NCBI GenBank assembly: GCA_001874305.1
Contig: MPCU01000009.1
Span: 1 to 64,000 of the forward strand
Length of the DNA: 64,000 nucleotides
Direction of reading: 5' to 3'
DNA from: Bacteriovorax sp. MedPE-SWde
GTDB taxonomy: Bacteria > Bdellovibrionota > Bacteriovoracia > Bacteriovoracales > Bacteriovoracaceae
In this document: one piece after another, positions 1 through 64,000 of the stretch
How positions within the stretch are numbered: the stretch's first letter is position 1
Layout of the letters: each line of letters begins with the position of its first letter
Translations under genes and position numbers: made by a program
Notes under the pieces: model-generated
What the model saw: only the letters and a program-made list of their open reading frames with translations
What the model was told of the DNA's origin: nothing
The model's database searches: none

Positions 1-49
1 CCGAAGGTAGTGCCAGGGAGACTTGGTGTGAGACTAGGAAGAGGCACCA
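1..49 (+). rRNA. rrf: 5S ribosomal RNA, 3' end (partial)
   Basis: The first ~49 bases resemble the last third of a bacterial 5S rRNA: a CCGAAGGTAGTG block, a short G/C helix with GTGTGAGA, then ACTAGGAAGAGGCACC as the 3' strand. A strong intrinsic terminator follows directly, as expected at the end of an rRNA operon. The rest of the operon lies outside the window. The exact 3' end is estimated. Confidence 0.75.
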
Positions 50-57
50 TCTATATA

Positions 58-90
58 AAAAGCCAGAACATTGTTCTGGCTTTTTTTTTG
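58..90 (+). terminator. Intrinsic terminator of the rRNA operon
   Basis: AGCCAGAAC (61-69) pairs with GTTCTGGCT (73-81) around a 3-base loop and is followed by a run of nine T. It directly follows the 5S rRNA end. Confidence 0.9.
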
Positions 91-144
91 CCTAAAATCA
101 TAGCTAACTCATATGTTAAATTTATTTTGTTACTAACACTGTAA

Positions 145-150
145 TATAAT
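145..150 (+). promoter_or_regulatory. Possible -10 element upstream of ftsK
   Basis: A perfect TATAAT lies 72 bases upstream of the ftsK start. No convincing -35 hexamer is found at 16-18 bases distance, so this is only a candidate. Confidence 0.3.
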
Positions 151-221
151 CTTAGATTCTGGACTGGAAGTCTTGCTCTTATACGTTTACACACCATTTC
201 AATGGGTTGTACCATTAAGAT

Positions 222-2624
222 ATGAAAAAAAATATTTTAAAAATTGAGCTCATTTCTTTATTCGCGTTAACGGTATTTTCGTTTGCAACTTTCTACTATG
301 GTAATAGTTTACCGGATAATTCTTTTACAATAACATCAAATAATTCTGGAAACATTCTTTCTTATTACCTCTTTAGTGTGGTGACTTATGCATCTTATTT
401 TAGTGGTCCGTGGATTGTTGTTCCTTTCTTTATATTTGCTTTTTGCTATTCATTTATTTATGACAAAAGAGAATTTCTTGTAGATTCACTAAATGTTGTC
501 TCCTTAATATTTTTTACTTCTGCACTTTGTTTTTTTACATATCCAGAAGCTCTAGGCCGAGGTCTTTTCTTTTTCTTTAGTAACTATTTCGACACGCTTT
601 GGCTGTCATTATACATGATTACTTCTGTTGTATTGTTTTTGATTGGAACTTTTAGGGCGAGCTTTAAAGAGTATATGTTTGCTGCATTTAAAGCTCTGAA
701 GGCCGTACCTTCCAAGGTTTCTGCTGCAAAAGACTCTGTGGCGCTTACTTTTCAAAAAGGGAAGGAAGATAATATTCCTACAGCTATAGACGTAAAAAAG
801 AGAGTTGCTTCTATGCTTAAGGATGATGAGTCTAATAAGCCTAAAAAGTCACTACGAGACTCATTACCTTTTGGTAAAGGCTCTTCTGGAAATGTGCCGT
901 TAATAGCTCGCCGTAATGAATCAGATGAATCCTCTGAGCCTAAATTAGAAGATATTACTGCTGTACCAGTAAAGACTACAGTTAATAAGTCTGCTGTGGA
1001 GCCCAATAATAATACAGTTTTCACACCTCAAGATACAGGTACTGCTTCGGAAGGTGTAAAACCAGAGGCAAAGAAAGTAACTACTGTTAAAACATTGAAT
1101 AAATTTGCAGATACAACTAGAGATAGTCAGTATTTCAATATGGTTACAGATATTGCTGAATCGACAAAAGGTAAAGCATCTAATGAACCAGATGCTGAAT
1201 ATTTTGAACAAATTATTAGTTTACTTGAAGCTAAGTTAGAAGAGTTTAAGATTGAAGGAAATATTGTTAATGTACTAAAAGGTCCAGTTGTTGATACCTT
1301 TGAGTTTAGACCTGGTGCAGGTGTTAAGGTTGCTAAAATTTCAAATGTCTCAGACGATCTTTCTTTGGCACTGTATGGTGTGCCTATTAGAATCGTTCCT
1401 TCGATGATGGGTAAGGATACTGTTGGTATAGAAGTTCCTCGAGACCCTAGAGAAATAATCTACTTAGATGAAGTTCTTAACTCTAAAGATTTTGAAAATT
1501 CAAAGCATGCTCTACCGATTGCAATGGGGAAGGACTCATATGGCGATCCATTTGTAATTGATCTTGCCTCTTGTCCTCACATGCTTGTTGCCGGAGCGAC
1601 TGGTGCTGGTAAATCTGTTTTCATTAACGCACTTTTAGTCTCACTTCTGGTTAAGAAGTCTCCTAAGAAGATGAAGTTAATCCTGATAGATCCTAAGCAG
1701 TTAGAGCTTGCACTATATGCAAAACTACCTCACCTTGTGATGCCTGTTATAACAGACGCTAAAACAGCTTCTATCTCTCTTCTTTGGGCAGTTCAAGAGA
1801 TGGAGAGAAGATATTCTATATTAAAAGAATTTGGTGTGCGTAACTTATCAGGTTTTAATGACAAGCTTAAGGAAGCAACACCAGCAATGTTGGCCAATAT
1901 ACATCAATACTATGAAGATCAGGGAGCAGAGGATTATGAGCTACCTTATCTTGTTATTATTGTTGATGAATTTGCTGACCTGATATTAACTAAGGCCGGT
2001 AAAGAAATTGAGCAAAACATCGCAAGACTTGCGGCCAAGGCGAGAGCAGCTGGTATTCACTTAGTCCTAGCAACACAGAGACCTTCTGTTGATGTTATTA
2101 CGGGTGTAATTAAATCAAACTTTCCTACAAGAATTTCATTTAGGGTAACTTCAAATACAGACTCAAGAACTATTCTTGATAAGATAGGTGCCGAAAGACT
2201 TCTTGGTAAGGGTGATATGCTTTATAAGGCCGGAATTAATACTAGAAGAGTTCACTCATCTTTTGTTAATGAAAGTGAAATTGAAGCACTCGCGCAAAAG
2301 CTTGAAGGCCTTCCTCAAGAGTTCAATGAGAATGCCATAGAGTTCATTGAAAATGGCGGAGAAGTTGAAACAGATGAATACACTTATGGGTCACATATTA
2401 GTCCATCAGATGATAAGTCTGAAGATGCCATGTACGGTGATGCTTTAAAAATAGTACTTGAAAGTAGAAGTGCTTCAGCTTCAATGCTTCAAAGAAGACT
2501 ACGAATTGGGTATAACCGCGCAGCTAATCTTGTAGAAGAGATGGAAAGAAAGGGTATTGTTGGTCCTGCACAAGGTGCGAAACCTAGAAAAGTTCTTATG
2601 GGTGGCGACGAAATGTCTATGTAA
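222..2624 (+). CDS. ftsK: DNA translocase FtsK/SpoIIIE family
   Basis: Septum-anchored ATP-driven DNA pump that clears and resolves chromosome termini at division. The 800-residue protein starts with about four hydrophobic membrane segments (residues ~8-150). A charged, low-complexity linker (~150-320) follows, then the motor. The Walker A motif GATGAGKS is near residue 458, the Walker B motif IIVDEFADL near 578, and an ATQRPS segment follows. The C-terminal ~65 residues (SRSASASMLQRRLRIGYNRA) form the gamma winged helix that reads KOPS-like sites. It is shorter than E. coli FtsK, mainly in the linker. It stands alone between the rRNA terminator and the rpsB leader. The start at 222 has only a weak ribosome site (TTAAGAT). 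Confidence 0.95.
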   Translation: MKKNILKIELISLFALTVFSFATFYYGNSLPDNSFTITSNNSGNILSYYLFSVVTYASYFSGPWIVVPFFIFAFCYSFIYDKREFLVDSLNVVSLIFFTSALCFFTYPEALGRGLFFFFSNYFDTLWLSLYMITSVVLFLIGTFRASFKEYMFAAFKALKAVPSKVSAAKDSVALTFQKGKEDNIPTAIDVKKRVASMLKDDESNKPKKSLRDSLPFGKGSSGNVPLIARRNESDESSEPKLEDITAVPVKTTVNKSAVEPNNNTVFTPQDTGTASEGVKPEAKKVTTVKTLNKFADTTRDSQYFNMVTDIAESTKGKASNEPDAEYFEQIISLLEAKLEEFKIEGNIVNVLKGPVVDTFEFRPGAGVKVAKISNVSDDLSLALYGVPIRIVPSMMGKDTVGIEVPRDPREIIYLDEVLNSKDFENSKHALPIAMGKDSYGDPFVIDLASCPHMLVAGATGAGKSVFINALLVSLLVKKSPKKMKLILIDPKQLELALYAKLPHLVMPVITDAKTASISLLWAVQEMERRYSILKEFGVRNLSGFNDKLKEATPAMLANIHQYYEDQGAEDYELPYLVIIVDEFADLILTKAGKEIEQNIARLAAKARAAGIHLVLATQRPSVDVITGVIKSNFPTRISFRVTSNTDSRTILDKIGAERLLGKGDMLYKAGINTRRVHSSFVNESEIEALAQKLEGLPQEFNENAIEFIENGGEVETDEYTYGSHISPSDDKSEDAMYGDALKIVLESRSASASMLQRRLRIGYNRAANLVEEMERKGIVGPAQGAKPRKVLMGGDEMSM

Positions 2625-2628
2625 GATG

Positions 2629-2656
2629 ATACGAAAACTGTAAGAAGTTTTCGTAT
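2629..2656 (+). terminator. Hairpin after ftsK, weak terminator
   Basis: ATACGAAAACT (2629-2639) pairs perfectly with AGTTTTCGTAT (2646-2656) over a 6-base loop, just after the ftsK stop. There is no real T-tract behind it, so termination is uncertain. Confidence 0.35.
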
Positions 2657-2748
2657 ACTTACACTATGTGAAAAGTGAATAATTTCCCCTCTATTTCATG
2701 GAAAAAATATAGTGCAGAATGGTTTTTGCTTTGATGAAACCTTGCCTG

Positions 2749-2779
2749 TTGATTAACGTCATGTTAATAACAATATACT
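2749..2779 (+). promoter_or_regulatory. Candidate promoter of rpsB-tsf
   Basis: TATACT (2774-2779) is a good -10 with TTGATT (2749-2754) upstream, but the spacer is 19 bases. It would give an untranslated leader of about 80 bases carrying the rpsB hairpins. Confidence 0.35.
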
Positions 2780-2790
2780 ATCGCAATAGT

Positions 2791-2851
2791 GCGAAATATC
2801 TTCGCTTCAATATGTTGGTCCTTACGGCCTGAAGTGAATTGATTAACCAAC
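2791..2851 (+). promoter_or_regulatory. Structured rpsB mRNA leader (possible S2 autoregulation site)
   Basis: TTCGCTTCA (2801-2809) pairs with TGAAGTGAA (2830-2838), one G-U pair, around an inner GGTC/GGCC helix. The same bases can instead pair upstream as GCGAA (2791-2795)/TTCGC (2801-2805). GTTGGT (2814-2819) can pair with ACCAAC (2846-2851) beside the ribosome site. Such mutually exclusive folds in front of rpsB fit the known feedback control of the rpsB-tsf operon by S2. The regulatory role here is inference. Confidence 0.4.
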
Positions 2852-2866
2852 TTTTAGGAGTTTACC

Positions 2867-3664
2867 ATGTCTAATGAATTAAACATTAAAGACTTACTTG
2901 CAGCAGGTGCACACTTTGGTCACCAGACACACAAGTGGAACCCAAAAATGAAGAAATTTGTTTTTGGTGAGAGAAACGGAATCTACATTGTAGACCTTGC
3001 AAAAACTATTCCTCTTGCTAAGCAAGCATATGATTTTATTAAGAAAACTTCTTCTGAAGGAAGACCTGTTCTTTTCGTAGCTACAAAAAGACAAGCTTCT
3101 GAAACAGTAAGAAATGCTGCTGAGTCATGTGGAGCTTTCCATGTAACTTATAGATGGCTAGGTGGTATGCTTACAAACCACAAAACAATTAACCTTTCTA
3201 TCGACAAGCTAAGAAAAGTTGAGAAAATGAAAGAAACTGGAGACTTCGAGCTTCTAACTAAGAAAGAAAGAATCAAAGTTGGAAAAGATGTTGAAAAGCT
3301 AGAGAAAAACCTTGGTGGTATCAAGGATATGAGAAAGCTTCCAGGTGCGATCTTTATCGTAGATCCAAATAACGAAAGAATTGCTATTCAAGAAGCAAAC
3401 AAGTTAGGAATACCTGTTGTTGCTATCACTGATACAAACTGTGATCCATCAGGAATTGACTATGTTGTTCCAGGTAACGATGACGCGATCAAGTCTATTT
3501 CTCTATTCACTGAGTATATGGCAAATGCTGTTGCAGAAGGTGGAGGAAAAGCTAGAGTTGCTAAGACTGCAGATGCAGCGGTTAGAGACAAGTCACTAGA
3601 AGACGAAATCATTTCTAAGTACGAAAAAGATATCGATCTTGCTGGAACTGAAGAAGACGTTTAA
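2867..3664 (+). CDS. rpsB: Small ribosomal subunit protein uS2
   Basis: S2 of the 30S subunit, needed for late subunit assembly and S1 binding. The 265-residue protein has typical S2 sequence throughout: AGAHFGHQTHKWNPKM near the N-terminus, RWLGGMLTN near residue 95, and a LPGAIFIVDPNNERIAI segment followed by PVVAITDTNCDP and a YVVPGNDDA segment. A strong ribosome site (TTTTAGGAG) precedes the ATG. It is followed after 27 bases by tsf, the usual operon partner. The acidic tail EEDV is ordinary. There is no sign of disruption. Confidence 0.98.
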   Translation: MSNELNIKDLLAAGAHFGHQTHKWNPKMKKFVFGERNGIYIVDLAKTIPLAKQAYDFIKKTSSEGRPVLFVATKRQASETVRNAAESCGAFHVTYRWLGGMLTNHKTINLSIDKLRKVEKMKETGDFELLTKKERIKVGKDVEKLEKNLGGIKDMRKLPGAIFIVDPNNERIAIQEANKLGIPVVAITDTNCDPSGIDYVVPGNDDAIKSISLFTEYMANAVAEGGGKARVAKTADAAVRDKSLEDEIISKYEKDIDLAGTEEDV

Positions 3665-3691
3665 TTAATATTATTATAAAGAGGTTTTACT

Positions 3692-4576
3692 ATGGCTATT
3701 ACAGCAAGTGCAGTTAAAGAATTAAGAGAAAAAACTGGTGCAGGGATGATGGACTGCAAAAATGCTCTAAAAGAAACAAGTGGTGATATTGAAGCTGCTG
3801 TTGATTTTCTGAGAACGAAAGGTCTAGCAAAAGCTGCTAAGAAAGCAAGCCGTGTTGCTGCTGAAGGGACTGTTGTAAGTCTTGTTGACGGTAATAAAGG
3901 TATAATTCTTGAAGTTAACTGTGAAACAGACTTTGTTTCTAAAGGTGACAACTTTCAAGGTTTTGCAAAAGATATGGCTGCATGGGCACTTTCTAACGAA
4001 ACTGCTAACATTGAAGCACTTAGAGAAGCTAAGAACTCTGAAACAACTGAACTTACTATGAAATGTGGTGAAAAAGTTGATCTAAGAAGAATGATTCTTG
4101 ATAAGAGTGAAGGTGTTCTTGGAACATATAACCACGGTGGAAAAATTGCTGTTCTAGTTAACTTGAACACAGATAAAGCTGATGCTCCTGAAGTTGCTGA
4201 GCTTGCAAAAGATATTGCAATGCACGTTGCTGCTGCTGCTCCAACTTTCTTATCTGCTAGCGATATCGATGAAGATTTCAAAGCAAGAGAAGCTGATGTT
4301 TATAGAGCTCAACTTAAAGAAGAAGGTAAGCCTGAAGCAATGATTGAAAAAATCGTTCTAGGTAAGCTTGGAAAACTAGCTAAAGATGTTTGTCTTCTTG
4401 AGCAAGTTTTTATCAAGAACCCTGATTTTACAATCAATAAGCTTGTTGCTGACGTAGCAGCTAAAGTTGGTGGAAACATTTCTGTTAAAGGATTTGATAA
4501 AGTCAACCTTGGTGAAGGTATCGAAAAGAAAGACGATAACCTCGCTGATGAAGTTGCAAAACTTACACAAAACTAA
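3692..4576 (+). CDS. tsf: Elongation factor Ts
   Basis: Guanine nucleotide exchange factor that recycles EF-Tu. The 294-residue product begins with the UBA-like domain (VKELREKTGAGMMDCKNAL), then the core signature NCETDFVSKG near residue 77 and AMHVAAAAPTFLS. The length matches the full two-subdomain E. coli type. It is co-transcribed with rpsB (27-base gap, site AAGAGG) and followed directly by a strong terminator, so rpsB-tsf is a closed two-gene unit. Confidence 0.98.
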   Translation: MAITASAVKELREKTGAGMMDCKNALKETSGDIEAAVDFLRTKGLAKAAKKASRVAAEGTVVSLVDGNKGIILEVNCETDFVSKGDNFQGFAKDMAAWALSNETANIEALREAKNSETTELTMKCGEKVDLRRMILDKSEGVLGTYNHGGKIAVLVNLNTDKADAPEVAELAKDIAMHVAAAAPTFLSASDIDEDFKAREADVYRAQLKEEGKPEAMIEKIVLGKLGKLAKDVCLLEQVFIKNPDFTINKLVADVAAKVGGNISVKGFDKVNLGEGIEKKDDNLADEVAKLTQN

Positions 4577-4593
4577 TTACGTTTTTATAAAGA

Positions 4594-4624
4594 AAAAGGG
4601 GCTTTTATTAAGCCCCTTTTTTTT
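4594..4624 (+). terminator. Terminator of rpsB-tsf
   Basis: AAAAGGGGCTT (4594-4604) and AAGCCCCTTTT (4610-4620) form an 11-base stem with a 5-base loop and a following T run. Confidence 0.9.
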
Positions 4625-4636
4625 GACCATTTTTGA

Positions 4637-5359
<723 letters not shown>

Positions 5360-5374
5360 AAAAGAGGATAAGAA

Positions 5375-5932
5375 ATGATCGAAGAAATTAAAAGTAATTT
5401 AGATACTTCTATGAACAAGTCTGTTGATTCATTAAAGCATCAACTGACAAAAGTTAGAACTGGTAGAGCATCTGCAAGTGTACTTGATGGTGTTAGTGTT
5501 GATTACTATGGTTCTCCAACGCCTGTTGCACAGGTTGGTCAGATCTCTACTCCAGAAGCTAGACTTCTTCAGGTTCAGCCATTTGATAAAACACTTATTT
5601 CTGAAATTGAAAAAGCAATTATCAATGCAAACCTTGGACTTACTCCTTCAAATGATGGGAACTTAATTAGAATTCAGTTTCCAGCACTAACAGAGGAAAG
5701 AAGAAAGGATCAAGTAAAAGAAATTAAGAAGCTTGGTGAAGATGCAAAAATAGCAATTAGAAATGCACGTAGAGACGGAAATGATGAAGTCAAAAAAGCT
5801 GAAAAAGCTAAAGACTTATCAGAAGACGATTCTAAGAAATATCAATCAGAAATACAAACTCTAACAGATAAGTTTGTAAAAGATGTTGATGTTATTATTG
5901 AAGCTAAAGAAAAAGAACTACTGACTCTTTAA
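5375..5932 (+). CDS. frr: Ribosome recycling factor
   Basis: With EF-G it splits the post-termination ribosome. The length of 185 residues is standard. The sequence includes KVRTGRASASVLDGV, VDYYGSPTPVAQV, the P-F-D-K stretch and NDGNLIRIQFPALTEERR, with the helical KEIKKLGEDAKIAIRNARRD segment of the three-helix domain. A strong ribosome site (AAGAGGATAAG) precedes it. It is separated by one base from uppS, implying translational coupling. Confidence 0.98.
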   Translation: MIEEIKSNLDTSMNKSVDSLKHQLTKVRTGRASASVLDGVSVDYYGSPTPVAQVGQISTPEARLLQVQPFDKTLISEIEKAIINANLGLTPSNDGNLIRIQFPALTEERRKDQVKEIKKLGEDAKIAIRNARRDGNDEVKKAEKAKDLSEDDSKKYQSEIQTLTDKFVKDVDVIIEAKEKELLTL

Positions 5933-5933
5933 T

Positions 5934-6689
5934 ATGAAGAATGACTTTCAAGTTAAAAAGATAAAGCACGTTGCTATCATTATGGATGGTAACGGTCGTT
6001 GGGCCCAAAATAGGGCCCATAGACGTGTCTGGGGACATGTAAGGGGAAGCTCTATTGTCTCAGATGTTGTTGAAAGGTCTGATGACCTGGGAGTAGAAGC
6101 GTTAACTCTTTATGCTTTTTCAACTGAAAACTGGAGCCGACCTCAGGCTGAGGTTAAGACGCTTTTTTCTTTGTTGAAAAAATTTCTAATGAGAGAGCGT
6201 TCAAGAATTCTTAAAAATAAAATTAGATTTAAAGTTATCGGTGATATTGTAAATCTACCTGAAGCTACTAAAGATCTTATTGCAAAACTAGAAAATGAAA
6301 CAAAAGACTTTGATGGGCTAAAACTATCATTTGCTTTTGGTTATGGTGGACGATCTGAAATCGTATCGGGGATTAAATCTCTAGTTGAGCAAGGTATAGA
6401 GATTTCGGAAGAATCTATATCAAAAGCAATGTACGCACCAGAAATAGGTGACGTTGATCTTCTGATCAGAACTGGCGGAGACCAAAGAATCTCCAATTTT
6501 CTTCTGTGGCAAGTGGCCTATGCAGAATTGTTTTTCACTAATACCAAATGGCCTGACTTTAACACTGAAGAATATGAAGATATTCTGAGAAGTGTTGAGG
6601 GTCGAGAGCGTCGATTTGGAGCTGTAGATGAGACTGAAAGTCTTGATTCAGCTCGAAAGATGGCACGAGTTAATCATCAACAATATTAA
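5934..6689 (+). CDS. uppS: Undecaprenyl diphosphate synthase (cis-prenyltransferase)
   Basis: Condenses isopentenyl units onto farnesyl diphosphate to make the C55 lipid carrier for peptidoglycan and O-antigen. The 251-residue product shows IIMDGNGRWAQ (catalytic Asp, near residue 17), FSTENWSRP near 70, and the C-terminal DLLIRTGGDQRISNFLLWQ. It lies between frr and cdsA in the standard order. The start is one base after the frr stop. There is no strong ribosome site, which fits coupling to frr translation. Confidence 0.97.
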   Translation: MKNDFQVKKIKHVAIIMDGNGRWAQNRAHRRVWGHVRGSSIVSDVVERSDDLGVEALTLYAFSTENWSRPQAEVKTLFSLLKKFLMRERSRILKNKIRFKVIGDIVNLPEATKDLIAKLENETKDFDGLKLSFAFGYGGRSEIVSGIKSLVEQGIEISEESISKAMYAPEIGDVDLLIRTGGDQRISNFLLWQVAYAELFFTNTKWPDFNTEEYEDILRSVEGRERRFGAVDETESLDSARKMARVNHQQY

Positions 6690-6702
6690 AAATGGATTTC
6701 AA

Positions 6703-7524
6703 ATGAACAATACACAGTTGAGAATTCTTTCAGCGATAGTGTTAGTGGCAATTGTTGTTGCTGCTTTATATATGGGAATAACACAAACTTTAATATTTCT
6801 TATGATCGCAGGAGTTATCTGCGTTGATGAGTTATATTGTAATTTTGTAAAGAAACCGCGTTTTTCTATTGGTTACTTTATTACCCAAACAGCTTTCGTA
6901 GTTCCTTTTTCTTATATGAACTTAATTGATAAAAGTTATGATTTGAATTTTGTATGTGTAAATGCAGGTGTAGCTTTAAATATTATTTTATTAGGATATT
7001 TATTTGTAACCAAGATAGATTCGCAGTTCTTCAAAGCAGGGTTAGAGAAATACTCACCAGTTATAGCATTATTTGTATTACTTCCATTTTGCTCTTTAGC
7101 TTCACTGCTATTTTACGGAAAGTGGATCCAGTTAATTGTCGTTATATTATTTGTTAACTTTGGAATGGATACTGGAGCATGGTTCTTTGGTAAAAACTTT
7201 GGGAAGAACAAATTGTGGCCAACTGTTAGCCCTAATAAGACGATCGAAGGACTATTGGGTGGCGCTTTAACTGCTGGAGTTCTTGGAACACTCGCTTGGA
7301 ATTACTTCGTTTCCTTTAATGGTTTTACATATGTAATCTTATTTATTGTATTAGGTATTCTTTCTCAGGTTGGAGACCTTATTCAATCTAAGCTTAAGAG
7401 ACAATTTGAAATAAAAGACAGTTCCTCATTGATTCCCGGGCACGGTGGAGTTTATGATAGAATAGATAGTCTTGTCTTTGTAGCTCCATTTTATGCTACG
7501 TTTATTAATTTTTTAAACCTTTAG
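6703..7524 (+). CDS. cdsA: Phosphatidate cytidylyltransferase (CDP-diglyceride synthase)
   Basis: Makes CDP-diacylglycerol from phosphatidate and CTP, the precursor of all phospholipids. The product is a multi-pass inner-membrane protein (about eight segments). The C-terminal family signature is clear: SKLKRQFEIKDSSSLIPGHG followed by G-V-Y-D-R-I-D. GMDTGAWFFGKNFGKNKLWP around residue 160 is also typical. I chose ATG 6703 (273 residues) because an upstream in-frame start at 6628 would overlap uppS by 62 bases and add a hydrophilic tail. Its product feeds PssA encoded 3 kb downstream. Confidence 0.95.
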   Translation: MNNTQLRILSAIVLVAIVVAALYMGITQTLIFLMIAGVICVDELYCNFVKKPRFSIGYFITQTAFVVPFSYMNLIDKSYDLNFVCVNAGVALNIILLGYLFVTKIDSQFFKAGLEKYSPVIALFVLLPFCSLASLLFYGKWIQLIVVILFVNFGMDTGAWFFGKNFGKNKLWPTVSPNKTIEGLLGGALTAGVLGTLAWNYFVSFNGFTYVILFIVLGILSQVGDLIQSKLKRQFEIKDSSSLIPGHGGVYDRIDSLVFVAPFYATFINFLNL

Positions 7525-7534
7525 GTATATTAAT

Positions 7535-9100
7535 ATGATTGAAAAAATCGCTATTTTTGTTTTATTTCTAGGACCTCTTGTCTTCTTTCACGAGCTAGGA
7601 CACTTCTTTTTTGCTCGATTATTTGGTGTTAGAGTAGAAGTTTTTTCAATTGGTTTTGGGCCAAAGATAATTAAATTTAAAAAAGGTTTTACACAATATG
7701 CAGTCTCGCTAATTCCTCTTGGTGGATATGTGAAGATGTTTGGTGATGATCCTTTGGCAAAAGATGAAATGCCTGAGGAACAGAAGAAGTATAGCTTCGT
7801 TCACAAAAGTAAAATGGCAAGGTTTTGGATTGTTTTTGGTGGTCCACTTGCAAACTTTTTATTTGCATTCGTTATTTTCTTTTCTCTCTTTATTACAGGA
7901 GAAAAAGTTCCAGAGATAAAAGTCGGTTCAGTCGTCGAGACGTCGAGTTTCTACAAAATGGGAATGAGATCAGGTGATGTGATCAGAAAAGTAAATGGTG
8001 GTGTTGTGACTTCTCCTGGGGATATTATTCTCGAGACAAGTGGTCATATTCAGACTCTAACAGTAAAAAGACTTGGTGAAGACGTTAATCTTAATATAGA
8101 TATGGAAGCGGAGGTATTCTTTGAGAAGATGTCTAACTATCCTCCTATTCTTGTTCAGCCGGTACTTAAGAGTTTCGATGGTAATTATGTGGCGCTATCA
8201 AAGCATGAGGATAAAGTTTCTTGGATAATATCTTTAGATGAATTTTCAATGACTGCTTCTGGCTCAGATATTTATATCCATAACGTAAAGTCAGTTGATC
8301 ATAGTAAAATGTCTGCAACACTTGACCTTACTAAGAAGCCTCGAAAAATTACTTTAAAAGAAGGTCAAAGCTTAAGAAGCTTACTTCGTTCTGAGAGGCT
8401 ATATCCGATAGATCTAACGGTTAGAAGCGTTAGTATGAAGTCTGCTGCAGATAAGGCCGGAGTAAAGGCCGGAGATATTATTTATAAAGTTGATGGAAAA
8501 GAAGTTACTAGCTTTGAAGTCTTGAGAAAGTCTATTCAATTGGTGGATGGTAGAGCTGTCCCAATAGAAATAATAAGAGATGGTCAAATTCTAAAAAAAG
8601 AAGTTACTCCACAAGAAAAGAAAATTTCAGGTCAGATCGTAAAGATGATTGGAATTTACAGTGGTGGAATTTATATAAGAGGTCAGTATGTTAATACTGA
8701 GCCTTTATCATTTGGGAATGCCCTAGTAAGAAGTTGGAATAGAACAGGACAAACTATTTTTAAAACTCTAGAAGGTTTTAAAAAGCTTGTTATGGCCGAG
8801 ACATCTCTAAAAAATATTGGTGGACCTATAGCTATTGGTAAGGTTGCTTCAGACTCTTTTAACACGAGTCTGTCATACTTTTTTCAATTGATGGCACTTA
8901 TATCAGTAAACTTAGGTGTTATTAACTTATTCCCTATTCCTGTTTTAGATGGTGGTCACATAGTATTTATTATTCTTGAAGTAATTAATGGTGGGCCTCT
9001 GTCGAGAAGAAAATTAGAAATAGCTCAGCAGTTTGGATTATCTTTATTACTACTTCTAATGGTTGGCGCCTTATTTAATGATTTTACGAGATTTTTCTAA
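7535..9100 (+). CDS. rseP: RseP-type site-2 zinc protease with PDZ domains
   Basis: Intramembrane metalloprotease that cleaves membrane-spanning anti-sigma factors or signal-peptide remnants. HELGHFFFARLFGV near residue 20 holds the HExxH zinc ligands. The third ligand is in INLFPIPVLDGGH near residue 465. Two PDZ segments are visible (around KMGMRSGDVIRKVNG and AGVKAGDIIYKVDGKEV). At 521 residues it is longer than E. coli RseP (450), the excess lying between the PDZ repeats (residues ~195-290). It overlaps tsaB by one base. Confidence 0.94.
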   Translation: MIEKIAIFVLFLGPLVFFHELGHFFFARLFGVRVEVFSIGFGPKIIKFKKGFTQYAVSLIPLGGYVKMFGDDPLAKDEMPEEQKKYSFVHKSKMARFWIVFGGPLANFLFAFVIFFSLFITGEKVPEIKVGSVVETSSFYKMGMRSGDVIRKVNGGVVTSPGDIILETSGHIQTLTVKRLGEDVNLNIDMEAEVFFEKMSNYPPILVQPVLKSFDGNYVALSKHEDKVSWIISLDEFSMTASGSDIYIHNVKSVDHSKMSATLDLTKKPRKITLKEGQSLRSLLRSERLYPIDLTVRSVSMKSAADKAGVKAGDIIYKVDGKEVTSFEVLRKSIQLVDGRAVPIEIIRDGQILKKEVTPQEKKISGQIVKMIGIYSGGIYIRGQYVNTEPLSFGNALVRSWNRTGQTIFKTLEGFKKLVMAETSLKNIGGPIAIGKVASDSFNTSLSYFFQLMALISVNLGVINLFPIPVLDGGHIVFIILEVINGGPLSRRKLEIAQQFGLSLLLLLMVGALFNDFTRFF

Positions 9101-9699
9101 TGGCACACTTATACCTTGATACATCCAATGGCCTGCAAATAGGTCTTTTAAACTCAGACTTTGAGTGGATAAATTTTAAGAAGGTAGAGACGAAGAGAAC
9201 GTCAGATATTGTTCATTCTGAAATCAGTAAAATTTTATCAGGAGAGTCTGTTGAAATTATGGATCTTGAATCTGTAATCTTAATGGCTGGTCCTGGATCT
9301 TATACTGGAATGAGAGTTGCTGAAGGAGTCGCCCAAGTTCTTGAACTTGAAGGCGTAAAAATTTACTCCTTTCACTCTTTTAGAATTCCAGAGTTTTTAA
9401 AAATTGAAAACTACCACTGGTGCTACCCGGCATTTAAAGGTGAAGTCCACGTTAATGACGGAAAAGAATCAAAACTTTTAATGAAGGAAGACTTTTTGTC
9501 TTTTGTTAAGGGTGGCGAGAGTCCTTACTGTATTACGCATGGTGACAATGAAATTCTAGAGTTTTGCTCTGTAAATACTGAAGATTCACTCCAAAATGAC
9601 AGTAAATTGATTTTTTCAAGTGTAGTTGAGTCTGACTTGAGAGACCGTCCTTTTTATTTTAGACCTTTAGATGTGGAATTTAAGAAAAGCACGAAATGA
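9100..9699 (+). CDS. tsaB: tRNA t6A37 threonylcarbamoyl transfer protein TsaB
   Basis: Partner of TsaD in forming N6-threonylcarbamoyladenosine at tRNA position 37. The 199-residue protein begins with the ASKHA fold pattern LYLDTSNGLQIGLL and has the diagnostic MAGPGSYTGMRVAEGVAQ near residue 64. The C-terminal half is poorly conserved, as is normal for TsaB. The start codon shares a base with the rseP stop (TAATG), implying coupling. Confidence 0.88.
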   Translation: MAHLYLDTSNGLQIGLLNSDFEWINFKKVETKRTSDIVHSEISKILSGESVEIMDLESVILMAGPGSYTGMRVAEGVAQVLELEGVKIYSFHSFRIPEFLKIENYHWCYPAFKGEVHVNDGKESKLLMKEDFLSFVKGGESPYCITHGDNEILEFCSVNTEDSLQNDSKLIFSSVVESDLRDRPFYFRPLDVEFKKSTK

Positions 9700-9730
9700 C
9701 ATCGTTTTCTTTTACTGGTAGATTTCTCTT

Positions 9731-10360
9731 ATGAAATTTACCTACTTGTCTAAATCGACAATAACTATCTTTATAGTCATATTCTTCTTTTTCTCGTTAA
9801 TCGGGAGTGGTTGGCTGATGCTAATGCTACTGGCATTCGTTTCTTCGGCATTCTATATCTTTAGAAGAAAGAAAGTATATTTTCATGAAGATCAAGTGAC
9901 TACGACGGGAACGGTATTTGCTCCTGTTAGTGGAAAGGTTGTTAGGGTTTCAGAAGGTAATACAAAATCTATAACGATTAGAATGAATATCCTTGATGAG
10001 TTAGGGATATATTTACCGTGTACAAGTGAAATAAAAAATCTTAATTTTCATTCAGATTATTCGTCATTTCGATTTTCTAGTTTAAACCTAGACTCTTCTG
10101 AGGTTGGAACTGTTTTGGAGTTGTCTGATAAGAAGAAAAGAGTTATTTCATTACAGTTTATTCGTTTTGTAACAGGGAAGCTCCCTGAGTTAGTAATACT
10201 TCCTGGGGATAGAGGAAGAAGACAAGTTAACATCGGTTATTTTCCATATGGTGGATTTGTTATTTTAAACCTCCCTGAAGAAAGTGAGATTGTCGTTAAA
10301 GAAGGCGATCGTTTAGTTGCAACTGAGGCAATCGTTGCACGTTTTAAAAATGAGGAATAA
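9731..10360 (+). CDS. Phosphatidylserine decarboxylase-like protein lacking catalytic residues
   Basis: The 209-residue protein has an N-terminal membrane hairpin (residues ~10-42) and the fold of the short Psd type. However, the family's PADG is FAPVSGKVV, the DVH(V)NR block is MNILDELGIYLP (the His is lost), and the (L/F)GS(S/T) self-cleavage site is YFPYGGFVILNLP (the Ser is Gly). Without that serine the pyruvoyl group cannot form by the known route. It sits three bases before pssA, where a true psd is usual in many bacteria. A regulatory or structural role beside PssA is inferred. A divergent Psd using other residues cannot be excluded. Confidence 0.72.
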   Translation: MKFTYLSKSTITIFIVIFFFFSLIGSGWLMLMLLAFVSSAFYIFRRKKVYFHEDQVTTTGTVFAPVSGKVVRVSEGNTKSITIRMNILDELGIYLPCTSEIKNLNFHSDYSSFRFSSLNLDSSEVGTVLELSDKKKRVISLQFIRFVTGKLPELVILPGDRGRRQVNIGYFPYGGFVILNLPEESEIVVKEGDRLVATEAIVARFKNEE

Positions 10361-10362
10361 TT

Positions 10363-11109
10363 ATGATAATTCAAGGACCTAAGAGAGTTGCTTACTTTCT
10401 ACCGAATACTTTTACTGCATTAAATATGGCGTGTGGTTTTGCATCGATTATTTTTGCGATGAAAGGAAACTTCTATATTGCCTGTCTTCTGCTTCTTCTT
10501 GGTGCAATCTTTGACATGGTAGATGGAAGAGTGGCGAGACTAACTGGAACTCAATCTCTTTTTGGAGAACAATTTGACTCTATTAGTGATGTTGTCTCTT
10601 TCGGAATGGCACCAGCTCTACTAATGTATTTGAAGTTTTTTACTGAGATGGGTAGATTTGGAGTTATCGTTCCATTTATTTATCTACTTTGCGGAGCTCT
10701 AAGACTTGCGAGATTCAATGCTAATATTGATAAAGTTACTTCAGATTTCTTTCAAGGGCTTCCTATTCCTGGAGCTGCTCTAGGTGTAATTGGGTTTATA
10801 TTAGCCTCTACCGAGTTTTCATTTGGACCTTGGGCCAGCTATATTGCTGCTGCATATGCAGTTGGTTATGGATTCCTAATGATATCAAATATTCCATTTG
10901 CATCATTTAAGAACTCTGAATTTGTAAAAAAGAATAAAAGAAAAGTTCTAGCTATAATATTTTTAACATTTTCACTTATTTTACTCTACGAACAAGTGAT
11001 GATTCTTGGCGTTATTAGTGTATATGTTCTATCATGTTTAATATATGATGTTGTTAAGAGAAAAGAAATGGCAACAATATTTGACTGGAAGGAAGAGGAT
11101 GAAGTTTAG
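10363..11109 (+). CDS. pssA: CDP-diacylglycerol-serine O-phosphatidyltransferase
   Basis: Inner-membrane CDP-alcohol phosphatidyltransferase that makes phosphatidylserine from CDP-diacylglycerol and serine. The active-site motif DG-x2-AR-x8-G-x3-D-x3-D is seen as DMVDGRVARLTGTQSLFGEQ followed by F-D-S-I-S-D (residues ~48-75). About seven hydrophobic segments are present in 248 residues, the usual size of the integral-membrane type. The gene overlaps the next by 11 bases, at the ATG at 11099. Confidence 0.95.
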   Translation: MIIQGPKRVAYFLPNTFTALNMACGFASIIFAMKGNFYIACLLLLLGAIFDMVDGRVARLTGTQSLFGEQFDSISDVVSFGMAPALLMYLKFFTEMGRFGVIVPFIYLLCGALRLARFNANIDKVTSDFFQGLPIPGAALGVIGFILASTEFSFGPWASYIAAAYAVGYGFLMISNIPFASFKNSEFVKKNKRKVLAIIFLTFSLILLYEQVMILGVISVYVLSCLIYDVVKRKEMATIFDWKEEDEV

Positions 11110-12049
11110 GCCCATATTACTAAGCGTAATTTTTTTAACGAGCTACTCATTTGCTGATATGTCACAAAACATGTCTGGGCAATTAACAGAATCTCCTTAT
11201 GAGAAAGATAGCGAAGTTGAAGAGGGAAAAGAGTCTCCTTTTGTAAGTGGCAATGTTCAAAATGATGAGGCCACAAAATTTAAAAAGAATTCAGGTGTAA
11301 TATTTCCACCTGGCCAGGCGAGTAGTGACTGGACCAATAATGTAAAGGGAGATTCTCCATTTACATATAAAGGTGATCAGAACTACCTAGAGTTTAAAAA
11401 TAATACAATCGTAAAAGATCTCTATAAAGTTTCTGATACATCTTGGGGCTTTTCATACTTTTACGATACATATGATTACAAAGATAGAAACTCTATTTAT
11501 ACACGAACATTTGAGAGTGATTCTGCTGATTCTGTTCAGGCCGGCTACCTCATGATGAATTATCGTTATAATATGTATCGTGGTCCTCTAGATTTATTTT
11601 TTCAATTAAATGCAGGACTTTCTTATAGTACAGGTAAGGGTATTTTCTCTGATGATGGTTCTCAGAGTAAGGCTAACTTTAACCTCTGGTTACTTCCATT
11701 AGAGTTTACTTTTGGAACTAAAGTTCATGTCGGAAGATATGTAGGCTTATCTGTATCAGGTGGACCAGCTGTTGCTGGTCTAATACAGAACCGCTCAGAT
11801 AGAGATGAGGATGAAGACGGCAAGAACTTAAGGCAGGTCGGTTATGGTTACTCTGCTGAGGGAAGCTTGGACTTTTCACTTTCTCAAATTTTTCCTTCTT
11901 ATGGGATCTACCTTAAAAACAATAGTGAAGTTAGTGATATGACTTTTTCTATTATTGCTAAGACTATGAGTTTAAGTAATTTTAATAATGAAGATATCGA
12001 GATTACTGGAACTTCTATTGGTTTAGGCTTTAAGTTTGAAGTTCTATAA
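11099..12049 (+). CDS. Predicted outer-membrane beta-barrel protein
   Basis: The protein has 316 residues. The signal peptide MKFRPILLSVIFLTSYSFA has a cleavage site before DMSQ. A soluble low-complexity stretch (~20-110) is followed by alternating aromatic/small strands typical of a barrel (FSYFYDTYDY, VQAGYLMMNYRYN, FNLWLLPLEFTFGT, VSGGPAVAGL, IGLGFKFEVL). The last residue is not aromatic. I prefer ATG 11099 inside the pssA end to the longer frame from 11045, because it yields a clean signal peptide. Its 3' end overlaps truA by 14 bases. The function is unknown. Confidence 0.75.
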   Translation: MKFRPILLSVIFLTSYSFADMSQNMSGQLTESPYEKDSEVEEGKESPFVSGNVQNDEATKFKKNSGVIFPPGQASSDWTNNVKGDSPFTYKGDQNYLEFKNNTIVKDLYKVSDTSWGFSYFYDTYDYKDRNSIYTRTFESDSADSVQAGYLMMNYRYNMYRGPLDLFFQLNAGLSYSTGKGIFSDDGSQSKANFNLWLLPLEFTFGTKVHVGRYVGLSVSGGPAVAGLIQNRSDRDEDEDGKNLRQVGYGYSAEGSLDFSLSQIFPSYGIYLKNNSEVSDMTFSIIAKTMSLSNFNNEDIEITGTSIGLGFKFEVL

Positions 12050-12800
12050 AGGTGTTGTTCAATACAATGGAACATCATTCTTTGGCTGGCAAAAACAGCC
12101 AGATCAAATAACTATTCAAGGTGAACTTGAAAAAGTTGTCTCTAGATTAAATGGTAATAAAGAAATTCAGGTTATTGGGTCGGGAAGAACTGATACAGCT
12201 GTTCATTCAATTGGTCAGGTGTTCAAGATAACAATGCCTAACGATTTTGAAGAGTCAAAGCTACTTAAGGGTATGAACGGTCTCTTGCCTGAGGATATTG
12301 TTGTAAGTTCTTTAGAACGTTGCGATGAAAACTTTCAGCCAGTCTTTGATGCAAAATCTAAAACTTACAAGTATTACTTCTCTACTTCCGATGTAAAAAG
12401 TCCTCACTTGAGGAGTCTTGTAACATTTCTCGATTACGATGTTGATTTAGCTTTAATGAACGAGGCGTGTCAGCAGTTTGTGGGAGAAAAAGATTTTGTA
12501 AACTTTCATACAGTCGGTACTCCTGTTAAGACTACGGTGAGGGAAATATTCTCATGTGAAGTCGAGGAAGTAGTTTCTGGGGAGCACTCTATTTACCCTG
12601 ACAAGACTTATGTTTTGATTGTTACAGGCAGTGGTTTTTTAAAACAAATGGTGAGACTGATAATGTCTGCCATTTGGGCAGTAGGACGTGAGAGGGTTGG
12701 TATTGAGAAGCTTTCAATGGCATTTGATACCAAGCTTGAGCAGAAGGTTGCTGCAACAGCACCTCCCCAAGGTCTTTATCTGTATGAAGTGAAATATTAG
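12036..12800 (+). CDS. truA: tRNA pseudouridine synthase A
   Basis: Converts uridines 38-40 of the tRNA anticodon arm to pseudouridine. The 254-residue protein starts YNGTSFFGWQKQPDQ and has the catalytic block GSGRTDTAVHSIGQV, with the nucleophilic Asp near residue 53. The C-terminal FLKQMVRLIMSAIWAVG is also typical. The start is TTG 12036, inside the barrel-protein gene. No ATG is available before the conserved YNG block, so the TTG start and coupling to the upstream gene are needed. Confidence 0.95.
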   Translation: MKFYKGVVQYNGTSFFGWQKQPDQITIQGELEKVVSRLNGNKEIQVIGSGRTDTAVHSIGQVFKITMPNDFEESKLLKGMNGLLPEDIVVSSLERCDENFQPVFDAKSKTYKYYFSTSDVKSPHLRSLVTFLDYDVDLALMNEACQQFVGEKDFVNFHTVGTPVKTTVREIFSCEVEEVVSGEHSIYPDKTYVLIVTGSGFLKQMVRLIMSAIWAVGRERVGIEKLSMAFDTKLEQKVAATAPPQGLYLYEVKY

Positions 12801-12831
12801 TTAATAATTAGTCTCAATGCGTCCCTATTCA

Positions 12832-12858
12832 TTGACTTTTTTCGTTATTCTCGATAAT
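12832..12858 (+). promoter_or_regulatory. Candidate promoter of tig
   Basis: TTGACT (12832-12837) and GATAAT (12853-12858) lie upstream of tig, with a short 15-base spacer. It is flanked by CGTCCC (12820-12825) and GGGACG (12863-12868), which could pair across it. Weak support. Confidence 0.3.
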
Positions 12859-12916
12859 TTCGGGGACGATTAATTATTTGTTTGACGCGATATATTAAAT
12901 AAAAAAGGATAGTGTA

Positions 12917-14200
12917 ATGGCCTACAAAATTGAAGATGTTAATGGATGTACGAAAAAATTTATTTTTTCTTTTGATAACCTTGATCTAAGTGAGCAAATC
13001 AAAATTGCTATTAAAGATAAGCAAAAATCAGTAAATATTAAAGGATTCAGAAAGGGGAAAGCTCCTTTAGCAATGGTAGAGAAACTATACCGTCCACAAG
13101 TTGAATCAGATGCTTTAAATAGCTTTGTTCAAAAAGAATTCTTTGCTGCAGTAGATAAAGAAGACGTTAGAGTTGTTGGTTACCCACAATTTCAAAACGT
13201 AGATTATAAAGATCAAAAGTCAGTTAGTTTTGACGCATTAGTTGAGACTTTCCCTGAGATCGAACTTAAGGATTACTCTAAGCTATCTTTTTCTAAAGAT
13301 GCAGTAACAGTTACAGATGAAGATGTTGATGCTGTTAAAAAGAACTACCTTGCTCCTAAAGCTGAAATGAAAGAGCTTGAAGATGAAAAGGCTAAGTTAG
13401 AAAAAGGTCACCACGCAGTTTTTAACTTTGAAGGTGAAAAAGAAGACGGAGAGAAGCCAGAAAATATGAAGGGTGAAGAATACCTTCTTGAAATTGGTTC
13501 AGGTCAATTTATTCCAGGATTTGAAGATGGAATGATTGGTATGATTAAAGGTGAGAAGAAAGTTCTTGAACTATCTTTCCCTGATACTTACCACGTTGAA
13601 GAATTAAAAGATGCGAAAGTAAAATTCCATGTAGAGCTTCTAGAAATTAAAGAGCAAGTTCTTCCAGAATTTACTGATGAAGCAGCTAAGGAAATGGGAT
13701 TTGATTCTGTTGCAGACTTCCAAGAGAAGACTAATGCAAACCTTACTCAACAAAAAGAAAGACAAGCACAAGAGAAGCTTAATCAAGAAATCCTTGAAAA
13801 GTTAATCTCTGAAAATAAGTTTGAAGTACCATCAGCGATGGTTGCTCAGCAAGAAGACTTCTTAAAGAAAGACCTTGCTAATAATCTTAAGCAACAAGGG
13901 TTTACTGAAGAAATGCTTTCTGAGTACTTCACTAAGTGGACGGAAGATCTAACTGCAAAAGCTGAATTCCAGGTTAAGTCTGGTCTAATTCTTGATTTCT
14001 TAGCTAAGAAATATGAGGTAGAAGCTACTGAAGCAGACTTTGAAGCTAAGCTTGAAGAGTCTGCTAAGTTATCTGGATTATCAACTGACCAGGTTAAAGA
14101 GTTCTACGGAAAAGATGAAAAAATGAAGGGCAACCTTATGTATGCTATCCGTGAAGAGAAAACTTTCGAAAAGTTGGCAGCAAGTATCAAAATTAAGTAA
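12917..14200 (+). CDS. tig: Trigger factor, ribosome-associated chaperone and prolyl isomerase
   Basis: Binds nascent chains at the ribosome exit tunnel. The 427-residue protein has the N-terminal ribosome-docking signature GFRKGKAPLAMVEKLY near residue 44. A central FKBP-like isomerase domain (residues ~155-245, with GSGQFIPGFEDGMIGMIKGE) and the long helical C-terminal arms (~265-420) follow. Length and domain order are normal. Strong site AAAAAAGGATAG before the ATG. Clp protease genes, often next in other bacteria, are not found here. Confidence 0.96.
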   Translation: MAYKIEDVNGCTKKFIFSFDNLDLSEQIKIAIKDKQKSVNIKGFRKGKAPLAMVEKLYRPQVESDALNSFVQKEFFAAVDKEDVRVVGYPQFQNVDYKDQKSVSFDALVETFPEIELKDYSKLSFSKDAVTVTDEDVDAVKKNYLAPKAEMKELEDEKAKLEKGHHAVFNFEGEKEDGEKPENMKGEEYLLEIGSGQFIPGFEDGMIGMIKGEKKVLELSFPDTYHVEELKDAKVKFHVELLEIKEQVLPEFTDEAAKEMGFDSVADFQEKTNANLTQQKERQAQEKLNQEILEKLISENKFEVPSAMVAQQEDFLKKDLANNLKQQGFTEEMLSEYFTKWTEDLTAKAEFQVKSGLILDFLAKKYEVEATEADFEAKLEESAKLSGLSTDQVKEFYGKDEKMKGNLMYAIREEKTFEKLAASIKIK

Positions 14201-14209
14201 ATTATATTG

Positions 14210-14237
14210 CCCCTGTTCTACTTATGTAGAGTAGGGG
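14210..14237 (+). terminator. Hairpin after tig, possible terminator
   Basis: CCCCTGTTCTAC (14210-14221) pairs imperfectly with GTAGAGTAGGGG (14226-14237) over a TTAT loop. A T-tract is lacking. Confidence 0.4.
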
Positions 14238-14364
14238 TAACCTATTAAAATCACATCAATCTAAAGAATTAAGTTTTATTTAACTTCAGATTTCTTAACA
14301 ATTCACCGTAAAATTTTAAAAGAATTATAATATTTGAAAATCAATTTTTCTTGTGGGGAGAGAA

Positions 14365-14748
14365 ATGAGCTTAAGTGTATTAGTTGTAGATGATGAAAAG
14401 AAACTGACGGACCTTATAACAGAGTCCTTAAAGAGTTTTAATGTCTTTAGTTCAGTAGTTGCCGCTTATGATGGTGCAGATGCCATGAGAAAGCTTACTA
14501 ATCAAACTTTTGATATCGTGATCCTGGACCTAGGGATGCCTAAAAAAGATGGGCTAGATGTTTTAAACTATCTGTCTGAAGAAGATACTTACTCGAGTAA
14601 GGTAATTGTAATCTCTGGTGGCTTTACTGCTGATAATATAGGAGAGGCTAAAAACTATACGAGTCACTTCTTGGCCAAGCCCTTTAAGATTAATGATTTA
14701 AAAGTAAAGATTGGCCAAGTCGTTAAAGAATTAAAGGGTGTCGCTTAA
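14365..14748 (+). CDS. Single-domain response regulator (receiver only)
   Basis: A 127-residue CheY-like receiver with no output domain. VLVVDDEKK gives the acidic pocket, DIVILDLGMPKKDG holds the phospho-acceptor Asp (near residue 52), the Thr/Ser switch is IVISGG, and FLAKPFKIND carries the conserved Lys-Pro. The start is ATG 14365. A GTG at 14353 lies in the ribosome site GTGGGGAGAG and is rejected. No kinase is adjacent, and the next gene is on the other strand and convergent (stops one base apart). The partner is unknown. Confidence 0.9.
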   Translation: MSLSVLVVDDEKKLTDLITESLKSFNVFSSVVAAYDGADAMRKLTNQTFDIVILDLGMPKKDGLDVLNYLSEEDTYSSKVIVISGGFTADNIGEAKNYTSHFLAKPFKINDLKVKIGQVVKELKGVA

Positions 14749-15375
14749 TTACTTTTGAATTTGCGCACCCATAAGTCTTTCTCTTTGAATCAAGTTATTA
14801 CATAGTACCCAGTCATTTCCAGCACCACGTCCAACAGGTTTAAACTTTTCTGTTATGATTCTACCTTTTTCGTAGATTTCCTCGTTAACATGGACTTTTA
14901 CAACCTCTCCTGTGATTATTTGACCACAGCCAGGCTCATCTCCATAACTTAATCTATCCCTGAAAATACATTCGAAATGAATAGGGCTCTCCGCTACTCT
15001 TCTGGCCTTTACTACATCAGAGTCTAGTGCATTAAGTCCTGCATATTCGAATTCATCTTGTCCGTAAGGTAGTTCTGTAGAGGTCGAATTAATTTTATCT
15101 ATTGTTTCTTCGGTCACAAAGTTTATTACGAACTCTTTTTCTCTTAATATATTTCTAGGCGTATCTTTCATTTCACCCGTAGAGGTTCTAATAAGAGGGC
15201 TAAAAGCTATTATCATCGGCTTTGCACTAACTGCTGTAAAGAAAGAGAAAGGAGCTACATTATTAGTTCCATCTTCATTTAATGTCGAAACGACAGCAAT
15301 AGGTCGAGGTAGAATCGATCCGATAAGAAATTTATAATTATTTGCAAATTCACCATTTGTATCAAAACTTAGCAT
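14749..15375 (-). CDS. Flavin reductase-like FMN-binding split-barrel protein
   Basis: The 208-residue protein is of the flavoredoxin/flavin-reductase-like family. LPRPIAVVSTLNEDGTNNVA and PFSFFTAVSAKPMIIAFSP near the N-terminus form the FMN site. It is the last gene of the minus-strand aromatic-degradation cluster, 12 bases after hmgA, with site AAAAAGGAAG. It may supply reduced flavin or act as an oxidoreductase on a ring-cleavage product. Its substrate is not evident. Confidence 0.85.
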   Translation of the reverse strand: MLSFDTNGEFANNYKFLIGSILPRPIAVVSTLNEDGTNNVAPFSFFTAVSAKPMIIAFSPLIRTSTGEMKDTPRNILREKEFVINFVTEETIDKINSTSTELPYGQDEFEYAGLNALDSDVVKARRVAESPIHFECIFRDRLSYGDEPGCGQIITGEVVKVHVNEEIYEKGRIITEKFKPVGRGAGNDWVLCNNLIQRERLMGAQIQK

Positions 15376-15387
15376 TGTACTTCCTTT

Positions 15388-16476
15388 TTACATCCAACTT
15401 TTCCAGTAGTCTTTATTTTCTTGATCACTAAACCACTTTGTTGGAATAAGTGGATAACGTGTATCTACCATTACAGCATATTCATCAGTATATAATTTGT
15501 CTTCACCTGCTTCAAAAGCTTTTGGATGAGGACCATGATGAATGCCTTGTGGGTGAAATGTTAGGGCCCCTGCATCGATATTATCTCTGCTGAAAAAGTT
15601 CCCTTGATGGTAAAAGAGCACTTCATCATAATCAATATTAGAATGATAAAAAGGAACCTTTAAAACCTTGTGCTTCTTATCCTCTAAAGGTCTTTCAACG
15701 AAAGAGCAAATAACGAAGTTCTTTGCTACGAACATAGTATGCCCAGAAGGAGGGATATGATATCTGTGGCTCATAATTGGACAGTAGTCATAGATAGATA
15801 TCTTCCAAGGGTAAACTGAGCCTTTCCATCCTTTCACATCTAGTGGATTAAACGGGTAAGAAACTTCAGTTATTTTTCCTAATCTTTTAATTTTTACAAC
15901 ATATTCACTTAGGCCCGTATCTGAACCAAGTTGTGCCTCGGGAACTACCTTTGCCGTTTGATCATATAGAGCATTAGGACCTAGGATTCCTCTTGATGGC
16001 TCTTCAAACTCTGAAGCTGATTCAACTTGAAGAATTTTAGTAAGGTCATTAACGAAGAACTTATATGTTGTTCCTCTTGGGATAATAATATAGTCACCTG
16101 TCTTGTAATCTAGATGGCCGTAAGATGTCTCAAGTCTTCCTTCTCCAGCGTGAATGAAGTAAACCTCATCAAAGTCTGCATTACGATAAAAGTATGAGAA
16201 GTCTTTTGTAAGAGTACCAATACTAATTATACAGTCATTGTTTTTTAAAACCTCTTGTAGTGTGTCTTGTGTTTCTGGGTGATCAAAGAGAGTTGGTAAT
16301 GCTTTAGGTTTTAAGTCACCATCAATATTCGTCCAATTTACAGGAGGGTTTTCATGGTAGAGTTGACTTACACGTCCAAAGAAACCCTCTCGTCCATGCT
16401 CTTCCTCATAAAGACCTTCTGGAATATCAACATGGGCCTGCTTTGTGTAAGTTCCACTTGCTCTAAAGTTTTCCAT
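15388..16476 (-). CDS. hmgA: Homogentisate 1,2-dioxygenase
   Basis: Opens the ring of homogentisate to maleylacetoacetate with non-heme iron. The 362-residue cupin protein has YYRNADFDEVYFIHAGEGRL in its N-terminal part. The C-terminal iron-site region is HQGNFFSRDNIDAGALTFHP then QGIHHGPHPKAFE. It is shorter than the ~440-residue classical enzyme, as in the bacterial short variant. ATG 16476 is preceded by AAAGGAAAATAAT. A TTG 21 bases further upstream would overlap the FAA hydrolase gene and lacks a ribosome site. One base separates it from the upstream gene. Confidence 0.9.
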   Translation of the reverse strand: MENFRASGTYTKQAHVDIPEGLYEEEHGREGFFGRVSQLYHENPPVNWTNIDGDLKPKALPTLFDHPETQDTLQEVLKNNDCIISIGTLTKDFSYFYRNADFDEVYFIHAGEGRLETSYGHLDYKTGDYIIIPRGTTYKFFVNDLTKILQVESASEFEEPSRGILGPNALYDQTAKVVPEAQLGSDTGLSEYVVKIKRLGKITEVSYPFNPLDVKGWKGSVYPWKISIYDYCPIMSHRYHIPPSGHTMFVAKNFVICSFVERPLEDKKHKVLKVPFYHSNIDYDEVLFYHQGNFFSRDNIDAGALTFHPQGIHHGPHPKAFEAGEDKLYTDEYAVMVDTRYPLIPTKWFSDQENKDYWKSWM

Positions 16477-16477
16477 A

Positions 16478-17485
16478 TTATTTTCCTTTGTATCCAATAG
16501 TATTTTCTAAGACACCAATTGACTCTATTTCGAGTTCAATTTTGTCCCCTTGTTGGATCCATCTATCAAGTTCTAGACCACATCCTGTTCCGACTGTTCC
16601 ACTTCCAAAAAGATCTCCTGGTAAGACCCATTCGTCTTGGGACACATGAGCTATCATTTTTGCCCATGAAAAGTGAGAGTCTCCCGATTGTCCTTTAGAC
16701 CAAAGCTCTCCATTTATTTTTGCTGTCATTGTTAAGTCTGGTTCTTTAAAATCAAATTCATCTATAGTTGTAATAACTGGTCCAATTACAGAACAAAAGT
16801 CTTTTCCTTTAGCTGGTCCAAGGCGAACGGCCATTTCTTTCTTTTGAATATCTCTGGCCGAAATATCGTTTAATACTGTGAAGCCAAAGATATGTTCTAT
16901 GGCATCATTTTCTTTAATATTTTTTCCCTCTTTACCAATAACCATTCCAAGCTCAAGTTCGTAGTCGAGAATATCTGTATACCCTGGCCAAAGAACTTCT
17001 TCCTCAGGTCCAATAAATCCATGTGTTGGACCTTTATAGTAAGCTGGGATTTCATACCAAGCTGGAGGAATTGGCTCGTTTCTTTTTTCGAAACCTTTTG
17101 CTACATGTTTTTCATGAGCATAAAAGTCTCTATAGGTCGTAATCTGATCTATGGGACTAGAGAGTTTAACTTCATTAGAGTTGGCGTATTCAAATGCAAT
17201 AGGTGTCCCATCTCTTAACTCTAGATCCCCAACTTTTTCAAGAAAGAGATATAGTCCATAGCACTCACTTAGGAAATCGATTGGATCTTCTTTGAGTCTT
17301 AAAATCTGAGAAAGGCTTGATGGGCAGTGGTGATTTGCTCTTTCCCAAAAGTTGTACTTTCCTTCTCTTTCATAATCACAGGCCCAAACATAGTTAGGAT
17401 CAATAATCTTTCCATCTTCAGTAAGTATCCCGAGGCGAGGCTCTGGACGTGGAGATGAGTTGTGAATGTAGCGACAGATTTTCAT
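16478..17485 (-). CDS. Fumarylacetoacetate hydrolase family protein
   Basis: Likely cleaves the homogentisate ring-opening product to acetoacetate and fumarate (or maleate). The 335-residue protein has the FAA fold: DYELELGMVIGKEG near residue 170 carries acidic metal ligands. FGFTVLNDISARDIQKKEM and RLGPAKGKDFCSVIGP follow, and GSGTVGTGCGLELDRW lies near the C-terminus. It lies between hmgA and the aminotransferase. No maleylacetoacetate isomerase is visible, so it might use the maleyl form directly (inference). Confidence 0.88.
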   Translation of the reverse strand: MKICRYIHNSSPRPEPRLGILTEDGKIIDPNYVWACDYEREGKYNFWERANHHCPSSLSQILRLKEDPIDFLSECYGLYLFLEKVGDLELRDGTPIAFEYANSNEVKLSSPIDQITTYRDFYAHEKHVAKGFEKRNEPIPPAWYEIPAYYKGPTHGFIGPEEEVLWPGYTDILDYELELGMVIGKEGKNIKENDAIEHIFGFTVLNDISARDIQKKEMAVRLGPAKGKDFCSVIGPVITTIDEFDFKEPDLTMTAKINGELWSKGQSGDSHFSWAKMIAHVSQDEWVLPGDLFGSGTVGTGCGLELDRWIQQGDKIELEIESIGVLENTIGYKGK

Positions 17486-17503
17486 ATTTATTCCTTAATT
17501 AAA

Positions 17504-18628
17504 TTAAACTCTTCCAAACTTTTTATCGTACTCAGGCAGGACTTCATCCATGGCTTTGTAGAAGTGCCTCATTTCATCTTTTGTACCAATGCTTACTCTG
17601 ACAAAGTCAGGCATTTCATTTGCTTTAAGAGGTCTAATGATTACTCCGTGATTAAGTAATTGATCAAATAGATAATCACTTGCTTCTCGAGAGCCTGTTT
17701 TAAATGTCACAAAGTTAGTGATTGATTTTATAGGCTTGAAGTTTTTTGATTCAAGGTACTCTATTATCTCACCATATCTCTTAGTATTATTTTTAAGAGT
17801 TCTTTCTAGGTGGGGTCTATCTTCTAGTGCACCAACTGATCCTAGTTGTCCGATAAGGTTTGGCTCAAAAGGGAGTTTTACTTTTGTAAGATAAGCGATT
17901 AGTTCTTCATGACCAAACCCATAACCTACGCGAATCCCTGAGAGCCCATAGGCCTTTGAAAATGTTCTAAGAGTTAGAACATTGTCATATCTGTAATCCA
18001 TTGAATCAGGATAATCTTCTTGTTGAACTGCAAATTCAAAATATGCTTCGTCTAATATTACGAGAACATGACTAGGGATATGCTCCATAAGGAAGTCAAA
18101 TTCGTCCTTAGTGATATACGTTCCCGTAGGGTTGTTAGGGTTTGCAATATATACGACTTTAGTTTTATCTGTAATATTTTTCGCTAGCGCCTTTACGTCA
18201 AAACGATAATCCTCTGTAAGAGATACTGTTTTTAATTTTGCTCCAACACTTCTTGCAAGAATATAAAATCCTATAAATGTATTGTCACAAGTTAGGACTT
18301 CATCATTGGGCTGAAGGAATGCTCTTGCAATATAGGCCATGATTCCTTCAGAACCATTTCCTAATATTATATTTTCTAGTTTTAAATTATATATTTCAGC
18401 AAGCTTAGATTTTAAACTGTATGCATGCATGTCAGGGTAGCGATGTAGGTCCCATAGACCTCTTGTCATCTCTCGAATTGCATAGGGAGAAGGACCAAGT
18501 GGGTTTTCATTACTGGCAAGTTTACTAATATTAGTGAGGCCTCTTTCTCGTGCGACTTCATCGATTGGTTTTCCAGCTTGATATACTTTTAGATCTTTTA
18601 AATATGAGGGTGCTAGCTCTTTTTGCAT
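17504..18628 (-). CDS. hisC: HisC-type PLP aminotransferase, probably acting on aromatic amino acids here
   Basis: Class I/II aminotransferase, 374 residues. NPLGPSPYAIREM, YIANPNNPTGTYI and LDEAYFEFA are present, and the PLP lysine is in LRTFSKAYGLSGIRVGYGFG (near residue 230). The sequence is of the histidinol-phosphate aminotransferase family, but no other his gene is nearby. It heads a minus-strand operon with FAA hydrolase, hmgA and a flavin reductase. Transamination of tyrosine or phenylalanine to feed homogentisate is therefore the likelier job (inference). A good promoter precedes it. Confidence 0.88.
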   Translation of the reverse strand: MQKELAPSYLKDLKVYQAGKPIDEVARERGLTNISKLASNENPLGPSPYAIREMTRGLWDLHRYPDMHAYSLKSKLAEIYNLKLENIILGNGSEGIMAYIARAFLQPNDEVLTCDNTFIGFYILARSVGAKLKTVSLTEDYRFDVKALAKNITDKTKVVYIANPNNPTGTYITKDEFDFLMEHIPSHVLVILDEAYFEFAVQQEDYPDSMDYRYDNVLTLRTFSKAYGLSGIRVGYGFGHEELIAYLTKVKLPFEPNLIGQLGSVGALEDRPHLERTLKNNTKRYGEIIEYLESKNFKPIKSITNFVTFKTGSREASDYLFDQLLNHGVIIRPLKANEMPDFVRVSIGTKDEMRHFYKAMDEVLPEYDKKFGRV

Positions 18629-18657
18629 TGCGGCTCCATCTGATTGAATTTTTTAGC

Positions 18658-18685
18658 ATTATACGCACTAGAGCATACCAATCAA
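18658..18685 (-). promoter_or_regulatory. Sigma-70 promoter of the tyrosine/homogentisate operon
   Basis: Read on the minus strand: TTGATT (complement of 18680-18685), a 16-base spacer, then a perfect TATAAT (complement of 18658-18663), 30 bases upstream of the hisC-like start. Confidence 0.55.
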
Positions 18686-18722
18686 AGGTATTTTAAGTCA
18701 TACATAAATGCGTCATTTACTG

Positions 18723-18734
18723 TATAATTAGCTC
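18723..18734 (+). promoter_or_regulatory. -10 element implying leaderless transcription of the DUF309 gene
   Basis: A perfect TATAAT (18723-18728) ends 6 bases before the ATG at 18735, so the usual +1 falls on the start codon itself. No ribosome site precedes this ATG, and no clear -35 is seen. Confidence 0.4.
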
Positions 18735-19163
18735 ATGGATAAATATCATTTTGGGCAATTTGGTCCAGAGCATTTAGAATTATTGAAAGAAGGGATAACT
18801 TTATACAATGATGGACATTATTGGATGTGTCATGAAGTTGTTGAAGATCTCTGGATGGATCATATAGGTGACAATGCGCGCTATGTCTTTTGGGTTGTAA
18901 TTCAATTAGCAACCTCTCTTTATCACTGGGAAGATGCCAATCTAAACGGTGCCAGTGGAATGGTACAAAAGGCCAAGAGAAAAATAGAGTTTATAGAAAC
19001 TCACCACGTTGAGTCGGATATTCTCGAAAAATACCTAGACTGGTCAAAAATAAAAGATATTGTAAAATCAATACCAGATAAACCAAATTTGCCAGACTTT
19101 GATAGTCTGGCCGGGTTTAAATTTATGGATCCTGAAAAGTGGGATTCAGTTAAGGAGAGTTAG
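18735..19163 (+). CDS. DUF309-type protein
   Basis: A 142-residue soluble protein with the DUF309 pattern: a helix carrying NDGHYWMCHEVVEDLWMDH, then a second helix with QLATSLYHWEDANLNGASGM. The paired His/Glu residues resemble a metal- or ligand-binding helical bundle. The biochemical function is not established for the family. It is probably first in a set with the EI24-like and glycosyltransferase-like genes. The promoter appears to give a leaderless mRNA. Confidence 0.75.
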   Translation: MDKYHFGQFGPEHLELLKEGITLYNDGHYWMCHEVVEDLWMDHIGDNARYVFWVVIQLATSLYHWEDANLNGASGMVQKAKRKIEFIETHHVESDILEKYLDWSKIKDIVKSIPDKPNLPDFDSLAGFKFMDPEKWDSVKES

Positions 19164-19164
19164 T

Positions 19165-19875
19165 GTGGTTTTAAAAATCCCATATTTATTTTTTAAGTCA
19201 TTAGATATTATGAAATCAGATAAGAAAGTAATTATGCTTGGACTGATACCAGTGATCTTGGGCTTCATATGTTATTACTTCTTAGGTGGATATGTATTTA
19301 ATGATCTTCAGTTAATTGGTAAAGAATATCTTTCCAAATATGTTGATGCTTCAGGCTGGGTTGGTAGTGTCTTCTTTGGATTAATAACTATTCTCTTTGC
19401 TGTATTTATGAATTTTACATTCTTTATATTCGTTTCAGTAATAGCTGCACCTTTTAATGATCTCATTAGTTCAAGAGTTGAGAAAGTTTACTCTCAAGAA
19501 AGAGATGATTCTGATGCGTTTTCAGGAATTCTAAAGAAACTTCCAGAACTAATTAAGAATGAAATGAAGAAGATAGGATTCATAATAATTCTATCTATAA
19601 TAAATGTAATTATTGGTTTTGTTTTCCCTCCTGCTAGTTTTGTATTGGCCGGGTTAATTTTAGCGATATCATTTGTTGATTACTCTTGGAGTAGGAATGA
19701 AATGACATTTTCTGAATGCTTTATAGATGTTAAGAAAGGTTTCCTACCTTACTTATTAGGAGGTGTTTCTTTCTTATTTCTAATCGCAGTTCCGATTTTA
19801 AACTTATTTTTTCTACCTCTTGCAGTTGTCTTCTTCACAGTGATTTTCTGTGAGTTAAGGAAGAAGAATGCTTAA
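19165..19875 (+). CDS. EI24/CysZ-family integral membrane protein
   Basis: A 236-residue inner-membrane protein with about five hydrophobic segments. It has the family-typical LFFKSLDIM start and ISVIAAPFNDLISSRVEKVY-like loop (residues ~90-110). CysZ imports sulfate in E. coli, but the family is broad and no sulfur-assimilation genes are nearby. The start is GTG 19165, one base after the preceding stop, with AAGGAGAG at the right distance. An earlier in-frame ATG at 19099 lies inside the DUF309 gene. The end overlaps the next gene by 8 bases. Confidence 0.72.
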   Translation: MVLKIPYLFFKSLDIMKSDKKVIMLGLIPVILGFICYYFLGGYVFNDLQLIGKEYLSKYVDASGWVGSVFFGLITILFAVFMNFTFFIFVSVIAAPFNDLISSRVEKVYSQERDDSDAFSGILKKLPELIKNEMKKIGFIIILSIINVIIGFVFPPASFVLAGLILAISFVDYSWSRNEMTFSECFIDVKKGFLPYLLGGVSFLFLIAVPILNLFFLPLAVVFFTVIFCELRKKNA

Positions 19876-20806
19876 CTTCTTAATTAGGGTTGAGGGGTCA
19901 GGAAAAGAATTTACATCTATTCTACCTCTCGTAAGGACATTATTAGCGGCATCAGAAGATAATCGAGTAAATATTATTACTGATGAATCGTTCTTTGTTC
20001 CAAGTGAATGGATGCCACAAAGATGTTATGTCTTTAATATTCCTGATGATAAGAAAGGCACCGTTTTTGGTGTTCATCACTTTGCTGCCAATTTACATGA
20101 CGTTTTTAATGTTGATTACTTTATAGACTTTGTTAATGATTTTCACTCGGCATTCTTAGGCTTAGCGTTTAAAGCGAAGAAGAAAATAGGTCTACAGGGT
20201 GGGCCAAAAACTTATCTTTATAATGTTTCTATGGAAGCGTTTCATGGAATGTTTGCAGATCAAAAGAAACTCTCTGTTCTTGAACACATCGAAGAAGTTG
20301 ATAAGGAGAGTGTTCAGTTCTGGGACACTACTATTAAAAAAGAATATGAAAATGCTTTCGTTGATTTAAGCTCAATTAATGAAGAGTTTTATAGAGAAAG
20401 GATCTTAAAATTAATTGGTGCTTTTGAAGAAATTAAGCTTTTTGGTTATGTTCCTCTTGATATGGATGAAACTTTTAATGAGCCTAAAGTTCAGGATAAG
20501 ATAGAACTATTTACTCAAGATAGAAAGCTAGTTTTAGACAATATTGATAGGTTTCAAGTGGTGATTTCTGACTCTCTACTCCTCTGTCAACTGGCGATGA
20601 TGAAGGGACTTAGATCTTTGTTTATTACAAATGAAAATGATCAAGTAGAGAGCTGGGCGCAAATGGAGTCATCTATAGGGGTCTTAAAGTTTGATGGCAT
20701 TGATCTTGTAAAGTATGGAATTGATGAAGAAAAAGAGTTACGTGTTCTTTCTGAGTTAGAGGACTATATCTTAAATTTCTATAACTTAAGGCTGGAGCCT
20801 AGCTAG
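19868..20806 (+). CDS. Glycosyltransferase family 9 (heptosyltransferase)-like protein, divergent
   Basis: A 312-residue protein with an N-terminal LIRVEGSGKEFTSILPLVRT like the start of ADP-heptose transferases, and a middle AFKAKKKIGLQGGPK. The C-terminal VVISDSLLLCQLAMMKGLRS corresponds to the family's SNDSGPMHLAAALG block, but the Gly-Pro and His are replaced. Nucleotide-sugar binding may therefore be altered. It follows the EI24-like gene with an 8-base overlap. An envelope polysaccharide role is likely but unproven. Confidence 0.55.
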   Translation: MLNFLIRVEGSGKEFTSILPLVRTLLAASEDNRVNIITDESFFVPSEWMPQRCYVFNIPDDKKGTVFGVHHFAANLHDVFNVDYFIDFVNDFHSAFLGLAFKAKKKIGLQGGPKTYLYNVSMEAFHGMFADQKKLSVLEHIEEVDKESVQFWDTTIKKEYENAFVDLSSINEEFYRERILKLIGAFEEIKLFGYVPLDMDETFNEPKVQDKIELFTQDRKLVLDNIDRFQVVISDSLLLCQLAMMKGLRSLFITNENDQVESWAQMESSIGVLKFDGIDLVKYGIDEEKELRVLSELEDYILNFYNLRLEPS

Positions 20807-20816
20807 AATTACTGGC

Positions 20817-20845
20817 TTGAACAGAATCCTAAAAATTGATATTCT
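20817..20845 (+). promoter_or_regulatory. Promoter of the GNAT gene, probably leaderless
   Basis: TTGAAC (20817-20822), a 17-base spacer and TATTCT (20840-20845) place +1 at about 20852, the A of the ATG. There is no ribosome site. Confidence 0.45.
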
Positions 20846-20851
20846 TATAGT

Positions 20852-21400
20852 ATGAGGTCTGAAACACAAGTCTTACAGAAAACCTCGCTGATCCGATTAG
20901 TTGAACAACAAGATATAAAAAGCCTCGCAAGGGTACATGTTGATTGTTGGTGTGAAACTTATCGAGGAATCGTTCCTGAAGAATATCTTCATTCATTAAA
21001 ATATAGAGACAGACAAGCAATGTGGGAAAAGCTTCTTCCTAGAAGAGTTAGCTCTGGGGCTACTTATGTAGTTATAGGTGAAGAAGATGATGTTGTTGGG
21101 TTTGCTGATTGCGGTCCGGCAAGAGAGCATGAGCATGGTATCTCTGGTGAATTGTATGCCATCTATTTATTAAAGAGATACCAAGGTCTCGGCTTAGGCT
21201 TAGAGCTCTTTGAAAGTATCAAGAGCTCATTTGCTAAGCTTGGTCATGACTCTTTCTATCTATGGGTTCTAAGAGATAATCCTACTAAACGATTTTATGA
21301 AAAAGTTGGTGGAAAGTATTTAAAGTCTCAACCTGTAGATATTGGTGGAGTAGAGTTGATTGAAGATTTATATTATTGGGAACTAGAGAAACATATATGA
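20852..21400 (+). CDS. GNAT family N-acetyltransferase
   Basis: A 182-residue protein with acetyl-CoA-binding motif A: GELYAIYLLKRYQGLGLGLE (the R-Y-Q-G-L-G-L-G loop, residues ~108-122), followed by YLWVLRDNPTKRFYEKVGGK (motif B). The N-terminal IRLVEQQDIKSLARVHVDCW is typical of the family. The substrate is unknown. The gene stands alone, with its own promoter upstream and hairpins after it. Confidence 0.88.
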   Translation: MRSETQVLQKTSLIRLVEQQDIKSLARVHVDCWCETYRGIVPEEYLHSLKYRDRQAMWEKLLPRRVSSGATYVVIGEEDDVVGFADCGPAREHEHGISGELYAIYLLKRYQGLGLGLELFESIKSSFAKLGHDSFYLWVLRDNPTKRFYEKVGGKYLKSQPVDIGGVELIEDLYYWELEKHI

Positions 21401-21447
21401 TACGCATCCTCATCTGCAAAGACTGAGGACACATACCATTATAATGT

Positions 21448-21475
21448 CATTCACATCCTTGTGAATGTATAATTT
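21448..21475 (+). terminator. Terminator after the GNAT gene
   Basis: CATTCACA (21448-21455) and TGTGAATG (21460-21467) form an 8-base stem with a TCCT loop, followed by TATAATTTTT. A second weaker hairpin TCCTCA/TGAGGA lies just before it (21407-21429). Confidence 0.5.
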
Positions 21476-21614
21476 TTCGATCCTTGAACTATAATAAAAT
21501 GATAATTTTCTTAAGGTTAGCTGAAAAGAAATAAAAACTTACAAGAACTGTCAGTTATGAGTTTGTAGGGGCAGATATCTTTGATAGATAGTGCTAGAGG
21601 GGAATGGGGAAGAG

Positions 21615-22028
21615 ATGACTTTCTTTAAACATAAATATTTTTTTCATTCGATTCGTTTAATGTTGGGTGGAATATTCTTTTTTATGGGGATAAAAGGGTT
21701 TGTTGATTTTAATGGATCTCAAGCAGGTACAGATGTCGGTGCAGACTTTATCAATTCATTAATGAGAACAAAGTTCTTTTGGCCATTTGAAAAGTTTTTA
21801 GAAACGCTATTTGGGCTATTGTTATTATCTAATCGTTTTATTTGTATCGCAATTCAAGGCCTCGCTGCAATCATCATAAACATAGTTCTCTATCATGCTT
21901 TCTTAGATCCTAAGCATTGGTATCTCGCTCTCTTTGTTTTGTTATGTGAAATATATATGTATCTAGCATTTTGGAAAAGTAATTATAAGAATAGCTTCGT
22001 GAAATTAAATATCCCTTGGAGGGAATAA
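21615..22028 (+). CDS. DoxX-like small integral membrane protein
   Basis: A 137-residue protein with four hydrophobic segments (residues ~10-28, ~52-70, ~75-95, ~102-120) and the DoxX-like opening FHSIRLMLGGIFFFMGIKGF. The family includes membrane subunits of oxidoreductases, but most members have no known reaction. ATG 21615 with GGGGAAGAG is preferred over GTG 21591, which lies in the G-rich ribosome-site region. A shared terminator separates it from convergent valS. Confidence 0.65.
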   Translation: MTFFKHKYFFHSIRLMLGGIFFFMGIKGFVDFNGSQAGTDVGADFINSLMRTKFFWPFEKFLETLFGLLLLSNRFICIAIQGLAAIIINIVLYHAFLDPKHWYLALFVLLCEIYMYLAFWKSNYKNSFVKLNIPWRE

Positions 22029-22053
22029 AAAAGGGAGACTTAGTCTCCCTTTT
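22029..22053. terminator. Bidirectional terminator between the DoxX-like gene and valS
   Basis: AAAAGGGAGA and TCTCCCTTTT (22029-22038/22044-22053) form a stem flanked by A and T tracts. It serves both converging genes. Confidence 0.85.
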
Positions 22054-22055
22054 AT

Positions 22056-24713
22056 TTATGCTTTGAATGCTTCTAATCTTTCGTTGATTGATTTTAATTG
22101 ACCTTCAAAGTCTGTGGCCTTCTCTTTTACTTCTATAACAACATCAGGCTTTGCATTTGCCATAAACTTTTCGTTTCCAAGTTTCTTGGAAACTTTGTCA
22201 TATTCTTTTTGAACTTTAGCGAGATCTTTTTCTAAGCGTTTTATTTGATCAGATAAATCAATAACACCTTCTAGAGGAAGAAAGATCTCTGTATGAACTG
22301 AAGCCTTCATAATGGCCTTGGAAGGTCTTTGTGAAGACTTAGATTCAACAGTAACCTCTTTTGCTCTTGCGAGCTCAGATATACCTGACTTGTTGGCATT
22401 GAAGTAATTTGCAGTTTCTTCTTCATCTGTAAAAAGTGCGACAACAACTTCATCTTTTGGTTTAATATTAACAGACTGTCTAAGGAATCTTACAGAAGAA
22501 ACGACTTCAATAAACTTATTCATATTTTTTTGTTCGTCTGTAAAAGCAAGAGATTCTTTAAACTCAGGGTAATCATGCTGAATTAAAAGAGGTTCTGTTT
22601 CTTCTTTTAGGTGTGTCCAAAGCTCCTCGGTAATGAATGGAGTCATTGGGTGTAGAAGTGCTACGATTTCTCTAAAACAATATTTTAGAACTGTTGCTCT
22701 TTGTATTTTCTTGGCCTCATCTTCACCATTTACAATATTTTTTGAAAGCTCAATAAACCATGAGCAGAAACTATCATAAACAAATGAATAAATTGCAGAG
22801 CAAGAATCATCATATCTAAACTCTTCAATAGAGTCGTTCATGATTTTTGCAGTGTCATTAAGTTCTGCCAATATCCATTTTTCTTGATCATCTAAGTTTT
22901 CTGGCAATTCAGAAGACCCAAGTTCTAGAACAGGAGATATAAATCTAAAAGCGTTCCAGATCTTGTTGATAAAGTTTCTATATCCACCAATTCTTTCAGG
23001 ATCCAGGTTAATATTTCTGTTATATCCTGATCCTGCAGCAAGAGCGAATCTAAAAGCATCAGCTCCATAAGTATCAACCATCTCAATAGGGTCTATTCCA
23101 TTGCCTAAAGACTTACTCATTTTTCTACCTTGCTTATCTCTTACGATGGCATGGATATATACTTTGTGAAATGGAATTTTATTAGTAAACTTTGTACCCA
23201 TCATCATCATTCTAGCTACCCAGAAGAATATAATGTCAAAGCCTGTAACAAGAACACTCGTTGGAAAGAATCTATCAAATCCACGCTCTTGCATTCTTTC
23301 TTTATTTGGCCAGCCAAGTGTCGTCATTGGCCATAGTCCTGAAGAAAACCAAGTATCAAGTACGTCAGGGTCTTGTTCAAGGTCTTTCGCTGAACACTTT
23401 GGACATGTATCCGGCTTTAGTGCCTTGTCTGCCCACTGGTGATTACATGAACCACAAGTGAAAACTGGAATCCTGTGTCCCCACCAGAGTTGTCTTGATA
23501 CACACCAGTTCTTTGGTTCACGCATCCATGAGTAGTATGTGTTTTCCCAGCCCTTTGGATAGAACTTAGTTTTTTCAGTTTCAACAGAGTCAACTGCAAC
23601 CTTTGCCATATCTTGAACATCTACGAACCACTGCTTGGAAATCATAGGCTCGATAACTGCTTTAGATCTATCCCCATGTCCAACTTGATGAACATGCTTC
23701 TCTTCTTTTACAAATTGCCCAAGCTCTTCAAGCTTCGCAACAACTTTTGATCTGGCTTTTTTACAAGTTAGACCTTCCCATTCAAGACCTAGCTCATTGA
23801 GTGTTCCGTCTTTATTGAGAATGTTGATCATCTCTAGTTTGTGTCTTTGTCCAATTTCAAAGTCATTAAAGTCATGACCTGGCGTTACCTTTAAACAACC
23901 TGTCCCTTTTTCAATATCAACATGCTCATCTCCAACAATAGGAACTTCTCTATTACAAATTGGAACGATTGCTTTCTTTCCAATAAGGTGAGCAAATCTT
24001 TCATCTTTAGGGTTTACTGCAACTGCAGAGTCCCCAAGGAGTGTTTCAGGTCTTGTTGTTGCTACTTCTAGTAAAGTGTCACTTCCAGCTACTTTGTAGT
24101 GGATATGATAGAAAGCACCTTGTACTTCTTTATGTTCTACTTCTGCATCAGAAATTGCTGATTGTAATTTTGGGTCCCAGTTAACGATATAATCGGATTG
24201 ATAAATCAGTCCTTGGTTGTAGAGCTCTACAAAAGCTTCTCTAACTGCTTCATTTGGTTCTGCATCCATTGTGAACATTGAGTAGTCCCAGTCGCATGAA
24301 GCACCCATAACTCTTTGCTGTTCAGCTATAAAACCACCATACTCTTCTTTCCAGGCCCAGATCTTTTCTAGAAACTCTTCTCTTGTGAAGTCATGCTTCT
24401 TTTTCTTACTTTCGTTCCATACAAGCTCTTCAACTTTTGATTGAGTTGCAATACCGGCATGGTCCATTCCCGGAAGAAATAGAGTTTCATAACCTTTCAT
24501 TCTTTTAAAACGAATGAGTGCATCTTGAGTTGTTATATCTAGCGCATGTCCTGCGTGAAGTTTACCTGTGACATTAGGAGGTGGCATAATGATACAAAAG
24601 CCTTCATCTACCTTTCCTTTTTTTGGTGCGAAGTACTTTCCATCATTCCATGTCTTGTACCACTTATTTTCTACTTCATTTGGGGCATACGTTGTTGATA
24701 ATTCCTGAGTCAT
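22056..24713 (-). CDS. valS: Valine-tRNA ligase
   Basis: Class I synthetase of 885 residues, normal bacterial length. The HIGH element is in PPPNVTGKLHAGHALDI near residue 45. The editing domain is TTRPETLLGDSAVAVNP near 215. The zinc-like pair TCGSCNHQW and TCPKCSAKD lies near 425-445. KMSKSLGNGIDP is near residue 535, and the C-terminal coiled coil (about the last 65 residues) is the tRNA-binding arm of ValRS. It is transcribed alone, against its neighbours. Confidence 0.98.
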   Translation of the reverse strand: MTQELSTTYAPNEVENKWYKTWNDGKYFAPKKGKVDEGFCIIMPPPNVTGKLHAGHALDITTQDALIRFKRMKGYETLFLPGMDHAGIATQSKVEELVWNESKKKKHDFTREEFLEKIWAWKEEYGGFIAEQQRVMGASCDWDYSMFTMDAEPNEAVREAFVELYNQGLIYQSDYIVNWDPKLQSAISDAEVEHKEVQGAFYHIHYKVAGSDTLLEVATTRPETLLGDSAVAVNPKDERFAHLIGKKAIVPICNREVPIVGDEHVDIEKGTGCLKVTPGHDFNDFEIGQRHKLEMINILNKDGTLNELGLEWEGLTCKKARSKVVAKLEELGQFVKEEKHVHQVGHGDRSKAVIEPMISKQWFVDVQDMAKVAVDSVETEKTKFYPKGWENTYYSWMREPKNWCVSRQLWWGHRIPVFTCGSCNHQWADKALKPDTCPKCSAKDLEQDPDVLDTWFSSGLWPMTTLGWPNKERMQERGFDRFFPTSVLVTGFDIIFFWVARMMMMGTKFTNKIPFHKVYIHAIVRDKQGRKMSKSLGNGIDPIEMVDTYGADAFRFALAAGSGYNRNINLDPERIGGYRNFINKIWNAFRFISPVLELGSSELPENLDDQEKWILAELNDTAKIMNDSIEEFRYDDSCSAIYSFVYDSFCSWFIELSKNIVNGEDEAKKIQRATVLKYCFREIVALLHPMTPFITEELWTHLKEETEPLLIQHDYPEFKESLAFTDEQKNMNKFIEVVSSVRFLRQSVNIKPKDEVVVALFTDEEETANYFNANKSGISELARAKEVTVESKSSQRPSKAIMKASVHTEIFLPLEGVIDLSDQIKRLEKDLAKVQKEYDKVSKKLGNEKFMANAKPDVVIEVKEKATDFEGQLKSINERLEAFKA

Positions 24714-24814
24714 AGAAATTGTCCTTTATAGCTAGATTTATGGTTTAAAACCTACCGTCTGGTATATCACAGAATGCGTCATAGGTCTAAGTGAAAAGAG
24801 GTGTGCGCTGGGCG

Positions 24815-25702
24815 TTAATCCCAGCCGTCAACAGGTCTTGGAAGAACCTTTGGTGGAGTGTAGTTAGGGTCTTTACCGGGGAAGAGATTGTCTTTAGTAA
24901 GTGGCACGCCATCTTCAATAATTGTTTCATCGACAGGCACCCAGTCATCTACAGAGGCCGGGAGATTGTCAGGCGCTTTATAGTTAGGATTTGGAGCAGG
25001 GGAAACTTCAAAATTGAGACCATCAATGGCCTTTCTAGCTTCCTCAAGACCTATATCAATGACGGAGATGAAAACTTTAGCATCACTTTGAAGTTCTCCG
25101 CTCGTTCTTGAAGTAAGCTCTAGTATCTTTCTAATATGGTCTGTGAGAGAAATTACAAAGATATCCAGTTTGTTGTCATAAATCCCAGGCTCATCCGAGA
25201 TGAGAGTTCTAAGCCATGGAGTCAACATTGCGACTTTCTTTGAAAATTTTCTAGTGAGCTTATCTATTTTAAATAATCTGTTCTTCTGGTAGCTGTTGTA
25301 TTTTATTAGCTCTGGATCAGTTAGCAACTCTGAGAGATCGAGCATAAATGATTGATATAGGTACTTAGTAAATGGCCTCTCTTTTGAGATTGATGAAACC
25401 TTCACCTTAACAGATTCATACATTTTATGATCAATTACCTTAAAACCTTTCTTTAAAGTTTTGGAATAGCTCAGAGTATACTTAATAATTTCATTTTCAA
25501 TAAAACTAAAGTCACCCTGGTTTCTTTGTAGAAGGGAGTTGGTAACACCTATTGCTGACTTTTTTATTTCTTTAGTTTGATATGCTTCTGTAATAAGTAG
25601 TTTATATAGTAATGGAACTTCTTTGGAGAATTTAAGCTCTTTACCAAAAGCATTAGAGGTCAGAAGGAATACAAAAATAATGAAAAATTTTAAATTATTC
25701 AT
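24815..25702 (-). CDS. Exported protein of unknown function with C-terminal PNY...W repeats
   Basis: The protein has 295 residues. The signal peptide MNNLKFFIIFVFLLTSNAFG is cleaved before KELKF. The body (~21-235) is helical and charged, with no family I recognise. The C-terminal ~60 residues hold two copies of a motif, PNYKAPDNLPASVDDW and PNYTPPKVLPRPVDGW, joined by an acidic linker, and the second copy ends the protein. It is the last of three overlapping minus-strand genes (8-base overlap with the gene before it). A hairpin GCTGGG/CCCAGC (24807-24825) spans its stop codon. Confidence 0.7.
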   Translation of the reverse strand: MNNLKFFIIFVFLLTSNAFGKELKFSKEVPLLYKLLITEAYQTKEIKKSAIGVTNSLLQRNQGDFSFIENEIIKYTLSYSKTLKKGFKVIDHKMYESVKVKVSSISKERPFTKYLYQSFMLDLSELLTDPELIKYNSYQKNRLFKIDKLTRKFSKKVAMLTPWLRTLISDEPGIYDNKLDIFVISLTDHIRKILELTSRTSGELQSDAKVFISVIDIGLEEARKAIDGLNFEVSPAPNPNYKAPDNLPASVDDWVPVDETIIEDGVPLTKDNLFPGKDPNYTPPKVLPRPVDGWD

Positions 25703-26726
25703 CTTTCTCCACTAGCTCTTTATTTATAACAAACTTTCCTTCTTTATCTTTTAAAGTATAAATTTTCTTTCTAAAAGGTATATAGATTTCATTCTCTATT
25801 GGCATTGCATTCGTTACAAATTTCAAGTCGCTATGGATATATGCTTTCTTGTCAGAGAATTTATATGAAATTAATTCTGAGATATTTCCAGATACCCCAT
25901 GAATTCCCTTAATCATATATATTCTCTCTTTATCAACATTGCATATGAGAGAGTGGGCCGGACCAACAGACGATTGAAACAGAAAGTCTCTCTTTGAGAT
26001 ATCTCTTTCTAAATGTGAAAATCTGTAGAGATTAGTAAATGATTTTTGAGTGGCAGAAGACTCCAGAATATAAAGATTATCTTCTGTAGAACATAAGCTT
26101 AGATTAACAGTTGGTTCATTCAATTTATATATGAGCTCTCTTTTTCGACTTTCCATGTCAAATGAGAGAAGCCCCATATTCATCTTATCATTCTGGTCAG
26201 TAAAGTAGACTTTACCTTTTGAAGATATTTTAACTTCCGGTGAAAAGTAAGGTGATTTACTGTTTATCTTAATAGAGTAACTTCTAGACCTATTATCTAA
26301 CTTGGTAACAGTTAGGACCTTCTTCGTATAAGAGTAGTATGAAAAATACTTACCATCATTATGGAACTGTGGAGAAACTCCATTCCCAATCCTTTCAGGT
26401 TTCTTTTCTTTAATATTATATAGGAATATTTCCGCATCTTTTGCAGGAGATAGTACTCTATTAATATCAAATTTCTTCCACAGTAAAAATGTCGAGTTAT
26501 CAAATGTTGTAACACCATATTGTGAACTAATATCATCATTTAAAACTTGAAAAGCTTTATAGTTTGAAGAAAATGCCAGAGATCCTTTTCCTCGTTGATA
26601 GAAGTTAGAATCGTTCTTCTTATAAAACAGCCTTAGGGTTTGAATATTTTGTTTCGCTGTGAGCTCTAAGAGATCAGTTTTAGCAAAACTAAAAATGGAA
26701 AATAAAATTATATTAATATAAGCCAT
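25695..26726 (-). CDS. Exported beta-propeller-like protein (TolB/PD40-like), unknown function
   Basis: A 343-residue protein starting with a short hydrophobic signal, MAYINIILFSIFSFA. The rest is strand-rich with recurring units such as SPQFHNDGKYFSYYSYTKKV, KSPYFSPEVKISSKGKVYFT and LLSFDMESRKRELIYKL, resembling the repeats of TolB-type propellers. No catalytic motif is seen. It overlaps the gene upstream by 14 bases and the gene downstream by 8, so the three are very probably translated as a coupled unit. Confidence 0.6.
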   Translation of the reverse strand: MAYINIILFSIFSFAKTDLLELTAKQNIQTLRLFYKKNDSNFYQRGKGSLAFSSNYKAFQVLNDDISSQYGVTTFDNSTFLLWKKFDINRVLSPAKDAEIFLYNIKEKKPERIGNGVSPQFHNDGKYFSYYSYTKKVLTVTKLDNRSRSYSIKINSKSPYFSPEVKISSKGKVYFTDQNDKMNMGLLSFDMESRKRELIYKLNEPTVNLSLCSTEDNLYILESSATQKSFTNLYRFSHLERDISKRDFLFQSSVGPAHSLICNVDKERIYMIKGIHGVSGNISELISYKFSDKKAYIHSDLKFVTNAMPIENEIYIPFRKKIYTLKDKEGKFVINKELVEKDE

Positions 26727-28671
26727 TTAAGTTCCATGTTTTTAAAGGGTGTTGTTCAGCATATCTAGAAACTGCTGAAAATACTCTTGCCCATTGTATA
26801 AGTCTAGGAGAGTGCACATCGTCAATAGCGCTTCTAAAGCTAAATAGGGCCTTATCATTATTACTTTTGTATCCATCTACAATAAAAGGGAGAGGAGTAC
26901 ATTGGCCTAGAGATTTTATTTGAAAATTAGATGGGTGAAGATCTTCAGCACATCCCATTCCATGTATAATTCCTTTTGGCTTGCTCTCCAAAAAGAATCG
27001 AGCACTTGTTAATGAAGATATTGGTCTTAACTTTAGCTGATATTCCTCGATAATTTTTTTATCAAGTGACTGAATCTTTGAATTATATTTATTCTTGAAA
27101 TAGTTAAAACTGAGGTCACCCTTGGTAAATAATTTTATAACTTTTTGTCCGTTAAGAATTACTGTTTGGGGACAATTGTAGGACTGGCATTTCTTTGACT
27201 CTGGTATTATCCAGCACCCTGTTTTGTAAGTTAATCTTTTTGGGTTGTATAGGCCGTGGTTTGCAACAAGGCATGATGGTCTTTGAGATTCAAGTTTACT
27301 TTGAAATAAAATATTAGAGACGACATTATTTTGTGCGTAACTTTCTGATTTGTGATTTCCTGGGACAAAAGGGTAGCATCTATCTTTTTTAGAAATAGAA
27401 TCCTTATAACAAATTTGTAGAGGCCATTTCTTTTCTTCTTTATTTTTTTGATAGATATTGTAAATAGATGCAAAGGAAGGAAATACACAGTCTTTAGGCG
27501 CCTGAGTTGCCTTTCCTTTTCCAAAGTGAGCTAGAACTCTAAATACATTAACTATTCCTGTATTGTTAATCAAAGATGGACAGTCATGGTAATCATTCTT
27601 AAGTCTCGAAATGTTAAGTGCATCAGAGATCTCTTTACATTCAGGCATTGGGTAAAGAACAGACTTTTGTCTTGCTCCAATTCGTGAACAGGAAAGGTTG
27701 TCACTTCGAAATTTTCTAATACATTTATTAATATCTGACTTTGTTAGGCTTTTCTTTTTTAGGAATTGTTTACACTTCCATGCCACCTTATATTTTGGAA
27801 CTTCAAAATTTGAAATTTTTGTCCAGTAGTCTTGATCACTATAAGATGAGCAGAACTTAGCTCTACTATCGTAATTATTACAAAGATTGGAGAAGTATGA
27901 GCGTTGAAGCTCTGTAAACTCTTTTAGGTAATCATTTCGTTCTTTTCTTAGTCTATTAATTCCAGATCTTTCGGATAGAGAAAGGGAAGGAGTCTTATTT
28001 AGATATACTTCAGCTTTATTTGCTAACTCTATTTTTTGCGTAATAGCGCATATATGTTCTGTATTTATGTTTTGCTGCCAGGATTTCCATTGTGTACGAC
28101 ATTCTGTCTTAGTCGTTGGAAGCTTAGGAGTAATCTTTGAGAGAGTCTTTTTAAGTCTTCCAGTTTCAAAGAACTCTTTTTGTTTGTATGACAGCTTACA
28201 GTGATTTTTGTAATATGTTTGAATAAAGAGTTCACTAGGTATTGCTACAGTTTTTTCTTTCTTCTTTATTTCTCGTAGGCTTACGTCCACATAATTCAAA
28301 GGAGTATTTCTTAGGTAGAGAACCTTATGTGAAAGGAAAGTATATAAAGAGCAATTGTTATTTAAAAATAGTTGAAGATAGTTATTAGGCGTGAAGAAAA
28401 GAATCTCTTCAAGTTGAGGCTTTGTTAACTCAACTTTTGCAGACTCTGAAATCAGTTGCTTCTTATCTTTTTTTTCTTTTTGAGAAAGCTGGTTATTCTT
28501 TTGTTTTAGGATTATTTCGAAGCTTTGAATGAGTCCCTTATTGGGAATAGAAGAAGGCCAGACCAAAGAGGTCTGACCTAATATAAAAAAACTAATCGAT
28601 AGTTTTAGCAAGAATTGATGCAACGTCTTCAATTTCAAGGTTTTCTGTTCCTGTTTTTTCGCTGATTCCAC
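26713..28671 (-). CDS. Large cysteine-rich exported protein, unknown function
   Basis: A 652-residue protein with a hydrophobic segment LLKLSISFFILGQTSLVW (residues ~21-38) that looks like a signal peptide behind a long basic lead. About 24 cysteines in the mature part suggest disulfides. The C-terminal half holds HGMGCAEDLHPSNF and a final conserved-looking FSFRSAIDDVHSPRLIQWAR. The start at ATG 28671 overlaps the iron-sulfur oxidoreductase gene by 80 bases. A TTG at 28614 would give a shorter n-region and a cleaner signal peptide, so the start is uncertain. I recognise no family. Confidence 0.6.
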   Translation of the reverse strand: MESAKKQEQKTLKLKTLHQFLLKLSISFFILGQTSLVWPSSIPNKGLIQSFEIILKQKNNQLSQKEKKDKKQLISESAKVELTKPQLEEILFFTPNNYLQLFLNNNCSLYTFLSHKVLYLRNTPLNYVDVSLREIKKKEKTVAIPSELFIQTYYKNHCKLSYKQKEFFETGRLKKTLSKITPKLPTTKTECRTQWKSWQQNINTEHICAITQKIELANKAEVYLNKTPSLSLSERSGINRLRKERNDYLKEFTELQRSYFSNLCNNYDSRAKFCSSYSDQDYWTKISNFEVPKYKVAWKCKQFLKKKSLTKSDINKCIRKFRSDNLSCSRIGARQKSVLYPMPECKEISDALNISRLKNDYHDCPSLINNTGIVNVFRVLAHFGKGKATQAPKDCVFPSFASIYNIYQKNKEEKKWPLQICYKDSISKKDRCYPFVPGNHKSESYAQNNVVSNILFQSKLESQRPSCLVANHGLYNPKRLTYKTGCWIIPESKKCQSYNCPQTVILNGQKVIKLFTKGDLSFNYFKNKYNSKIQSLDKKIIEEYQLKLRPISSLTSARFFLESKPKGIIHGMGCAEDLHPSNFQIKSLGQCTPLPFIVDGYKSNNDKALFSFRSAIDDVHSPRLIQWARVFSAVSRYAEQHPLKTWNLNGLY

Positions 28672-30616
28672 CTTTAAAGTTAATCATACAGAAAGAACAG
28701 GCCGTAGCCAACTTCTCCACTTTTTTCTCACCAACATCGGCAAGTCTTTCACCGGCAAGGTCTTTACCAGCTTCAACTTCATACCACATGTTACCACCAC
28801 CCATTCCACAGCATAGGGCAGTGTCTTTTGTTTTATCCATTTCTTTTATTTGTACCCCGGAAGCCTCAAGAATTTCTCTTGGTGCGTTATATTCTCCGTG
28901 GTGACGTCCAAGGTAACATGGATCATGGAAAGTTAGATTTTCTTCAACCTTTTTCTCTGGTTTAAGTTTACCTGATCTTAAAAGATCCGCGAGTAGTTCA
29001 GTGTGGTGAACTGTCTCAAATTGTCCGTCATCAAATTTTGCATATTCTTTACCAATCGTATGAAGACAGTGTGGACAATGTGTAACAACCTTACCGAAGT
29101 CATATTGATTCATGTTGGCAATATTTTCGATGGCGATTTCATAGAAAGAGTATTCGTCACCAAATCTTCTGATTGGGTCACCGTTACACTTTTCTGTTTT
29201 CCCCATTACTGCAAAACTAACACCTGCTTTCTTAAGTAACTTAACTGTATCTTGTACTACTTTTTGGTTAGAAGCATCATATGATCCTGCACAACCAACA
29301 TAGTAGAGATAATCAACTGTTTTACCTGATTCAATTACTGGAACATCTAATCCATCGGCCCACTTAAATCTGTCATCTTGTGAGATTCCCCATGGGTTAC
29401 CATTGATTTGTACCTTTTGAACTGCTGTCGCAGCATCTGTTGGTATCTCCCCTAAAGTCAGAGCTTTGTATCTCTTAGCACCCATGATGATATCAATGTG
29501 CTCGATATTCGCAGGACATTCTTCCATACAAGCACCACAAGTTGTACATGAGTCTAGCTCTATTGAGGAGTAAGTTTGCTTTTCCCAGAAGTCTGCATCT
29601 GTTTCACCAGAGGCATGTGTTTCTAGAGCAAGGTCTCTTGCTTTAGTGATAATTTTCTTTGGATCTAGAGGTCTCTCAGCACTATTGGCCGGACAGACTT
29701 GTGTACAACGTCCACACTCAACACATGCAAGTAGATCTAGCTTATTCTTCATTGTAAGTTCAGAGAGTTTTCCTAGGCCAAAAGTTTCAGCATTTTCATC
29801 TGTAAAATCCATTGGGTTTAGAACTGCACCTCTCCTTTGAGGAGTAACTAGTGCTGCTAAAGGAAGGATGAAGATGTGAGAAAACTTCGTGTAACCAATT
29901 GATGCGACAAAGGCCATTGTATTTACCATGTGAATCATCCACATCGCTCTATAAGAGTAGGCCCATGTTGTATCGGATAATCCAAACTTAGAGAATAATG
30001 AAGCAAGTGCCCAACCTACTGGTGACCAAGTCGCTTCTCCTGCTGGCATTCCTGTTCCCATGATACGGACACCCTCAATTAAGTAACCAATGATTACTAG
30101 AGAGGCGAGCATGGCATACATGAAAAGTTCTTGCTTTGGCTTTGTTGATTCAAGATAGTCTGGTTTATCAATATATCTTCTCTTGTAAGCTAGAGATAGA
30201 CCAACAAGCATCATGAGTCCTGCAATATCTGCACAAAACGAAACTACAATATATAGAGTTCCCTTATAGATTTTGAATGGAGTATCAAAATGTATTGCAA
30301 CAACGTCAGTGGCAATCCAGAGGATTACGAATCCCCAAAAGATCAGACCGTGAAAAAGAGCAACATTCTTAAATCGAGGAACTTTTCCTGTTAGAAAGGC
30401 TGTTTTAAAGAAACTTGACCAGTTTAGTTTCTCTGGCATCAGCTTCTTAAGTCCCTTAAGCCCTTCAGCTCCAGTAACAAAAAGTAGCTTTCCATAAAGA
30501 CCTTTGCACATCAAAAACATTGATGCGAAGAATAAAATATACATGACGTACTTAAAACTAGGTGGAATATTCCACATAATCTCGCGCGTCGCTAGTGTTG
30601 CGATGTCTCCACCCAT
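28592..30616 (-). CDS. FadF-like membrane iron-sulfur oxidoreductase (ETF:quinone type)
   Basis: The 674-residue protein combines an N-terminal membrane part (about six segments, residues ~20-265, like the nitrate reductase gamma subunit) with a ferredoxin module and two CCG domains. The ferredoxin module has two 4Fe-4S motifs, CVECGRCTQVCP near 297 and CTTCGACMEECP near 353. The CCG domains include HCPHCLH near 511 and CCGMGGG near 600. This layout is that of Bacillus FadF and related heterodisulfide-reductase-like proteins, which pass electrons from acyl-CoA dehydrogenase/ETF to menaquinone. No ETF genes are in the window. The upstream gene is divergent. Confidence 0.85.
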   Translation of the reverse strand: MGGDIATLATREIMWNIPPSFKYVMYILFFASMFLMCKGLYGKLLFVTGAEGLKGLKKLMPEKLNWSSFFKTAFLTGKVPRFKNVALFHGLIFWGFVILWIATDVVAIHFDTPFKIYKGTLYIVVSFCADIAGLMMLVGLSLAYKRRYIDKPDYLESTKPKQELFMYAMLASLVIIGYLIEGVRIMGTGMPAGEATWSPVGWALASLFSKFGLSDTTWAYSYRAMWMIHMVNTMAFVASIGYTKFSHIFILPLAALVTPQRRGAVLNPMDFTDENAETFGLGKLSELTMKNKLDLLACVECGRCTQVCPANSAERPLDPKKIITKARDLALETHASGETDADFWEKQTYSSIELDSCTTCGACMEECPANIEHIDIIMGAKRYKALTLGEIPTDAATAVQKVQINGNPWGISQDDRFKWADGLDVPVIESGKTVDYLYYVGCAGSYDASNQKVVQDTVKLLKKAGVSFAVMGKTEKCNGDPIRRFGDEYSFYEIAIENIANMNQYDFGKVVTHCPHCLHTIGKEYAKFDDGQFETVHHTELLADLLRSGKLKPEKKVEENLTFHDPCYLGRHHGEYNAPREILEASGVQIKEMDKTKDTALCCGMGGGNMWYEVEAGKDLAGERLADVGEKKVEKLATACSFCMINFKGGISEKTGTENLEIEDVASILAKTID

Positions 30617-30789
30617 AATTTGCCCTCACGTGTGATGAAAATTTGTTCAAGTTGTTGTTATATTAATTATTTTATAAAATATTTCTAAGAATAGTACTTA
30701 TTTTTTACTTATAACCGACAAGTTGTATAAGGTTATAGAATTACAATAAAAGTCTTAACAAATAAGTCGGTATTTAAAAAGAGAACTTA

Positions 30790-31791
30790 ATGAAAATATT
30801 CAAGTTATTGCCAATATTTATGTTCATCATTTCTTGTACGAAGGTCAAAACGATCAATAAGAAAGAGCATAGTTTTAATAGTTATCCAGAGAAGCTCATA
30901 ATCCTTCAGGTTCCAGGCTTGAGTGAAGAGCATCTCGCATACTTGAGGTTTCAAAAACCGCTAATGAAAGAGGCGACTTGGCCTGAGAATTTCACATGTT
31001 TTGGAAAAATGTGGAGATTTAATCTACATTCAACTAGGCCTAAGGTTGAAGATAGTCTACTTTCGCAGATTACTGGTTATTCTGGATCTGAGCAAAAGTG
31101 CGAAAAGTATAATAAGAACACTGTTTGGTCTGTATTAAGTAAATTCAATTATCAAACTGCAATTGTGGAAAGAGGAAGCAGTGAGTTTATTGAGAACGCT
31201 TTAAAATGCAATGACAAATATTTCAAAGATAGCGCTACTTTTATTTCTACTGCAAGAGCGAAAGGTGAGAATATATTTCACCATCAAAGATCTGGCAGTT
31301 ATGAGAACTCTAAGGTTTACTATGATGATAGTTGTTCAAAAGGTGAATGCTTCTCTAAGTCTTCCGAAGTTTTCTTTCATGCTTGGAACTCTCTAACAAA
31401 TAGACCAAAAAAGTTAATGATCTATAGAGACCATGGTTTATTAAATGCTATAAAGGCCAATGATAGAGAAAAATTCTATAGCTCTTTAGTTGATTTGAAT
31501 AAGCTTGTAGGAGACATACAAAAGCAAATTCAAAGTAAGAACCCTGATTCCCTTGTTGTAGTTACGTCTACATCTCCTCGACATATCAACTGGCCTAAGG
31601 ACAGTAGAAGCTGGAAGAGATTAAATCTTGCGAAATCATCTCGAGATGGAGAACTTCTTTCTCCTGTTTGGGCGAATGGGGCAATGTCTGAAAATTTCTG
31701 TGGGATGTTTTCTGAATTTGAAATCTTTGAAAGAGTTTTTTGGCGCCCTAAGAAGAGTCGCTTTCCACTTGTGGACGCCTTGGGATTTTAG
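30790..31791 (+). CDS. Lipoprotein with alkaline-phosphatase-superfamily-like fold, degenerate
   Basis: A 333-residue protein with a lipoprotein signal MKIFKLLPIFMFIISC (lipid-modified Cys near residue 16). The order of LIILQVPGLSEEHLAYLR near the N-terminus and MIYRDHGLLNAI near residue 215 recalls the metal-site segments of phosphatase/sulfatase relatives (e.g. LIxIDGL and DHG). However, the usual Asp and Thr/Ser ligands of the first segment are absent. The function is unknown and activity doubtful. It converges on hslO with a 4-base overlap. Confidence 0.5.
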   Translation: MKIFKLLPIFMFIISCTKVKTINKKEHSFNSYPEKLIILQVPGLSEEHLAYLRFQKPLMKEATWPENFTCFGKMWRFNLHSTRPKVEDSLLSQITGYSGSEQKCEKYNKNTVWSVLSKFNYQTAIVERGSSEFIENALKCNDKYFKDSATFISTARAKGENIFHHQRSGSYENSKVYYDDSCSKGECFSKSSEVFFHAWNSLTNRPKKLMIYRDHGLLNAIKANDREKFYSSLVDLNKLVGDIQKQIQSKNPDSLVVVTSTSPRHINWPKDSRSWKRLNLAKSSRDGELLSPVWANGAMSENFCGMFSEFEIFERVFWRPKKSRFPLVDALGF

Positions 31792-32639
31792 TGTTTAAGT
31801 TGGATGAGATTAATAATTTCATCCTTCGTTATTAGGTAGTCTGTTTTACAATAGTCGCACTTTGCTTCTAGAGACTCTTTACCGTCAAAAATATCGTTAA
31901 TAGTACTATTTCCTGTTAGGCTTGCAATACCTGTAACCATTCGATCTCTTGAACAATTACATTTAAAAGCGATATCTTTTGTACCTATTAGCTCAAAGCC
32001 TAGTGATACGATAGAGCTTTCAATTTTTTCAAAATCAGTCACTGAATTTTGGAAGAGCTCAGAAATTCTTGGCTCGATTTCAGACCAGTATTCTTTAAGT
32101 GTCTTTCTTTCAACAACCTCTTCTTTATTTACATTCTTTTGAGGTAGACGAGAAAAGAGTACCGCTTGGTCGGATGTGTCCGATAAGAAAACTTCTGAAT
32201 TTATTTGGTATGAATCTTTAAGAATCATATTGATTACTTCATTTGTTGACTGAGAGTTAACCTTCATAATTGATGTATATGGTGAAGGACTGTGAGGAAA
32301 CATTTTCGACTGTCTAACTTGACCTGTGAATGTTTCCGGAAGCTCGTCAAATGTTTCAGGTAGGAGAAGTGTTCTCATATTTCCAGAAGAGTTCATTTCA
32401 ATTTTTAGTCTAAAATATGGTTCGTCTGAGTCAATAAAGAGTCCCATATTTTCTTGTGGCTTAAGGAAGTTCACAAGAGGAAGAGAACTTAGGATACTAT
32501 TTCTAAAGAAGTGAAATCCTTTATTCTTTAAGTTGTGGATGATGGCAAGATCATGAATAACTTTTTGTCCTTCAAAGAAGGAAATTGTGAATCCATTTTT
32601 AGGATCGATAAAGTTAAAAAGACGACTTTCTGGTAGCAT
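31788..32639 (-). CDS. hslO: Redox-regulated chaperone Hsp33
   Basis: Holdase activated by oxidation and unfolding. The 283-residue protein has GNMRTLLLPETFDELPETFTG-type sequence in the N-terminal substrate domain. The C-terminal zinc switch is FKCNCSRDRM (CxC) followed 28 residues later by KCDYCKTDY (CxxC). All four zinc cysteines are present, so the redox switch should work. A good ribosome site (GGAGAATATC) precedes ATG 32639. It is divergent from the addB-like gene. Confidence 0.93.
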   Translation of the reverse strand: MLPESRLFNFIDPKNGFTISFFEGQKVIHDLAIIHNLKNKGFHFFRNSILSSLPLVNFLKPQENMGLFIDSDEPYFRLKIEMNSSGNMRTLLLPETFDELPETFTGQVRQSKMFPHSPSPYTSIMKVNSQSTNEVINMILKDSYQINSEVFLSDTSDQAVLFSRLPQKNVNKEEVVERKTLKEYWSEIEPRISELFQNSVTDFEKIESSIVSLGFELIGTKDIAFKCNCSRDRMVTGIASLTGNSTINDIFDGKESLEAKCDYCKTDYLITKDEIINLIQLKH

Positions 32640-32714
32640 GATGATATTCTCCTATAATCTGTTAGGGGTATACCTTAATCAGAGCAATGTGTCATCGTAA
32701 ATAATGGAATACTT

Positions 32715-35051
32715 ATGCTGAACGTCTTTCAATACACAAAAGATATTACCGAAATTATTGACTTGGTGCAGGAGCAAGAAAGCTGGAAAGCAATTTGTCC
32801 CAGTCCCCAAAAAGCCGATATGTTTAGAGAGATCATTAACGAACTCGGGCTTGGTGATAAGGTGCAAGTTCTTACAATTAGTAAGTTTGTTGCAGATATT
32901 TTGGCCCTTGGTGAGGAGATCAACAAAGTTAGTAAGTCTCAACTATTAATGGATCTTTGGACGTTGTGGAAAATTAAAATAAATAATGATTATGAGAAAT
33001 ATCGATTCTGCTTTGATTTATTCACTGAGATTCGAAGTTATAGTCTTTCGAGTGAAATATTTGTAGACCTTAAAGATCTAATTGAAGAGCAGTACCATGA
33101 AGGGATTACTTTATTTAATGCCTACTTTAACTCTCTTGAGATTGTAGACGAGCAAAGGTCCTATAACTTAGTTGGAGATTTATTCGGGAACTCCGACTTA
33201 GATATGTCTTATATTTTTTGGGGATACGACCACCTTAATGCAAATCAAATTGATATGCTTAAGCGTATGGGGGAGGCCGTTGAGGTTACTGTTCCTATCG
33301 CAAGTAATATTCTAACGAATTGTGACAACCTAGACTGGCCGACATGGCTAACGACTCAGGATTATGAAGATAGTACAAGTGATGAAAAAGAAATCGAAGT
33401 AAGGGCCTATGAGGTACCAAAGGGAAGAATTAGTGAATACCTTGAAGAGATAAATGAGACTCGAAACTCTAATATAGTTCATATTGATAAAACACTATCA
33501 CTTCAAAAGATAAATTCTTTATTTTTTGATAAGCAAAACTTCAAAGTTTCATATGAGTTATTTAATCATGCAACTGAAGATGTTTTTAATCACCTCAATG
33601 AATTATTCAAGCAGGGGAAAAAGTTAGAAGCGAATCTTTTTGTAGATAAAATTTCTGAAATTTCATTAAAGTACTTAAAAGAAAATAAACTCTCAGAGTT
33701 TAAAGTAAGCCTAACACTCAAAGAGACAATTCAAAAATTCATTGAGCAATCAGAACTTAATGAAAATATAGAAATTGGTGACCTGAAATGTGTAAAAGAG
33801 ATACTGTCTCTTGATCTACCAAGAAGTTCTTTTGTTAGTCTTGTTGACTCAGATGATCTCGGGATTTACGAAAGAGACTTTCTCCTTAAGAACTTTACGA
33901 ATGGGAAAAACTTCTTATTTGTAGAGCAATCAAGTTCTGCATCACTACAGGATAGTTTTAAATTTTCGAATGAGCTCATGTCTGTACTTTCTGCATTTGG
34001 CCCTCTTCAATCAAAAAAGTATGAAGTGTTGAATCTTAAAAACTTACTCTCTAGTTTCTTTATCAAGGGTGGAGAGATAATTTTTGAGAGTGGAGCATTT
34101 GAAAACTCAATTGAATGGGATGATATTCTTAAAGATATTAAGTTTGATATTATTGATATTTCAAAAAGTAATAGACCAAACTCTTTAGAAGAGAAGAAAT
34201 ACACTTCTCAAAAAATAAAGAGGATTTCAGCGACTAGAGTTCAATCATATATTGATTGTCCGCGAAAGTACTATCTAGACTATGTAAATAAGCTTGATAT
34301 CGGAGCGAGAAGTAAGGATATAATTGGTGCCGATATAAAAGGTGTTGTTGAACACGACGTCATAGAGAATTATGTTAAAGATAATTCCGAATGGAGTGAC
34401 TCTAAACACTTAGAGATCATAACTGAATCATTTGAGAATATCTTAGAAACTTCAGGCGTTACTTCAACAGAGATTATGAAGAAAAGTGCTGAAGCAGAAA
34501 TTGTTGCTTATACAACATCTACTATTAAAGAGCTTTTAAATGCAAAAAAGGATCTTGGTTTAAAGCTAGAGTTTGAAGTCGATATATCTGACTTTAATGA
34601 TACTGCCTCTGGGAGGATCGACCTGCTCGTGGACTATAATGGAAAAAAATATATCTTTGATTTTAAGCGATCTTCATTTGGAATCCCTACGAAGACAGAC
34701 TTTGAAAAGTATAACAAGATTCAGCTATGGTATTACATGAAGGTATTAAAAGATGCTGGCCATGAAATAGGAGGGTTTGGTTATATAAATCTCTCTGAAC
34801 TTGATACATCTTTAATATATTTATGTGATGAAGAAAGCATATTATTTGAAAAACTATTTTCTGACTGTAAGGTTCAAAAATTAAAATCAACAATGGAAGA
34901 AGCCTTAGTCAGTTTTTCTGAAGTTTTTAATAAAATAATCAATGATATTGAAAATGAAGAAAAGTATATTCCAGCACCAAAAAACGCGATGATATGTTCT
35001 TTTTGTATGGCCGGACCAGTTTGTCCAAAGTCTGATTCGGAGATTGATTAA
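32715..35051 (+). CDS. addB: AddB-like recombination nuclease subunit (helicase-dead, Fe-S nuclease)
   Basis: A 778-residue protein whose C-terminal part (from ~505) is a PD-(D/E)XK nuclease. GRIDLLVDYNGKKYIFDFKR holds the catalytic D...DxK. The four cysteines of the AddB-type Fe-S staple are split as IDCPRKYYLDY (near 515) and CSFCMAGPVC (near 761). The N-terminal half is the inactive helicase-like region. I see no Walker A, unlike Bacillus AddB, and the protein is about 390 residues shorter. It shares its last base with the addA-like start (TAATG). The pair should process double-strand ends for RecA. Confidence 0.85.
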   Translation: MLNVFQYTKDITEIIDLVQEQESWKAICPSPQKADMFREIINELGLGDKVQVLTISKFVADILALGEEINKVSKSQLLMDLWTLWKIKINNDYEKYRFCFDLFTEIRSYSLSSEIFVDLKDLIEEQYHEGITLFNAYFNSLEIVDEQRSYNLVGDLFGNSDLDMSYIFWGYDHLNANQIDMLKRMGEAVEVTVPIASNILTNCDNLDWPTWLTTQDYEDSTSDEKEIEVRAYEVPKGRISEYLEEINETRNSNIVHIDKTLSLQKINSLFFDKQNFKVSYELFNHATEDVFNHLNELFKQGKKLEANLFVDKISEISLKYLKENKLSEFKVSLTLKETIQKFIEQSELNENIEIGDLKCVKEILSLDLPRSSFVSLVDSDDLGIYERDFLLKNFTNGKNFLFVEQSSSASLQDSFKFSNELMSVLSAFGPLQSKKYEVLNLKNLLSSFFIKGGEIIFESGAFENSIEWDDILKDIKFDIIDISKSNRPNSLEEKKYTSQKIKRISATRVQSYIDCPRKYYLDYVNKLDIGARSKDIIGADIKGVVEHDVIENYVKDNSEWSDSKHLEIITESFENILETSGVTSTEIMKKSAEAEIVAYTTSTIKELLNAKKDLGLKLEFEVDISDFNDTASGRIDLLVDYNGKKYIFDFKRSSFGIPTKTDFEKYNKIQLWYYMKVLKDAGHEIGGFGYINLSELDTSLIYLCDEESILFEKLFSDCKVQKLKSTMEEALVSFSEVFNKIINDIENEEKYIPAPKNAMICSFCMAGPVCPKSDSEID

Positions 35052-38000
35052 TGAGAAGTCCAAACGCTGAACAAGTTAAAGCTATAAAACATAATGGTGG
35101 TGTGTTGTTAAACGCAGGGGCCGGCTCTGGTAAGACATTTGTTTTAATAGAACATATACATTACTTAATTGAAGAGTTTATTCAATCGCGTGAAAATACA
35201 CCTGTTGAAATATTTAAAAAAGATCTAAAAAACTATTTGAATAAAATAGTTCTGATGACTTTTACGAATGATGCCGCTGCCGAAATAAGAGAAAGATTAT
35301 TTAAAAGATTTGAAGATTTAGATGGTGAGAAGTGGGCAGTTGTTCCAGATTGCTTAATGGCAATGAACGTTAGTACAATTCACGGTTTTTGTTTAAAAAT
35401 GATTAAACAAGGACTGATTGAAGGTGCCCCTGGACAAATTGAGATTACTGACGAATTTCAAATCGCGAAGAAAATTGAAATTCTAGTTGAACAGTGGTTT
35501 GAAAGAAGAAATGATTCAGAGATCAACGATTCATTTATTAAAAATTACACTTCAATTGTAAAGGCGATGCAGTTTATTTTCTCTTCTCCTGAATTACGCT
35601 CCGAATGGGCGGCGGGAGTTAGATATTCCGTGTCTAATTTTGATGAGAATAAATTCTGGAATGAGTTATTCGTACTTCTTGAAATAAGTGAATTTTGGAA
35701 TAAGCAGTCAAACTTGGCTGAAGCCGAAGAGTTTAGAGGAAAGCCTTGGTTTAATCTACTTGAAGGACTTAACTCTCTAAAGACTAAAGAAGAGATATCA
35801 TTTTCTGATCTACTGGAAGTCGAACATCTCTTTAAGACAGTGGGAAGACTTGTTGTTTCGAAAAAAGTCTCTTTAAGCTTAAAGGAAGATGTAAATACGG
35901 CGAAGAAAATAAAAGAATTTATGAAGTCTTACGGGGAAGATTTAAAATTCTTTTTTGATTTTAAAGAAACCTTTAAGACTTGGGAAGATAGCTTTAAAGA
36001 TCTATTTAATTTTATAGACTCTCGATACTATGATCTCGCAGGTATAGGATTTGCAGACTTAGAGTATCTTGTTGTTAGAGCTCTCAAGGAGAGTGAAGCT
36101 ACACGAGAACAAGTCCAAAAGAACTTCAGTTACCTTATTGTTGATGAATTTCAAGACACTTCTTGGGTTCAGTATGAAATTATTAAACAAACTATCGGAG
36201 AGAACTTTAGCAACTTATTCTGTGTTGGTGATCGTAAGCAAGCAATTTATGGATTTAGAGGTGGTGAACTAGGCGTTTTTAATGAAACATGTGAGAAAAT
36301 TCCGCAAAATTTAATTATGAGGAATAACTACCGCTCTGAAGAGAAAGTTGTGACATTTAACAATAATTTCTTTGAATATATTTTTGGGTTAGGTAGAGAA
36401 TTTAAAGGAAGTGATAACTTCTCCGTTGAGGTCGATGCTCAAGAGTTTCCAAAAGATGTAAAAGAACAGGCCAAAGGGCATGCTTCTGAGTTTACGATCT
36501 CAATTGAGGATGAAGATATTAAAAGGCCTAGTCCTATTGATATGAATAAATGGGAGTCTCTAGGTATTTTTCAGCGAATTACAGATACTCAAAAGTCTGC
36601 ACCAGAAGAAGAGATATGTATTCTATATAAGAATCTAGGCCCAAGTAAAATGTTAATTGAAAAACTTATTGAGGCCGAAATACCTTTTCAGGCTCAAGTA
36701 AAAGTTCCATTTGTAGAAGATCCATTTATGGCGATCTTCAGTGCATTTGTAGATTTTCTATTAGAAGTCGATCGTGCACCAAGTGAGCAATTACATTGGG
36801 ATAAATGTGTTAAGTATCTTGATTTCTACCTAATGGGAATATCGGAACACTACTATGATAAAAGCCAAAAATTATCAGCAGAATGTCTAAGAGAGCTATA
36901 CTACAAGTATAAACAAAGTGGAATTGAGGTTTCTTTTTGGTCTTTAGTTTTTGAATTAGGATATGCAAATTCATCTTATGAAAATAATGCTAAAAAGATT
37001 TCTGAAATAATAAAGAGTTCATCTGGAAAAATTTCTGAAATATGGAAAGCACTTTCTGCAATCTCTGGAAAAAGCTATAGTACTAAATTTAATTTTATGA
37101 AGTCTCCAAAAGTATATATCATGACAACTCACGCCTCTAAGGGGCTTCAGTATGACAATGTTATAATAGGAGGTGTTCATACTAATGGTCGTAGAGTTGC
37201 GAATACTGAGACTATGGGAATGCTTCCTGGTTCTTTTAGGTGGAGTTCTGACTTATTGAAGAAGAAGCTTCATCGTTCTCCTATGTACATTTATGAAAAT
37301 GTGGTCAAGTCCCATAAAGAATACTCGGAATCGAAGAGACTTTTCTATGTTGCCTGCACTCGAGCAGTTAAGTCGATTGAGTGGATAAATCTCCAGTTAA
37401 ATGGAAAAGAAATCTCATCAAGTAAGGAAAGTTGGATAAATGCTCTTCGAATTTTTGTTGATGACACTTATGAGAAAAAAATCTTGGAGTTAAAAGACGT
37501 TAATTCGCTACCCCCTTCAAAAGCACCAATGTATTTTATGGATGCCCTAGGAGTAAGTGGTAGAAGCGAAAAGATGAAAATTGGTTTAGTTTCAGAACTA
37601 TCAGTAACAAAGTTGTCTTTACTTGCTCTTTGTCCTAAGAAGTTTTATCTCTCACAAATTTTAAAACTTGATGATCAGTGGAAAGAGTTCTCAGAAGAAA
37701 ATGATATCGAACTTCCGGCCCGTATTGGTGTATCTGACGCTCAAAGAGGAACGAGACTTCACTATCAGATTGAGAATACCATTAAAGGTGAGCCTGTTGA
37801 AAATGGTGAAGAAGACATATTGAACTGGGTTAAAACTGAACTTAAAAAGGTATCAGATAAAGAACTTGTTTCAGAAAGAGAGATGAAGTTCTCATTTTTT
37901 GGACAAATGATAACTGGGATACCTGATTTAGTAGTTGAAGAGAACGGTCAGGTAGAAGAAATATGGGATTTTAAATCTGGTCTATGTGATGACGAGGACA

Positions 38001-38245
38001 AGAGGTCTTACCGCTTTCAATTGTTGACCTATGCACTAGGGCTTGATCAAGTTTCAGACAACTTAAAAGATAAGATCTCTCTAAAGATACTTCTCTTGGA
38101 TAAGAAAGAGATCGTTACATATGAAATTAACAAAAGCCATATAAGAGAAGAGCTATATAGAACTTGGTCAAAGTTATCAAGTATTCAAGTCGAGAAAATT
38201 CCTCATTGCGCTTCCTGCATGTATGGAAATTTATGCCACCAATAG
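35051..38245 (+). CDS. addA: AddA-like UvrD-family helicase-nuclease
   Basis: Motor subunit of the double-strand-end processing complex, 1064 residues. All superfamily 1 motifs are visible: Walker A NAGAGSGKT near residue 22, DEFQDT near 365, VGDRKQAIYGFRGG near 391, TTHASKGLQYDNV near 693 and YVACTRA near 766. A C-terminal PD-(D/E)XK domain has GIPDLVVEENGQVEEIWDFK near 956. It is flanked by ALCPKKFYL (near 860) and CASCMYGNLC (near 1055), so this subunit also seems to carry a 4-Cys Fe-S staple, which AddA of Bacillus lacks. It is coupled to the addB-like gene by a one-base overlap. Confidence 0.9.
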   Translation: MRSPNAEQVKAIKHNGGVLLNAGAGSGKTFVLIEHIHYLIEEFIQSRENTPVEIFKKDLKNYLNKIVLMTFTNDAAAEIRERLFKRFEDLDGEKWAVVPDCLMAMNVSTIHGFCLKMIKQGLIEGAPGQIEITDEFQIAKKIEILVEQWFERRNDSEINDSFIKNYTSIVKAMQFIFSSPELRSEWAAGVRYSVSNFDENKFWNELFVLLEISEFWNKQSNLAEAEEFRGKPWFNLLEGLNSLKTKEEISFSDLLEVEHLFKTVGRLVVSKKVSLSLKEDVNTAKKIKEFMKSYGEDLKFFFDFKETFKTWEDSFKDLFNFIDSRYYDLAGIGFADLEYLVVRALKESEATREQVQKNFSYLIVDEFQDTSWVQYEIIKQTIGENFSNLFCVGDRKQAIYGFRGGELGVFNETCEKIPQNLIMRNNYRSEEKVVTFNNNFFEYIFGLGREFKGSDNFSVEVDAQEFPKDVKEQAKGHASEFTISIEDEDIKRPSPIDMNKWESLGIFQRITDTQKSAPEEEICILYKNLGPSKMLIEKLIEAEIPFQAQVKVPFVEDPFMAIFSAFVDFLLEVDRAPSEQLHWDKCVKYLDFYLMGISEHYYDKSQKLSAECLRELYYKYKQSGIEVSFWSLVFELGYANSSYENNAKKISEIIKSSSGKISEIWKALSAISGKSYSTKFNFMKSPKVYIMTTHASKGLQYDNVIIGGVHTNGRRVANTETMGMLPGSFRWSSDLLKKKLHRSPMYIYENVVKSHKEYSESKRLFYVACTRAVKSIEWINLQLNGKEISSSKESWINALRIFVDDTYEKKILELKDVNSLPPSKAPMYFMDALGVSGRSEKMKIGLVSELSVTKLSLLALCPKKFYLSQILKLDDQWKEFSEENDIELPARIGVSDAQRGTRLHYQIENTIKGEPVENGEEDILNWVKTELKKVSDKELVSEREMKFSFFGQMITGIPDLVVEENGQVEEIWDFKSGLCDDEDKRSYRFQLLTYALGLDQVSDNLKDKISLKILLLDKKEIVTYEINKSHIREELYRTWSKLSSIQVEKIPHCASCMYGNLCHQ

Positions 38246-38320
38246 TGAGCTAAAACTGTATTTACGTTTATGTTAAAATGTAAGTGAGTAAATTTACGTA
38301 ATTCAAGGCAGGAAGCTATT

Positions 38321-39028
38321 ATGATTAGGAAGATCAAAGTTCTCACTCTGTTATTTTTAACAACTATTGTAAACGCAGCAGAAGGCGACCTTTACAATTT
38401 TTCGTGGTTGGACAAAGACAAAGAAGTATACGTCTTACAAAATAGAAAATTTAGAAAGAAAGGTAAGTTACATGTGGCCGGTGGTTACGGTAAAACTATA
38501 TCAGGATCATTTGTAGACTCAATGGCAATGCAAGTTAGAGGTGGATACTTCTTTAGTGAAGCATTTGGTTTTGAAATGGTTTACTCAATGAACAGTGGTG
38601 AAGAGAATGAAGCAGCTGCTTCTGTTCGAGATGCTGGATCTGGATCCGGAACAATTCCTTTTAGACGTATCGTAGATAGCTATTACGGTGGAATGCTTAT
38701 GTGGTCTCCGTTCTATAGTAAAATAAATACATTCAATAAAATTATCTATTTAGATTTTATATTTGGTCTAGGTCTTGCTCAGATTGAAGAGACTAACAAT
38801 AGAGAACAGTTTGTTAACTTTAATCCTAATGCTGCAGAAACGACTGAGACACATACTGGTATTATGTGGAACGCTGCTATTAAGTTTTACTTAACTGAAA
38901 TGTGGAATGTCCGTTTTGATGTAAATGCAATTCATTATCAAGCAAAAAGAGCTCGTCAAGATGTTAATGCTGAAGACTATTGGTATAACAATTTCGATAT
39001 GACACTGGCCTTGGGAATCGACTTTTAG
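38321..39028 (+). CDS. Outer-membrane beta-barrel protein of the Glt-like cluster
   Basis: A 235-residue protein with the signal peptide MIRKIKVLTLLFLTTIVNA. The mature part has barrel strands (KLHVAGGYGKTISGSFVDSM, VRGGYFFSEAFGFEMVYSM, IYLDFIFGLGLAQIE, MTLALGIDF) and ends in Phe, as expected for outer-membrane insertion. It resembles the small outer-membrane beta-barrel family found beside gliding genes in Myxococcota. It opens a tightly packed operon running to 48360. The ribosome site is AGGCAGGAAG. Confidence 0.75.
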   Translation: MIRKIKVLTLLFLTTIVNAAEGDLYNFSWLDKDKEVYVLQNRKFRKKGKLHVAGGYGKTISGSFVDSMAMQVRGGYFFSEAFGFEMVYSMNSGEENEAAASVRDAGSGSGTIPFRRIVDSYYGGMLMWSPFYSKINTFNKIIYLDFIFGLGLAQIEETNNREQFVNFNPNAAETTETHTGIMWNAAIKFYLTEMWNVRFDVNAIHYQAKRARQDVNAEDYWYNNFDMTLALGIDF

Positions 39029-39038
39029 GAGTAGTTAA

Positions 39039-40448
39039 ATGAAAAAGAAGATATTATTTTTGATCCTTCTTTCATTTAGCTCATTTGCTATTGAAAGTAT
39101 TTGGAAAGATTTAACGAGAAAGAATAATCGAATAAGAAATTATCCAATTATTATTAAGAAATTAATAGATAAGAAAATGTATCATACATCTGTGCCCTAT
39201 CTTAAGGAGTACCTTGTTTCTAGTAAGAGGTTTAATAGGTCTCTCTTTGATAAATTACTTGAAGAGGTTGTAGAGCATGTAGGGGATAGACAATTTGTTC
39301 TTCTTCCTGAGAAATACTTGAAACGTTCAAAAGCTCCAACCCTAAGGTATATTTTAGCAAAAAAAGTACTTAGAAGAGGTAAGCTAGCCGAAACTTTAAA
39401 GATACTTAATGCTTCTATTCCTGTTGATCACTCTGTTAAGCCATTTGCTTTAATGCTTGAAGGAACAGTTTTCTCTTATAAGAAAAGCTATTTAAGTTCA
39501 GTTAGTAGTTTTAAGAGATGTATTTCTGTTTCTGAAGACCAGTTGTCTGATGCAACAACAATACAGAGAAAAAGACAACTTCTAATAAACAAAGACTACT
39601 GTCTTGCAGGTATAGCGAGAAGTTTATACGCATCTCGAAACTATGAGAAGGCTGAGCTTAGCTACCTCGATATTGATAAGAAGTCATATATTTGGCCGGA
39701 ACTTTTAGTAGAAGAAGCCTGGAATAGTTTCTATAAAGGTGACTACAATAGAACACTCGGAAAACTTGTTACTTATAATGCACCAGTGATGAAGTATATC
39801 TTTAATCCTGAAATAGATGTTCTTCAGGCAATGTCGTATTTAAAAATGTGCCTCTATGATGATTCAGTTAAAGTTGTTGAAAATTATTATAGAAAATATC
39901 AGAAATCTACTTCTCTTCTCTCAAAGCTCATTAATAAGAAAAATGATGATTTAAATTATTTCTTCTTACTTATTAATAGCTATAAGAATGGAAAGAAATA
40001 TTCAGTGAAGTTAGTTAATGATCTTCTTGCTTCAATTTTAAGGGACCCAGCATTCTTAAATCTTTATGAAAGCTACACTAATGGGAAGAAAGAAATATCA
40101 AAAATTAAAGGTGTTCGAAATAGACGACTAAGAAGAATTTTAGCTGTTAACTTAAAAGATTCTCTAAGCTTACAGAAAAAGCTTATTGGTTCATATGTAA
40201 AAAGAACTTTAAAGGTCTCACGTGCTCAACTACAGAAAGGTTTTTCTGGAATGAGTTATATAAAGCTAGAAGTTCTATCTAGAAAGAAGGAGCAGCTTTA
40301 TTCTGATTCAACAGAGATTAAAGGGCGTGGTGATATAAAGTACCTTAAGAGTAATGAAAAACAGTATTTTTGGAACTTTAATGGAGAATTCTGGGCGGAT
40401 GAGCTAGGAGACTATGTCTTTGCTTTAAAGTCGGAGTGTAGCAAATGA
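39039..40448 (+). CDS. Exported TPR-like protein of the Glt-like cluster
   Basis: A 469-residue protein with signal peptide MKKKILFLILLSFSSFA. The remainder is helical, lysine/tyrosine-rich and repeat-like (ALMLEGTVFSYKKSYLSSVS, GIARSLYASRNYEKAELSY, EEAWNSFYKGDYNRTLGKL, i.e. TPR-type helix pairs). Probably periplasmic. The partner is unknown but presumably the other products of this operon. It is 10 bases after the barrel gene and overlaps the next by the ATGA shared start/stop. Confidence 0.65.
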   Translation: MKKKILFLILLSFSSFAIESIWKDLTRKNNRIRNYPIIIKKLIDKKMYHTSVPYLKEYLVSSKRFNRSLFDKLLEEVVEHVGDRQFVLLPEKYLKRSKAPTLRYILAKKVLRRGKLAETLKILNASIPVDHSVKPFALMLEGTVFSYKKSYLSSVSSFKRCISVSEDQLSDATTIQRKRQLLINKDYCLAGIARSLYASRNYEKAELSYLDIDKKSYIWPELLVEEAWNSFYKGDYNRTLGKLVTYNAPVMKYIFNPEIDVLQAMSYLKMCLYDDSVKVVENYYRKYQKSTSLLSKLINKKNDDLNYFFLLINSYKNGKKYSVKLVNDLLASILRDPAFLNLYESYTNGKKEISKIKGVRNRRLRRILAVNLKDSLSLQKKLIGSYVKRTLKVSRAQLQKGFSGMSYIKLEVLSRKKEQLYSDSTEIKGRGDIKYLKSNEKQYFWNFNGEFWADELGDYVFALKSECSK

Positions 40449-43285
40449 AAATAATTTTTAAGTTTCTTCTTTTAGCATGCTTGATAAGTAGTAGTTCTTA
40501 CTCGGCATTAACAGGTAAAAGAAAACGTATAGTAAGTGTTATTGATATGGAGCTTAAAGAGCTATCACGCTTATCAAAAGTTTCTGGAAATAAAGACCCT
40601 GAAATGCTTTTAAGAATTGCTGAGTTATATCTAGAGAAAGGACGAATTCTTAGAGAGCAAGAGAATGAAGATTTTTTTAAGCTCCCAATAAAGACTAGAC
40701 AGAAAATCAATAGGAAGAAGTTTTACGCAAATTCTAAGGCTCATATTCAAAGAGCACAGAAAACAGGTGTTTTTATACTAAACCGTTTTAAAAGATTTAA
40801 AGGTAAGAGTGATGTTTATTATATCTTAGCTTTTAATGAAAAAGAAAATGTGAACTATAAGGCCGCTAAACAATTATTTGTAAAAGCAATAAAATCATCT
40901 CGAAGAAAATCTGATTCAGCATCTGTTAAGTCACGACTTGCCTTAGGAGATATTTACTATAGTGAAGGGAACTTTAAGCAAGCAAGAGTCAACTATCGAT
41001 CTGTAATCTCTAAGATAAAAGATGATAAATGGTATACAAAATATTTATACAACTTATCTTGGTGTAACTTTAGACTTGGTAAAAAGAAGACTGCATTGTC
41101 TCAAATGAAAAAAGTCTATAAGTTAAGTAAATCACCAAAGTATATGGATAAGGCGAAGAGTTCACAAAGAGACTTGGGCTATTTCTATGCAGATAAAGGT
41201 AGTGTTAAGCAAGCTAAAGCTTTTTATAAAAAAGTTGGTGGTGATGTTGCAAAGAATTTTTACGATATGGGAATGTTTCTAAAAGATAAGCAGAAGTATT
41301 CAAAGTCTTTGAACATGTTTAAAAGTGCGTATAACTCTGGAGATAATCGCTATAAAGTCAGAGCTTTAGTCGAGACACTAAATATTTACGATAAGTACAA
41401 TAATAATAAACGATTCATAATTTACGCGCGAAAGGCACAAAAAGTTTCGCTTAATAAAGAAGATAAGAAAGAAATCCTATTCTATATTTCAAAAAGAGCT
41501 GCTTTGTTACAAAAAGAATTAAACTTGTCTCATAATAAGAATAGGCCTGGAATTCTAAAGTCTAAAGGGACTATTGCAGCTGAGCTGTACATCATTGCAA
41601 AAAATCTTGATCCTTCTCTAAGTGAGAAGTCGCTCTTCTTTGCCGCGGAATCGTTTTATTCATCAAGACAGCTTGATGCCTCACTGAAGTATTACAATGA
41701 AGTTAAAAAAATTGGTAATACGAAGTCTAAGTATTATAAACGATCAGTAGTTGGAGTCCTTACAGCATTAAATGCTAAGGGAATAAGTAAGAAGTCACGT
41801 TTACTTTATTTTGAAGAAGCATATATTCACTACATAAAAATAGAACCGAATAGAGAGAAGAAGGGACGTGCAGTTGAAAAACTATTTTCTTTCTACATTG
41901 ATGAGAAGAAGCAGCCACATAAAGCTGAAGGTATCTTTTTTCAGTACTCTAGAATTTATCCAAAGAAAAATAGAAAGAACGAAGCAATGATTGGTCGAAT
42001 CGTTGACTTGTATAAGAAAAAGAAAATGAAAACAAATCTTTTTTCATTTGTACGCAAGCTTAAGAGTACCAATGTCGTACTGACTAGGAAGTTTGTCAAA
42101 AGATTAAATAAGATTGTTTTAACGACACAGTTTGAGTCTGTGCAAAAGGCAAATAGTAAAGGCGATAAGGTATTTGCTTTAAAAGGCTATTTAAGTATTT
42201 ATTCTGATAATGAAAGTACACCAAGTGCAAAAAGGAATGCCGCGTATAATATCTCTGTTCTCTTTTATGAACTTGGAAACATGGACATGATGTATAAGTG
42301 GATGTCACGATCAATTAATGACATGAAGGTTGGAGAAGTTAAGAGTTTTTCTAAATCGTTATCATCTATGGTTAATGAGCTTTATCTAAGAAATAGGTTT
42401 AAAGAAGGAAATACACAGTCCGAACTACTTTTAAATAAGCTGTGTAAGGTGAAGTCTACGTCGAAAAAAGAAATCTTATCTAACTATGTTGTTATGTCAC
42501 TTAGTGATGGATTGGATGCTAAGACTAAATCCTTTGTTCAAAGTCAAAAGCGTTGTAAGTATGGTAGAAATATTTTTTCATCTGTATCTGAAACACTTCT
42601 AGAGTACTACCTAGATTACTCTCTACTGGATAAGGCCGAGCGCGAATACCATGAATTTAGTTCTCAATCTAAGAATAAGGTTTTACGAATTAAATACTTA
42701 GGGACATTGATTAGTAAAAAGAGAATAAGAGGAGCAACGGTCTCAAAGCAGTATAAAAGAAATCTAATTAATCTCTATAGAGCAATATCTAATAAAGGAA
42801 AAATCTCAAGAGTTGCATTAGATGAGTATGCATATATTAGAATATCTGGATTAAAGTCTAAGATAAAGTCTTTCAATTCTCTTAAATTAAGATTTCCCGA
42901 AAAGAAATATAACAAAACTTTAAAGAGAAAGTTTAAAAAGCTTGATGGAATAACGAGAGAAGGTATTGAAATTTTGAAAATTGGTTCTAAGAAGGCCATG
43001 GTCGATGTTTATAATGAGCTAATTTCATCTTATGAAAACTTTTCTAAGGAAGTTGCTGGATTTAAGCCTCCAGGAAAAAGTGCTGATTATATAAAGTCTT
43101 TTCAAAAGGGAATGGGGAGTATCTCAAGGCCCCTTTCGCAAAAAGTTACTCAATTTAAAAGAGAACTAACTGCTCAAGTTAATAAGTATGAAGTTCTATC
43201 TAGTACATATGGAAATACATCTCGAAAGGGAATTCCATATGCACCTATCCATGAATATATCTTAATGGATAAGAGGGGAATGTAG
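40445..43285 (+). CDS. Large exported TPR protein (GltD-like)
   Basis: A 946-residue protein with a signal peptide (MKIIFKFLLLACLISSSSYS). Many TPR-like repeats follow from ~50 to ~700 (for example VYYILAFNEKENVNYKAAKQ, SRLALGDIYYSEGNFKQARV, YNLSWCNFRLGKKKTALSQM, AAESFYSSRQLDASLKYYNE). Size, export and position before a TPR lipoprotein match the large periplasmic TPR protein GltD of the Myxococcus gliding complex. The assignment rests on layout, not on a sequence search. Confidence 0.65.
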   Translation: MKIIFKFLLLACLISSSSYSALTGKRKRIVSVIDMELKELSRLSKVSGNKDPEMLLRIAELYLEKGRILREQENEDFFKLPIKTRQKINRKKFYANSKAHIQRAQKTGVFILNRFKRFKGKSDVYYILAFNEKENVNYKAAKQLFVKAIKSSRRKSDSASVKSRLALGDIYYSEGNFKQARVNYRSVISKIKDDKWYTKYLYNLSWCNFRLGKKKTALSQMKKVYKLSKSPKYMDKAKSSQRDLGYFYADKGSVKQAKAFYKKVGGDVAKNFYDMGMFLKDKQKYSKSLNMFKSAYNSGDNRYKVRALVETLNIYDKYNNNKRFIIYARKAQKVSLNKEDKKEILFYISKRAALLQKELNLSHNKNRPGILKSKGTIAAELYIIAKNLDPSLSEKSLFFAAESFYSSRQLDASLKYYNEVKKIGNTKSKYYKRSVVGVLTALNAKGISKKSRLLYFEEAYIHYIKIEPNREKKGRAVEKLFSFYIDEKKQPHKAEGIFFQYSRIYPKKNRKNEAMIGRIVDLYKKKKMKTNLFSFVRKLKSTNVVLTRKFVKRLNKIVLTTQFESVQKANSKGDKVFALKGYLSIYSDNESTPSAKRNAAYNISVLFYELGNMDMMYKWMSRSINDMKVGEVKSFSKSLSSMVNELYLRNRFKEGNTQSELLLNKLCKVKSTSKKEILSNYVVMSLSDGLDAKTKSFVQSQKRCKYGRNIFSSVSETLLEYYLDYSLLDKAEREYHEFSSQSKNKVLRIKYLGTLISKKRIRGATVSKQYKRNLINLYRAISNKGKISRVALDEYAYIRISGLKSKIKSFNSLKLRFPEKKYNKTLKRKFKKLDGITREGIEILKIGSKKAMVDVYNELISSYENFSKEVAGFKPPGKSADYIKSFQKGMGSISRPLSQKVTQFKRELTAQVNKYEVLSSTYGNTSRKGIPYAPIHEYILMDKRGM

Positions 43286-44178
43286 TGAAAATATTATTAT
43301 CAGTTAGTGTTCTTCTTTTTCTTCTAAGTTGTGGAGGTTCACAAAAAGCTCAAGAACCTTCAAAGAGCTCATTACCTGCTGAACTTGAAGATCTAAGTAA
43401 TGAAGACTTTAAGCCTAAGAGGCAAGTTCGTTATAATGCCAAGGCCGATTATCATATTATTGATGATCTAGTACAGGATGCTTTAAAAGACGAATCATTA
43501 GCTAAGATTGATCACGGGGACATTAAGAAGATAGATAAGAAAATTTCTGGAATCTCTGGGTTATGTTATCTTGGACATTCAAAAGAGGGTCTACAGAAAC
43601 TAGATACTATCTATCCTAAATATAAGTCAAACCCATCCTATTGGAATCAAATGGGAAGTTGTTATTTAGAACTTGGAAAAATTAGAAAAGCTAAGATCTT
43701 CTACAACAAAGCTCTATCATTAAATAATAAGTATACGCCTGCAATTAATAATCTTGGTGTCGTATATCTCAGAGAAGGGAAACCTGAAAAGTCGTTGGCA
43801 GCTTTTAAGCAAGTTGTAAAACTAAGAAGGAACTCCAAGACTGCGAAGTACAATATGAGTTCTTTGTTTCTCAAATTTGGACTTTTTAATAAAGCTGAAA
43901 AGCTTCTGAATGAGGTTTATAAGTCAGGAGGGAAGGATAAGGATGTGATGTTGGCGCTTGCGTATAGTCAACTATATCGTGGTAATGGACAAGCTGCAAT
44001 TAGATACCTTTCTAAAATCCCATCAGAAATTCTAAGGACGAAAGATTTTTCATTAGCACTATTTTATGCATACAAAATAACAAAGAACAAAAAAAGTACA
44101 AAAATATCTGATTTCCTCGAGGGACAAGATTTAAGCAAGAAGCAAAGAATAGCATTTAATAGAATGAGGCAATTATGA
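43285..44178 (+). CDS. TPR lipoprotein (GltE-like)
   Basis: A 297-residue protein with a lipoprotein signal MKILLSVSVLLFLLSC (lipid Cys near residue 16). Tandem TPRs are well formed at ~112-210: YWNQMGSCYLELGKIRKAKI, AINNLGVVYLREGKPEKSLA, AKYNMSSLFLKFGLFNKAEK. The start is GTG 43285, sharing one base with the stop of the large TPR gene, and the end overlaps the next gene by ATGA. A TPR lipoprotein next to a large TPR protein matches the GltD/GltE arrangement. Confidence 0.75.
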   Translation: MKILLSVSVLLFLLSCGGSQKAQEPSKSSLPAELEDLSNEDFKPKRQVRYNAKADYHIIDDLVQDALKDESLAKIDHGDIKKIDKKISGISGLCYLGHSKEGLQKLDTIYPKYKSNPSYWNQMGSCYLELGKIRKAKIFYNKALSLNNKYTPAINNLGVVYLREGKPEKSLAAFKQVVKLRRNSKTAKYNMSSLFLKFGLFNKAEKLLNEVYKSGGKDKDVMLALAYSQLYRGNGQAAIRYLSKIPSEILRTKDFSLALFYAYKITKNKKSTKISDFLEGQDLSKKQRIAFNRMRQL

Positions 44179-44429
44179 AAAATATTATTATGATCGTAGC
44201 GGTTTCTTTAATTGGATTAAGCTCATTAGCTCAAAAGAAAGAACGAATCATTTATAAGTATAAGAAGTTCGAAGAAATAAATCTTGGTGAAATTAAGGTT
44301 GATGGAGAACTTGGTAGCCCTGGTGAAATTTCTATTTCACAACGTTATTTAAAGAAATTTAAAAATAAATTACCTCATAAACCAAACTTTAATCTTGAGA
44401 TGATGAAAGGTTTGGAAAGAATAAGATAG
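44175..44429 (+). CDS. Small exported protein of the Glt-like cluster
   Basis: An 84-residue protein with signal peptide MKNIIMIVAVSLIGLSSLA. The mature part is about 65 basic residues (KKERIIYKYKKFEEINLGEI, then a short VDGELGSPGEISI turn). I recognise no family. It is held between the TPR lipoprotein (4-base overlap) and the FHA/AgmX gene (9-base gap), so co-expression and co-function are likely. It could be a counterpart of the small periplasmic GltF, but this is only by position. Confidence 0.65.
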   Translation: MKNIIMIVAVSLIGLSSLAQKKERIIYKYKKFEEINLGEIKVDGELGSPGEISISQRYLKKFKNKLPHKPNFNLEMMKGLERIR

Positions 44430-44438
44430 GAGAAGACT

Positions 44439-46331
44439 GTGGATCAAGGAAGATCACTTCAGTTAGAAAGTTCTGAAAAAAATTATAGTGTACCAATGAA
44501 GAAGAGGATTATTGTTGGATCTAGTGATTCTGCCGATCTACAAATTCGTGGGCGTACTGTATCTGATATTCACTGTTTGATAGAAGTGCAGGGGGATAAA
44601 TACAAGATTTTTAGTCTCTCTCCTCAATCAAAAGTAATTGTAAATGGTTCTGAGGTTGTAGCGCAAGAGCTGAAATTAAATGATGTGGTAAAACTTGGTG
44701 AATCTGAATTTAAGTTCACAAAGAGTAGTCTCAGTCTTCCTAAAACTCCTATTGAGAAAAGAAAGAAGCTACCGAAGCCTTTACCTGTTAAGCCAGAGAT
44801 AAGTCAGGATGAAGTCGTCTATGATGAAAACTATCCATTAAGTAAGGATAGTGATGCTCAATTTAGTGAGTATATTTTTGAAGATTCGGAAGAGATTTAT
44901 CCAATATTTAAATATGAAGTGGAAAAAAGAGCGGCCGAGGTAATTATCTTATTTAAGGATAAGATTTTATCGATTGATTATATTCCACAAAAAGACGGTA
45001 TTTATAAACTTGCTGGTGTAACAAATAATTTAAAAGATATTGAATTTGCCTATCTTGGTAAAGAAGAAAAGATTCCATTTATAGAAATACGAAATGGTGA
45101 GATATTTGTTAGTGGTGTTCCTGGTTTTGAGCATAAGAGCTTTTCGGACTCTAGTAAAACAGGTGACTCAATACTTCTAGAGAAGGATGATATACATCTC
45201 TTTGATAAAGAGGAATTAAAAATATTTGTTAAAGGGGATGAAGCTCCTCCACATGTAAAATCAGCACCAGTGTTAAGAAGAGATAATGAATTTAAAAAGT
45301 ACTTAATACTCTGTTTCTTATTTGTTGCAGGTTTTCTCTCTGCTGTTAGCTTTTATGAAGTGGATCCTGAACTTGAAAAAGAAAAGGTTCCAGAGAGAAT
45401 AGCGACAATTCTATATAAGCCAAAACAGTTACGTGTAACTAAAAAGAATGATCCAGTTAAAGATATTAAAAAGAAGATAAAGAAGAGAAGAAAAGCTCCT
45501 GTAAAAAAGAGTGTCTCAACGGTAAAAAAAGCAATAAAACAAACTAAGAGTAAGGGAACATTAAAAGCTAAGTCTAAAAGTGTGGCAAAGAAAGGAAGTC
45601 CAAGAAAAGGGCCGACTAATAATAAGAAAATTGTGAGAACTGCAAAAAAGAAAGCTGGTAAGCCAGGTAAGACAAGTCGTAAAAAAGTAACAGTTAAACG
45701 TGTCTCACCAAACAAAAAGTTTAAGGGACGTGTTGATACGTATAAGTCAGAAGACTTTACTTCATCAATTAGTAGCTTAATGGCCAAGGGTGGAGCACTT
45801 AGTGCTGTTAAATCAAAAGCAGGTCTAACGGAAAGTTATGAAGATAAAGCTTCTTCATTCTCCTCTAGTGACTCAGCGCAAGTGAAACGTGCAAATGTTC
45901 AGGCCAAGGTTGGTTCACTTTCAAGTCAAACGAAAGGTAAGTTAGCCGATAGCTTTGGAACAGATGGTTTAGTACAAAAGAAACAAGTATATATTGCAGG
46001 TGTTCCTTATAAAGAAGTTATTCTTGGATCTATCGACAGAAATGACATTATGCGTATTTTATTAGAGAATGTTCCTCAGTTTAGATACTGTTATCAGAAG
46101 GAGCTTGATGTAAGACAGGCCGGCTTAGATGGCGTTTTACCTATGAACTTTGTAATTGGGCCTTCTGGGCACGTTACTAGAGCTAGGGTAACATCAACTT
46201 CTAAGAACTTACCAGCATCTGTTAATGGTTGTATTGTAAGTCACTTAAAGACGATTCAATTTCCTAGACCAAAGGGTGGATCTCAAGTTAGTGTAAATAC
46301 AGCTTTAAACTTACACTCAAAATCTCTTTAG
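44439..46331 (+). CDS. FHA-TM-AgmX/PglI protein (GltG-like envelope-spanning protein)
   Basis: A 630-residue protein with four parts. A cytoplasmic FHA domain (residues ~15-95, RIIVGSSDSADLQIRGRTVS then DIHC) binds phospho-Thr. A linker follows, then one membrane segment (YLILCFLFVAGFLSAVSFY, ~287-305) and a very Lys/Arg-rich periplasmic stretch (~320-440). The C-terminal TonB-like AgmX/PglI domain (~535-628) contains NVPQFRYCYQKELD, GVLPMNFVIGPSGHV and ISSLMAK-type linkers before it. This order is that of GltG of the Myxococcus gliding machine, thought to reach through the periplasm from motor to outer membrane. The start is GTG 44439 with AGGAGAAG. Confidence 0.82.
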   Translation: MDQGRSLQLESSEKNYSVPMKKRIIVGSSDSADLQIRGRTVSDIHCLIEVQGDKYKIFSLSPQSKVIVNGSEVVAQELKLNDVVKLGESEFKFTKSSLSLPKTPIEKRKKLPKPLPVKPEISQDEVVYDENYPLSKDSDAQFSEYIFEDSEEIYPIFKYEVEKRAAEVIILFKDKILSIDYIPQKDGIYKLAGVTNNLKDIEFAYLGKEEKIPFIEIRNGEIFVSGVPGFEHKSFSDSSKTGDSILLEKDDIHLFDKEELKIFVKGDEAPPHVKSAPVLRRDNEFKKYLILCFLFVAGFLSAVSFYEVDPELEKEKVPERIATILYKPKQLRVTKKNDPVKDIKKKIKKRRKAPVKKSVSTVKKAIKQTKSKGTLKAKSKSVAKKGSPRKGPTNNKKIVRTAKKKAGKPGKTSRKKVTVKRVSPNKKFKGRVDTYKSEDFTSSISSLMAKGGALSAVKSKAGLTESYEDKASSFSSSDSAQVKRANVQAKVGSLSSQTKGKLADSFGTDGLVQKKQVYIAGVPYKEVILGSIDRNDIMRILLENVPQFRYCYQKELDVRQAGLDGVLPMNFVIGPSGHVTRARVTSTSKNLPASVNGCIVSHLKTIQFPRPKGGSQVSVNTALNLHSKSL

Positions 46332-46339
46332 GAGCATGA

Positions 46340-47104
46340 ATGAAGAAAATACTTATAAGTCTAATTTTATTATCTAGTACCGCTGCTTTTGGCTCCCTTG
46401 AAAAAGGACTCGTCATTGCTAAGAAAATGGAAGCTGCTAATAATGGTTATGTCGGAGAGACATCTACTATGAGACTTGTTCTTATTGACTCTTCTGGAAA
46501 GCAGATAGAGCGTGAGATGGAAGGGAATACTTCGGAACTAAAGAATGTTGATAAAACGATTATGAAGTTTCAAAAACCTGCAGATGTAAAAGGTACGAAG
46601 CTTCTTACTTGGGCACACAAGAATAAAGATGATGACCAATGGTTATATCTTCCATCACTAAGAAGAGTGAAGAGAATTAATTCAAGAAGTAGAGGAAGCT
46701 CTTTTATGGGAAGTGAGTTCTCATATGAAGATCTTGGAAGTCAGTCTATAGACAAGTATACATTCAACTTAAAAGGAACTAAGAAGGTTGATAGTATGGA
46801 TACATGGGTACTTGAAAGAGTTTCAAAGAATAAGAGTTCTTATAGTAAAGTTATTATGTATGTATCTAAAAAATACTTAGCTGCTGTGAAGAGCGAGTAC
46901 TACAATAAGCGTAAAGAGTTATTAAAGGTCGCAATCTTTAGTGAGTTTAAGAAGTATACAGTTAAGAAGAAGTCGTTCTATAGATCTAATAAGATCTTTA
47001 TGACAAATATTCAAAATAAAAAGAAGTCTATATTTACATGGGAGAATCGTAAGATTGGTATGAAGCTTTCCTCTCGTAAGTTTAACAAGAACTCTCTAAA
47101 GTAA
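46340..47104 (+). CDS. LolA-like outer membrane lipoprotein-sorting protein family
   Basis: A 254-residue protein with signal peptide MKKILISLILLSSTAAFG. The family core is clear: KGTKLLTWAHKNKDDDQWLY then LPSLRRVKRINSRSRGSSFMGSEFSYEDL (split here only for length). Members of this LolA-like group often sit next to RND/MMPL exporters, but none is present here. It follows the FHA/AgmX gene by 8 bases and shares its last base with the next gene, so it belongs to the same operon. Confidence 0.82.
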   Translation: MKKILISLILLSSTAAFGSLEKGLVIAKKMEAANNGYVGETSTMRLVLIDSSGKQIEREMEGNTSELKNVDKTIMKFQKPADVKGTKLLTWAHKNKDDDQWLYLPSLRRVKRINSRSRGSSFMGSEFSYEDLGSQSIDKYTFNLKGTKKVDSMDTWVLERVSKNKSSYSKVIMYVSKKYLAAVKSEYYNKRKELLKVAIFSEFKKYTVKKKSFYRSNKIFMTNIQNKKKSIFTWENRKIGMKLSSRKFNKNSLK

Positions 47105-48360
47105 TGAAAATATTAAGTATATTAATTTGTTCTCTCCTTATTTCAAATGTGTTTGCAGATGGAAGAGGGGAGATTTCTTTTTCATATCATCGCTACACAA
47201 AGAAACAAACCAATCAAATTAATGATTTGATGTTTTCTAGCTTTGAGGTTGAAGATAGTGGTGAACTATGGGGTGGCGAGTTTAAACTTGGTATCGTTGG
47301 AAAAGCGAATAGTAAGGATAGGGAAAATAGTTACCTCAATGTCAACGACCTCTATTACTCATTTACGGGACCATTTCTTTCTCGTATTGATGTCGGTTAT
47401 AAAATTTATAATTGGAGTAAGATGGAAGCATTTCATCCTACGGATGTTATAAATGCACGACTTTTAGATAGTGATATTGAAAACTTTGATAAGAAAGGTG
47501 AGTTCTCAATTGTCTTTGATAATGAGATGGAGTTTGGAAATCTAAAAATATATGCTTTTCCATTTTATGAGGAAAGTTTCTTTCCTTCGGCAGACTCAAG
47601 AATAAGTGATGGCGTTAAGCCGTCTAGAGTAAAGCGTGTTACTAAAGATGGTATATCTGATAGTCAGACGACTTGGCAGTATGGAATTAGTCTTGAAAAA
47701 CAGATTGGTGAACTAGACTTCTTACTTTTTGGACTTAAGCATATCGATAGAAATAGACCAATCGTTGGTTATAATAGTTTTACTAGTGTTCCTCTTGTTG
47801 GAAATATTCCAACAGGCGAACTTGCTGCATTTTATTTCGATGTTCTTGATTTAGGTCTTGCGAGTACTTACTTCTTAGAAGATCATGCGTTTAAGATGGA
47901 AGTTTTAAATAGCTCATTTGATATTGAAGAAGGGCAGGTGTTCTTAACAGGTTCTGGACTTCGAAAAGTCGTAGACTACACAACTGTGTCGATTGGCCAT
48001 GAATACCCATACACTTGGAATAACGGGTGGGACTCGACTTTCTTTACTGAATATCAAACAGTTCTTGGTGTCGACTCTGAAACTGCTCAGGAGCTTAGCC
48101 TCTTTCAAAACGATCTCTTTGTAGGACATAGAATTGCCTTGAATGACGCTTTTTCAAAAGAATTTGTCATAGGATTCTTTTATGACTTGCAAAGAAAGAA
48201 TGAGTGGTTGATTAATATTGGCTACGACCAAAGATTAAATGATTTTTGGAAGTTCCATGTTGGTTATAGGGGATTTAATCACGGAGAGGATGATAAGCTA
48301 GGTGTTTATCTTTTAGAAGGTGATGACGAAGTAAGTTTTAAATTATCTAGATTCTTCTAA
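47104..48360 (+). CDS. Outer-membrane beta-barrel protein ending the Glt-like operon
   Basis: A 418-residue protein with signal peptide MKILSILICSLLISNVFA. The mature protein is strand-rich with aromatic girdles (GEISFSYHRYTK, NVNDLYYSFTGPFLSRIDVG, YKIYNWSKMEAFHPTDVIN, VGYRGFNHGEDDKLG) and ends in RFF, a strong barrel-insertion signal. FHPTDVINAR is typical of proteins paired with the LolA-like family. A candidate for the outer-membrane partner of the machine (GltA/B/H-like role, inferred). A terminator follows. Confidence 0.72.
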   Translation: MKILSILICSLLISNVFADGRGEISFSYHRYTKKQTNQINDLMFSSFEVEDSGELWGGEFKLGIVGKANSKDRENSYLNVNDLYYSFTGPFLSRIDVGYKIYNWSKMEAFHPTDVINARLLDSDIENFDKKGEFSIVFDNEMEFGNLKIYAFPFYEESFFPSADSRISDGVKPSRVKRVTKDGISDSQTTWQYGISLEKQIGELDFLLFGLKHIDRNRPIVGYNSFTSVPLVGNIPTGELAAFYFDVLDLGLASTYFLEDHAFKMEVLNSSFDIEEGQVFLTGSGLRKVVDYTTVSIGHEYPYTWNNGWDSTFFTEYQTVLGVDSETAQELSLFQNDLFVGHRIALNDAFSKEFVIGFFYDLQRKNEWLINIGYDQRLNDFWKFHVGYRGFNHGEDDKLGVYLLEGDDEVSFKLSRFF

Positions 48361-48365
48361 TAAAA

Positions 48366-48396
48366 AAAGGAAGCATTATCGCTTCCTTACTTTTTT
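48366..48396. terminator. Bidirectional terminator between the Glt-like and Agl-like operons
   Basis: AAGGAAGC (48367-48374) and GCTTCCTT (48381-48388), loop ATTATC, with A-run before and T-rich tail after. It serves the converging units. Confidence 0.85.
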
Positions 48397-48402
48397 ACTC
48401 TT

Positions 48403-48912
48403 TTACTCTTGTGCCATTACAACAAATTTATACTTTTGATAGCCTGCCTCAGCACAAGTGTGCATTAGCTTTTTAACGTATTTGTATTTTAAGCTCTTAT
48501 CAATAACAAGATTAACCATCCCAGAAAATTTTTCAGCGTTAGGAGTTGTTTTAGCAATTCTCTTAATCTGATTCTTCTTTGTCATTAGCTCGTTATATAG
48601 CGGAAGTATTAATCTTCCTCGTTGACCATAAATACGTCCAGACTTCTTCTCTGTATTTAGAACCTCTTTATCATCAACCCAGATAATATTTGGAGAGACT
48701 TGAACAACAACCCCATTCTTATTCAGTGATTGAGAGGCCGAGTGAGGAAGCTTAATATCTTTTGGAATATTTAAGATTACACCTGTCGAGTCATAGCTTC
48801 TTAATAGGAATACTAATAGGATTACAAGAATATCTAGTAGGGAAGTGATATCGAGATCGATAACGCCCTTCTTTCTTCTTTGTCCTCTATGTCTGATTGA
48901 TCTTTTTCTCAT
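48403..48912 (-). CDS. TolR/ExbD-type motor subunit (AglS/AglQ-like), second copy
   Basis: A 169-residue protein with a basic cytoplasmic start, a single membrane helix ITSLLDILVILLVFLL (residues ~23-38) and a periplasmic domain. The helix has the proton-path Asp found in TolR, ExbD and MotB relatives. It is last in a TolQ-TolR-TolR set on the minus strand. Two different TolR-type subunits behind one TolQ type is the aglR-aglQ-aglS pattern of the Myxococcus gliding motor. Ribosome site AAGG. Confidence 0.82.
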   Translation of the reverse strand: MRKRSIRHRGQRRKKGVIDLDITSLLDILVILLVFLLRSYDSTGVILNIPKDIKLPHSASQSLNKNGVVVQVSPNIIWVDDKEVLNTEKKSGRIYGQRGRLILPLYNELMTKKNQIKRIAKTTPNAEKFSGMVNLVIDKSLKYKYVKKLMHTCAEAGYQKYKFVVMAQE

Positions 48913-48921
48913 TATTTAACC

Positions 48922-49452
48922 TTAGCCTTGCGTATCACCAAAGATGATATTATTAAAAAGCTTCGTGATTTTAATATCACCGCCAGATTTGTCCTTAGTC
49001 CAAATCTCTGGGTCTGTGTCTTTAAGATCTCTTACAGTATCCATTACGCTAATCAGTGTCTCATAAGAAATATTAGCGATAGGCATGAAGATGATCGTTT
49101 CTTCAGATTTATATTTCTTCTTTAGAGAGATTAGTTTTTCTCTCAACTTGTAAAGTTCATATTTACCATTTTCATCTTTACCTACTTTGTAGATTCTTCT
49201 TTCATTGTTACCAGTGTGTAGGGTAAGCCTTGAAGAATAAATCTTTAATGTTAGGTTAAGCTGTTTCTTTTGCTTCTTAGGCGGTTGTCTATTAGAGATA
49301 ATAGGAACATCACTATTAATCTCATATATTTTGACGAAGTTAGATGACATAAGAAGGAAGAAAATAAATATGAAAACCGAGTCTAATATAGGAATTAGAT
49401 TCGGCTTTTCAACAATCTTACTTTTATATTTTCTACTTGGTTTTCTATACAT
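48922..49452 (-). CDS. TolR/ExbD-type motor subunit (AglQ/AglS-like), first copy
   Basis: A 176-residue protein. The one membrane helix PILDSVFIFIFFLLMSSN (residues ~21-38) carries the conserved Asp near 24. The periplasmic part (~45-176) is basic and unlike the second copy in sequence. It is 12 bases after the TolQ-type gene and 9 bases before the second TolR type. It probably forms a proton-driven stator with the TolQ-type protein. Confidence 0.82.
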   Translation of the reverse strand: MYRKPSRKYKSKIVEKPNLIPILDSVFIFIFFLLMSSNFVKIYEINSDVPIISNRQPPKKQKKQLNLTLKIYSSRLTLHTGNNERRIYKVGKDENGKYELYKLREKLISLKKKYKSEETIIFMPIANISYETLISVMDTVRDLKDTDPEIWTKDKSGGDIKITKLFNNIIFGDTQG

Positions 49453-49464
49453 GATAGCTAGCTC

Positions 49465-50115
49465 TTATTTTTCTTGCTTAGTAGTTAGTAGATCCATTAG
49501 CTTTACTGAGAATTCATCAATCTCATTAATGATCTTTTCCGATTTGCTACTTAGGAATGCATGAAGCATCATGATTGTAATTGCAACGAGAAGACCTAAG
49601 AAAGTTGTATTCATGGCCTTTGAAATACCCGTCGCAAGCAATTCAGCTTTTTGAGTTGGATCTGCAGCAGCAACTGCTGAGAATGATTGTATTAGACCTT
49701 GGATCGTTCCAAGAAGACCAAAAAGAGTTGAGATGTTAGCAATAAGTTGTAGGTAGTTAAGTCTTAGCTCAACTTTTGGAATAACTTCTAGTGCTGTAGC
49801 ATCAATTGCATTTTGAATATTATCTGGTTGAGCACTTGCTCTTTTTAAACCACTCTTCAATACTTTTGGAAGTGCAGCTACTGAACCAGAACATACTCTG
49901 ATGGCACCTTGAATATCATTTGATAAAATGTATCTTTGTAGCTCATTCATAAATGAAGAACCATCCACATCCATTTTAAAGCTTAGCTTTAGAAATCTTT
50001 CTATCGCTATAGCAATACCTACTGCCCATATAAAAAGAATGATCCACATGAAAATACCACCACTTTGAAAGAAAGAGGCGATCGTATTCATCATTGTTAC
50101 ACTTGTACCTTCCAT
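49465..50115 (-). CDS. MotA/TolQ/ExbB proton-channel protein (AglR-like)
   Basis: A 216-residue inner-membrane protein with three helices (~16-36, ~120-145, ~170-192). The family core is LNYLQLIANISTLFGLLGTI then QGLIQSF, and MNTTFLGLLVAITIMMLHAF. It heads the three-gene motor unit with a strong site (AAGGAG) before ATG 50115. With the two TolR-type proteins it should form the stator that powers the FHA/AgmX machine encoded convergently. Confidence 0.88.
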   Translation of the reverse strand: MEGTSVTMMNTIASFFQSGGIFMWIILFIWAVGIAIAIERFLKLSFKMDVDGSSFMNELQRYILSNDIQGAIRVCSGSVAALPKVLKSGLKRASAQPDNIQNAIDATALEVIPKVELRLNYLQLIANISTLFGLLGTIQGLIQSFSAVAAADPTQKAELLATGISKAMNTTFLGLLVAITIMMLHAFLSSKSEKIINEIDEFSVKLMDLLTTKQEK

Positions 50116-50183
50116 TATTTAACTCCTTAAAAATTACTTTTTTAAGTTTATTTTAATGGATAAAGCGATAACTGTTTGAAATT

Positions 50184-50207
50184 AAAAAAAGGGGCAGAAA
50201 CTGCCCC
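50184..50207 (-). terminator. Terminator of gmhA
   Basis: On the minus strand GGGGCAG/CTGCCCC (50191-50197 and 50201-50207) with a TTT loop runs into seven T (50184-50190). Confidence 0.88.
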
Positions 50208-50234
50208 GAATATGAACTCGATGTATTTATTGAA

Positions 50235-50816
50235 TTAGTAGTTTTCTGGAAAGATTTGTCTTTCGATACCTTCGATAAAAGTATGAATGATTTTAATGTG
50301 CATTTCTTGGACTCTATCAGAAACATTGGCCTCAATAACGATAGGGAAGTCTACAATATCCTTCATTTTCCCACCGTCTTTTCCAAGAAGGCCTATTACT
50401 TTCATTCCCTTGGCATGAGCAGACTTAACAGCTTCAAGACAATTAGGTGAATTTCCAGATGTTGAGATTGCTAGAAGAACATCTCCTGGTCTTCCTTGTG
50501 CTTCAACATATTTTGAAAATACAAACTCAAAACCATAGTCATTCGCAACACAAGTCATATGGCTTGGATCACTGATTGACATCGCCGATAATGCTGGACG
50601 ATCTTTTCTAAATCTACCTGTTAGCTCTTCTGCAAAGTGCATTGCATCGCACATTGAGCCACCGTTCCCACAACTAATGATTCTTCCGTCAGTATTAAGC
50701 GTCTTAACCATTGCATCGGTAGCGGCTTTCATAACTTCAAAGTTTTTTGAGTTATTTACAAATTTTGTTAGTGCGTCTTGAGCGCCTGTAAAGGCTTCTT
50801 GAATATAGTTAGACAT
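50235..50816 (-). CDS. gmhA: Phosphoheptose isomerase (SIS domain)
   Basis: Converts sedoheptulose 7-phosphate to D-glycero-D-manno-heptose 7-phosphate for LPS core. The 193-residue protein has the SIS core with GRIISCGNGGSMCDAMHFAE near residue 45, TGRFRKDRPALSA, and LLAISTSGNSPNCLEAVK near 110. ATG 50816 has the ribosome site AAGGATAGGAAAAAGC. A TTG 21 bases upstream is not needed. It is transcribed alone between two terminators. Confidence 0.92.
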   Translation of the reverse strand: MSNYIQEAFTGAQDALTKFVNNSKNFEVMKAATDAMVKTLNTDGRIISCGNGGSMCDAMHFAEELTGRFRKDRPALSAMSISDPSHMTCVANDYGFEFVFSKYVEAQGRPGDVLLAISTSGNSPNCLEAVKSAHAKGMKVIGLLGKDGGKMKDIVDFPIVIEANVSDRVQEMHIKIIHTFIEGIERQIFPENY

Positions 50817-50835
50817 GCTTTTTCCTATCCTTGGC

Positions 50836-50861
50836 AAAAAAAAGCCCCAAATTAATGGGGC
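50836..50861 (-). terminator. Terminator of trxA
   Basis: On the minus strand GCCCC/GGGGC (50857-50861 and 50844-50848) is followed by eight T (50836-50843). Confidence 0.85.
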
Positions 50862-50871
50862 GACTTATTAA

Positions 50872-51195
50872 CTATGCTAGTTCTTCTAAAGATTTTTTGA
50901 TTTCTTCTTTTGGTTGAACACCAACAAGAGTCTTAGCAGCTTGACCGTCTTTAAAGAAGATCATTGTTGGAATTCCACGAATTCCATATTGTTGAGCTAG
51001 CTCATCATTTTCGTCAACGTTAACTTTAAGGATTGTCGCTTTTTCTCCAAGCTCACCTGCTACTTCATCAAGAACTGGTCCAAGTGTTCTACAAGGTCCA
51101 CACCACTCTGCCCAGAAGTCTACTAGAACTGGTTTCCCAGACTTAAGTACATCTGCTTCAAAAGTTGCTTTGTCTGTTTTTCCAACTGCACTCAT
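50872..51195 (-). CDS. trxA: Thioredoxin
   Basis: General thiol-disulfide reductant of the cytoplasm. The 107-residue length is classical. The active site is DFWAEWCGPC near residue 30, with the cis-Pro loop RGIPTMIFFKDG near 75. The start ATG 51195 has a near-perfect ribosome site (GGAGGAAAT). An ATG 36 bases upstream would add a tail without a ribosome site. Confidence 0.97.
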   Translation of the reverse strand: MSAVGKTDKATFEADVLKSGKPVLVDFWAEWCGPCRTLGPVLDEVAGELGEKATILKVNVDENDELAQQYGIRGIPTMIFFKDGQAAKTLVGVQPKEEIKKSLEELA

Positions 51196-51239
51196 ATTTC
51201 CTCCAAGGGTCTTATGCCCCATTTTATTCATTATGATAT

Positions 51240-51268
51240 AATGTATATTAATATATCACAGGTCACAA
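51240..51268 (-). promoter_or_regulatory. Candidate promoter of trxA
   Basis: On the minus strand TTGTGA (complement of 51263-51268), a 17-base spacer and TACATT (complement of 51240-51245), about 45 bases upstream of the trxA start. Confidence 0.4.
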
Positions 51269-51362
51269 ATTGTATAGTTTGGGTGAGTAAATCACTTTAA
51301 CCTAGAGTGCAGTGCAGAAAATACCTGCTTTCTCTTAATATTCAATAGGATAGAATGTTATT

Positions 51363-51860
51363 ATGGATAGAAAGTATTTATTAGAATCAGCGATTAAAGT
51401 AGCACGCTTCTCAAGACTCCTTGCGAAGGCCATCGATTTATTTATCGTAATAGTACTTTCGGTCTTTTTCTATCCAGGTGGAATTATCCTATCTCTCTTC
51501 TATATGACAGTTGCAGACGCCATTCAGGGTGGTCAATCAGTGGGAAAGAAGTTTATTGGCTTCTCTGTAATCTCACTTGAAGATGGAACACCTTGTTCAG
51601 TAAAGCAGTCATTTATTCGAAATCTGCCAATAATTATTCCTCTTTTCTTTGCGATCATCCCTCTTTGGGGCTGGATCATTGCTGTATTTATCGGTGTTCC
51701 TTTCATAGCCTTGGAAGTTTACCTTCTTTATAAGCTAGACTCTGGACACAGACTTGGTGATGTAATGGCGGACACAACAGTGATGGCCAATGACGATACT
51801 TTAACTCGAATTAAGAAAAGAAAAACGAGTTGGTATGAGCCAACGCCTGAAGTTAAGTAA
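51363..51860 (+). CDS. RDD family membrane protein
   Basis: A 165-residue protein with the RDD layout: a basic start then ARFSRLLAKAIDLFIVIVLS (the R...D pair lies at the edge of helix 1). GGQSVGKKFIGFSVISLEDG and further hydrophobic helices follow. GHRLGDVMADTTVM near the C-terminus is the usual D of the family. Function unknown, possibly transport or ion exchange. It converges on msrC with an 8-base overlap. Confidence 0.85.
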   Translation: MDRKYLLESAIKVARFSRLLAKAIDLFIVIVLSVFFYPGGIILSLFYMTVADAIQGGQSVGKKFIGFSVISLEDGTPCSVKQSFIRNLPIIIPLFFAIIPLWGWIIAVFIGVPFIALEVYLLYKLDSGHRLGDVMADTTVMANDDTLTRIKKRKTSWYEPTPEVK

Positions 51861-52320
51861 ATGCCAGTTTGAGAATATTCTCAAGAGCTTGCTTATCTAC
51901 GTCATTAAAAGACGCTACATCAGTACTATCAACATCTAGAACAGCATGAAGCTCTCCATTTATCATTAAAGGTACAACTATTTCGGAAGTGCTGGCCGCG
52001 TCACAAGCTATATGATTTTCTAACTCATGGACATTTTCAACTACTTGGGTTTGCTCGCTCTTGGCGGCGACTCCACAAACCCCTTTTCCAAAAGGTATTC
52101 TTAGGCAGCCTAGGGTTCCTTGGTATGGCCCAATAACTAGCTGATTCTGCTTAACTTTATCTACGAGATAAAAACCACACCAGTAGTAATAGTCAAACTC
52201 ACTTTTTAGTAGACAGCTAATAGTTGCCATTTTTGCGATGATATTTTCTTCTCCTGCGGTAACTGCAGCAATGCTCTTTGTTATATTTTGGTACTTTTTT
52301 CGCTTTTGTGCGCTGTCCAT
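51853..52320 (-). CDS. msrC: Free methionine-(R)-sulfoxide reductase (GAF domain)
   Basis: Reduces free Met-R-sulfoxide. The 155-residue GAF protein keeps all three redox cysteines: GCLRIPFGKGVCG gives two and ENHIACDAAS the third. WCGFYLVD and GELHAVLDVDSTDVASF complete the family pattern. The ATG at 52320 has AGGAGAAAGATC, so upstream in-frame codons to 52410, which run into the polA start, are not used. It is divergent from polA. Confidence 0.92.
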   Translation of the reverse strand: MDSAQKRKKYQNITKSIAAVTAGEENIIAKMATISCLLKSEFDYYYWCGFYLVDKVKQNQLVIGPYQGTLGCLRIPFGKGVCGVAAKSEQTQVVENVHELENHIACDAASTSEIVVPLMINGELHAVLDVDSTDVASFNDVDKQALENILKLAFT

Positions 52321-52394
52321 GATCTTTCTCCTAATACTTAACAAGACCTGTAATTCAATGTACATTTGAGTGCCAATCAGAGGAGATTTGTTAC

Positions 52395-55067
52395 ATGTCA
52401 CAAAAATCAAGACTTATCGTCGTAGACGTATCCAATTTTATATTTAGAGCATTCTTTGCAGTTAGGCCTTTGACTGCGCCAGATGGAACTCCAGTAAATG
52501 CGGTTCACGGTGTTCTTTCAATGTTCTTAAAACTGCTTTCGCAATACAGGCCGACGCATGTTCTTATGGCACGAGATACTTCTGGTGGCTCATTTAGAAA
52601 CGAAATGTATGAAGAGTATAAAGCAAATAGAAGTGCACCTCCTGAGGACCTTGTACCTCAGTTTGCATTAATAAAAAGACTGATTGATGAAATGGGTCTA
52701 AGAGATTCTTCGCATGAAGACTATGAAGCCGATGATATTATTGGAACAGCTGTTACTCAGTGGAAAGATAAGTTCGATGAAATTTTGATTGCTTCAGGCG
52801 ATAAGGATTTAATGCAGTTTGTGGATGGAAACGTCAAAATGCTCGATACTATGAAGGATATTACATATGATGCATCAGGTGTATTCGAGAAAATGGGAGT
52901 TAAGCCTGAGCAGATTGTAGACTATCTTTCAATGGTTGGTGATAGCTCTGATAATGTTCCTGGGATGAGAGGAATTGGTGCAAAGGGCGCAGCAAAACTA
53001 TTAGCTGAGCATGGAAGCTTCGATGCTTGTGTTGAGGCTAAAGACACTTTTAAAGGAAAGAAGTTAACAACAGCTTTTTCTGAATACCTAGATGATGCTT
53101 ATCTTTCAAGAAAGCTCGTTCAAATTGTTACAGATGTTGATCTAGGCCTAACTGCTGAAGAAACGGAAAGTGGCTTCTATCCAAATGATAACCTAATTGG
53201 GTTTCTTAAAGAACTTGGCTTTAATTCTATGATTAAAAGAATGGAAGACATGAAGTACCAAATGGCGCAAGCTGATCAGATGGGTGAAGGTGAAGAAGCT
53301 CCTTCGATGGATGACTTATTTACACATAATATTGTTGATAACAAAGAAAAATATTCTACATTATTAGAGTTATTAACAAAAACATCTGAAGTTGCAATTC
53401 AAACAGAATTTGATTCAGAAGATATTTATACACGTAAATTAATCGCTATCAGTTTCAGCTTTGATGATGTCTCATCTCACTTCTTAAAAATAACAGAAGA
53501 TAATTTTGAAGAGATTTATCAAGCACTATGGGGACGTGAAGATTTAGAAATATCTTCGGAACATTCAAAGCGAGAAATTTCTCTTCTCTACAGAAATGGA
53601 AAAACTTATAAAGCGAAGAATTTTGATATTGTTCAAGCGCATTATGTATCTGATCCAGGGCTTAATCATTCAATTGAAAGTCTGGCCAGCTCTGTAAATG
53701 TTGTTCTTACAAAACTAGATAAGAAAGTTAATTTTATAACTGATTTAGAAGACGAAGTAGCGGCTAAGTATAGTGGGAATAGAGCGATTACTATTCACAG
53801 AGTCTCTAAGGACTTGAAGCCACAGTTAAAGGAAAAAGAGCTAGAATCAATATATTTTGAAATGGATAAACCCGTTCTTGAGATTCTTACAAGAATGGAG
53901 TTTGAAGGAGTTCGTTTAAATATTGATTTCTTAAAGGAACTTGAATCTGAACTACAAGAAAAAATTGATAGTATTCAAGCAAAGATAAACTCATTTAGTA
54001 TAAATGAAGTTAATCTAAACTCACCAAAACAAGTGGGAGAGTTACTTTTTACGGAGCTTTCTTTTCCAGTAGTTAAAAAAACAAAAACAGGTTTCTCAAC
54101 AGATTCATCTGTTTTAGAAGAATTAGATTCTCAAAATATAAATGAAGTTCCCGGATTAATTTTACAGTATCGTGAGTTAGGAAAAATTCTTTCAACTTAT
54201 GTAAAAGCACTACCTGAGCTTGTTAACTCTGAAACAGGAAAACTTCATACAAACTTTAATCAGCACGTTGCTCAGACGGGAAGATTATCTTCAGTTAATC
54301 CTAACCTTCAAAACATTCCTATTCGTTCAGAAACAGGAAGAAGAGTTAGAAAGGGGTTTATAGCTGGTCCTGGAAATATTCTTCTTGCTGCCGATTATTC
54401 ACAAGTTGAGCTAAGGCTACTGGCACACTTTTCGCAAGATCCAACAATGGTAAAAGCATTTAGTGAAGGACTTGATATTCATGCTCAGACAGCAAGTGAA
54501 ATAACAGGTCATTCTTTAAGTGAAATAACATCTGCGGAAAGAGGGAAGGCTAAAGCTGTAAACTTTGGTCTTATGTATGGTCAGTCATCTTTTGGACTAG
54601 CAAAGGCGCTTAAGATTTCTCGTAAAGAAGCTAAGAGTTACATTGAAAAATACTTTGAAAGATTTTCTAAAATAAAGGGCTACCTTGATTGTTTAAAAGA
54701 GGAAGCTGAGAAAACAGGTTACTCTATAACGATGAATGGTCGAAAGAGATACCTTCCAGAAATTAACTCTGCAAATAGAACTATCAAAGCTAACGCAGAA
54801 AGAATGGCAATTAACAGTCCTATTCAAGGAACTGCAGCAGATATAATTAAGCTAGCTATGATTAAGATTGATAGTGAGATTAAAGCACAAGGTCTAAAGT
54901 CTAAGATGTTACTTCAAGTTCATGATGAATTAATATTCGAAGTTCCTGAAGATGAGCTTGGAGCAATGAAGGTGCTTGTTAAAGAGGGAATGGAAAATAT
55001 CGTCTCTCTTTCAGTTCCCTTGAGTGTCGATATGGGAATTGGCGTTAATTGGTTTGATTTAAAGTAA
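52395..55067 (+). CDS. polA: DNA polymerase I (5'-3' exonuclease and polymerase, proofreading site lost)
   Basis: An 890-residue protein. The N-terminal flap/5' nuclease domain (1-~300) has DYEADDIIGT and DKDLMQFV. The C-terminal polymerase has motif A ADYSQVELRLLAHFSQD (near 665), motif B RGKAKAVNFGLMYGQS (near 716) and motif C QVHDELIFEV (near 841). In the middle domain, the E. coli exonuclease block FDTETDS reads IQTEFDS, the later Asp positions appear as Glu or are absent, so 3'-5' proofreading is probably gone, as in Taq polymerase. Site AGGAGATTTG. Confidence 0.95.
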   Translation: MSQKSRLIVVDVSNFIFRAFFAVRPLTAPDGTPVNAVHGVLSMFLKLLSQYRPTHVLMARDTSGGSFRNEMYEEYKANRSAPPEDLVPQFALIKRLIDEMGLRDSSHEDYEADDIIGTAVTQWKDKFDEILIASGDKDLMQFVDGNVKMLDTMKDITYDASGVFEKMGVKPEQIVDYLSMVGDSSDNVPGMRGIGAKGAAKLLAEHGSFDACVEAKDTFKGKKLTTAFSEYLDDAYLSRKLVQIVTDVDLGLTAEETESGFYPNDNLIGFLKELGFNSMIKRMEDMKYQMAQADQMGEGEEAPSMDDLFTHNIVDNKEKYSTLLELLTKTSEVAIQTEFDSEDIYTRKLIAISFSFDDVSSHFLKITEDNFEEIYQALWGREDLEISSEHSKREISLLYRNGKTYKAKNFDIVQAHYVSDPGLNHSIESLASSVNVVLTKLDKKVNFITDLEDEVAAKYSGNRAITIHRVSKDLKPQLKEKELESIYFEMDKPVLEILTRMEFEGVRLNIDFLKELESELQEKIDSIQAKINSFSINEVNLNSPKQVGELLFTELSFPVVKKTKTGFSTDSSVLEELDSQNINEVPGLILQYRELGKILSTYVKALPELVNSETGKLHTNFNQHVAQTGRLSSVNPNLQNIPIRSETGRRVRKGFIAGPGNILLAADYSQVELRLLAHFSQDPTMVKAFSEGLDIHAQTASEITGHSLSEITSAERGKAKAVNFGLMYGQSSFGLAKALKISRKEAKSYIEKYFERFSKIKGYLDCLKEEAEKTGYSITMNGRKRYLPEINSANRTIKANAERMAINSPIQGTAADIIKLAMIKIDSEIKAQGLKSKMLLQVHDELIFEVPEDELGAMKVLVKEGMENIVSLSVPLSVDMGIGVNWFDLK

Positions 55068-55073
55068 AGATAT

Positions 55074-55098
55074 GGCCTACCTAGAGTAGGCCTTTTTT
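55074..55098 (+). terminator. Terminator of polA
   Basis: GGCCTAC (55074-55080) and GTAGGCC (55086-55092), loop CTAGA, then six T. Confidence 0.92.
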
Positions 55099-55205
55099 GT
55101 ATGTACTTAGCACTGCGTAAGATAGGATTACAGCTGTTTACGCTTAGGAACCTACAAATACATCTTTATAACTCGAATATATGAATATTTTTTAGAGCGC
55201 TACCC

Positions 55206-55240
55206 TTGACACTAGTGATATAGATATCCTCTTATAGAGG
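55206..55240 (+). promoter_or_regulatory. groESL control region
   Basis: TTGACA (55206-55211) is a perfect -35, but -10 candidates (TATAGA, 55233-55238) sit 21 bases away. A small inverted repeat CCTCT-TAT-AGAGG (55228-55240) overlaps the -10 area and could be an operator or 5'-end hairpin. No complete CIRCE element is present. Confidence 0.35.
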
Positions 55241-55289
55241 AAAACAAACTAATCAAAGATATACAAAATAACTTCTATGGAGGAAATTT

Positions 55290-55580
55290 ATGCAAGTTAA
55301 ACCATTACATGACAAGGTCCTAGTTAAGAGGATTGAAGAAGAAACTAAAACAGCTGGTGGAATTATTATTCCTGATAACCACACAGAAAAGCCATCTCAG
55401 GGTGAGGTTGTATCTGTAGGTGCTGGATATAGACTTGATAACGGTTCATTTGCAGCTTGTACTGTAAAAGCTGGAGACAAGGTACTTTTCGCTAAATACG
55501 CAGGAACAGAAGTTAAGTTAGAAGGACAAGAATTCCTTATCATGAAAGAAAGTGATATTTTTGGAATCGTAAACGCATAA
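55290..55580 (+). CDS. groES: Co-chaperonin GroES
   Basis: The 96-residue heptameric lid of Gro[22 protein letters not shown] is typical, with the mobile loop [20 protein letters not shown] binding Gro[18 protein letters not shown] near residue 62 is conserved. Strong ribosome site (GGAGG). Followed by groEL after 17 bases. Confidence 0.98.
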
Positions 55581-55588
55581 TAAATTAG

Positions 55589-57250
<1,662 letters not shown>

Positions 57251-57270
57251 AAATAAAAAAATAAATAAAA

Positions 57271-57295
57271 AAAGGCCCTCATATCGAGGGCCTTT
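57271..57295. terminator. Terminator of groESL, probably bidirectional
   Basis: AAAGGCCCTC (57271-57280) and GAGGGCCTTT (57286-57295) with an ATATC loop. The preceding A-run also serves the minus-strand gene. Confidence 0.85.
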
Positions 57296-57319
57296 CTATT
57301 TCTTAAATATCAAAAAAAA

Positions 57320-57664
57320 TTATCTTCTATCCATAGCTCTTCCAACTTCAGAGAAGTTTCTGTTAACACAACTTTCGTAACTGAAGCTAACTCCGTCACC
57401 ATAGTTATAACAACTCTGAACATAAATTCCATATTCTCTTGAAAGATTAGAGAAGTTTCTATTCACACAGCTTTGGTAGCTTGAGCTGAGTTCGTCACCG
57501 TAGTTATAGCAAGAAGAGATAACTCCTGCTGTACTAAAGTTTCTACTGATGCAACTTGTGAATGAAAAAGAAACATCGTCGCCATAATTATAACAAGAAC
57601 TCATATAAACAGCGGATACATTTGTTGCAGCAAGTAATACTAGTGTAAGTAGGATTTTCTTCAT
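57320..57664 (-). CDS. Exported mini-protein with three cysteine-paired SCYNYGD repeats
   Basis: A 114-residue protein with signal peptide MKKILLTLVLLAATNVSA. The mature ~95 residues are three near-identical units of about 30 residues: SCYNYGD-x-(V/L)-S-x-S-(F/Y)-x-S-C-(I/V)-x-R-N-F-S, starting near residues 23, 51 and 84. Each has two Cys 13 residues apart, so three disulfide modules are likely. The units are separated by short linkers (the last contains SREYGIYVQ). I know no family for it. It ends with GRAMDRR. It stands alone, with the groESL terminator behind it. Confidence 0.75.
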   Translation of the reverse strand: MKKILLTLVLLAATNVSAVYMSSCYNYGDDVSFSFTSCISRNFSTAGVISSCYNYGDELSSSYQSCVNRNFSNLSREYGIYVQSCYNYGDGVSFSYESCVNRNFSEVGRAMDRR

Positions 57665-57813
57665 AACTAAACCTTTGTTGTGATTAATACATCTAAAATT
57701 AGATAATATAGATTTAATTACGTCAAATTTTCACATAAATGTTGCGCTGTGGCTCCCGTTTCCAATCTCTTGTATCTATAATAATCAGCATATTAATTAA
57801 AAGGATATACTCA

Positions 57814-58566
57814 ATGTTTGGAAAGAAAGAAGAAACTGAAAAGCCAAAGGCGTGGACAAAGCAATGGTTTAAAGACGAGGCCCTGTCTTGGATATATATA
57901 ATCTTAATTGTATTTGGATTTAGGTCTACTTTTATAGATCACTACCATATTCCATCAGGTTCTCTACTTCCTACAAATGCAATTGGTGATTCAATTGTTG
58001 TTAATAAAATGTCATATGGGTTTAAACTTCCATTTACTGAATACTTTAATCCAATTTATATCGGTAAGCAGTCAGCTCCTAAGAGAGGAGATATTGTAGT
58101 TTTTGAATATCCTGTCGAGCCAAGTATTCTCTTTGTTAAAAGAACAATTGGTGTAGAAGGTGATGTCATTGAAGTTTATGACAATGAGCTCTTTTTAAAT
58201 GGCAAAAAAGTTGAAAAGACATTAGTTAAAGATGATAAAAAATATAGAGAGTTATATGATAGAAAGGCAGGTCAAAACCCTGAAGATCTAAAGTTCTATA
58301 ACCAAAAAATTGATGATAAAGAATTTATTACTGGTGAAAACTCAGCATTCTTTAGACATCTGAACCAAGACAAGATAACTGTTCCAAAGGATCATATCTT
58401 TGTCATGGGAGATAATAGAGATTACTCAAGTGATTCAAGAGTTTGGGGATTTGTACCTATTAAGAATATTAGAGGTAAGGCCTTCATGGTTTGGATGTCA
58501 ATTGTATATCCATGGTCACATGAGCCATTCCACTTTAGACCATCTCGAATTGGAACAATGCTGTAA
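57814..58566 (+). CDS. lepB: Signal peptidase I
   Basis: Cleaves signal peptides at the outer face of the inner membrane. The 250-residue protein has one membrane helix (~22-40) then HYHIPSGSLLPTN with the catalytic Ser, FVKRTIGVEGDVIEV with the catalytic Lys, and GDNRDYSSDSRVWGFVP near residue 200. Serine and lysine of the Ser/Lys dyad are intact. ATG 57814 has an AAAAGGATA site. An earlier frame from 57739 would add 25 residues lacking homology. A heavy client load is expected from the many signal peptides in this window. Confidence 0.94.
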   Translation: MFGKKEETEKPKAWTKQWFKDEALSWIYIILIVFGFRSTFIDHYHIPSGSLLPTNAIGDSIVVNKMSYGFKLPFTEYFNPIYIGKQSAPKRGDIVVFEYPVEPSILFVKRTIGVEGDVIEVYDNELFLNGKKVEKTLVKDDKKYRELYDRKAGQNPEDLKFYNQKIDDKEFITGENSAFFRHLNQDKITVPKDHIFVMGDNRDYSSDSRVWGFVPIKNIRGKAFMVWMSIVYPWSHEPFHFRPSRIGTML

Positions 58567-58574
58567 AAATAATA

Positions 58575-58599
58575 GGGAGCTTTTAGGCTCCCTTTTTTT
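58575..58599 (+). terminator. Terminator of lepB
   Basis: GGGAGC (58575-58580) and GCTCCC (58587-58592) with a TTTTAG loop, then seven T. Confidence 0.88.
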
Positions 58600-59410
58600 A
58601 TATCGCAATTGAAACTTTCATCGAATATTTAGAAGTATCTAATAGGTTTGAGTATTCAGCACCAATATGTAGTATGAATAAGTCTAGTTCTGCGCCAAGA
58701 ATTGTTTGAAGTCCGCTATGCGTTTCACTTGCAGACTGAGCTGAAGTAAATGATGTATCAAAAATTGTTCCAGATGTAGCAGCGACGCTTAGGTCAGTGT
58801 CGGTCGAAACATATCCAAGCCCTGCGTACGGTTTAATCAGAAAGAGGTTTGCACCAATTGTAATGTTTGCACCCCAGGATGAAGAATCGAATACAACTTC
58901 AGAGTCAACTGGCACGTCAGAGACTTTGTCAGTTGTTTTAAAAGAGGCTTCGCTTGAACTCATGTGAAACCTTGCTGCGATATCTATAAATGGAATTTTT
59001 ATAAGTGAGTCTGTAAGAGTCCACTTTCCAGCAAAAGAAAATGTACTAATACTTAAATCACTTTGTTCTGTTTCAGGAAACATTGTTGCTTCTAAAGAGA
59101 TTCCAAATGGAATAGAGACTTGTGCCATGATTGCAGCATGAGGAATGTTTTCAACTGTCGTATCTGAGTCAATAGAGTTAACAACTTTATTAGTTTCATC
59201 AGAGGCTGTAATCCCACCTACAACACCAATTTCGATTCCAAAAACATCTCCTAGTGACGCCGGAGGAGTAACTGCTGTATGAACAAAGTTTGCAGAAAAC
59301 TCTCTTGTAATACCCTTAAACTGCTCTTCGGTAATGTCTTGAAAAAGAGGGACAGCTGCACTGACTGTAAAAGATGATAAGAATGAAATGAGAATTATAG
59401 AACGAAACAT
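58598..59410 (-). CDS. Outer-membrane barrel protein, DUF6588-like
   Basis: A 270-residue protein with signal peptide MFRSIILISFLSSFTVSAA. The body alternates barrel strands (FGIEIGVVGGITAS, IPFIDIAARFHMS, GANITIGANLFLIKPYAGLG, GAELDLFILHIGAEYSNLL), with 'IKPYAGLGYV' common in this family, and ends in KVSIAI. Function unknown. It is preceded by the long noncoding RNA region (59411-60298) transcribed in the other direction. Ribosome site TTGGAG. Confidence 0.65.
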   Translation of the reverse strand: MFRSIILISFLSSFTVSAAVPLFQDITEEQFKGITREFSANFVHTAVTPPASLGDVFGIEIGVVGGITASDETNKVVNSIDSDTTVENIPHAAIMAQVSIPFGISLEATMFPETEQSDLSISTFSFAGKWTLTDSLIKIPFIDIAARFHMSSSEASFKTTDKVSDVPVDSEVVFDSSSWGANITIGANLFLIKPYAGLGYVSTDTDLSVAATSGTIFDTSFTSAQSASETHSGLQTILGAELDLFILHIGAEYSNLLDTSKYSMKVSIAI

Positions 59411-59580
59411 TGCTGTACTCCAAGATAGATTTGTAACAAATTCTTACTATATATTCTCAAGGAAAACGGTTATTTGTTAGCTCGTAAAAATGACCCAATA
59501 AATATTCTATGGAGTCAAAATGTTGAAGGGGCGAGGGATTTTTGACACTGCTATTATTGAGGCCAACTCACTAGAAAGTC

Positions 59581-59606
59581 GTAGGACCGGCTTATTTGGT
59601 AGGACC
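59581..59606 (+). repeat. Tandem GTAGGACC repeats upstream of the sigma-54 promoter
   Basis: GTAGGACC occurs at 59581-59588 and 59599-59606, 18 bases start to start. They lie about 85-110 bases before the predicted start of the RNA at ~59693, the usual place for sigma-54 activator sites. A TTTTGACACYG repeat at 59540-59550 and 59620-59630 flanks them. Confidence 0.45.
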
Positions 59607-59666
59607 ACTTTGCCTGCCTTTTGACACCGTATTTTCTAACCCCGTGTTTTTCTAAGAGGACAAAGT

Positions 59667-59682
59667 TGGCACGCTTCCTGCT
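59667..59682 (+). promoter_or_regulatory. Sigma-54 promoter of the CsrB-like RNA
   Basis: TGGCACG-CTTC-CTGCT. The GG and GC lie exactly 12 bases apart, and it differs from the TGGCACG-N4-TTGCW consensus at one base. The expected start is about 59693. No gene starts within 600 bases downstream on this strand, which points to a noncoding RNA. Confidence 0.65.
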
Positions 59683-59692
59683 ATATAGAATG

Positions 59693-59948
59693 TAACACAA
59701 GGGACAGGAAGTCCCTGAGAAGTTAGGATGATTTCTCAAAGAATTAAACTCTGTTTAATCGGTCAGGATGACCAAAATAGTCAGGAAGACTAAAAGGAGC
59801 TTAGAGGATGAAGCACCTTAGCCATGTAGGAAGCACAGCTAGTACTCGTTCACGTTGTTCACAGTTCATGTTCAAAACCAAAGCAGTCTCTTGTAAATTT
59901 CAAGGACGTTCTTCTGAGGCCAGTAACCCTCTAAGCTTATTTTTTTTA
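59693..59948 (+). ncRNA. CsrB/RsmZ-like CsrA-sequestering RNA (candidate)
   Basis: Behind a sigma-54 promoter lies a chain of short hairpins with GGA loops: GGGAC-AGGAA-GTCCC (59701-59715), TGAGAA...AGGATG...TTCTCA (59716-59738), GGTC-AGGAT-GACC (59761-59773), AGTC-AGGAA-GACT (59779-59791). Three more AGGA sites follow. The 3' part is closed by AGCTTAGAGG/CCTCTAAGCT (59798-59807/59928-59937), then eight T, a terminator-like end. CAGGA(U/A)G in hairpin loops is the repeated motif of CsrB-type RNAs that titrate CsrA. No csrA gene is in the window. Not confirmed by expression. Confidence 0.6.
59848..59874 (+). repeat. Four closely spaced GTTCA units inside the RNA
   Basis: GTTCA at 59848, 59857, 59864 and 59870 in the large loop of the closing stem. 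The stretch is poor in self-pairing and could be a single-stranded target or protein site. Confidence 0.4.
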
Positions 59949-59959
59949 AATTCAAGGTA

Positions 59960-60137
59960 CAAATTTTAAGGCCACGGATGGCCGACAGCATACAAGGATG
60001 TATTAAAAGATACCCTGGGTTAGAAACATCCCTCTCTCCCTATATGAATCTTCCCGTGGGTAATCTAAATTGACCGAGGACTCTTTAAATCATGTGGAAT
60101 GTATTTAAGAAAGGAGCGTCCTCGGTCTCTTTTGTTT
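59960..60137 (+). ncRNA. Second GGA-hairpin RNA segment with terminator (candidate)
   Basis: GGCC-ACGGAT-GGCC (59970-59983) and ATACA-AGGA-TGTAT (59990-60003) are hairpins. The latter reproduces the published CsrA SELEX consensus RUACARGGAUGU. A TACCC/GGGTA domain (60011-60062) with C/T-rich loop follows. Then GACCGAGGAC/GTCCTCGGTC (60072-60081/60118-60127), a perfect 10-base stem over an inner hairpin, leads into TCTTTTGTTT. It may be a separate RNA or the 3' part of the RNA starting at 59693. No separate promoter is clear. Confidence 0.45.
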
Positions 60138-60233
60138 GCGTCATTTAGCAGGATGCTAAATGACGCTAGTCAACCCTGATAAACGACCAGGATGGGAGTG
60201 CAAGAGGGTCTTCCCTAAAAGCGGAAAACTTTT
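60138..60233 (+). ncRNA. Third set of GGA hairpins
   Basis: GCGTCATTTAGC-AGGAT-GCTAAATGACGC (60138-60166) is a perfect 12-base stem with an AGGAT loop. GACC/GGTC (60185-60188/60207-60210) encloses CC-AGGAT-GG. AAAAG-CGGAAAA-CTTTT (60217-60233) shows a GGA loop again. They lie between the terminator at 60127 and the promoter at 60264, so their transcript is unknown. Confidence 0.35.
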
Positions 60234-60263
60234 CTCCTTAAATACCCGACAATCAAACTTCAA

Positions 60264-60291
60264 TAAAATTCCCAACTAAATTAGCCGATAT
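60264..60291 (+). promoter_or_regulatory. Sigma-28 (FliA)-like promoter of the 60299 gene
   Basis: TAAA (60264-60267) and GCCGATAT (60284-60291) match the flagellar sigma consensus TAAA-N15-GCCGATAA, apart from one extra spacer base and one mismatch. The start would fall on the ATG at 60299 (leaderless). Confidence 0.45.
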
Positions 60292-60298
60292 AGACTAC

Positions 60299-60745
60299 AT
60301 GAAAAGTGAAGTCTACGTTCTCTATTTACAATTTGAAAAGAAACTTGATGAAAAGTTTCTCTATCTATCTCGTGTATTTAATCAATTTGGAATTGCTCTT
60401 GTACCTATTACAATAGAAGAGTTTAAGACCTTAAAGATAAGTAAGCACGAGTATGTTCTTGCATCCGTTAGGGACATAAACTCTATTAAAATTTATAGAA
60501 AGTTATTAAAGAGATATTTAAATTACTTTTTGAGAACAGGAAAAGTTACTCTATTCGAGTACTCATCTTTTGAGACAATACATGACAGTCGTTTTTTAAA
60601 AGACAAGAAGGTATTTCAAGAGAGATTACCTGTGTCGATGTTTCAAATGACTGAGTTAATTGGGAGAACTCTTTTTGAAGATATCACAACAAAGAATAAA
60701 ACTTGGCCTGGTGGTAGAAGATCACGCTTGCCAAACATGAAGTAA
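60299..60745 (+). CDS. Hypothetical protein after the GGA-hairpin RNA region
   Basis: A 148-residue soluble basic protein with no signal peptide. It begins MKSEVYVLYLQFEKKLDEKF and has a helical middle (SIKIYRKLLKRYLNYFLRTG) and a basic tail (KTWPGGRRSRLPNMK). The opening strand and the alternation look like an alpha/beta fold of about 110 residues, but I recognise no family. A sigma-28-like promoter sits just upstream and no ribosome site is present. It is followed by a coupled gene after 16 bases. Confidence 0.6.
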   Translation: MKSEVYVLYLQFEKKLDEKFLYLSRVFNQFGIALVPITIEEFKTLKISKHEYVLASVRDINSIKIYRKLLKRYLNYFLRTGKVTLFEYSSFETIHDSRFLKDKKVFQERLPVSMFQMTELIGRTLFEDITTKNKTWPGGRRSRLPNMK

Positions 60746-60761
60746 TAATTGGAGAGAGGGA

Positions 60762-61166
60762 ATGTCAAAACTACCAGTGGAGTCTTTAAGACTTCTCGTA
60801 ATTTTAAAAAATGATTCGAGAAGACTGCATGACAGAATTAAATATAGAGAAGTTGAATATCTTAGAGTTCTTTCTTTAAAGAGAACAAGAGATCACTTTA
60901 AAGATATTTTTAAATCGCTATATTTTACTATTACAATTGATGACTTATTATTATGTTCTGAAGATGTTATAAGTGCTTTAGATAGTTTTTATACGAAAGT
61001 AGAATCGATGAGATGGTATCTTAATCATACTGAAGATATGCCTGCTACTTTAGAAGATAATGTTGCTCAGTTTGTAAAAGATATTTCAACTCTATATGAT
61101 ACGCTTACTATATATTTAAATGCTGAGATAGGTGTCGTTGAGAGCGACGAAGAAACAACATCATGA
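60762..61166 (+). CDS. Hypothetical helical protein
   Basis: A 134-residue, mainly helical, charged cytoplasmic protein: LRLLVILKNDSRRLHDRIKY, FKDIFKSLYFTITIDDLLLC, VISALDSFYTKVESMRWYLN and a C-terminal acidic tail (ESDEETTS). I see no catalytic motif or known family. Ribosome site TTGGAGAGAGG is strong. It overlaps the methyltransferase-like gene by 4 bases (ATGA), so the three genes 60299-61837 probably form one unit. Confidence 0.6.
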   Translation: MSKLPVESLRLLVILKNDSRRLHDRIKYREVEYLRVLSLKRTRDHFKDIFKSLYFTITIDDLLLCSEDVISALDSFYTKVESMRWYLNHTEDMPATLEDNVAQFVKDISTLYDTLTIYLNAEIGVVESDEETTS

Positions 61167-61837
61167 AAATAATTCTAATTCTGATTACCTTAGTTTCCAC
61201 AATCACTGGCCATGCTAGAGAAGCGATTTCTGGAAGTCGTTATGAACTTCTTACGGGAGTAAGAAGAGGAGGAGACTCGTCGAAAGGGTTTTGGGATAAG
61301 AAATACGCTCGAACAAATTATATATATGGTAAGGCCCCTGCTAAATTCTTGGCGAAGAACTATGACTTCATTCCTCAGGGATCTAAAATTATAGACATTG
61401 GAATGGGTGAGGGAAGAAATGCCGTTTTCTTGGCATCTAAAGGTTATAAAGTCTCCGGAATTGATATAAGTAGTGTTGCGATTAAGAAAGCGAGGATGCT
61501 TGCTCGTGAGTTCGGTGTAAGAATTGAGACAATTCACAAAAGTATTGCTGATTACAAAGTCCCTAAAAACTCTGTTGACGCAATAGTATGTTTCTACTTT
61601 GTTGATCGAGAAGTTGTAAAAAAATTAAAAAGCTGGTTAAAGCCTGGTGGAATTCTTATCTTTGAGAGTTTTACAATAAAGCAGAAAGTAATTAATAAAA
61701 TCAAAGAAGATGATATTTACCTTCTCGGCGAGGGAGAGCTTTTTAAACTATTTTCAGACTTTAATGTCTTGAAATATGAACAAGCTTCACATCGTAAAGA
61801 CTTTATAGCGAGTATAATTGTCCAAAAGCCTAGATAG
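61163..61837 (+). CDS. Class I SAM methyltransferase with a signal peptide
   Basis: A 224-residue protein. Residues 1-18 (MKIILILITLVSTITGHA) look like a cleavable signal. FWDKKYARTNYIYGKAPAKF (TehB-like entry) comes next, then the SAM motif I GSKIIDIGMGEGRNAVFLAS near residue 74, VSGIDISSVAIKKA (motif II), VDAIVCFYF (motif III-like) and LKPGGILIFESF. Fully intact methyltransferase core behind an export signal is odd, because SAM is cytoplasmic. An inner-membrane anchor or a host-directed role can be imagined. Ribosome site within the upstream gene's end. Confidence 0.72.
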   Translation: MKIILILITLVSTITGHAREAISGSRYELLTGVRRGGDSSKGFWDKKYARTNYIYGKAPAKFLAKNYDFIPQGSKIIDIGMGEGRNAVFLASKGYKVSGIDISSVAIKKARMLAREFGVRIETIHKSIADYKVPKNSVDAIVCFYFVDREVVKKLKSWLKPGGILIFESFTIKQKVINKIKEDDIYLLGEGELFKLFSDFNVLKYEQASHRKDFIASIIVQKPR

Positions 61838-61892
61838 TAGGCGAGCTTTTGCCTATGTCGATTAAATCTGATGCATCTGGCAAAATAGATAT

Positions 61893-62567
61893 ATGAAAAC
61901 TATCTCAATAATTCTGACTTTTTTAGTTGCCCTTTCTGGTCATGCAATTGATAAGTCTGGGAAATTTTCAGGTAGGGTTTCCAGTATCTCTAAAGAAGCA
62001 AAGATTTTAAGGTTTAAAGTCGACTTCGAAAATATCAAATACATTAATAAGATGGATGAGGTTGAATTCTGGGCCCAGCATCAAGAAAGCTTTAGATGTA
62101 GAGCAATTGTTCTTGGGAGATCCAGCTCACATATTCTATTAAAAGTACCAAAGTTTGATAACTGTAATGATGTTTCATCATTCATAGTTGGAAGGTATTT
62201 CTATTTCTATAGTAAGGACTTAATAAATAATATTTCCATGGGAAAAGAGTTGATAGAAATCCTTGTAAAAAAGCGTCTTGCACTGCACGGTAAAATATCT
62301 CGAAACGATAAGGTTGTTGAGACATATATGCAGCGTGTCGACGGTTTGAATACTCGATATGAAATATTGAGAAAGAAGCTTTTGGCGGAATGGAAGGAAG
62401 AGTTGGCCAAGCTCGAGTACGACCACCAGGAAGTCGTTAGAAACAATGAAGGTCTAAAAATTCGATTAAATGAAGTACATCATAAGCTAGAGAAGTACCG
62501 CGTCAAAGATGAGAATCTTGTCTTGGATAGGTGGTCTCTGGACCCTGATTATTATTACCTAAAGTAG
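61893..62567 (+). CDS. Exported coiled-coil protein of unknown function
   Basis: A 224-residue protein with signal peptide MKTISIILTFLVALSGHA, strikingly similar to that of the methyltransferase-like neighbour (both end SGHA/TGHA). Residues ~20-115 are strand-rich (KFSGRVSSISKEAKILRFKV), with two Cys 24 residues apart that could pair. A long coiled coil (~140-205, MQRVDGLNTRYEILRKKLLA and onward) follows. The last residues DPDYYYLK are aromatic. No family recognised. A 55-base gap separates it from the previous gene. Confidence 0.6.
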   Translation: MKTISIILTFLVALSGHAIDKSGKFSGRVSSISKEAKILRFKVDFENIKYINKMDEVEFWAQHQESFRCRAIVLGRSSSHILLKVPKFDNCNDVSSFIVGRYFYFYSKDLINNISMGKELIEILVKKRLALHGKISRNDKVVETYMQRVDGLNTRYEILRKKLLAEWKEELAKLEYDHQEVVRNNEGLKIRLNEVHHKLEKYRVKDENLVLDRWSLDPDYYYLK

Positions 62568-62675
62568 TGTCATCTTGCTACTAGTCAAAGCAATGCTAAA
62601 TAAGTAAAGTCGAACACTGGTAATTTCGCCTATTTTTTTATATGTTGGCTGAATAATTTAGCGAAAGGAAGATTC

Positions 62676-64000
62676 ATGAGAATTGTTAAAAGTTTATTGC
62701 TACTGTTAACTTTATTAACAGCTCACTCTGCATTATCTGCAAAGGGACCTGTCGTAAAGGGTGGAACTTTTTATTACAACCTAGGAAGTACACCTACAAC
62801 GTTGAACCCGTTATCATCATCAGATGCATACGCTTCAAGAGTTCAAGCTTATATTCTTGAATCTCTTTTAGACAGAGATGTTGAGACGTATGATTGGAAG
62901 CCTGGCTTAGCAACTTCTTGGAAAGTTTCTAAAGACGGACTTAAGTTTGACTTCGTTCTTAGAGAAGGAGTTAAGTGGCATGATGGGAAACCATTAACAG
63001 TTGAAGATGTTAAATTTTCATTTGATGCAATTGTTCATCCAAAGAATATCTACAAGACTGCACACTCTAAGTCTTATTATGAAAATATCTCTAAAGTAGA
63101 AATCACGGGTAAGAACTCAATTCGTTTTCATGTAAAAAATAAATACTACAGAAACTTTGATGTTGCGGCTGGACTAACTGTTGTTCCGAAGCACATCTAT
63201 GAAGATGTAAAGCAAGCTAAGAAGAGAAAACTTAATAAGACTCTTGTTGGATCAGGTGCTTATATCTTAAAGAAATTTAAAAGAGGTAAAGGTATCACTC
63301 TTGTTGCTAACAAGAAGTGGTGGGGACACTCTTTAAAGAATAGAAAAACTGAAAATAACTTTAATAAAGTATTTTTAAGATTCATTAAAGACTCAACGAT
63401 TGCAATTCAAAGACTTGAAAAAGGTGATCTTGATTTTAATTCTCTATCAGCTGAAGAGTTCGTTAAGAAAACGAAAGGAAGCAAATGGGGAAAATCAGTA
63501 TTTAAAGTTAAAACTAAGAACAAATCTCCAAAGGGATACGGTTTCATTGGTTGGAACATGAGAAGCCCTCTGTTCTCTTCTAAGAATACAAGAAAAGCAT
63601 TATATCACCTTGTAAACAGAGGTGAGATGATTAATAAATTCCGTTACGGATACTCTCTTCCTGCAACTGGGCCAGTATATCTTCAAAGTGAATATGCTAA
63701 CCAAACAGTAAAAGCGGTAGACTTCAATCCTAAAGCAGCACTTAAGTTACTAAGAGCGGAAGGTTGGAAAGATACTGATGGAGATATGGTTCTTGATAAA
63801 ATGATTGATGGGAAGAAAGTTAAGTTCTCATTTACAATTCTTGAGCCTTCTAAGGAATTCGTTAAGTACTTAACAATGTTTAAGGAAGACGCAAAGAAAG
63901 CTGGTATTGAAGTTAAGATCAAGTTTATCGAGTGGAACTCATTCATTAAGGCACTTGATGAAAGAAACTTTGATGCTGTTAGACTTGGTTGGTCTGGTGG
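62676..64000 (+). CDS. ABC transporter peptide-binding protein (partial, runs off the end)
   Basis: Solute-binding protein family 5 (OppA/DppA type). The visible 441 codons are open to the window end. The signal peptide is MRIVKSLLLLLTLLTAHSALS. The mature part has GTFYYNLGSTPTTLNPLSSS, LATSWKVSKDGLKFDFVLRE, GVKWHDGKPLTVEDVKFSFD and GFIGWNMRSPLFSSKNTRKA, all typical. It delivers oligopeptides to an importer, which suits an organism living on prey protein. Start ATG 62676 with GAAAGGAAG. The partner permease and ATPase genes should lie beyond the window. Confidence 0.92.
   Translation, partial: MRIVKSLLLLLTLLTAHSALSAKGPVVKGGTFYYNLGSTPTTLNPLSSSDAYASRVQAYILESLLDRDVETYDWKPGLATSWKVSKDGLKFDFVLREGVKWHDGKPLTVEDVKFSFDAIVHPKNIYKTAHSKSYYENISKVEITGKNSIRFHVKNKYYRNFDVAAGLTVVPKHIYEDVKQAKKRKLNKTLVGSGAYILKKFKRGKGITLVANKKWWGHSLKNRKTENNFNKVFLRFIKDSTIAIQRLEKGDLDFNSLSAEEFVKKTKGSKWGKSVFKVKTKNKSPKGYGFIGWNMRSPLFSSKNTRKALYHLVNRGEMINKFRYGYSLPATGPVYLQSEYANQTVKAVDFNPKAALKLLRAEGWKDTDGDMVLDKMIDGKKVKFSFTILEPSKEFVKYLTMFKEDAKKAGIEVKIKFIEWNSFIKALDERNFDAVRLGWSG

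Follow-up and report, generated by a model that had tools for sequence, protein, structure and literature searches.

The closest described relatives of the locus analyzed here are machines of Myxococcus xanthus. The Agl-Glt machine combines the AglRQS motor with GltA-K, and the Nfs spore-coat machine has a Glt-type core. According to one study (PMC3858216), Nfs uses AglRQS and not the second M. xanthus motor, MXAN_3003-5; that study and another (PMC3169522) describe MXAN_3003-5 as dispensable for motility and sporulation. No role is known for this second motor in M. xanthus, where it is encoded apart from the glt genes. Glt-type machines outside Myxococcus are already known, e.g., in Bdellovibrio (Luciano 2011), and a set of AglRQS- and GltA/B-, C-, D-, E-, F- and G-type parts has been suggested as a mark of potential gliders (Luciano 2011).

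We analyzed a window of 64,000 nucleotides (the whole stretch of DNA examined) from Bacteriovorax sp. MedPE-SWde. An earlier note on this DNA had described a complete Agl-Glt-like machine at 38321-50115 and suggested that the organism uses the same device as Myxococcus. We now think it probable that the cluster encodes a Glt-type trans-envelope force machine with a motor of the MXAN_3003-5 class, and that a LolA-like gene and its barrel partner are relocated passengers in it. Added here are the identity of GltF, the relocated LolA-barrel pair and the class of the motor (a split that is possibly already in Luciano 2011, Figure 7B).

Glt parts of the cluster

Eleven tightly packed ORFs occupy 38321-50115. 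As the earlier note had it, they form two convergent operons, which lie within 11.8 kb. In both, genes are separated by 8-12 bp or overlap by 1-4 bp, and a terminator-like stem (48367..48388, both strands) lies between the operon ends. Nine terminator-like sites were found in the region versus 6.5 expected. The glt cluster and its flanks are conserved across the Bacteriovorax-like family, and this synteny rules out a chance association of the genes. The whole Group B set of Luciano 2011 (homologues of GltC, D, E and G and of AglR, AglQ and AglS) is present in this one region; of the Group A parts, the GltA/B type and GltF are present.

The plus-strand operon begins with a GltA/B-type outer-membrane barrel of 235 aa (38321..39028). 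It matches TIGR04565 (2.8e-28, 99 bits against a cut-off of 60), and its family profile finds both barrels adjoining Myxococcus GltC (25 and 45 bits). The next gene (39039..40448) encodes a GltC homologue of 469 aa with a signal-like N-terminus, which matches NF033756 (1.5e-32, 113 bits against an equivalog cut-off of 450). Its family profile finds GltC of Myxococcus and Hyalangium (144 and 150 bits). In-frame stops were flagged in some GltC matches; judging from L052 only, we take these to be the normal stop codons of the genes, lying where the match ends. A GltD-like large TPR protein of 946 aa follows (40445..43285), recognized by TPR families, position and a family profile that recovers GltD of Hyalangium (60 bits) and proteins in the NfsD position (124 and 122 bits). 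Of the large TPR proteins reported earlier, the one at the GltD position is confirmed; the GltC homologue has no TPR match in Pfam. The predicted TPR lipoprotein stands: the GltE-like protein of 297 aa (43285..44178) has TPR families and a lipobox, LLSC, read from the sequence, matches NF033758 below the cut-off (2.6e-7), and yields a family profile that finds Hyalangium GltE (39 bits).

The 84-residue protein encoded next (44175..44429), which has a signal-like N-terminus, had been considered a non-standard part. NF033764 is matched by 10 of 16 aligned homologues (best 6.4e-12), although not by the protein of this genome itself. The family profile finds the protein adjoining Myxococcus GltG, and that protein scores 143 bits to CglF. 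Together with the gene order D-E-F-G, which is common to the cluster and Myxococcus, these matches rule out a non-standard part and give the protein an identity: by homology and position it is GltF/CglF, a standard Glt part.

The last Glt gene of the operon (44439..46331) encodes a GltG homologue of 630 aa. Its FHA domain (PF00498, 2.8e-8), TM helix (285-309, by hydropathy), Lys-rich spacer and AgmX/PglI tail (NF033768, 63 bits against a cut-off of 40) agree with the architecture first proposed; it also matches NF033760 below the cut-off (9.8e-23). In both Myxococcus sp. CA023 and Hyalangium, profiles from the cluster genes recovered every matching part. The HMM check against Glt and Agl families gave Glt family matches, but the cluster proteins do not reach the glt equivalog cut-offs. 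Homology and gene order support the assignment of the cluster to an Agl-Glt-type machine. The machine is not complete in the sense of the earlier note, since GltH, GltI, GltJ and GltK were not found in the cluster, and the AgmX/PglI tail of GltG is the sole one above cut-off genome-wide.

The motor and the case for gliding

The minus-strand operon encodes one MotA/ExbB protein and two ExbD proteins whose single TM helix in each case contains an Asp, in line with the TolQ and two TolR types noted earlier. ExbB (49465..50115, 216 aa, PF01618 2.7e-26) is the TolQ type in the AglR position, an assignment that also draws on trees; ExbD_a (48922..49452, PF02472 1.2e-13) and ExbD_b (48403..48912, PF02472 1.8e-15) are TolR types in the AglQ and AglS positions. 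The TM Asp is found in 26 of 26 aligned ExbD_a sequences and in 26 of 27 of ExbD_b, the 27th being cut at the locus end. The TolQ-type TM helices carry Thr and the TolR-type helix Asp, as in the TolQR/ExbBD proton motors, and we assume that these residues have the same roles here.

By phylogeny, the motor belongs with the MXAN_3003-5 class and not with AglRQS. In a three-subunit tree the family motors group with the MXAN_3003-5 type (support 100/100), represented by L230 and L237, the former called MXAN_3003-5-like by exclusion because L231 has AglRQS lengths; the MXAN_3003-5 branch is long. AglRQS groups instead with the motors of the Bdellovibrionaceae-type cluster (L071, L072 and kin; 100/100). 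An ExbB tree with TolQ outgroups gave the MXAN_3003-5 grouping at 95/96, and the ExbD_a and ExbD_b trees each gave it alone at 99. Forcing the family motors beside AglRQS was rejected (p-AU 0.00057, and 3.4e-5 with more sequences), although for ExbD_a alone kinship with AglRQS was not rejected (p-AU 0.086). Mean identities of the family motors to the two Myxococcus motor sets are close (28.9% and 27.7%). Counts and trees left out ORFs under 50-60% of reference length and the cut ExbD_b of L070; the ExbB tree also left out MotA proteins.

We infer that proton flow through ExbB, ExbD_a and ExbD_b would drive GltG in the inner membrane, whose Lys-rich spacer and AgmX/PglI tail could pass force to periplasmic GltD, GltE, GltC and GltF. 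These proteins might in turn act on the GltA/B-type barrel and an attached surface adhesin or polymer. The output could be gliding, prey attachment or movement of a surface polymer.

It is possible, if somewhat doubtful, that the cluster is simply the gliding machine of this organism, functionally equal to Agl-Glt, and that the motor class is a mere lineage difference. The AglRQS- and GltA/B-, C-, D-, E-, F- and G-type parts are all there. GltC has a single match in the genome and no other Glt set was found, so any gliding would have to use this cluster. The genome also has an MglA gene, found with the MglA protein of a relative as query, with a roadblock-like gene directly upstream; a PF00025 probe of the genome returned only a 927-aa (IF2-sized) frame. 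However, MglA of Bdellovibrio controls prey invasion, not gliding; the motor sides with the one that M. xanthus reportedly does not need for gliding; the cluster lacks GltH, I, J and K; and the cluster type that is the best gliding candidate in Bdellovibrio has the other motor branch. We found no literature report of gliding for the genus. More generally, Glt clusters in predatory bacteria should not each be taken as proof of gliding.

The LolA-like gene and its barrel partner

Behind gltG, still on the plus strand, are genes for a LolA-like protein of 254 aa (46340..47104; PF17131 5.4e-53, 3bk5_A 2.5e-44) and a candidate outer-membrane barrel of 418 aa (47104..48360), proposed, as in the earlier note, from its sequence pattern. 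The 418-aa protein has no Pfam or NCBIfam match, and its single-sequence AlphaFold model has a pLDDT of 31. Of the two barrels first assigned to the machine, one is of GltA/B type, whereas the second is a member of the LolA pair. The LolA-like gene was rightly called non-standard. All 11 glt loci that could be read in other genera of the family lack it, which rules out the pair as a family-wide Glt part.

The pair is orthologous to that in LolA-like-barrel-MMPL operons of sister genera. Among 20 orthologous loci there, the barrel gene adjoins LolA in 19 and the pair lies beside a HAD nucleotidase gene in 12. In the genus of our organism, LolA adjoins gltG (6/6 genomes) and the old site beside the HAD nucleotidase is emptied (3/3 genomes read there). 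In a LolA tree the glt-linked genes are one clade (99), nested among HAD-linked ones (SH-aLRT 86-91); the barrel tree does not resolve this nesting. We propose that, within the genus, this export pair left its place by the nucleotidase and joined the glt operon at its 3' end, where both genes are most likely co-transcribed passengers; perhaps they are a recruited module. LolA is retained in all six genomes of the genus, as a mere passenger need not be.

We think it unlikely that the LolA-like protein and the barrel are working parts of the machine in this genus, serving lipid or lipoprotein export to the outer membrane and perhaps energized by the motor. The pair does share the operon, with an 8-bp gap after gltG, a 1-bp overlap between its members and a stem-loop only 3' of the barrel gene, and its LolA genes, always behind gltG in the genus, form that single clade. 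Yet such linkage is weak evidence, because unrelated neighbors (addAB, trx) are kept as firmly as the LolA-like gene. The LolA gene is missing from the readable glt loci of the other genera, and in other loci different genes stand between gltG and the motor, such as one in L023 that is FeoB-like, as named from its sequence. In favor of a working part, the pair here has no MMPL gene after it, in contrast to 8 of the 20 sister-genus loci; the other 12 have none either, so MMPL may not define the operon type. MMPL paralogues occur elsewhere in the genome (36-39% identity). A literature search on LolA-like/MMPL operons returned nothing useful.

Relation to Nfs, Bdellovibrio and Myxococcus machines

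In a quick tree of Glt proteins, a clade of Glt, Nfs and G4-like sequences (99) excludes the Bacteriovorax-like family (standalone second GltG-like ORFs of L072, L073 and L286 were left out). Nfs is the sister of Glt and the family lies outside both, so orthology cannot separate gliding from an Nfs-like use, in which the machine would move or compact surface polysaccharide or another envelope polymer and not the cell. Either use is equally close by descent, and in the FHA domain of the cluster GltG, as in that of NfsG, the first Gly is not followed by the Arg of Myxococcus GltG. We nevertheless consider an Nfs-like role improbable, as neither the cluster nor its flanks showed polysaccharide genes and Nfs itself reportedly runs on AglRQS.

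Least probable, and in our opinion quite unlikely, is a reading in which motors of the MXAN_3003-5 type define another ancient class of Glt machines, kept with its full transducer as the only set of this lineage, and in which the machine of this genus took over the LolA-barrel export pair that is often accompanied by an MMPL pump in sister genera. The motor, of TolQR type, could in that case contribute to supplying the outer membrane with lipid or lipoprotein, perhaps the adhesive surface used for moving or for gripping prey.

Our preferred reading is a Glt-type force machine carrying a relocated passenger. The cluster shares its motor class with MXAN_3003-5, but in Myxococcus and Hyalangium that motor lies after topA with no glt genes near, whereas in the Bacteriovorax-like family motors of this class are accompanied by a full Glt core, which here the motor operon faces. 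The Bd0828-0838-type cluster of Bdellovibrio (Luciano 2011; L071 and L072, assigned by gene content, not locus tags) has the same Glt core and likewise lacks GltH-K. However, its motor joins AglRQS, and it has two barrels and motor genes in line with glt, whereas the Bacteriovorax cluster has one GltA/B-type barrel and a convergent arrangement. M. xanthus Agl-Glt has homologues of the GltA/B-type barrel, of GltC, D, E, F and G and of the TolQ/TolR/TolR motor. It differs in having two GltA/B-type barrels, GltH, I, J and K, and a motor of another branch, and in our cluster the LolA-barrel pair lies inside the operon. The motor trees and the Glt tree, with the motor on the MXAN_3003-5 side and the Glt parts equally near Glt and Nfs, lead us to reject the view that this is the same device as in Myxococcus.

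The convergent operons and their Glt components

As the earlier note had described, the cluster at 38321-50115 consists of two convergent operons, a plus-strand glt set and a minus-strand motor operon (ExbB, ExbD_a and ExbD_b), in a window of 35% GC from a genome of 3.76 Mb in 15 contigs. The flanking genes are addB-addA (32715-38245) and gmhA-trx-polA, the latter named from sequence and a SIS match. The plus-strand operon encodes, in order, a barrel, GltC, GltD, GltE, an 84-amino-acid protein, GltG, a LolA-like protein and a 418-amino-acid barrel. A terminator-like stem on both strands (48367-48388) separates the operons, although it is weak by itself, with 9 such sites in the region and 6.5 expected.

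The first barrel scores 99 bits against TIGR04565, above its cut-off of 60, GltC matches NF033756 (1.5e-32), and GltG (44439-46331) matches NF033760 (9.8e-23) and passes NF033768 (63 bits, cut-off 40). None of the window's proteins passes a glt equivalog cut-off. Profiles built from the window cluster and its relatives were searched against Myxococcus sp. CA023 and Hyalangium versicolor loci. They recover GltC (144 and 150 bits) and GltG (177 and 192 bits) of both, GltD (60 bits) and GltE (39 bits) of Hyalangium, the small protein adjoining GltG (36 and 42 bits) and two complete three-gene motors; the barrel profile recovers two GltA/B-type barrels adjoining Myxococcus GltC (25 and 45 bits). 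Elsewhere in Hyalangium (L239, G116:C101), an extra GltG exceeds the equivalog cut-off at 857 bits, with no other glt genes found nearby.

The 84-residue protein had been regarded as a non-standard part. Its own sequence alone matches no glt model. However, 10 of its 16 aligned homologues match CglF (NF033764, best 6.4e-12), as does the Myxococcus small protein adjoining GltG (143 bits). Because the homologues match CglF, the cluster profile finds the GltG-adjoining protein, and the GltD-E-F-G order of Hyalangium is that of the window, the protein is, judged by sequence and gene order, GltF. Luciano 2011 (PMC3169522) gives GltF a length of 89 amino acids and records it in Bdellovibrio.

The same cluster recurs through the window's family, in most cases preceded by addB-addA and followed by trx or polA. 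In one relative (L023 of G007), a FeoB-like gene and a gene for a 174-amino-acid membrane protein lie between gltG and the motor (15720-18308), indicating that foreign genes enter the gap between the convergent operons. In another (L026 of G018, 12325-14500), an OMP, GltC, GltD, GltE and GltF are present and no GltG or motor was matched before gmhA; this is perhaps a decayed set. A single GltC match occurs in the genome of the window. Relatives such as G007 (L045, 5922-16989) and G053 (L054) have a second Glt cluster as a single operon, and a VWA/MIDAS-type lipoprotein (NF052240 1.9e-21, CglD 2.1e-9) adjoins L045.

Class of the motor

Two complete Agl-type sets occur in M. xanthus: AglRQS and MXAN_3003-5. 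Two papers (PMC3858216, PMC3169522) describe the latter as dispensable for motility and sporulation, and MXAN_3003 as negative in two-hybrid tests against GltG and NfsG; in a limited search of open-licence papers, MXAN_3003-5 was found only in these two. One Myxococcus sp. CA023 set (L231) has the lengths of AglR/Q/S in Table 1 of Luciano (245/162/194, AglS counted from its second Met; PMC3169522), and we therefore take the other (L230, 260/173/193) to be MXAN_3003-5-like.

The window's motor had been equated with AglRQS, and our trees contradict this. In a three-subunit tree of 25 rows, it and 16 further family motors join L230 and its Hyalangium counterpart L237 (100/100), and AglRQS joins the Bdellovibrionaceae-type clusters (100/100). 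Constrained trees that unite the family motors with AglRQS or with the Bdellovibrionaceae-type motors are both rejected (p-AU 0.00057 and 0.0012, respectively). With 27 rows the split holds at 100/100, and the AglRQS grouping tests at 3.4e-5. An ExbB tree with TolQ-type outgroups places the family with L230/L237 (95/96) within an Agl-type clade (94/94) that excludes the genome's two other ExbB-type proteins. Single-ExbD trees gave 99 for the grouping with L230/L237 with each ExbD, and AU tests of AglRQS kinship on the ExbDs singly gave 0.086 (ExbD_a) and 0.025. The two classes are cleanly separated by 29 columns, compared to 13 and 11 for the two other groupings. Counting against the split, the family's mean identity to one Myxococcaceae set (28.9%) differs little from that to the other (27.7%).

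The second Glt clusters of relatives (L045, L054, L083, L084) each have their own motor of the window's class. So does a second Bdellovibrionaceae-type cluster (L282 of G110, 5674-9155), which falls on the window's side of the 27-row tree, but on a long branch. It adjoins a PilZ-GYF protein, a possible link to c-di-GMP, and a weak VWA-type match lies beside it.

Origin of the LolA-barrel pair

The LolA-like gene (PF17131, 5.4e-53) lies directly 3' of gltG in all six genomes of the genus (the window and L018-L022), and it and the 418-residue barrel are absent from all 11 loci of other genera with a readable gltG downstream side (L023, L024, L025, L027-L031, L033, L034, L053). The LolA clade of 26, minus the 6 glt-linked genes, leaves 20 orthologous loci in sister genera. 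There LolA adjoins what we take to be a HAD-type nucleotidase in 12 (L044, L046-L049, L051, L267, L270, L273, L275-L277), the barrel is next to LolA in all except L266 (19/20), and an MMPL gene then follows in 8 (L046-L049, L270, L274, L280, L281; assigned by Pfam for L046). All six genomes of the genus have the nucleotidase gene, and in all three whose surroundings were read (L252, L253, L254) its site has kept its other neighbours and the LolA-barrel pair is gone. The glt-linked LolA genes form a single clade (support 99). The simplest reading is that the pair reached the glt operon by one relocation. Unrelated neighbours in the region are equally firmly linked, which warns against taking this linkage as function. 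Elsewhere in the genome (L038, G000:C3, 6664-11798), a 1044-amino-acid RND(MMPL)-LolA fusion is followed by a 395-amino-acid barrel-like protein and preceded by a TetR-type gene.

Possible function and comparison with known machines

By homology to Myxococcus, proton flow through the motor would drive GltG, which in turn would act on the outer-membrane barrel and on GltD/E/C/F. The transmembrane Asp and Thr residues of the motor are conserved, which is compatible with an active motor. The genome also encodes MglA, directly preceded by a roadblock-like gene, but the MglA of Bdellovibrio governs the invasion of prey rather than gliding (PMC3983030). In a limited search of open-licence papers (including PMC3983030, PMC4511183 and PMC9140294), we found no account of a Glt-type machine in Bacteriovorax or Halobacteriovorax.

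A quick-method tree of GltC+GltD+GltG with 43 rows unites Glt, Nfs and a further, G4-like Myxococcaceae set in one clade (99) and leaves the window's family outside it; on orthology, gliding is thus no better supported than an Nfs-like use. In its FHA domain, the window's GltG resembles NfsG, as both lack the Arg that Myxococcus GltG has after the first Gly. This Arg has a role in phosphothreonine binding, so such binding by the window's GltG is doubtful. Luciano 2011 described this kind of machine and four such sets in Bdellovibrio, without GltH, I, J and K, with Bd0828-0838 as the best gliding candidate there (PMC3169522).

Follow-up and report, generated by a model that had tools for sequence, protein, structure and literature searches.

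Our analysis points to a stand-alone RNA, encoded on the plus strand of the 64,000-nt stretch of DNA examined here (the window), from the marine predator Bacteriovorax, that would be controlled by sigma54 and bind CsrA. On balance we favor the view that this RNA, cognate with a family of mRNA leaders, titrates CsrA and probably also acts by base-pairing. The anatomy, conservation and covariation of the locus, and the presence of csrA, fliW and rpoN in the genome, lead us to infer its transcription, CsrA binding, titration and base-pairing. In the proposed mechanism, an active enhancer-binding protein would drive transcription of the RNA from its sigma54 promoter. Four GGA-loop hairpins in the 5' part and two near the 3' end would then bind CsrA dimers and reduce the amount of free CsrA, so that an RNA would restrain CsrA in addition to FliW, whose gene adjoins csrA. 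A hairpin with a CU-rich loop would pair with Shine-Dalgarno/AUG sequences, the best of them belonging to the gene at 60762. The parts of the locus described below lie on the plus strand.

A conserved array of GGA-loop hairpins

The 5' part of the locus carries four GGA-loop hairpins on unrelated stems within a span of 91 nt (59701-59791). These hairpins, read directly from the DNA, are GGGAC-AGGAA-GTCCC (59701-59715), GAGAAGT-TAGGATG-ATTTCTC (59717-59737), GGTC-AGGAT-GACC (59761-59773) and AGTC-AGGAA-GACT (59779-59791), and each is a predicted CsrA site. The initial annotation had described four adjacent hairpins with AGGAA or AGGAU loops on unrelated stems within 100 bases, and they were located where it placed them; only the word “adjacent” is slightly loose, since a hairpin without GGA (59743-59759) intervenes between the second and the third. 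Dinucleotide shuffles of the sequence gave a mean of 0.33 GGA-in-loop hairpins, and none of the 500 shuffles reached the observed four. The four orthologues, with 3, 2, 2 and 2 such hairpins, are enriched as well, these numbers being reached by 3–14 of 500 shuffles. Taken over its full length, the 321-nt stretch exceeds its shuffles only slightly in stability (z -1.4); thus, the signal resides in the GGA-in-loop pattern and its conservation. The shuffles, together with the covariation described next, rule out chance hairpins.

DNA and covariance searches found the locus in five of the six genomes of the genus. In the sixth (G004), a genome of 78% completeness, just a part of gene A, which lies downstream of the RNA in the window, was recovered. 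Comparison of the five species revealed that loops of the forms UAGGA(U/C)G and A(C/U)GGA(A/U) persist on differing stems. In two orthologous GGA hairpins that were aligned across these species, the loops are 86% identical and the stems 61%. Both sides have changed in 7 of 13 pairs, and 87.7% of the cells pair compared with 72.2% in shuffles, although these pair counts lean somewhat towards structure because the hairpins were aligned by hand around the GGA. The covariation score of the two hairpins was 0.49 against 0.21 in shuffled alignments, none of 500 shuffles reached it, and slid controls scored at most 0.14. One 5' loop of G002 is without GGA (GGCC-AGG-GGGCC), indicating that single sites turn over. 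These results agree with the earlier proposal that the loop is the conserved part and the stems vary, since the five species keep the GGA loops while the stems covary; conserved stems without GGA loops had been named as the pattern that would speak against it, and the related genomes show the opposite. Relatives outside the genus were located by synteny with gene A. Weak matches of a covariance model of the 3' part outside the genus were mostly due to chance on inspection.

Promoter, 3' module and reading frame

A canonical sigma54 (-24/-12) promoter, TTGGCACGCTTCCTGCT, with the GG-N10-GC arrangement, is located at 59666-59682, and transcription is expected to start near 59693. The promoter is present in all five orthologues, and the genome contains one rpoN. 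Pattern searches counted 24 sigma54-type sites genome-wide and 0 with the reversed control pattern. Upstream of the promoter, the region 59509-59627 contains blocks that are invariant among three orthologues and is probably where an enhancer-binding protein acts. It includes TAGGACC (59582-59588 and 59600-59606), TTTTGACAC (59540-59548 and 59619-59627) and GGAGTCAAAA (about 59510-59520). The blocks recur in G005, TAGGACC also in G002, and the TAGGACC and TTTTGACAC repeats are probable activator sites. The former occur as TAGGACC/GGTCCTA, and GGTCCTA is also found 5' of another sigma54 promoter in G001 (L013, about 1290-1310), which suggests one common activator.

The array is followed by a branched domain (59792-59943), which is closed by a long-range helix between 59792-59807 and 59928-59943 and precedes a U-run. 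The helix is kept with altered letters in five of five orthologues, and each of them beats nearly all shuffles. A first 3' end may lie near 59947, at this U-run, which would give a second, shorter RNA of about 255 nt. Further downstream, an intrinsic terminator (GACCGAGGAC/GTCCTCGGTC plus TCTTTTGTTT, 60072-60137) has undergone compensatory changes but is present in every orthologue, and the RNA is probably about 450 nt long, ending near 60137. The 3' boundary first assigned, 59948, has a counterpart in the U-run behind the long-range helix, but conserved sequence and the intrinsic terminator reach to about 60137, and the RNA extends about 190 nt past that boundary. An end at 60200, which would include CAGGATG hairpins at 60138-60200, was rejected, since these hairpins belong to a dispersed repeat whose loops need not be GGA. 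In this repeat, a perfect palindrome of 13 bp (GCGTCATTTAGCAGGATGCTAAATGACGC) precedes a second CAGGATGGG motif, and the repeat is found directly behind terminators, elsewhere in this genome and in related ones too. Copies occur at G000:C9:244012 and C2:38902 and also in G016 and G012, and the repeat looks like a REP-type element.

The 3' module contains two more GGA hairpins. The first, GGCC-ACGGAU-GGCC (59970-59983), has an invariant GGA loop on a stem that is replaced by GUGUCC/GGACAC in two relatives. The second, AUAC-AAGGAU-GUAU (59990-60003), is a predicted CsrA site, and AUACAAGGAUGU at 59990-60001 exactly matches the CsrA SELEX consensus RUACARGGAUGU (PMC7652899). Behind them, a hairpin at 60009-60065 presents the CU-rich loop ACAUCCCUCUCUCCCU (60026-60041). 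These 16 nt are identical in all five orthologues, while the hairpin stems differ almost completely. The candidate base-pairing target is the Shine-Dalgarno sequence and start codon (GGAGAGAGGGAATG, 60751-60764) of gene B (60762-61166), the second downstream gene, which encodes a 134-aa protein with no Pfam match. Pairing of the loop with this start was calculated at -24.3 kcal/mol, the best value among 78 start regions sampled in the genome, and the same target ranked first of 15 in G003 and G001 and third of 15 in G002. All six members of the genus have the complementarity (in G004 as GGAGAGAGGGATG), which is weakest in G002, and most other genera are without it. Start regions of the GGAGAGAG type number about 30 in the genome against 19 in the control, so that further targets of the loop are possible. 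The RNA probably has this second, base-pairing function.

A 53-codon ORF (59808-59969), whose start lies in ...GGAGCTTAGAGGATG, begins right behind the array and may be either a small protein gene or the relic of a leader. It raises the alternative that the transcript is an mRNA, in which a sigma54 leader with GGA hairpins would let CsrA repress the 53-aa protein (59808), the 3' part would be untranslated, and titration would be a side effect at most, as in the flaA mRNA of C. jejuni. Many family leaders have gene starts (GGAGCTTTAGGATGAAGC) nearly identical to the junction ...GGAGCTTAGAGGATGAAGC, and between G001 and G005 the ORF differs mainly by synonymous changes (20 of 37 differences at third positions; pN 0.18, pS 0.51), as this alternative would have it. 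However, the ORF of the window species compared with that of G003 shows no third-position bias (pN 0.43, pS 0.60), and G002 is without a homologous ORF while its promoter, array, CU loop and terminator remain. The RNAs of two other genera contain no long ORF, and conservation is higher in the 3' domain than in the ORF. We therefore regard the mRNA as an unlikely alternative that still deserves weight, and retain the stand-alone RNA as the preferred explanation. A small protein is likely made from the ORF in some species; its production in the window species is uncertain.

Family-wide sigma54-GGA leaders and the probable origin of the proposed free RNA

We defined a leader class as a sigma54 promoter followed, within at most 50 nt, by at least two serial GGA-loop hairpins, and the window locus falls within this definition. 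A search for a sigma54 promoter with two spaced AGGA motifs matched 90 of 124 family genomes, whereas the reversed pattern gave five matches in total. Fifty family leaders contain 86 GGA-loop hairpins, compared with 22.9 ± 4.8 (maximum 36) in a control that fixed the GGA positions and shuffled the flanks. Most family leaders precede protein genes, including DksA-like genes (Pfam DksA_N), genes of secreted proteins and others, and the start codon is often inside the AGGAUG loop. Many leaders with 2–4 GGA-loop hairpins were seen ahead of genes for DksA-like proteins, secreted proteins, proteases and others (L065-L094, L123-L142). We regard the family-wide leaders as a candidate CsrA regulon, in which the GGA sites of the mRNA leaders presumably serve cis control. 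GGA richness as a property of all sigma54 leaders in the window genome was rejected: its 24 sigma54 leaders have 8 GGA loops compared with 3.0 ± 1.9 in shuffles (maximum 9), and the window RNA supplies half of the 8.

A second sigma54-driven small RNA, conserved and about 100 nt long, was observed on the minus strand at G000:C8:87153-87277 (L096; also L095, L097-L112). It follows the pattern GUGUGUGU-WGGAG ... GAAAAAAGGAUUUUUUC ... CUCCGUCAAAAUGUCUCUC plus a terminator. Of 38 relatives, 19 contain matches to it, and no Rfam family was hit at threshold.

Gene A (60299-60745), present in 107 of the 124 family genomes, encodes a 148-aa protein that ends in WPGGRRxxLP and has no Pfam match. Scanning genome contigs for gene A returned three loci only (Bacteriovorax sp. 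DB6_IX, UBA1852 and Halobacteriovorax ARS37) and no new RNA. In many of the examined genera, a sigma54-GGA leader lies 5' of gene A and is followed by genes for a secreted protein, X, and a protein, Y, which is matrixin-like where tested (Peptidase_M10, G063). The order leader-X-Y-gene A was seen in L215 (1616-2858) and in L206-L208, L210-L213 and L216, X being a secreted CxxxF protein. The products of X, Y and gene A are possibly predatory enzymes. Elsewhere in the window, on the minus strand at 57320-57664, a small secreted protein is encoded that consists of a repeated SCYNYGD..SFSYxSCVNRNF unit, and G002 has a relative in the corresponding position.

Across the family, the element is found ahead of gene A, which it abuts directly in G060 and G019, as would be expected if the RNA were a long leader of the gene A operon (60299 onward), with transcription continuing into the operon through anti-termination or escape from the terminator and CsrA controlling gene A. 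In the window, however, a strong intrinsic terminator and the dispersed repeat lie in between, and in G007, G076, G075, G077, G015 and others gene A is about 1.7–2 kb away, behind a terminator. We consider such a leader improbable, and the free RNA the better explanation.

Three groups, namely the window genus, G007/G074-G077 and G015/G039, are missing X and Y at this place, and the element closes there with a CU-rich segment plus an intrinsic terminator. In G007/G074-G077 and G015/G039 it stands alone without a long ORF; in the window, the 53-codon ORF is the only candidate for a protein gene on the transcript, X and Y being absent. Searches of genomes from the free-RNA groups turned up no close homologue of Y (best 36 bits, compared with 241 bits in G010). 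We infer a conversion of leaders into free RNAs, the reverse order being possible; the free RNA most likely arose by loss of the genes downstream of a GGA leader. In L215/L216 (G063, G065) and L206/L207 (G012, G069), gene X has CU-rich sequence (such as TTCATCTCTCTCTCC) where it encodes the signal peptide. This sequence resembles the CU loop found in free RNAs and may be its origin.

The absence of X and Y, which follow the leader in other genera, would also fit a decaying leader without function, of which the GGA hairpins are leftovers. This explanation is highly improbable. Compensatory stem changes with constant GGA loops, the invariant 16-nt CU loop and the kept promoter in five species require selection and largely refute it. 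Our fuller interpretation, which is tentative, is that a leader detached from its operon became a free dual-function RNA that titrates CsrA beside FliW and, with its CU loop, covers ribosome-binding sites and thereby represses mRNAs, and that leader and free forms coexist in living genera. The RNA may also, as the initial annotation speculated, have a part in switching between free-swimming and intraprey phases. Equally tentatively, the same interpretation places this CsrA titration in parallel to, and independent of, the Gac-CsrB/RsmYZ systems.

If the free RNA is confirmed, Bdellovibrionota would have a CsrA RNA antagonist under sigma54 control in the same genome as csrA-fliW, which would suggest repeated origins of RNA-based CsrA control, and a testable post-transcriptional switch would be available for predatory bacteria. 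The sigma54-GGA leaders of DksA-like genes, secreted proteins and a matrixin operon point to a large CsrA regulon, of which we found no description. With the series of leaders and free RNAs, one could also trace directly how an mRNA leader gives rise to a regulatory RNA.

The Csr system and comparison with known RNAs

The window genome contains csrA in a flagellar gene order, flgK-flgL-csrA-fliW, in which flgK and flgL were named from sequence and the identities of CsrA and FliW were confirmed by Pfam. A genome without csrA had been named in advance as an argument against a CsrA-binding RNA; csrA is present, adjoining fliW, and was found in 32 of 38 relatives. The Rfam CsrB model (RF00018) aligned end to end with 59682-59947 at 31.3 bits (E 5.5e-7 for 501 bases searched, 9.8e-7 for 901 bases), which is below the gathering threshold of 71 bits and thus short of RF00018 membership. 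The orthologues gave no match to the CsrB model at E<=1, and no Rfam family was found at curated thresholds in the window or in 14 related loci. Assignment to a known Rfam family was rejected, as only CsrB matched, below threshold. The locus shares with RF00018 an excess of GGA-loop hairpins, an intrinsic terminator and a genomic csrA.

The initial annotation had called the locus a CsrB-like RNA. Its GGA loops, the covariation, the fit to the CsrB model and the presence of csrA support a CsrB-like, CsrA-binding RNA, while the score stays below the Rfam family threshold. The description is also incomplete, as it leaves out the sigma54-type promoter, the CU-rich loop module and the ORF that is constrained in two relatives, and in most of the family the same element is an mRNA leader and not a free RNA. 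We consider that the RNA most likely works like CsrB by analogy, although with four to six CsrA sites per molecule it might titrate effectively only at high abundance.

Csr RNAs that antagonize CsrA are described as widespread in Gammaproteobacteria, and FliW as the antagonist in some other bacteria (PMC7652899). For Bdellovibrio and Bdellovibrionota we found no CsrA-control RNA in the literature, and nothing relevant on Halobacteriovorax small RNAs, in a search of limited coverage that is not proof of absence. Like CsrB, CsrC and RsmB (RF00018, clan CL00106), the RNA has serial hairpins with AGGA(U/A) loops, an intergenic position, an intrinsic terminator and a genomic CsrA. It differs from them in having fewer GGA loops, an additional CU-loop hairpin, an ORF and a score below the curated threshold, and its host lies outside Gammaproteobacteria and has FliW. 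CsrB and RsmB are characterized by GacA/UvrY-type activation, whereas a sigma54-type promoter is found here.

McaS and GadY of E. coli are base-pairing sRNAs that also antagonize CsrA (PMC7652899). The RNA resembles them in its GGA motifs and likely base-pairing region, and its conserved unpaired loop is complementary to a predicted target start site. In contrast, it is much longer, has more GGA hairpins and a sigma54 promoter, and no sequence relation to them was shown. The pgaA leader contains six CsrA sites (PMC7652899), and Campylobacter jejuni has no Csr RNAs but uses flaA mRNA plus FliW instead (PMC4894983). An untranslated leader with many GGA hairpins, and a CsrA-titrating mRNA leader beside FliW, are the features that these systems have in common with the element described here; unlike them, in three genera it has its own terminator and no long reading frame after it on the transcript. 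CrcZ of Pseudomonas is RpoN-dependent, and the two would be alike as regulator-titrating RNAs under sigma54. CrcZ titrates Hfq (PMC4063720), which it binds via CA motifs, whereas the RNA described here is predicted to bind CsrA via GGA.
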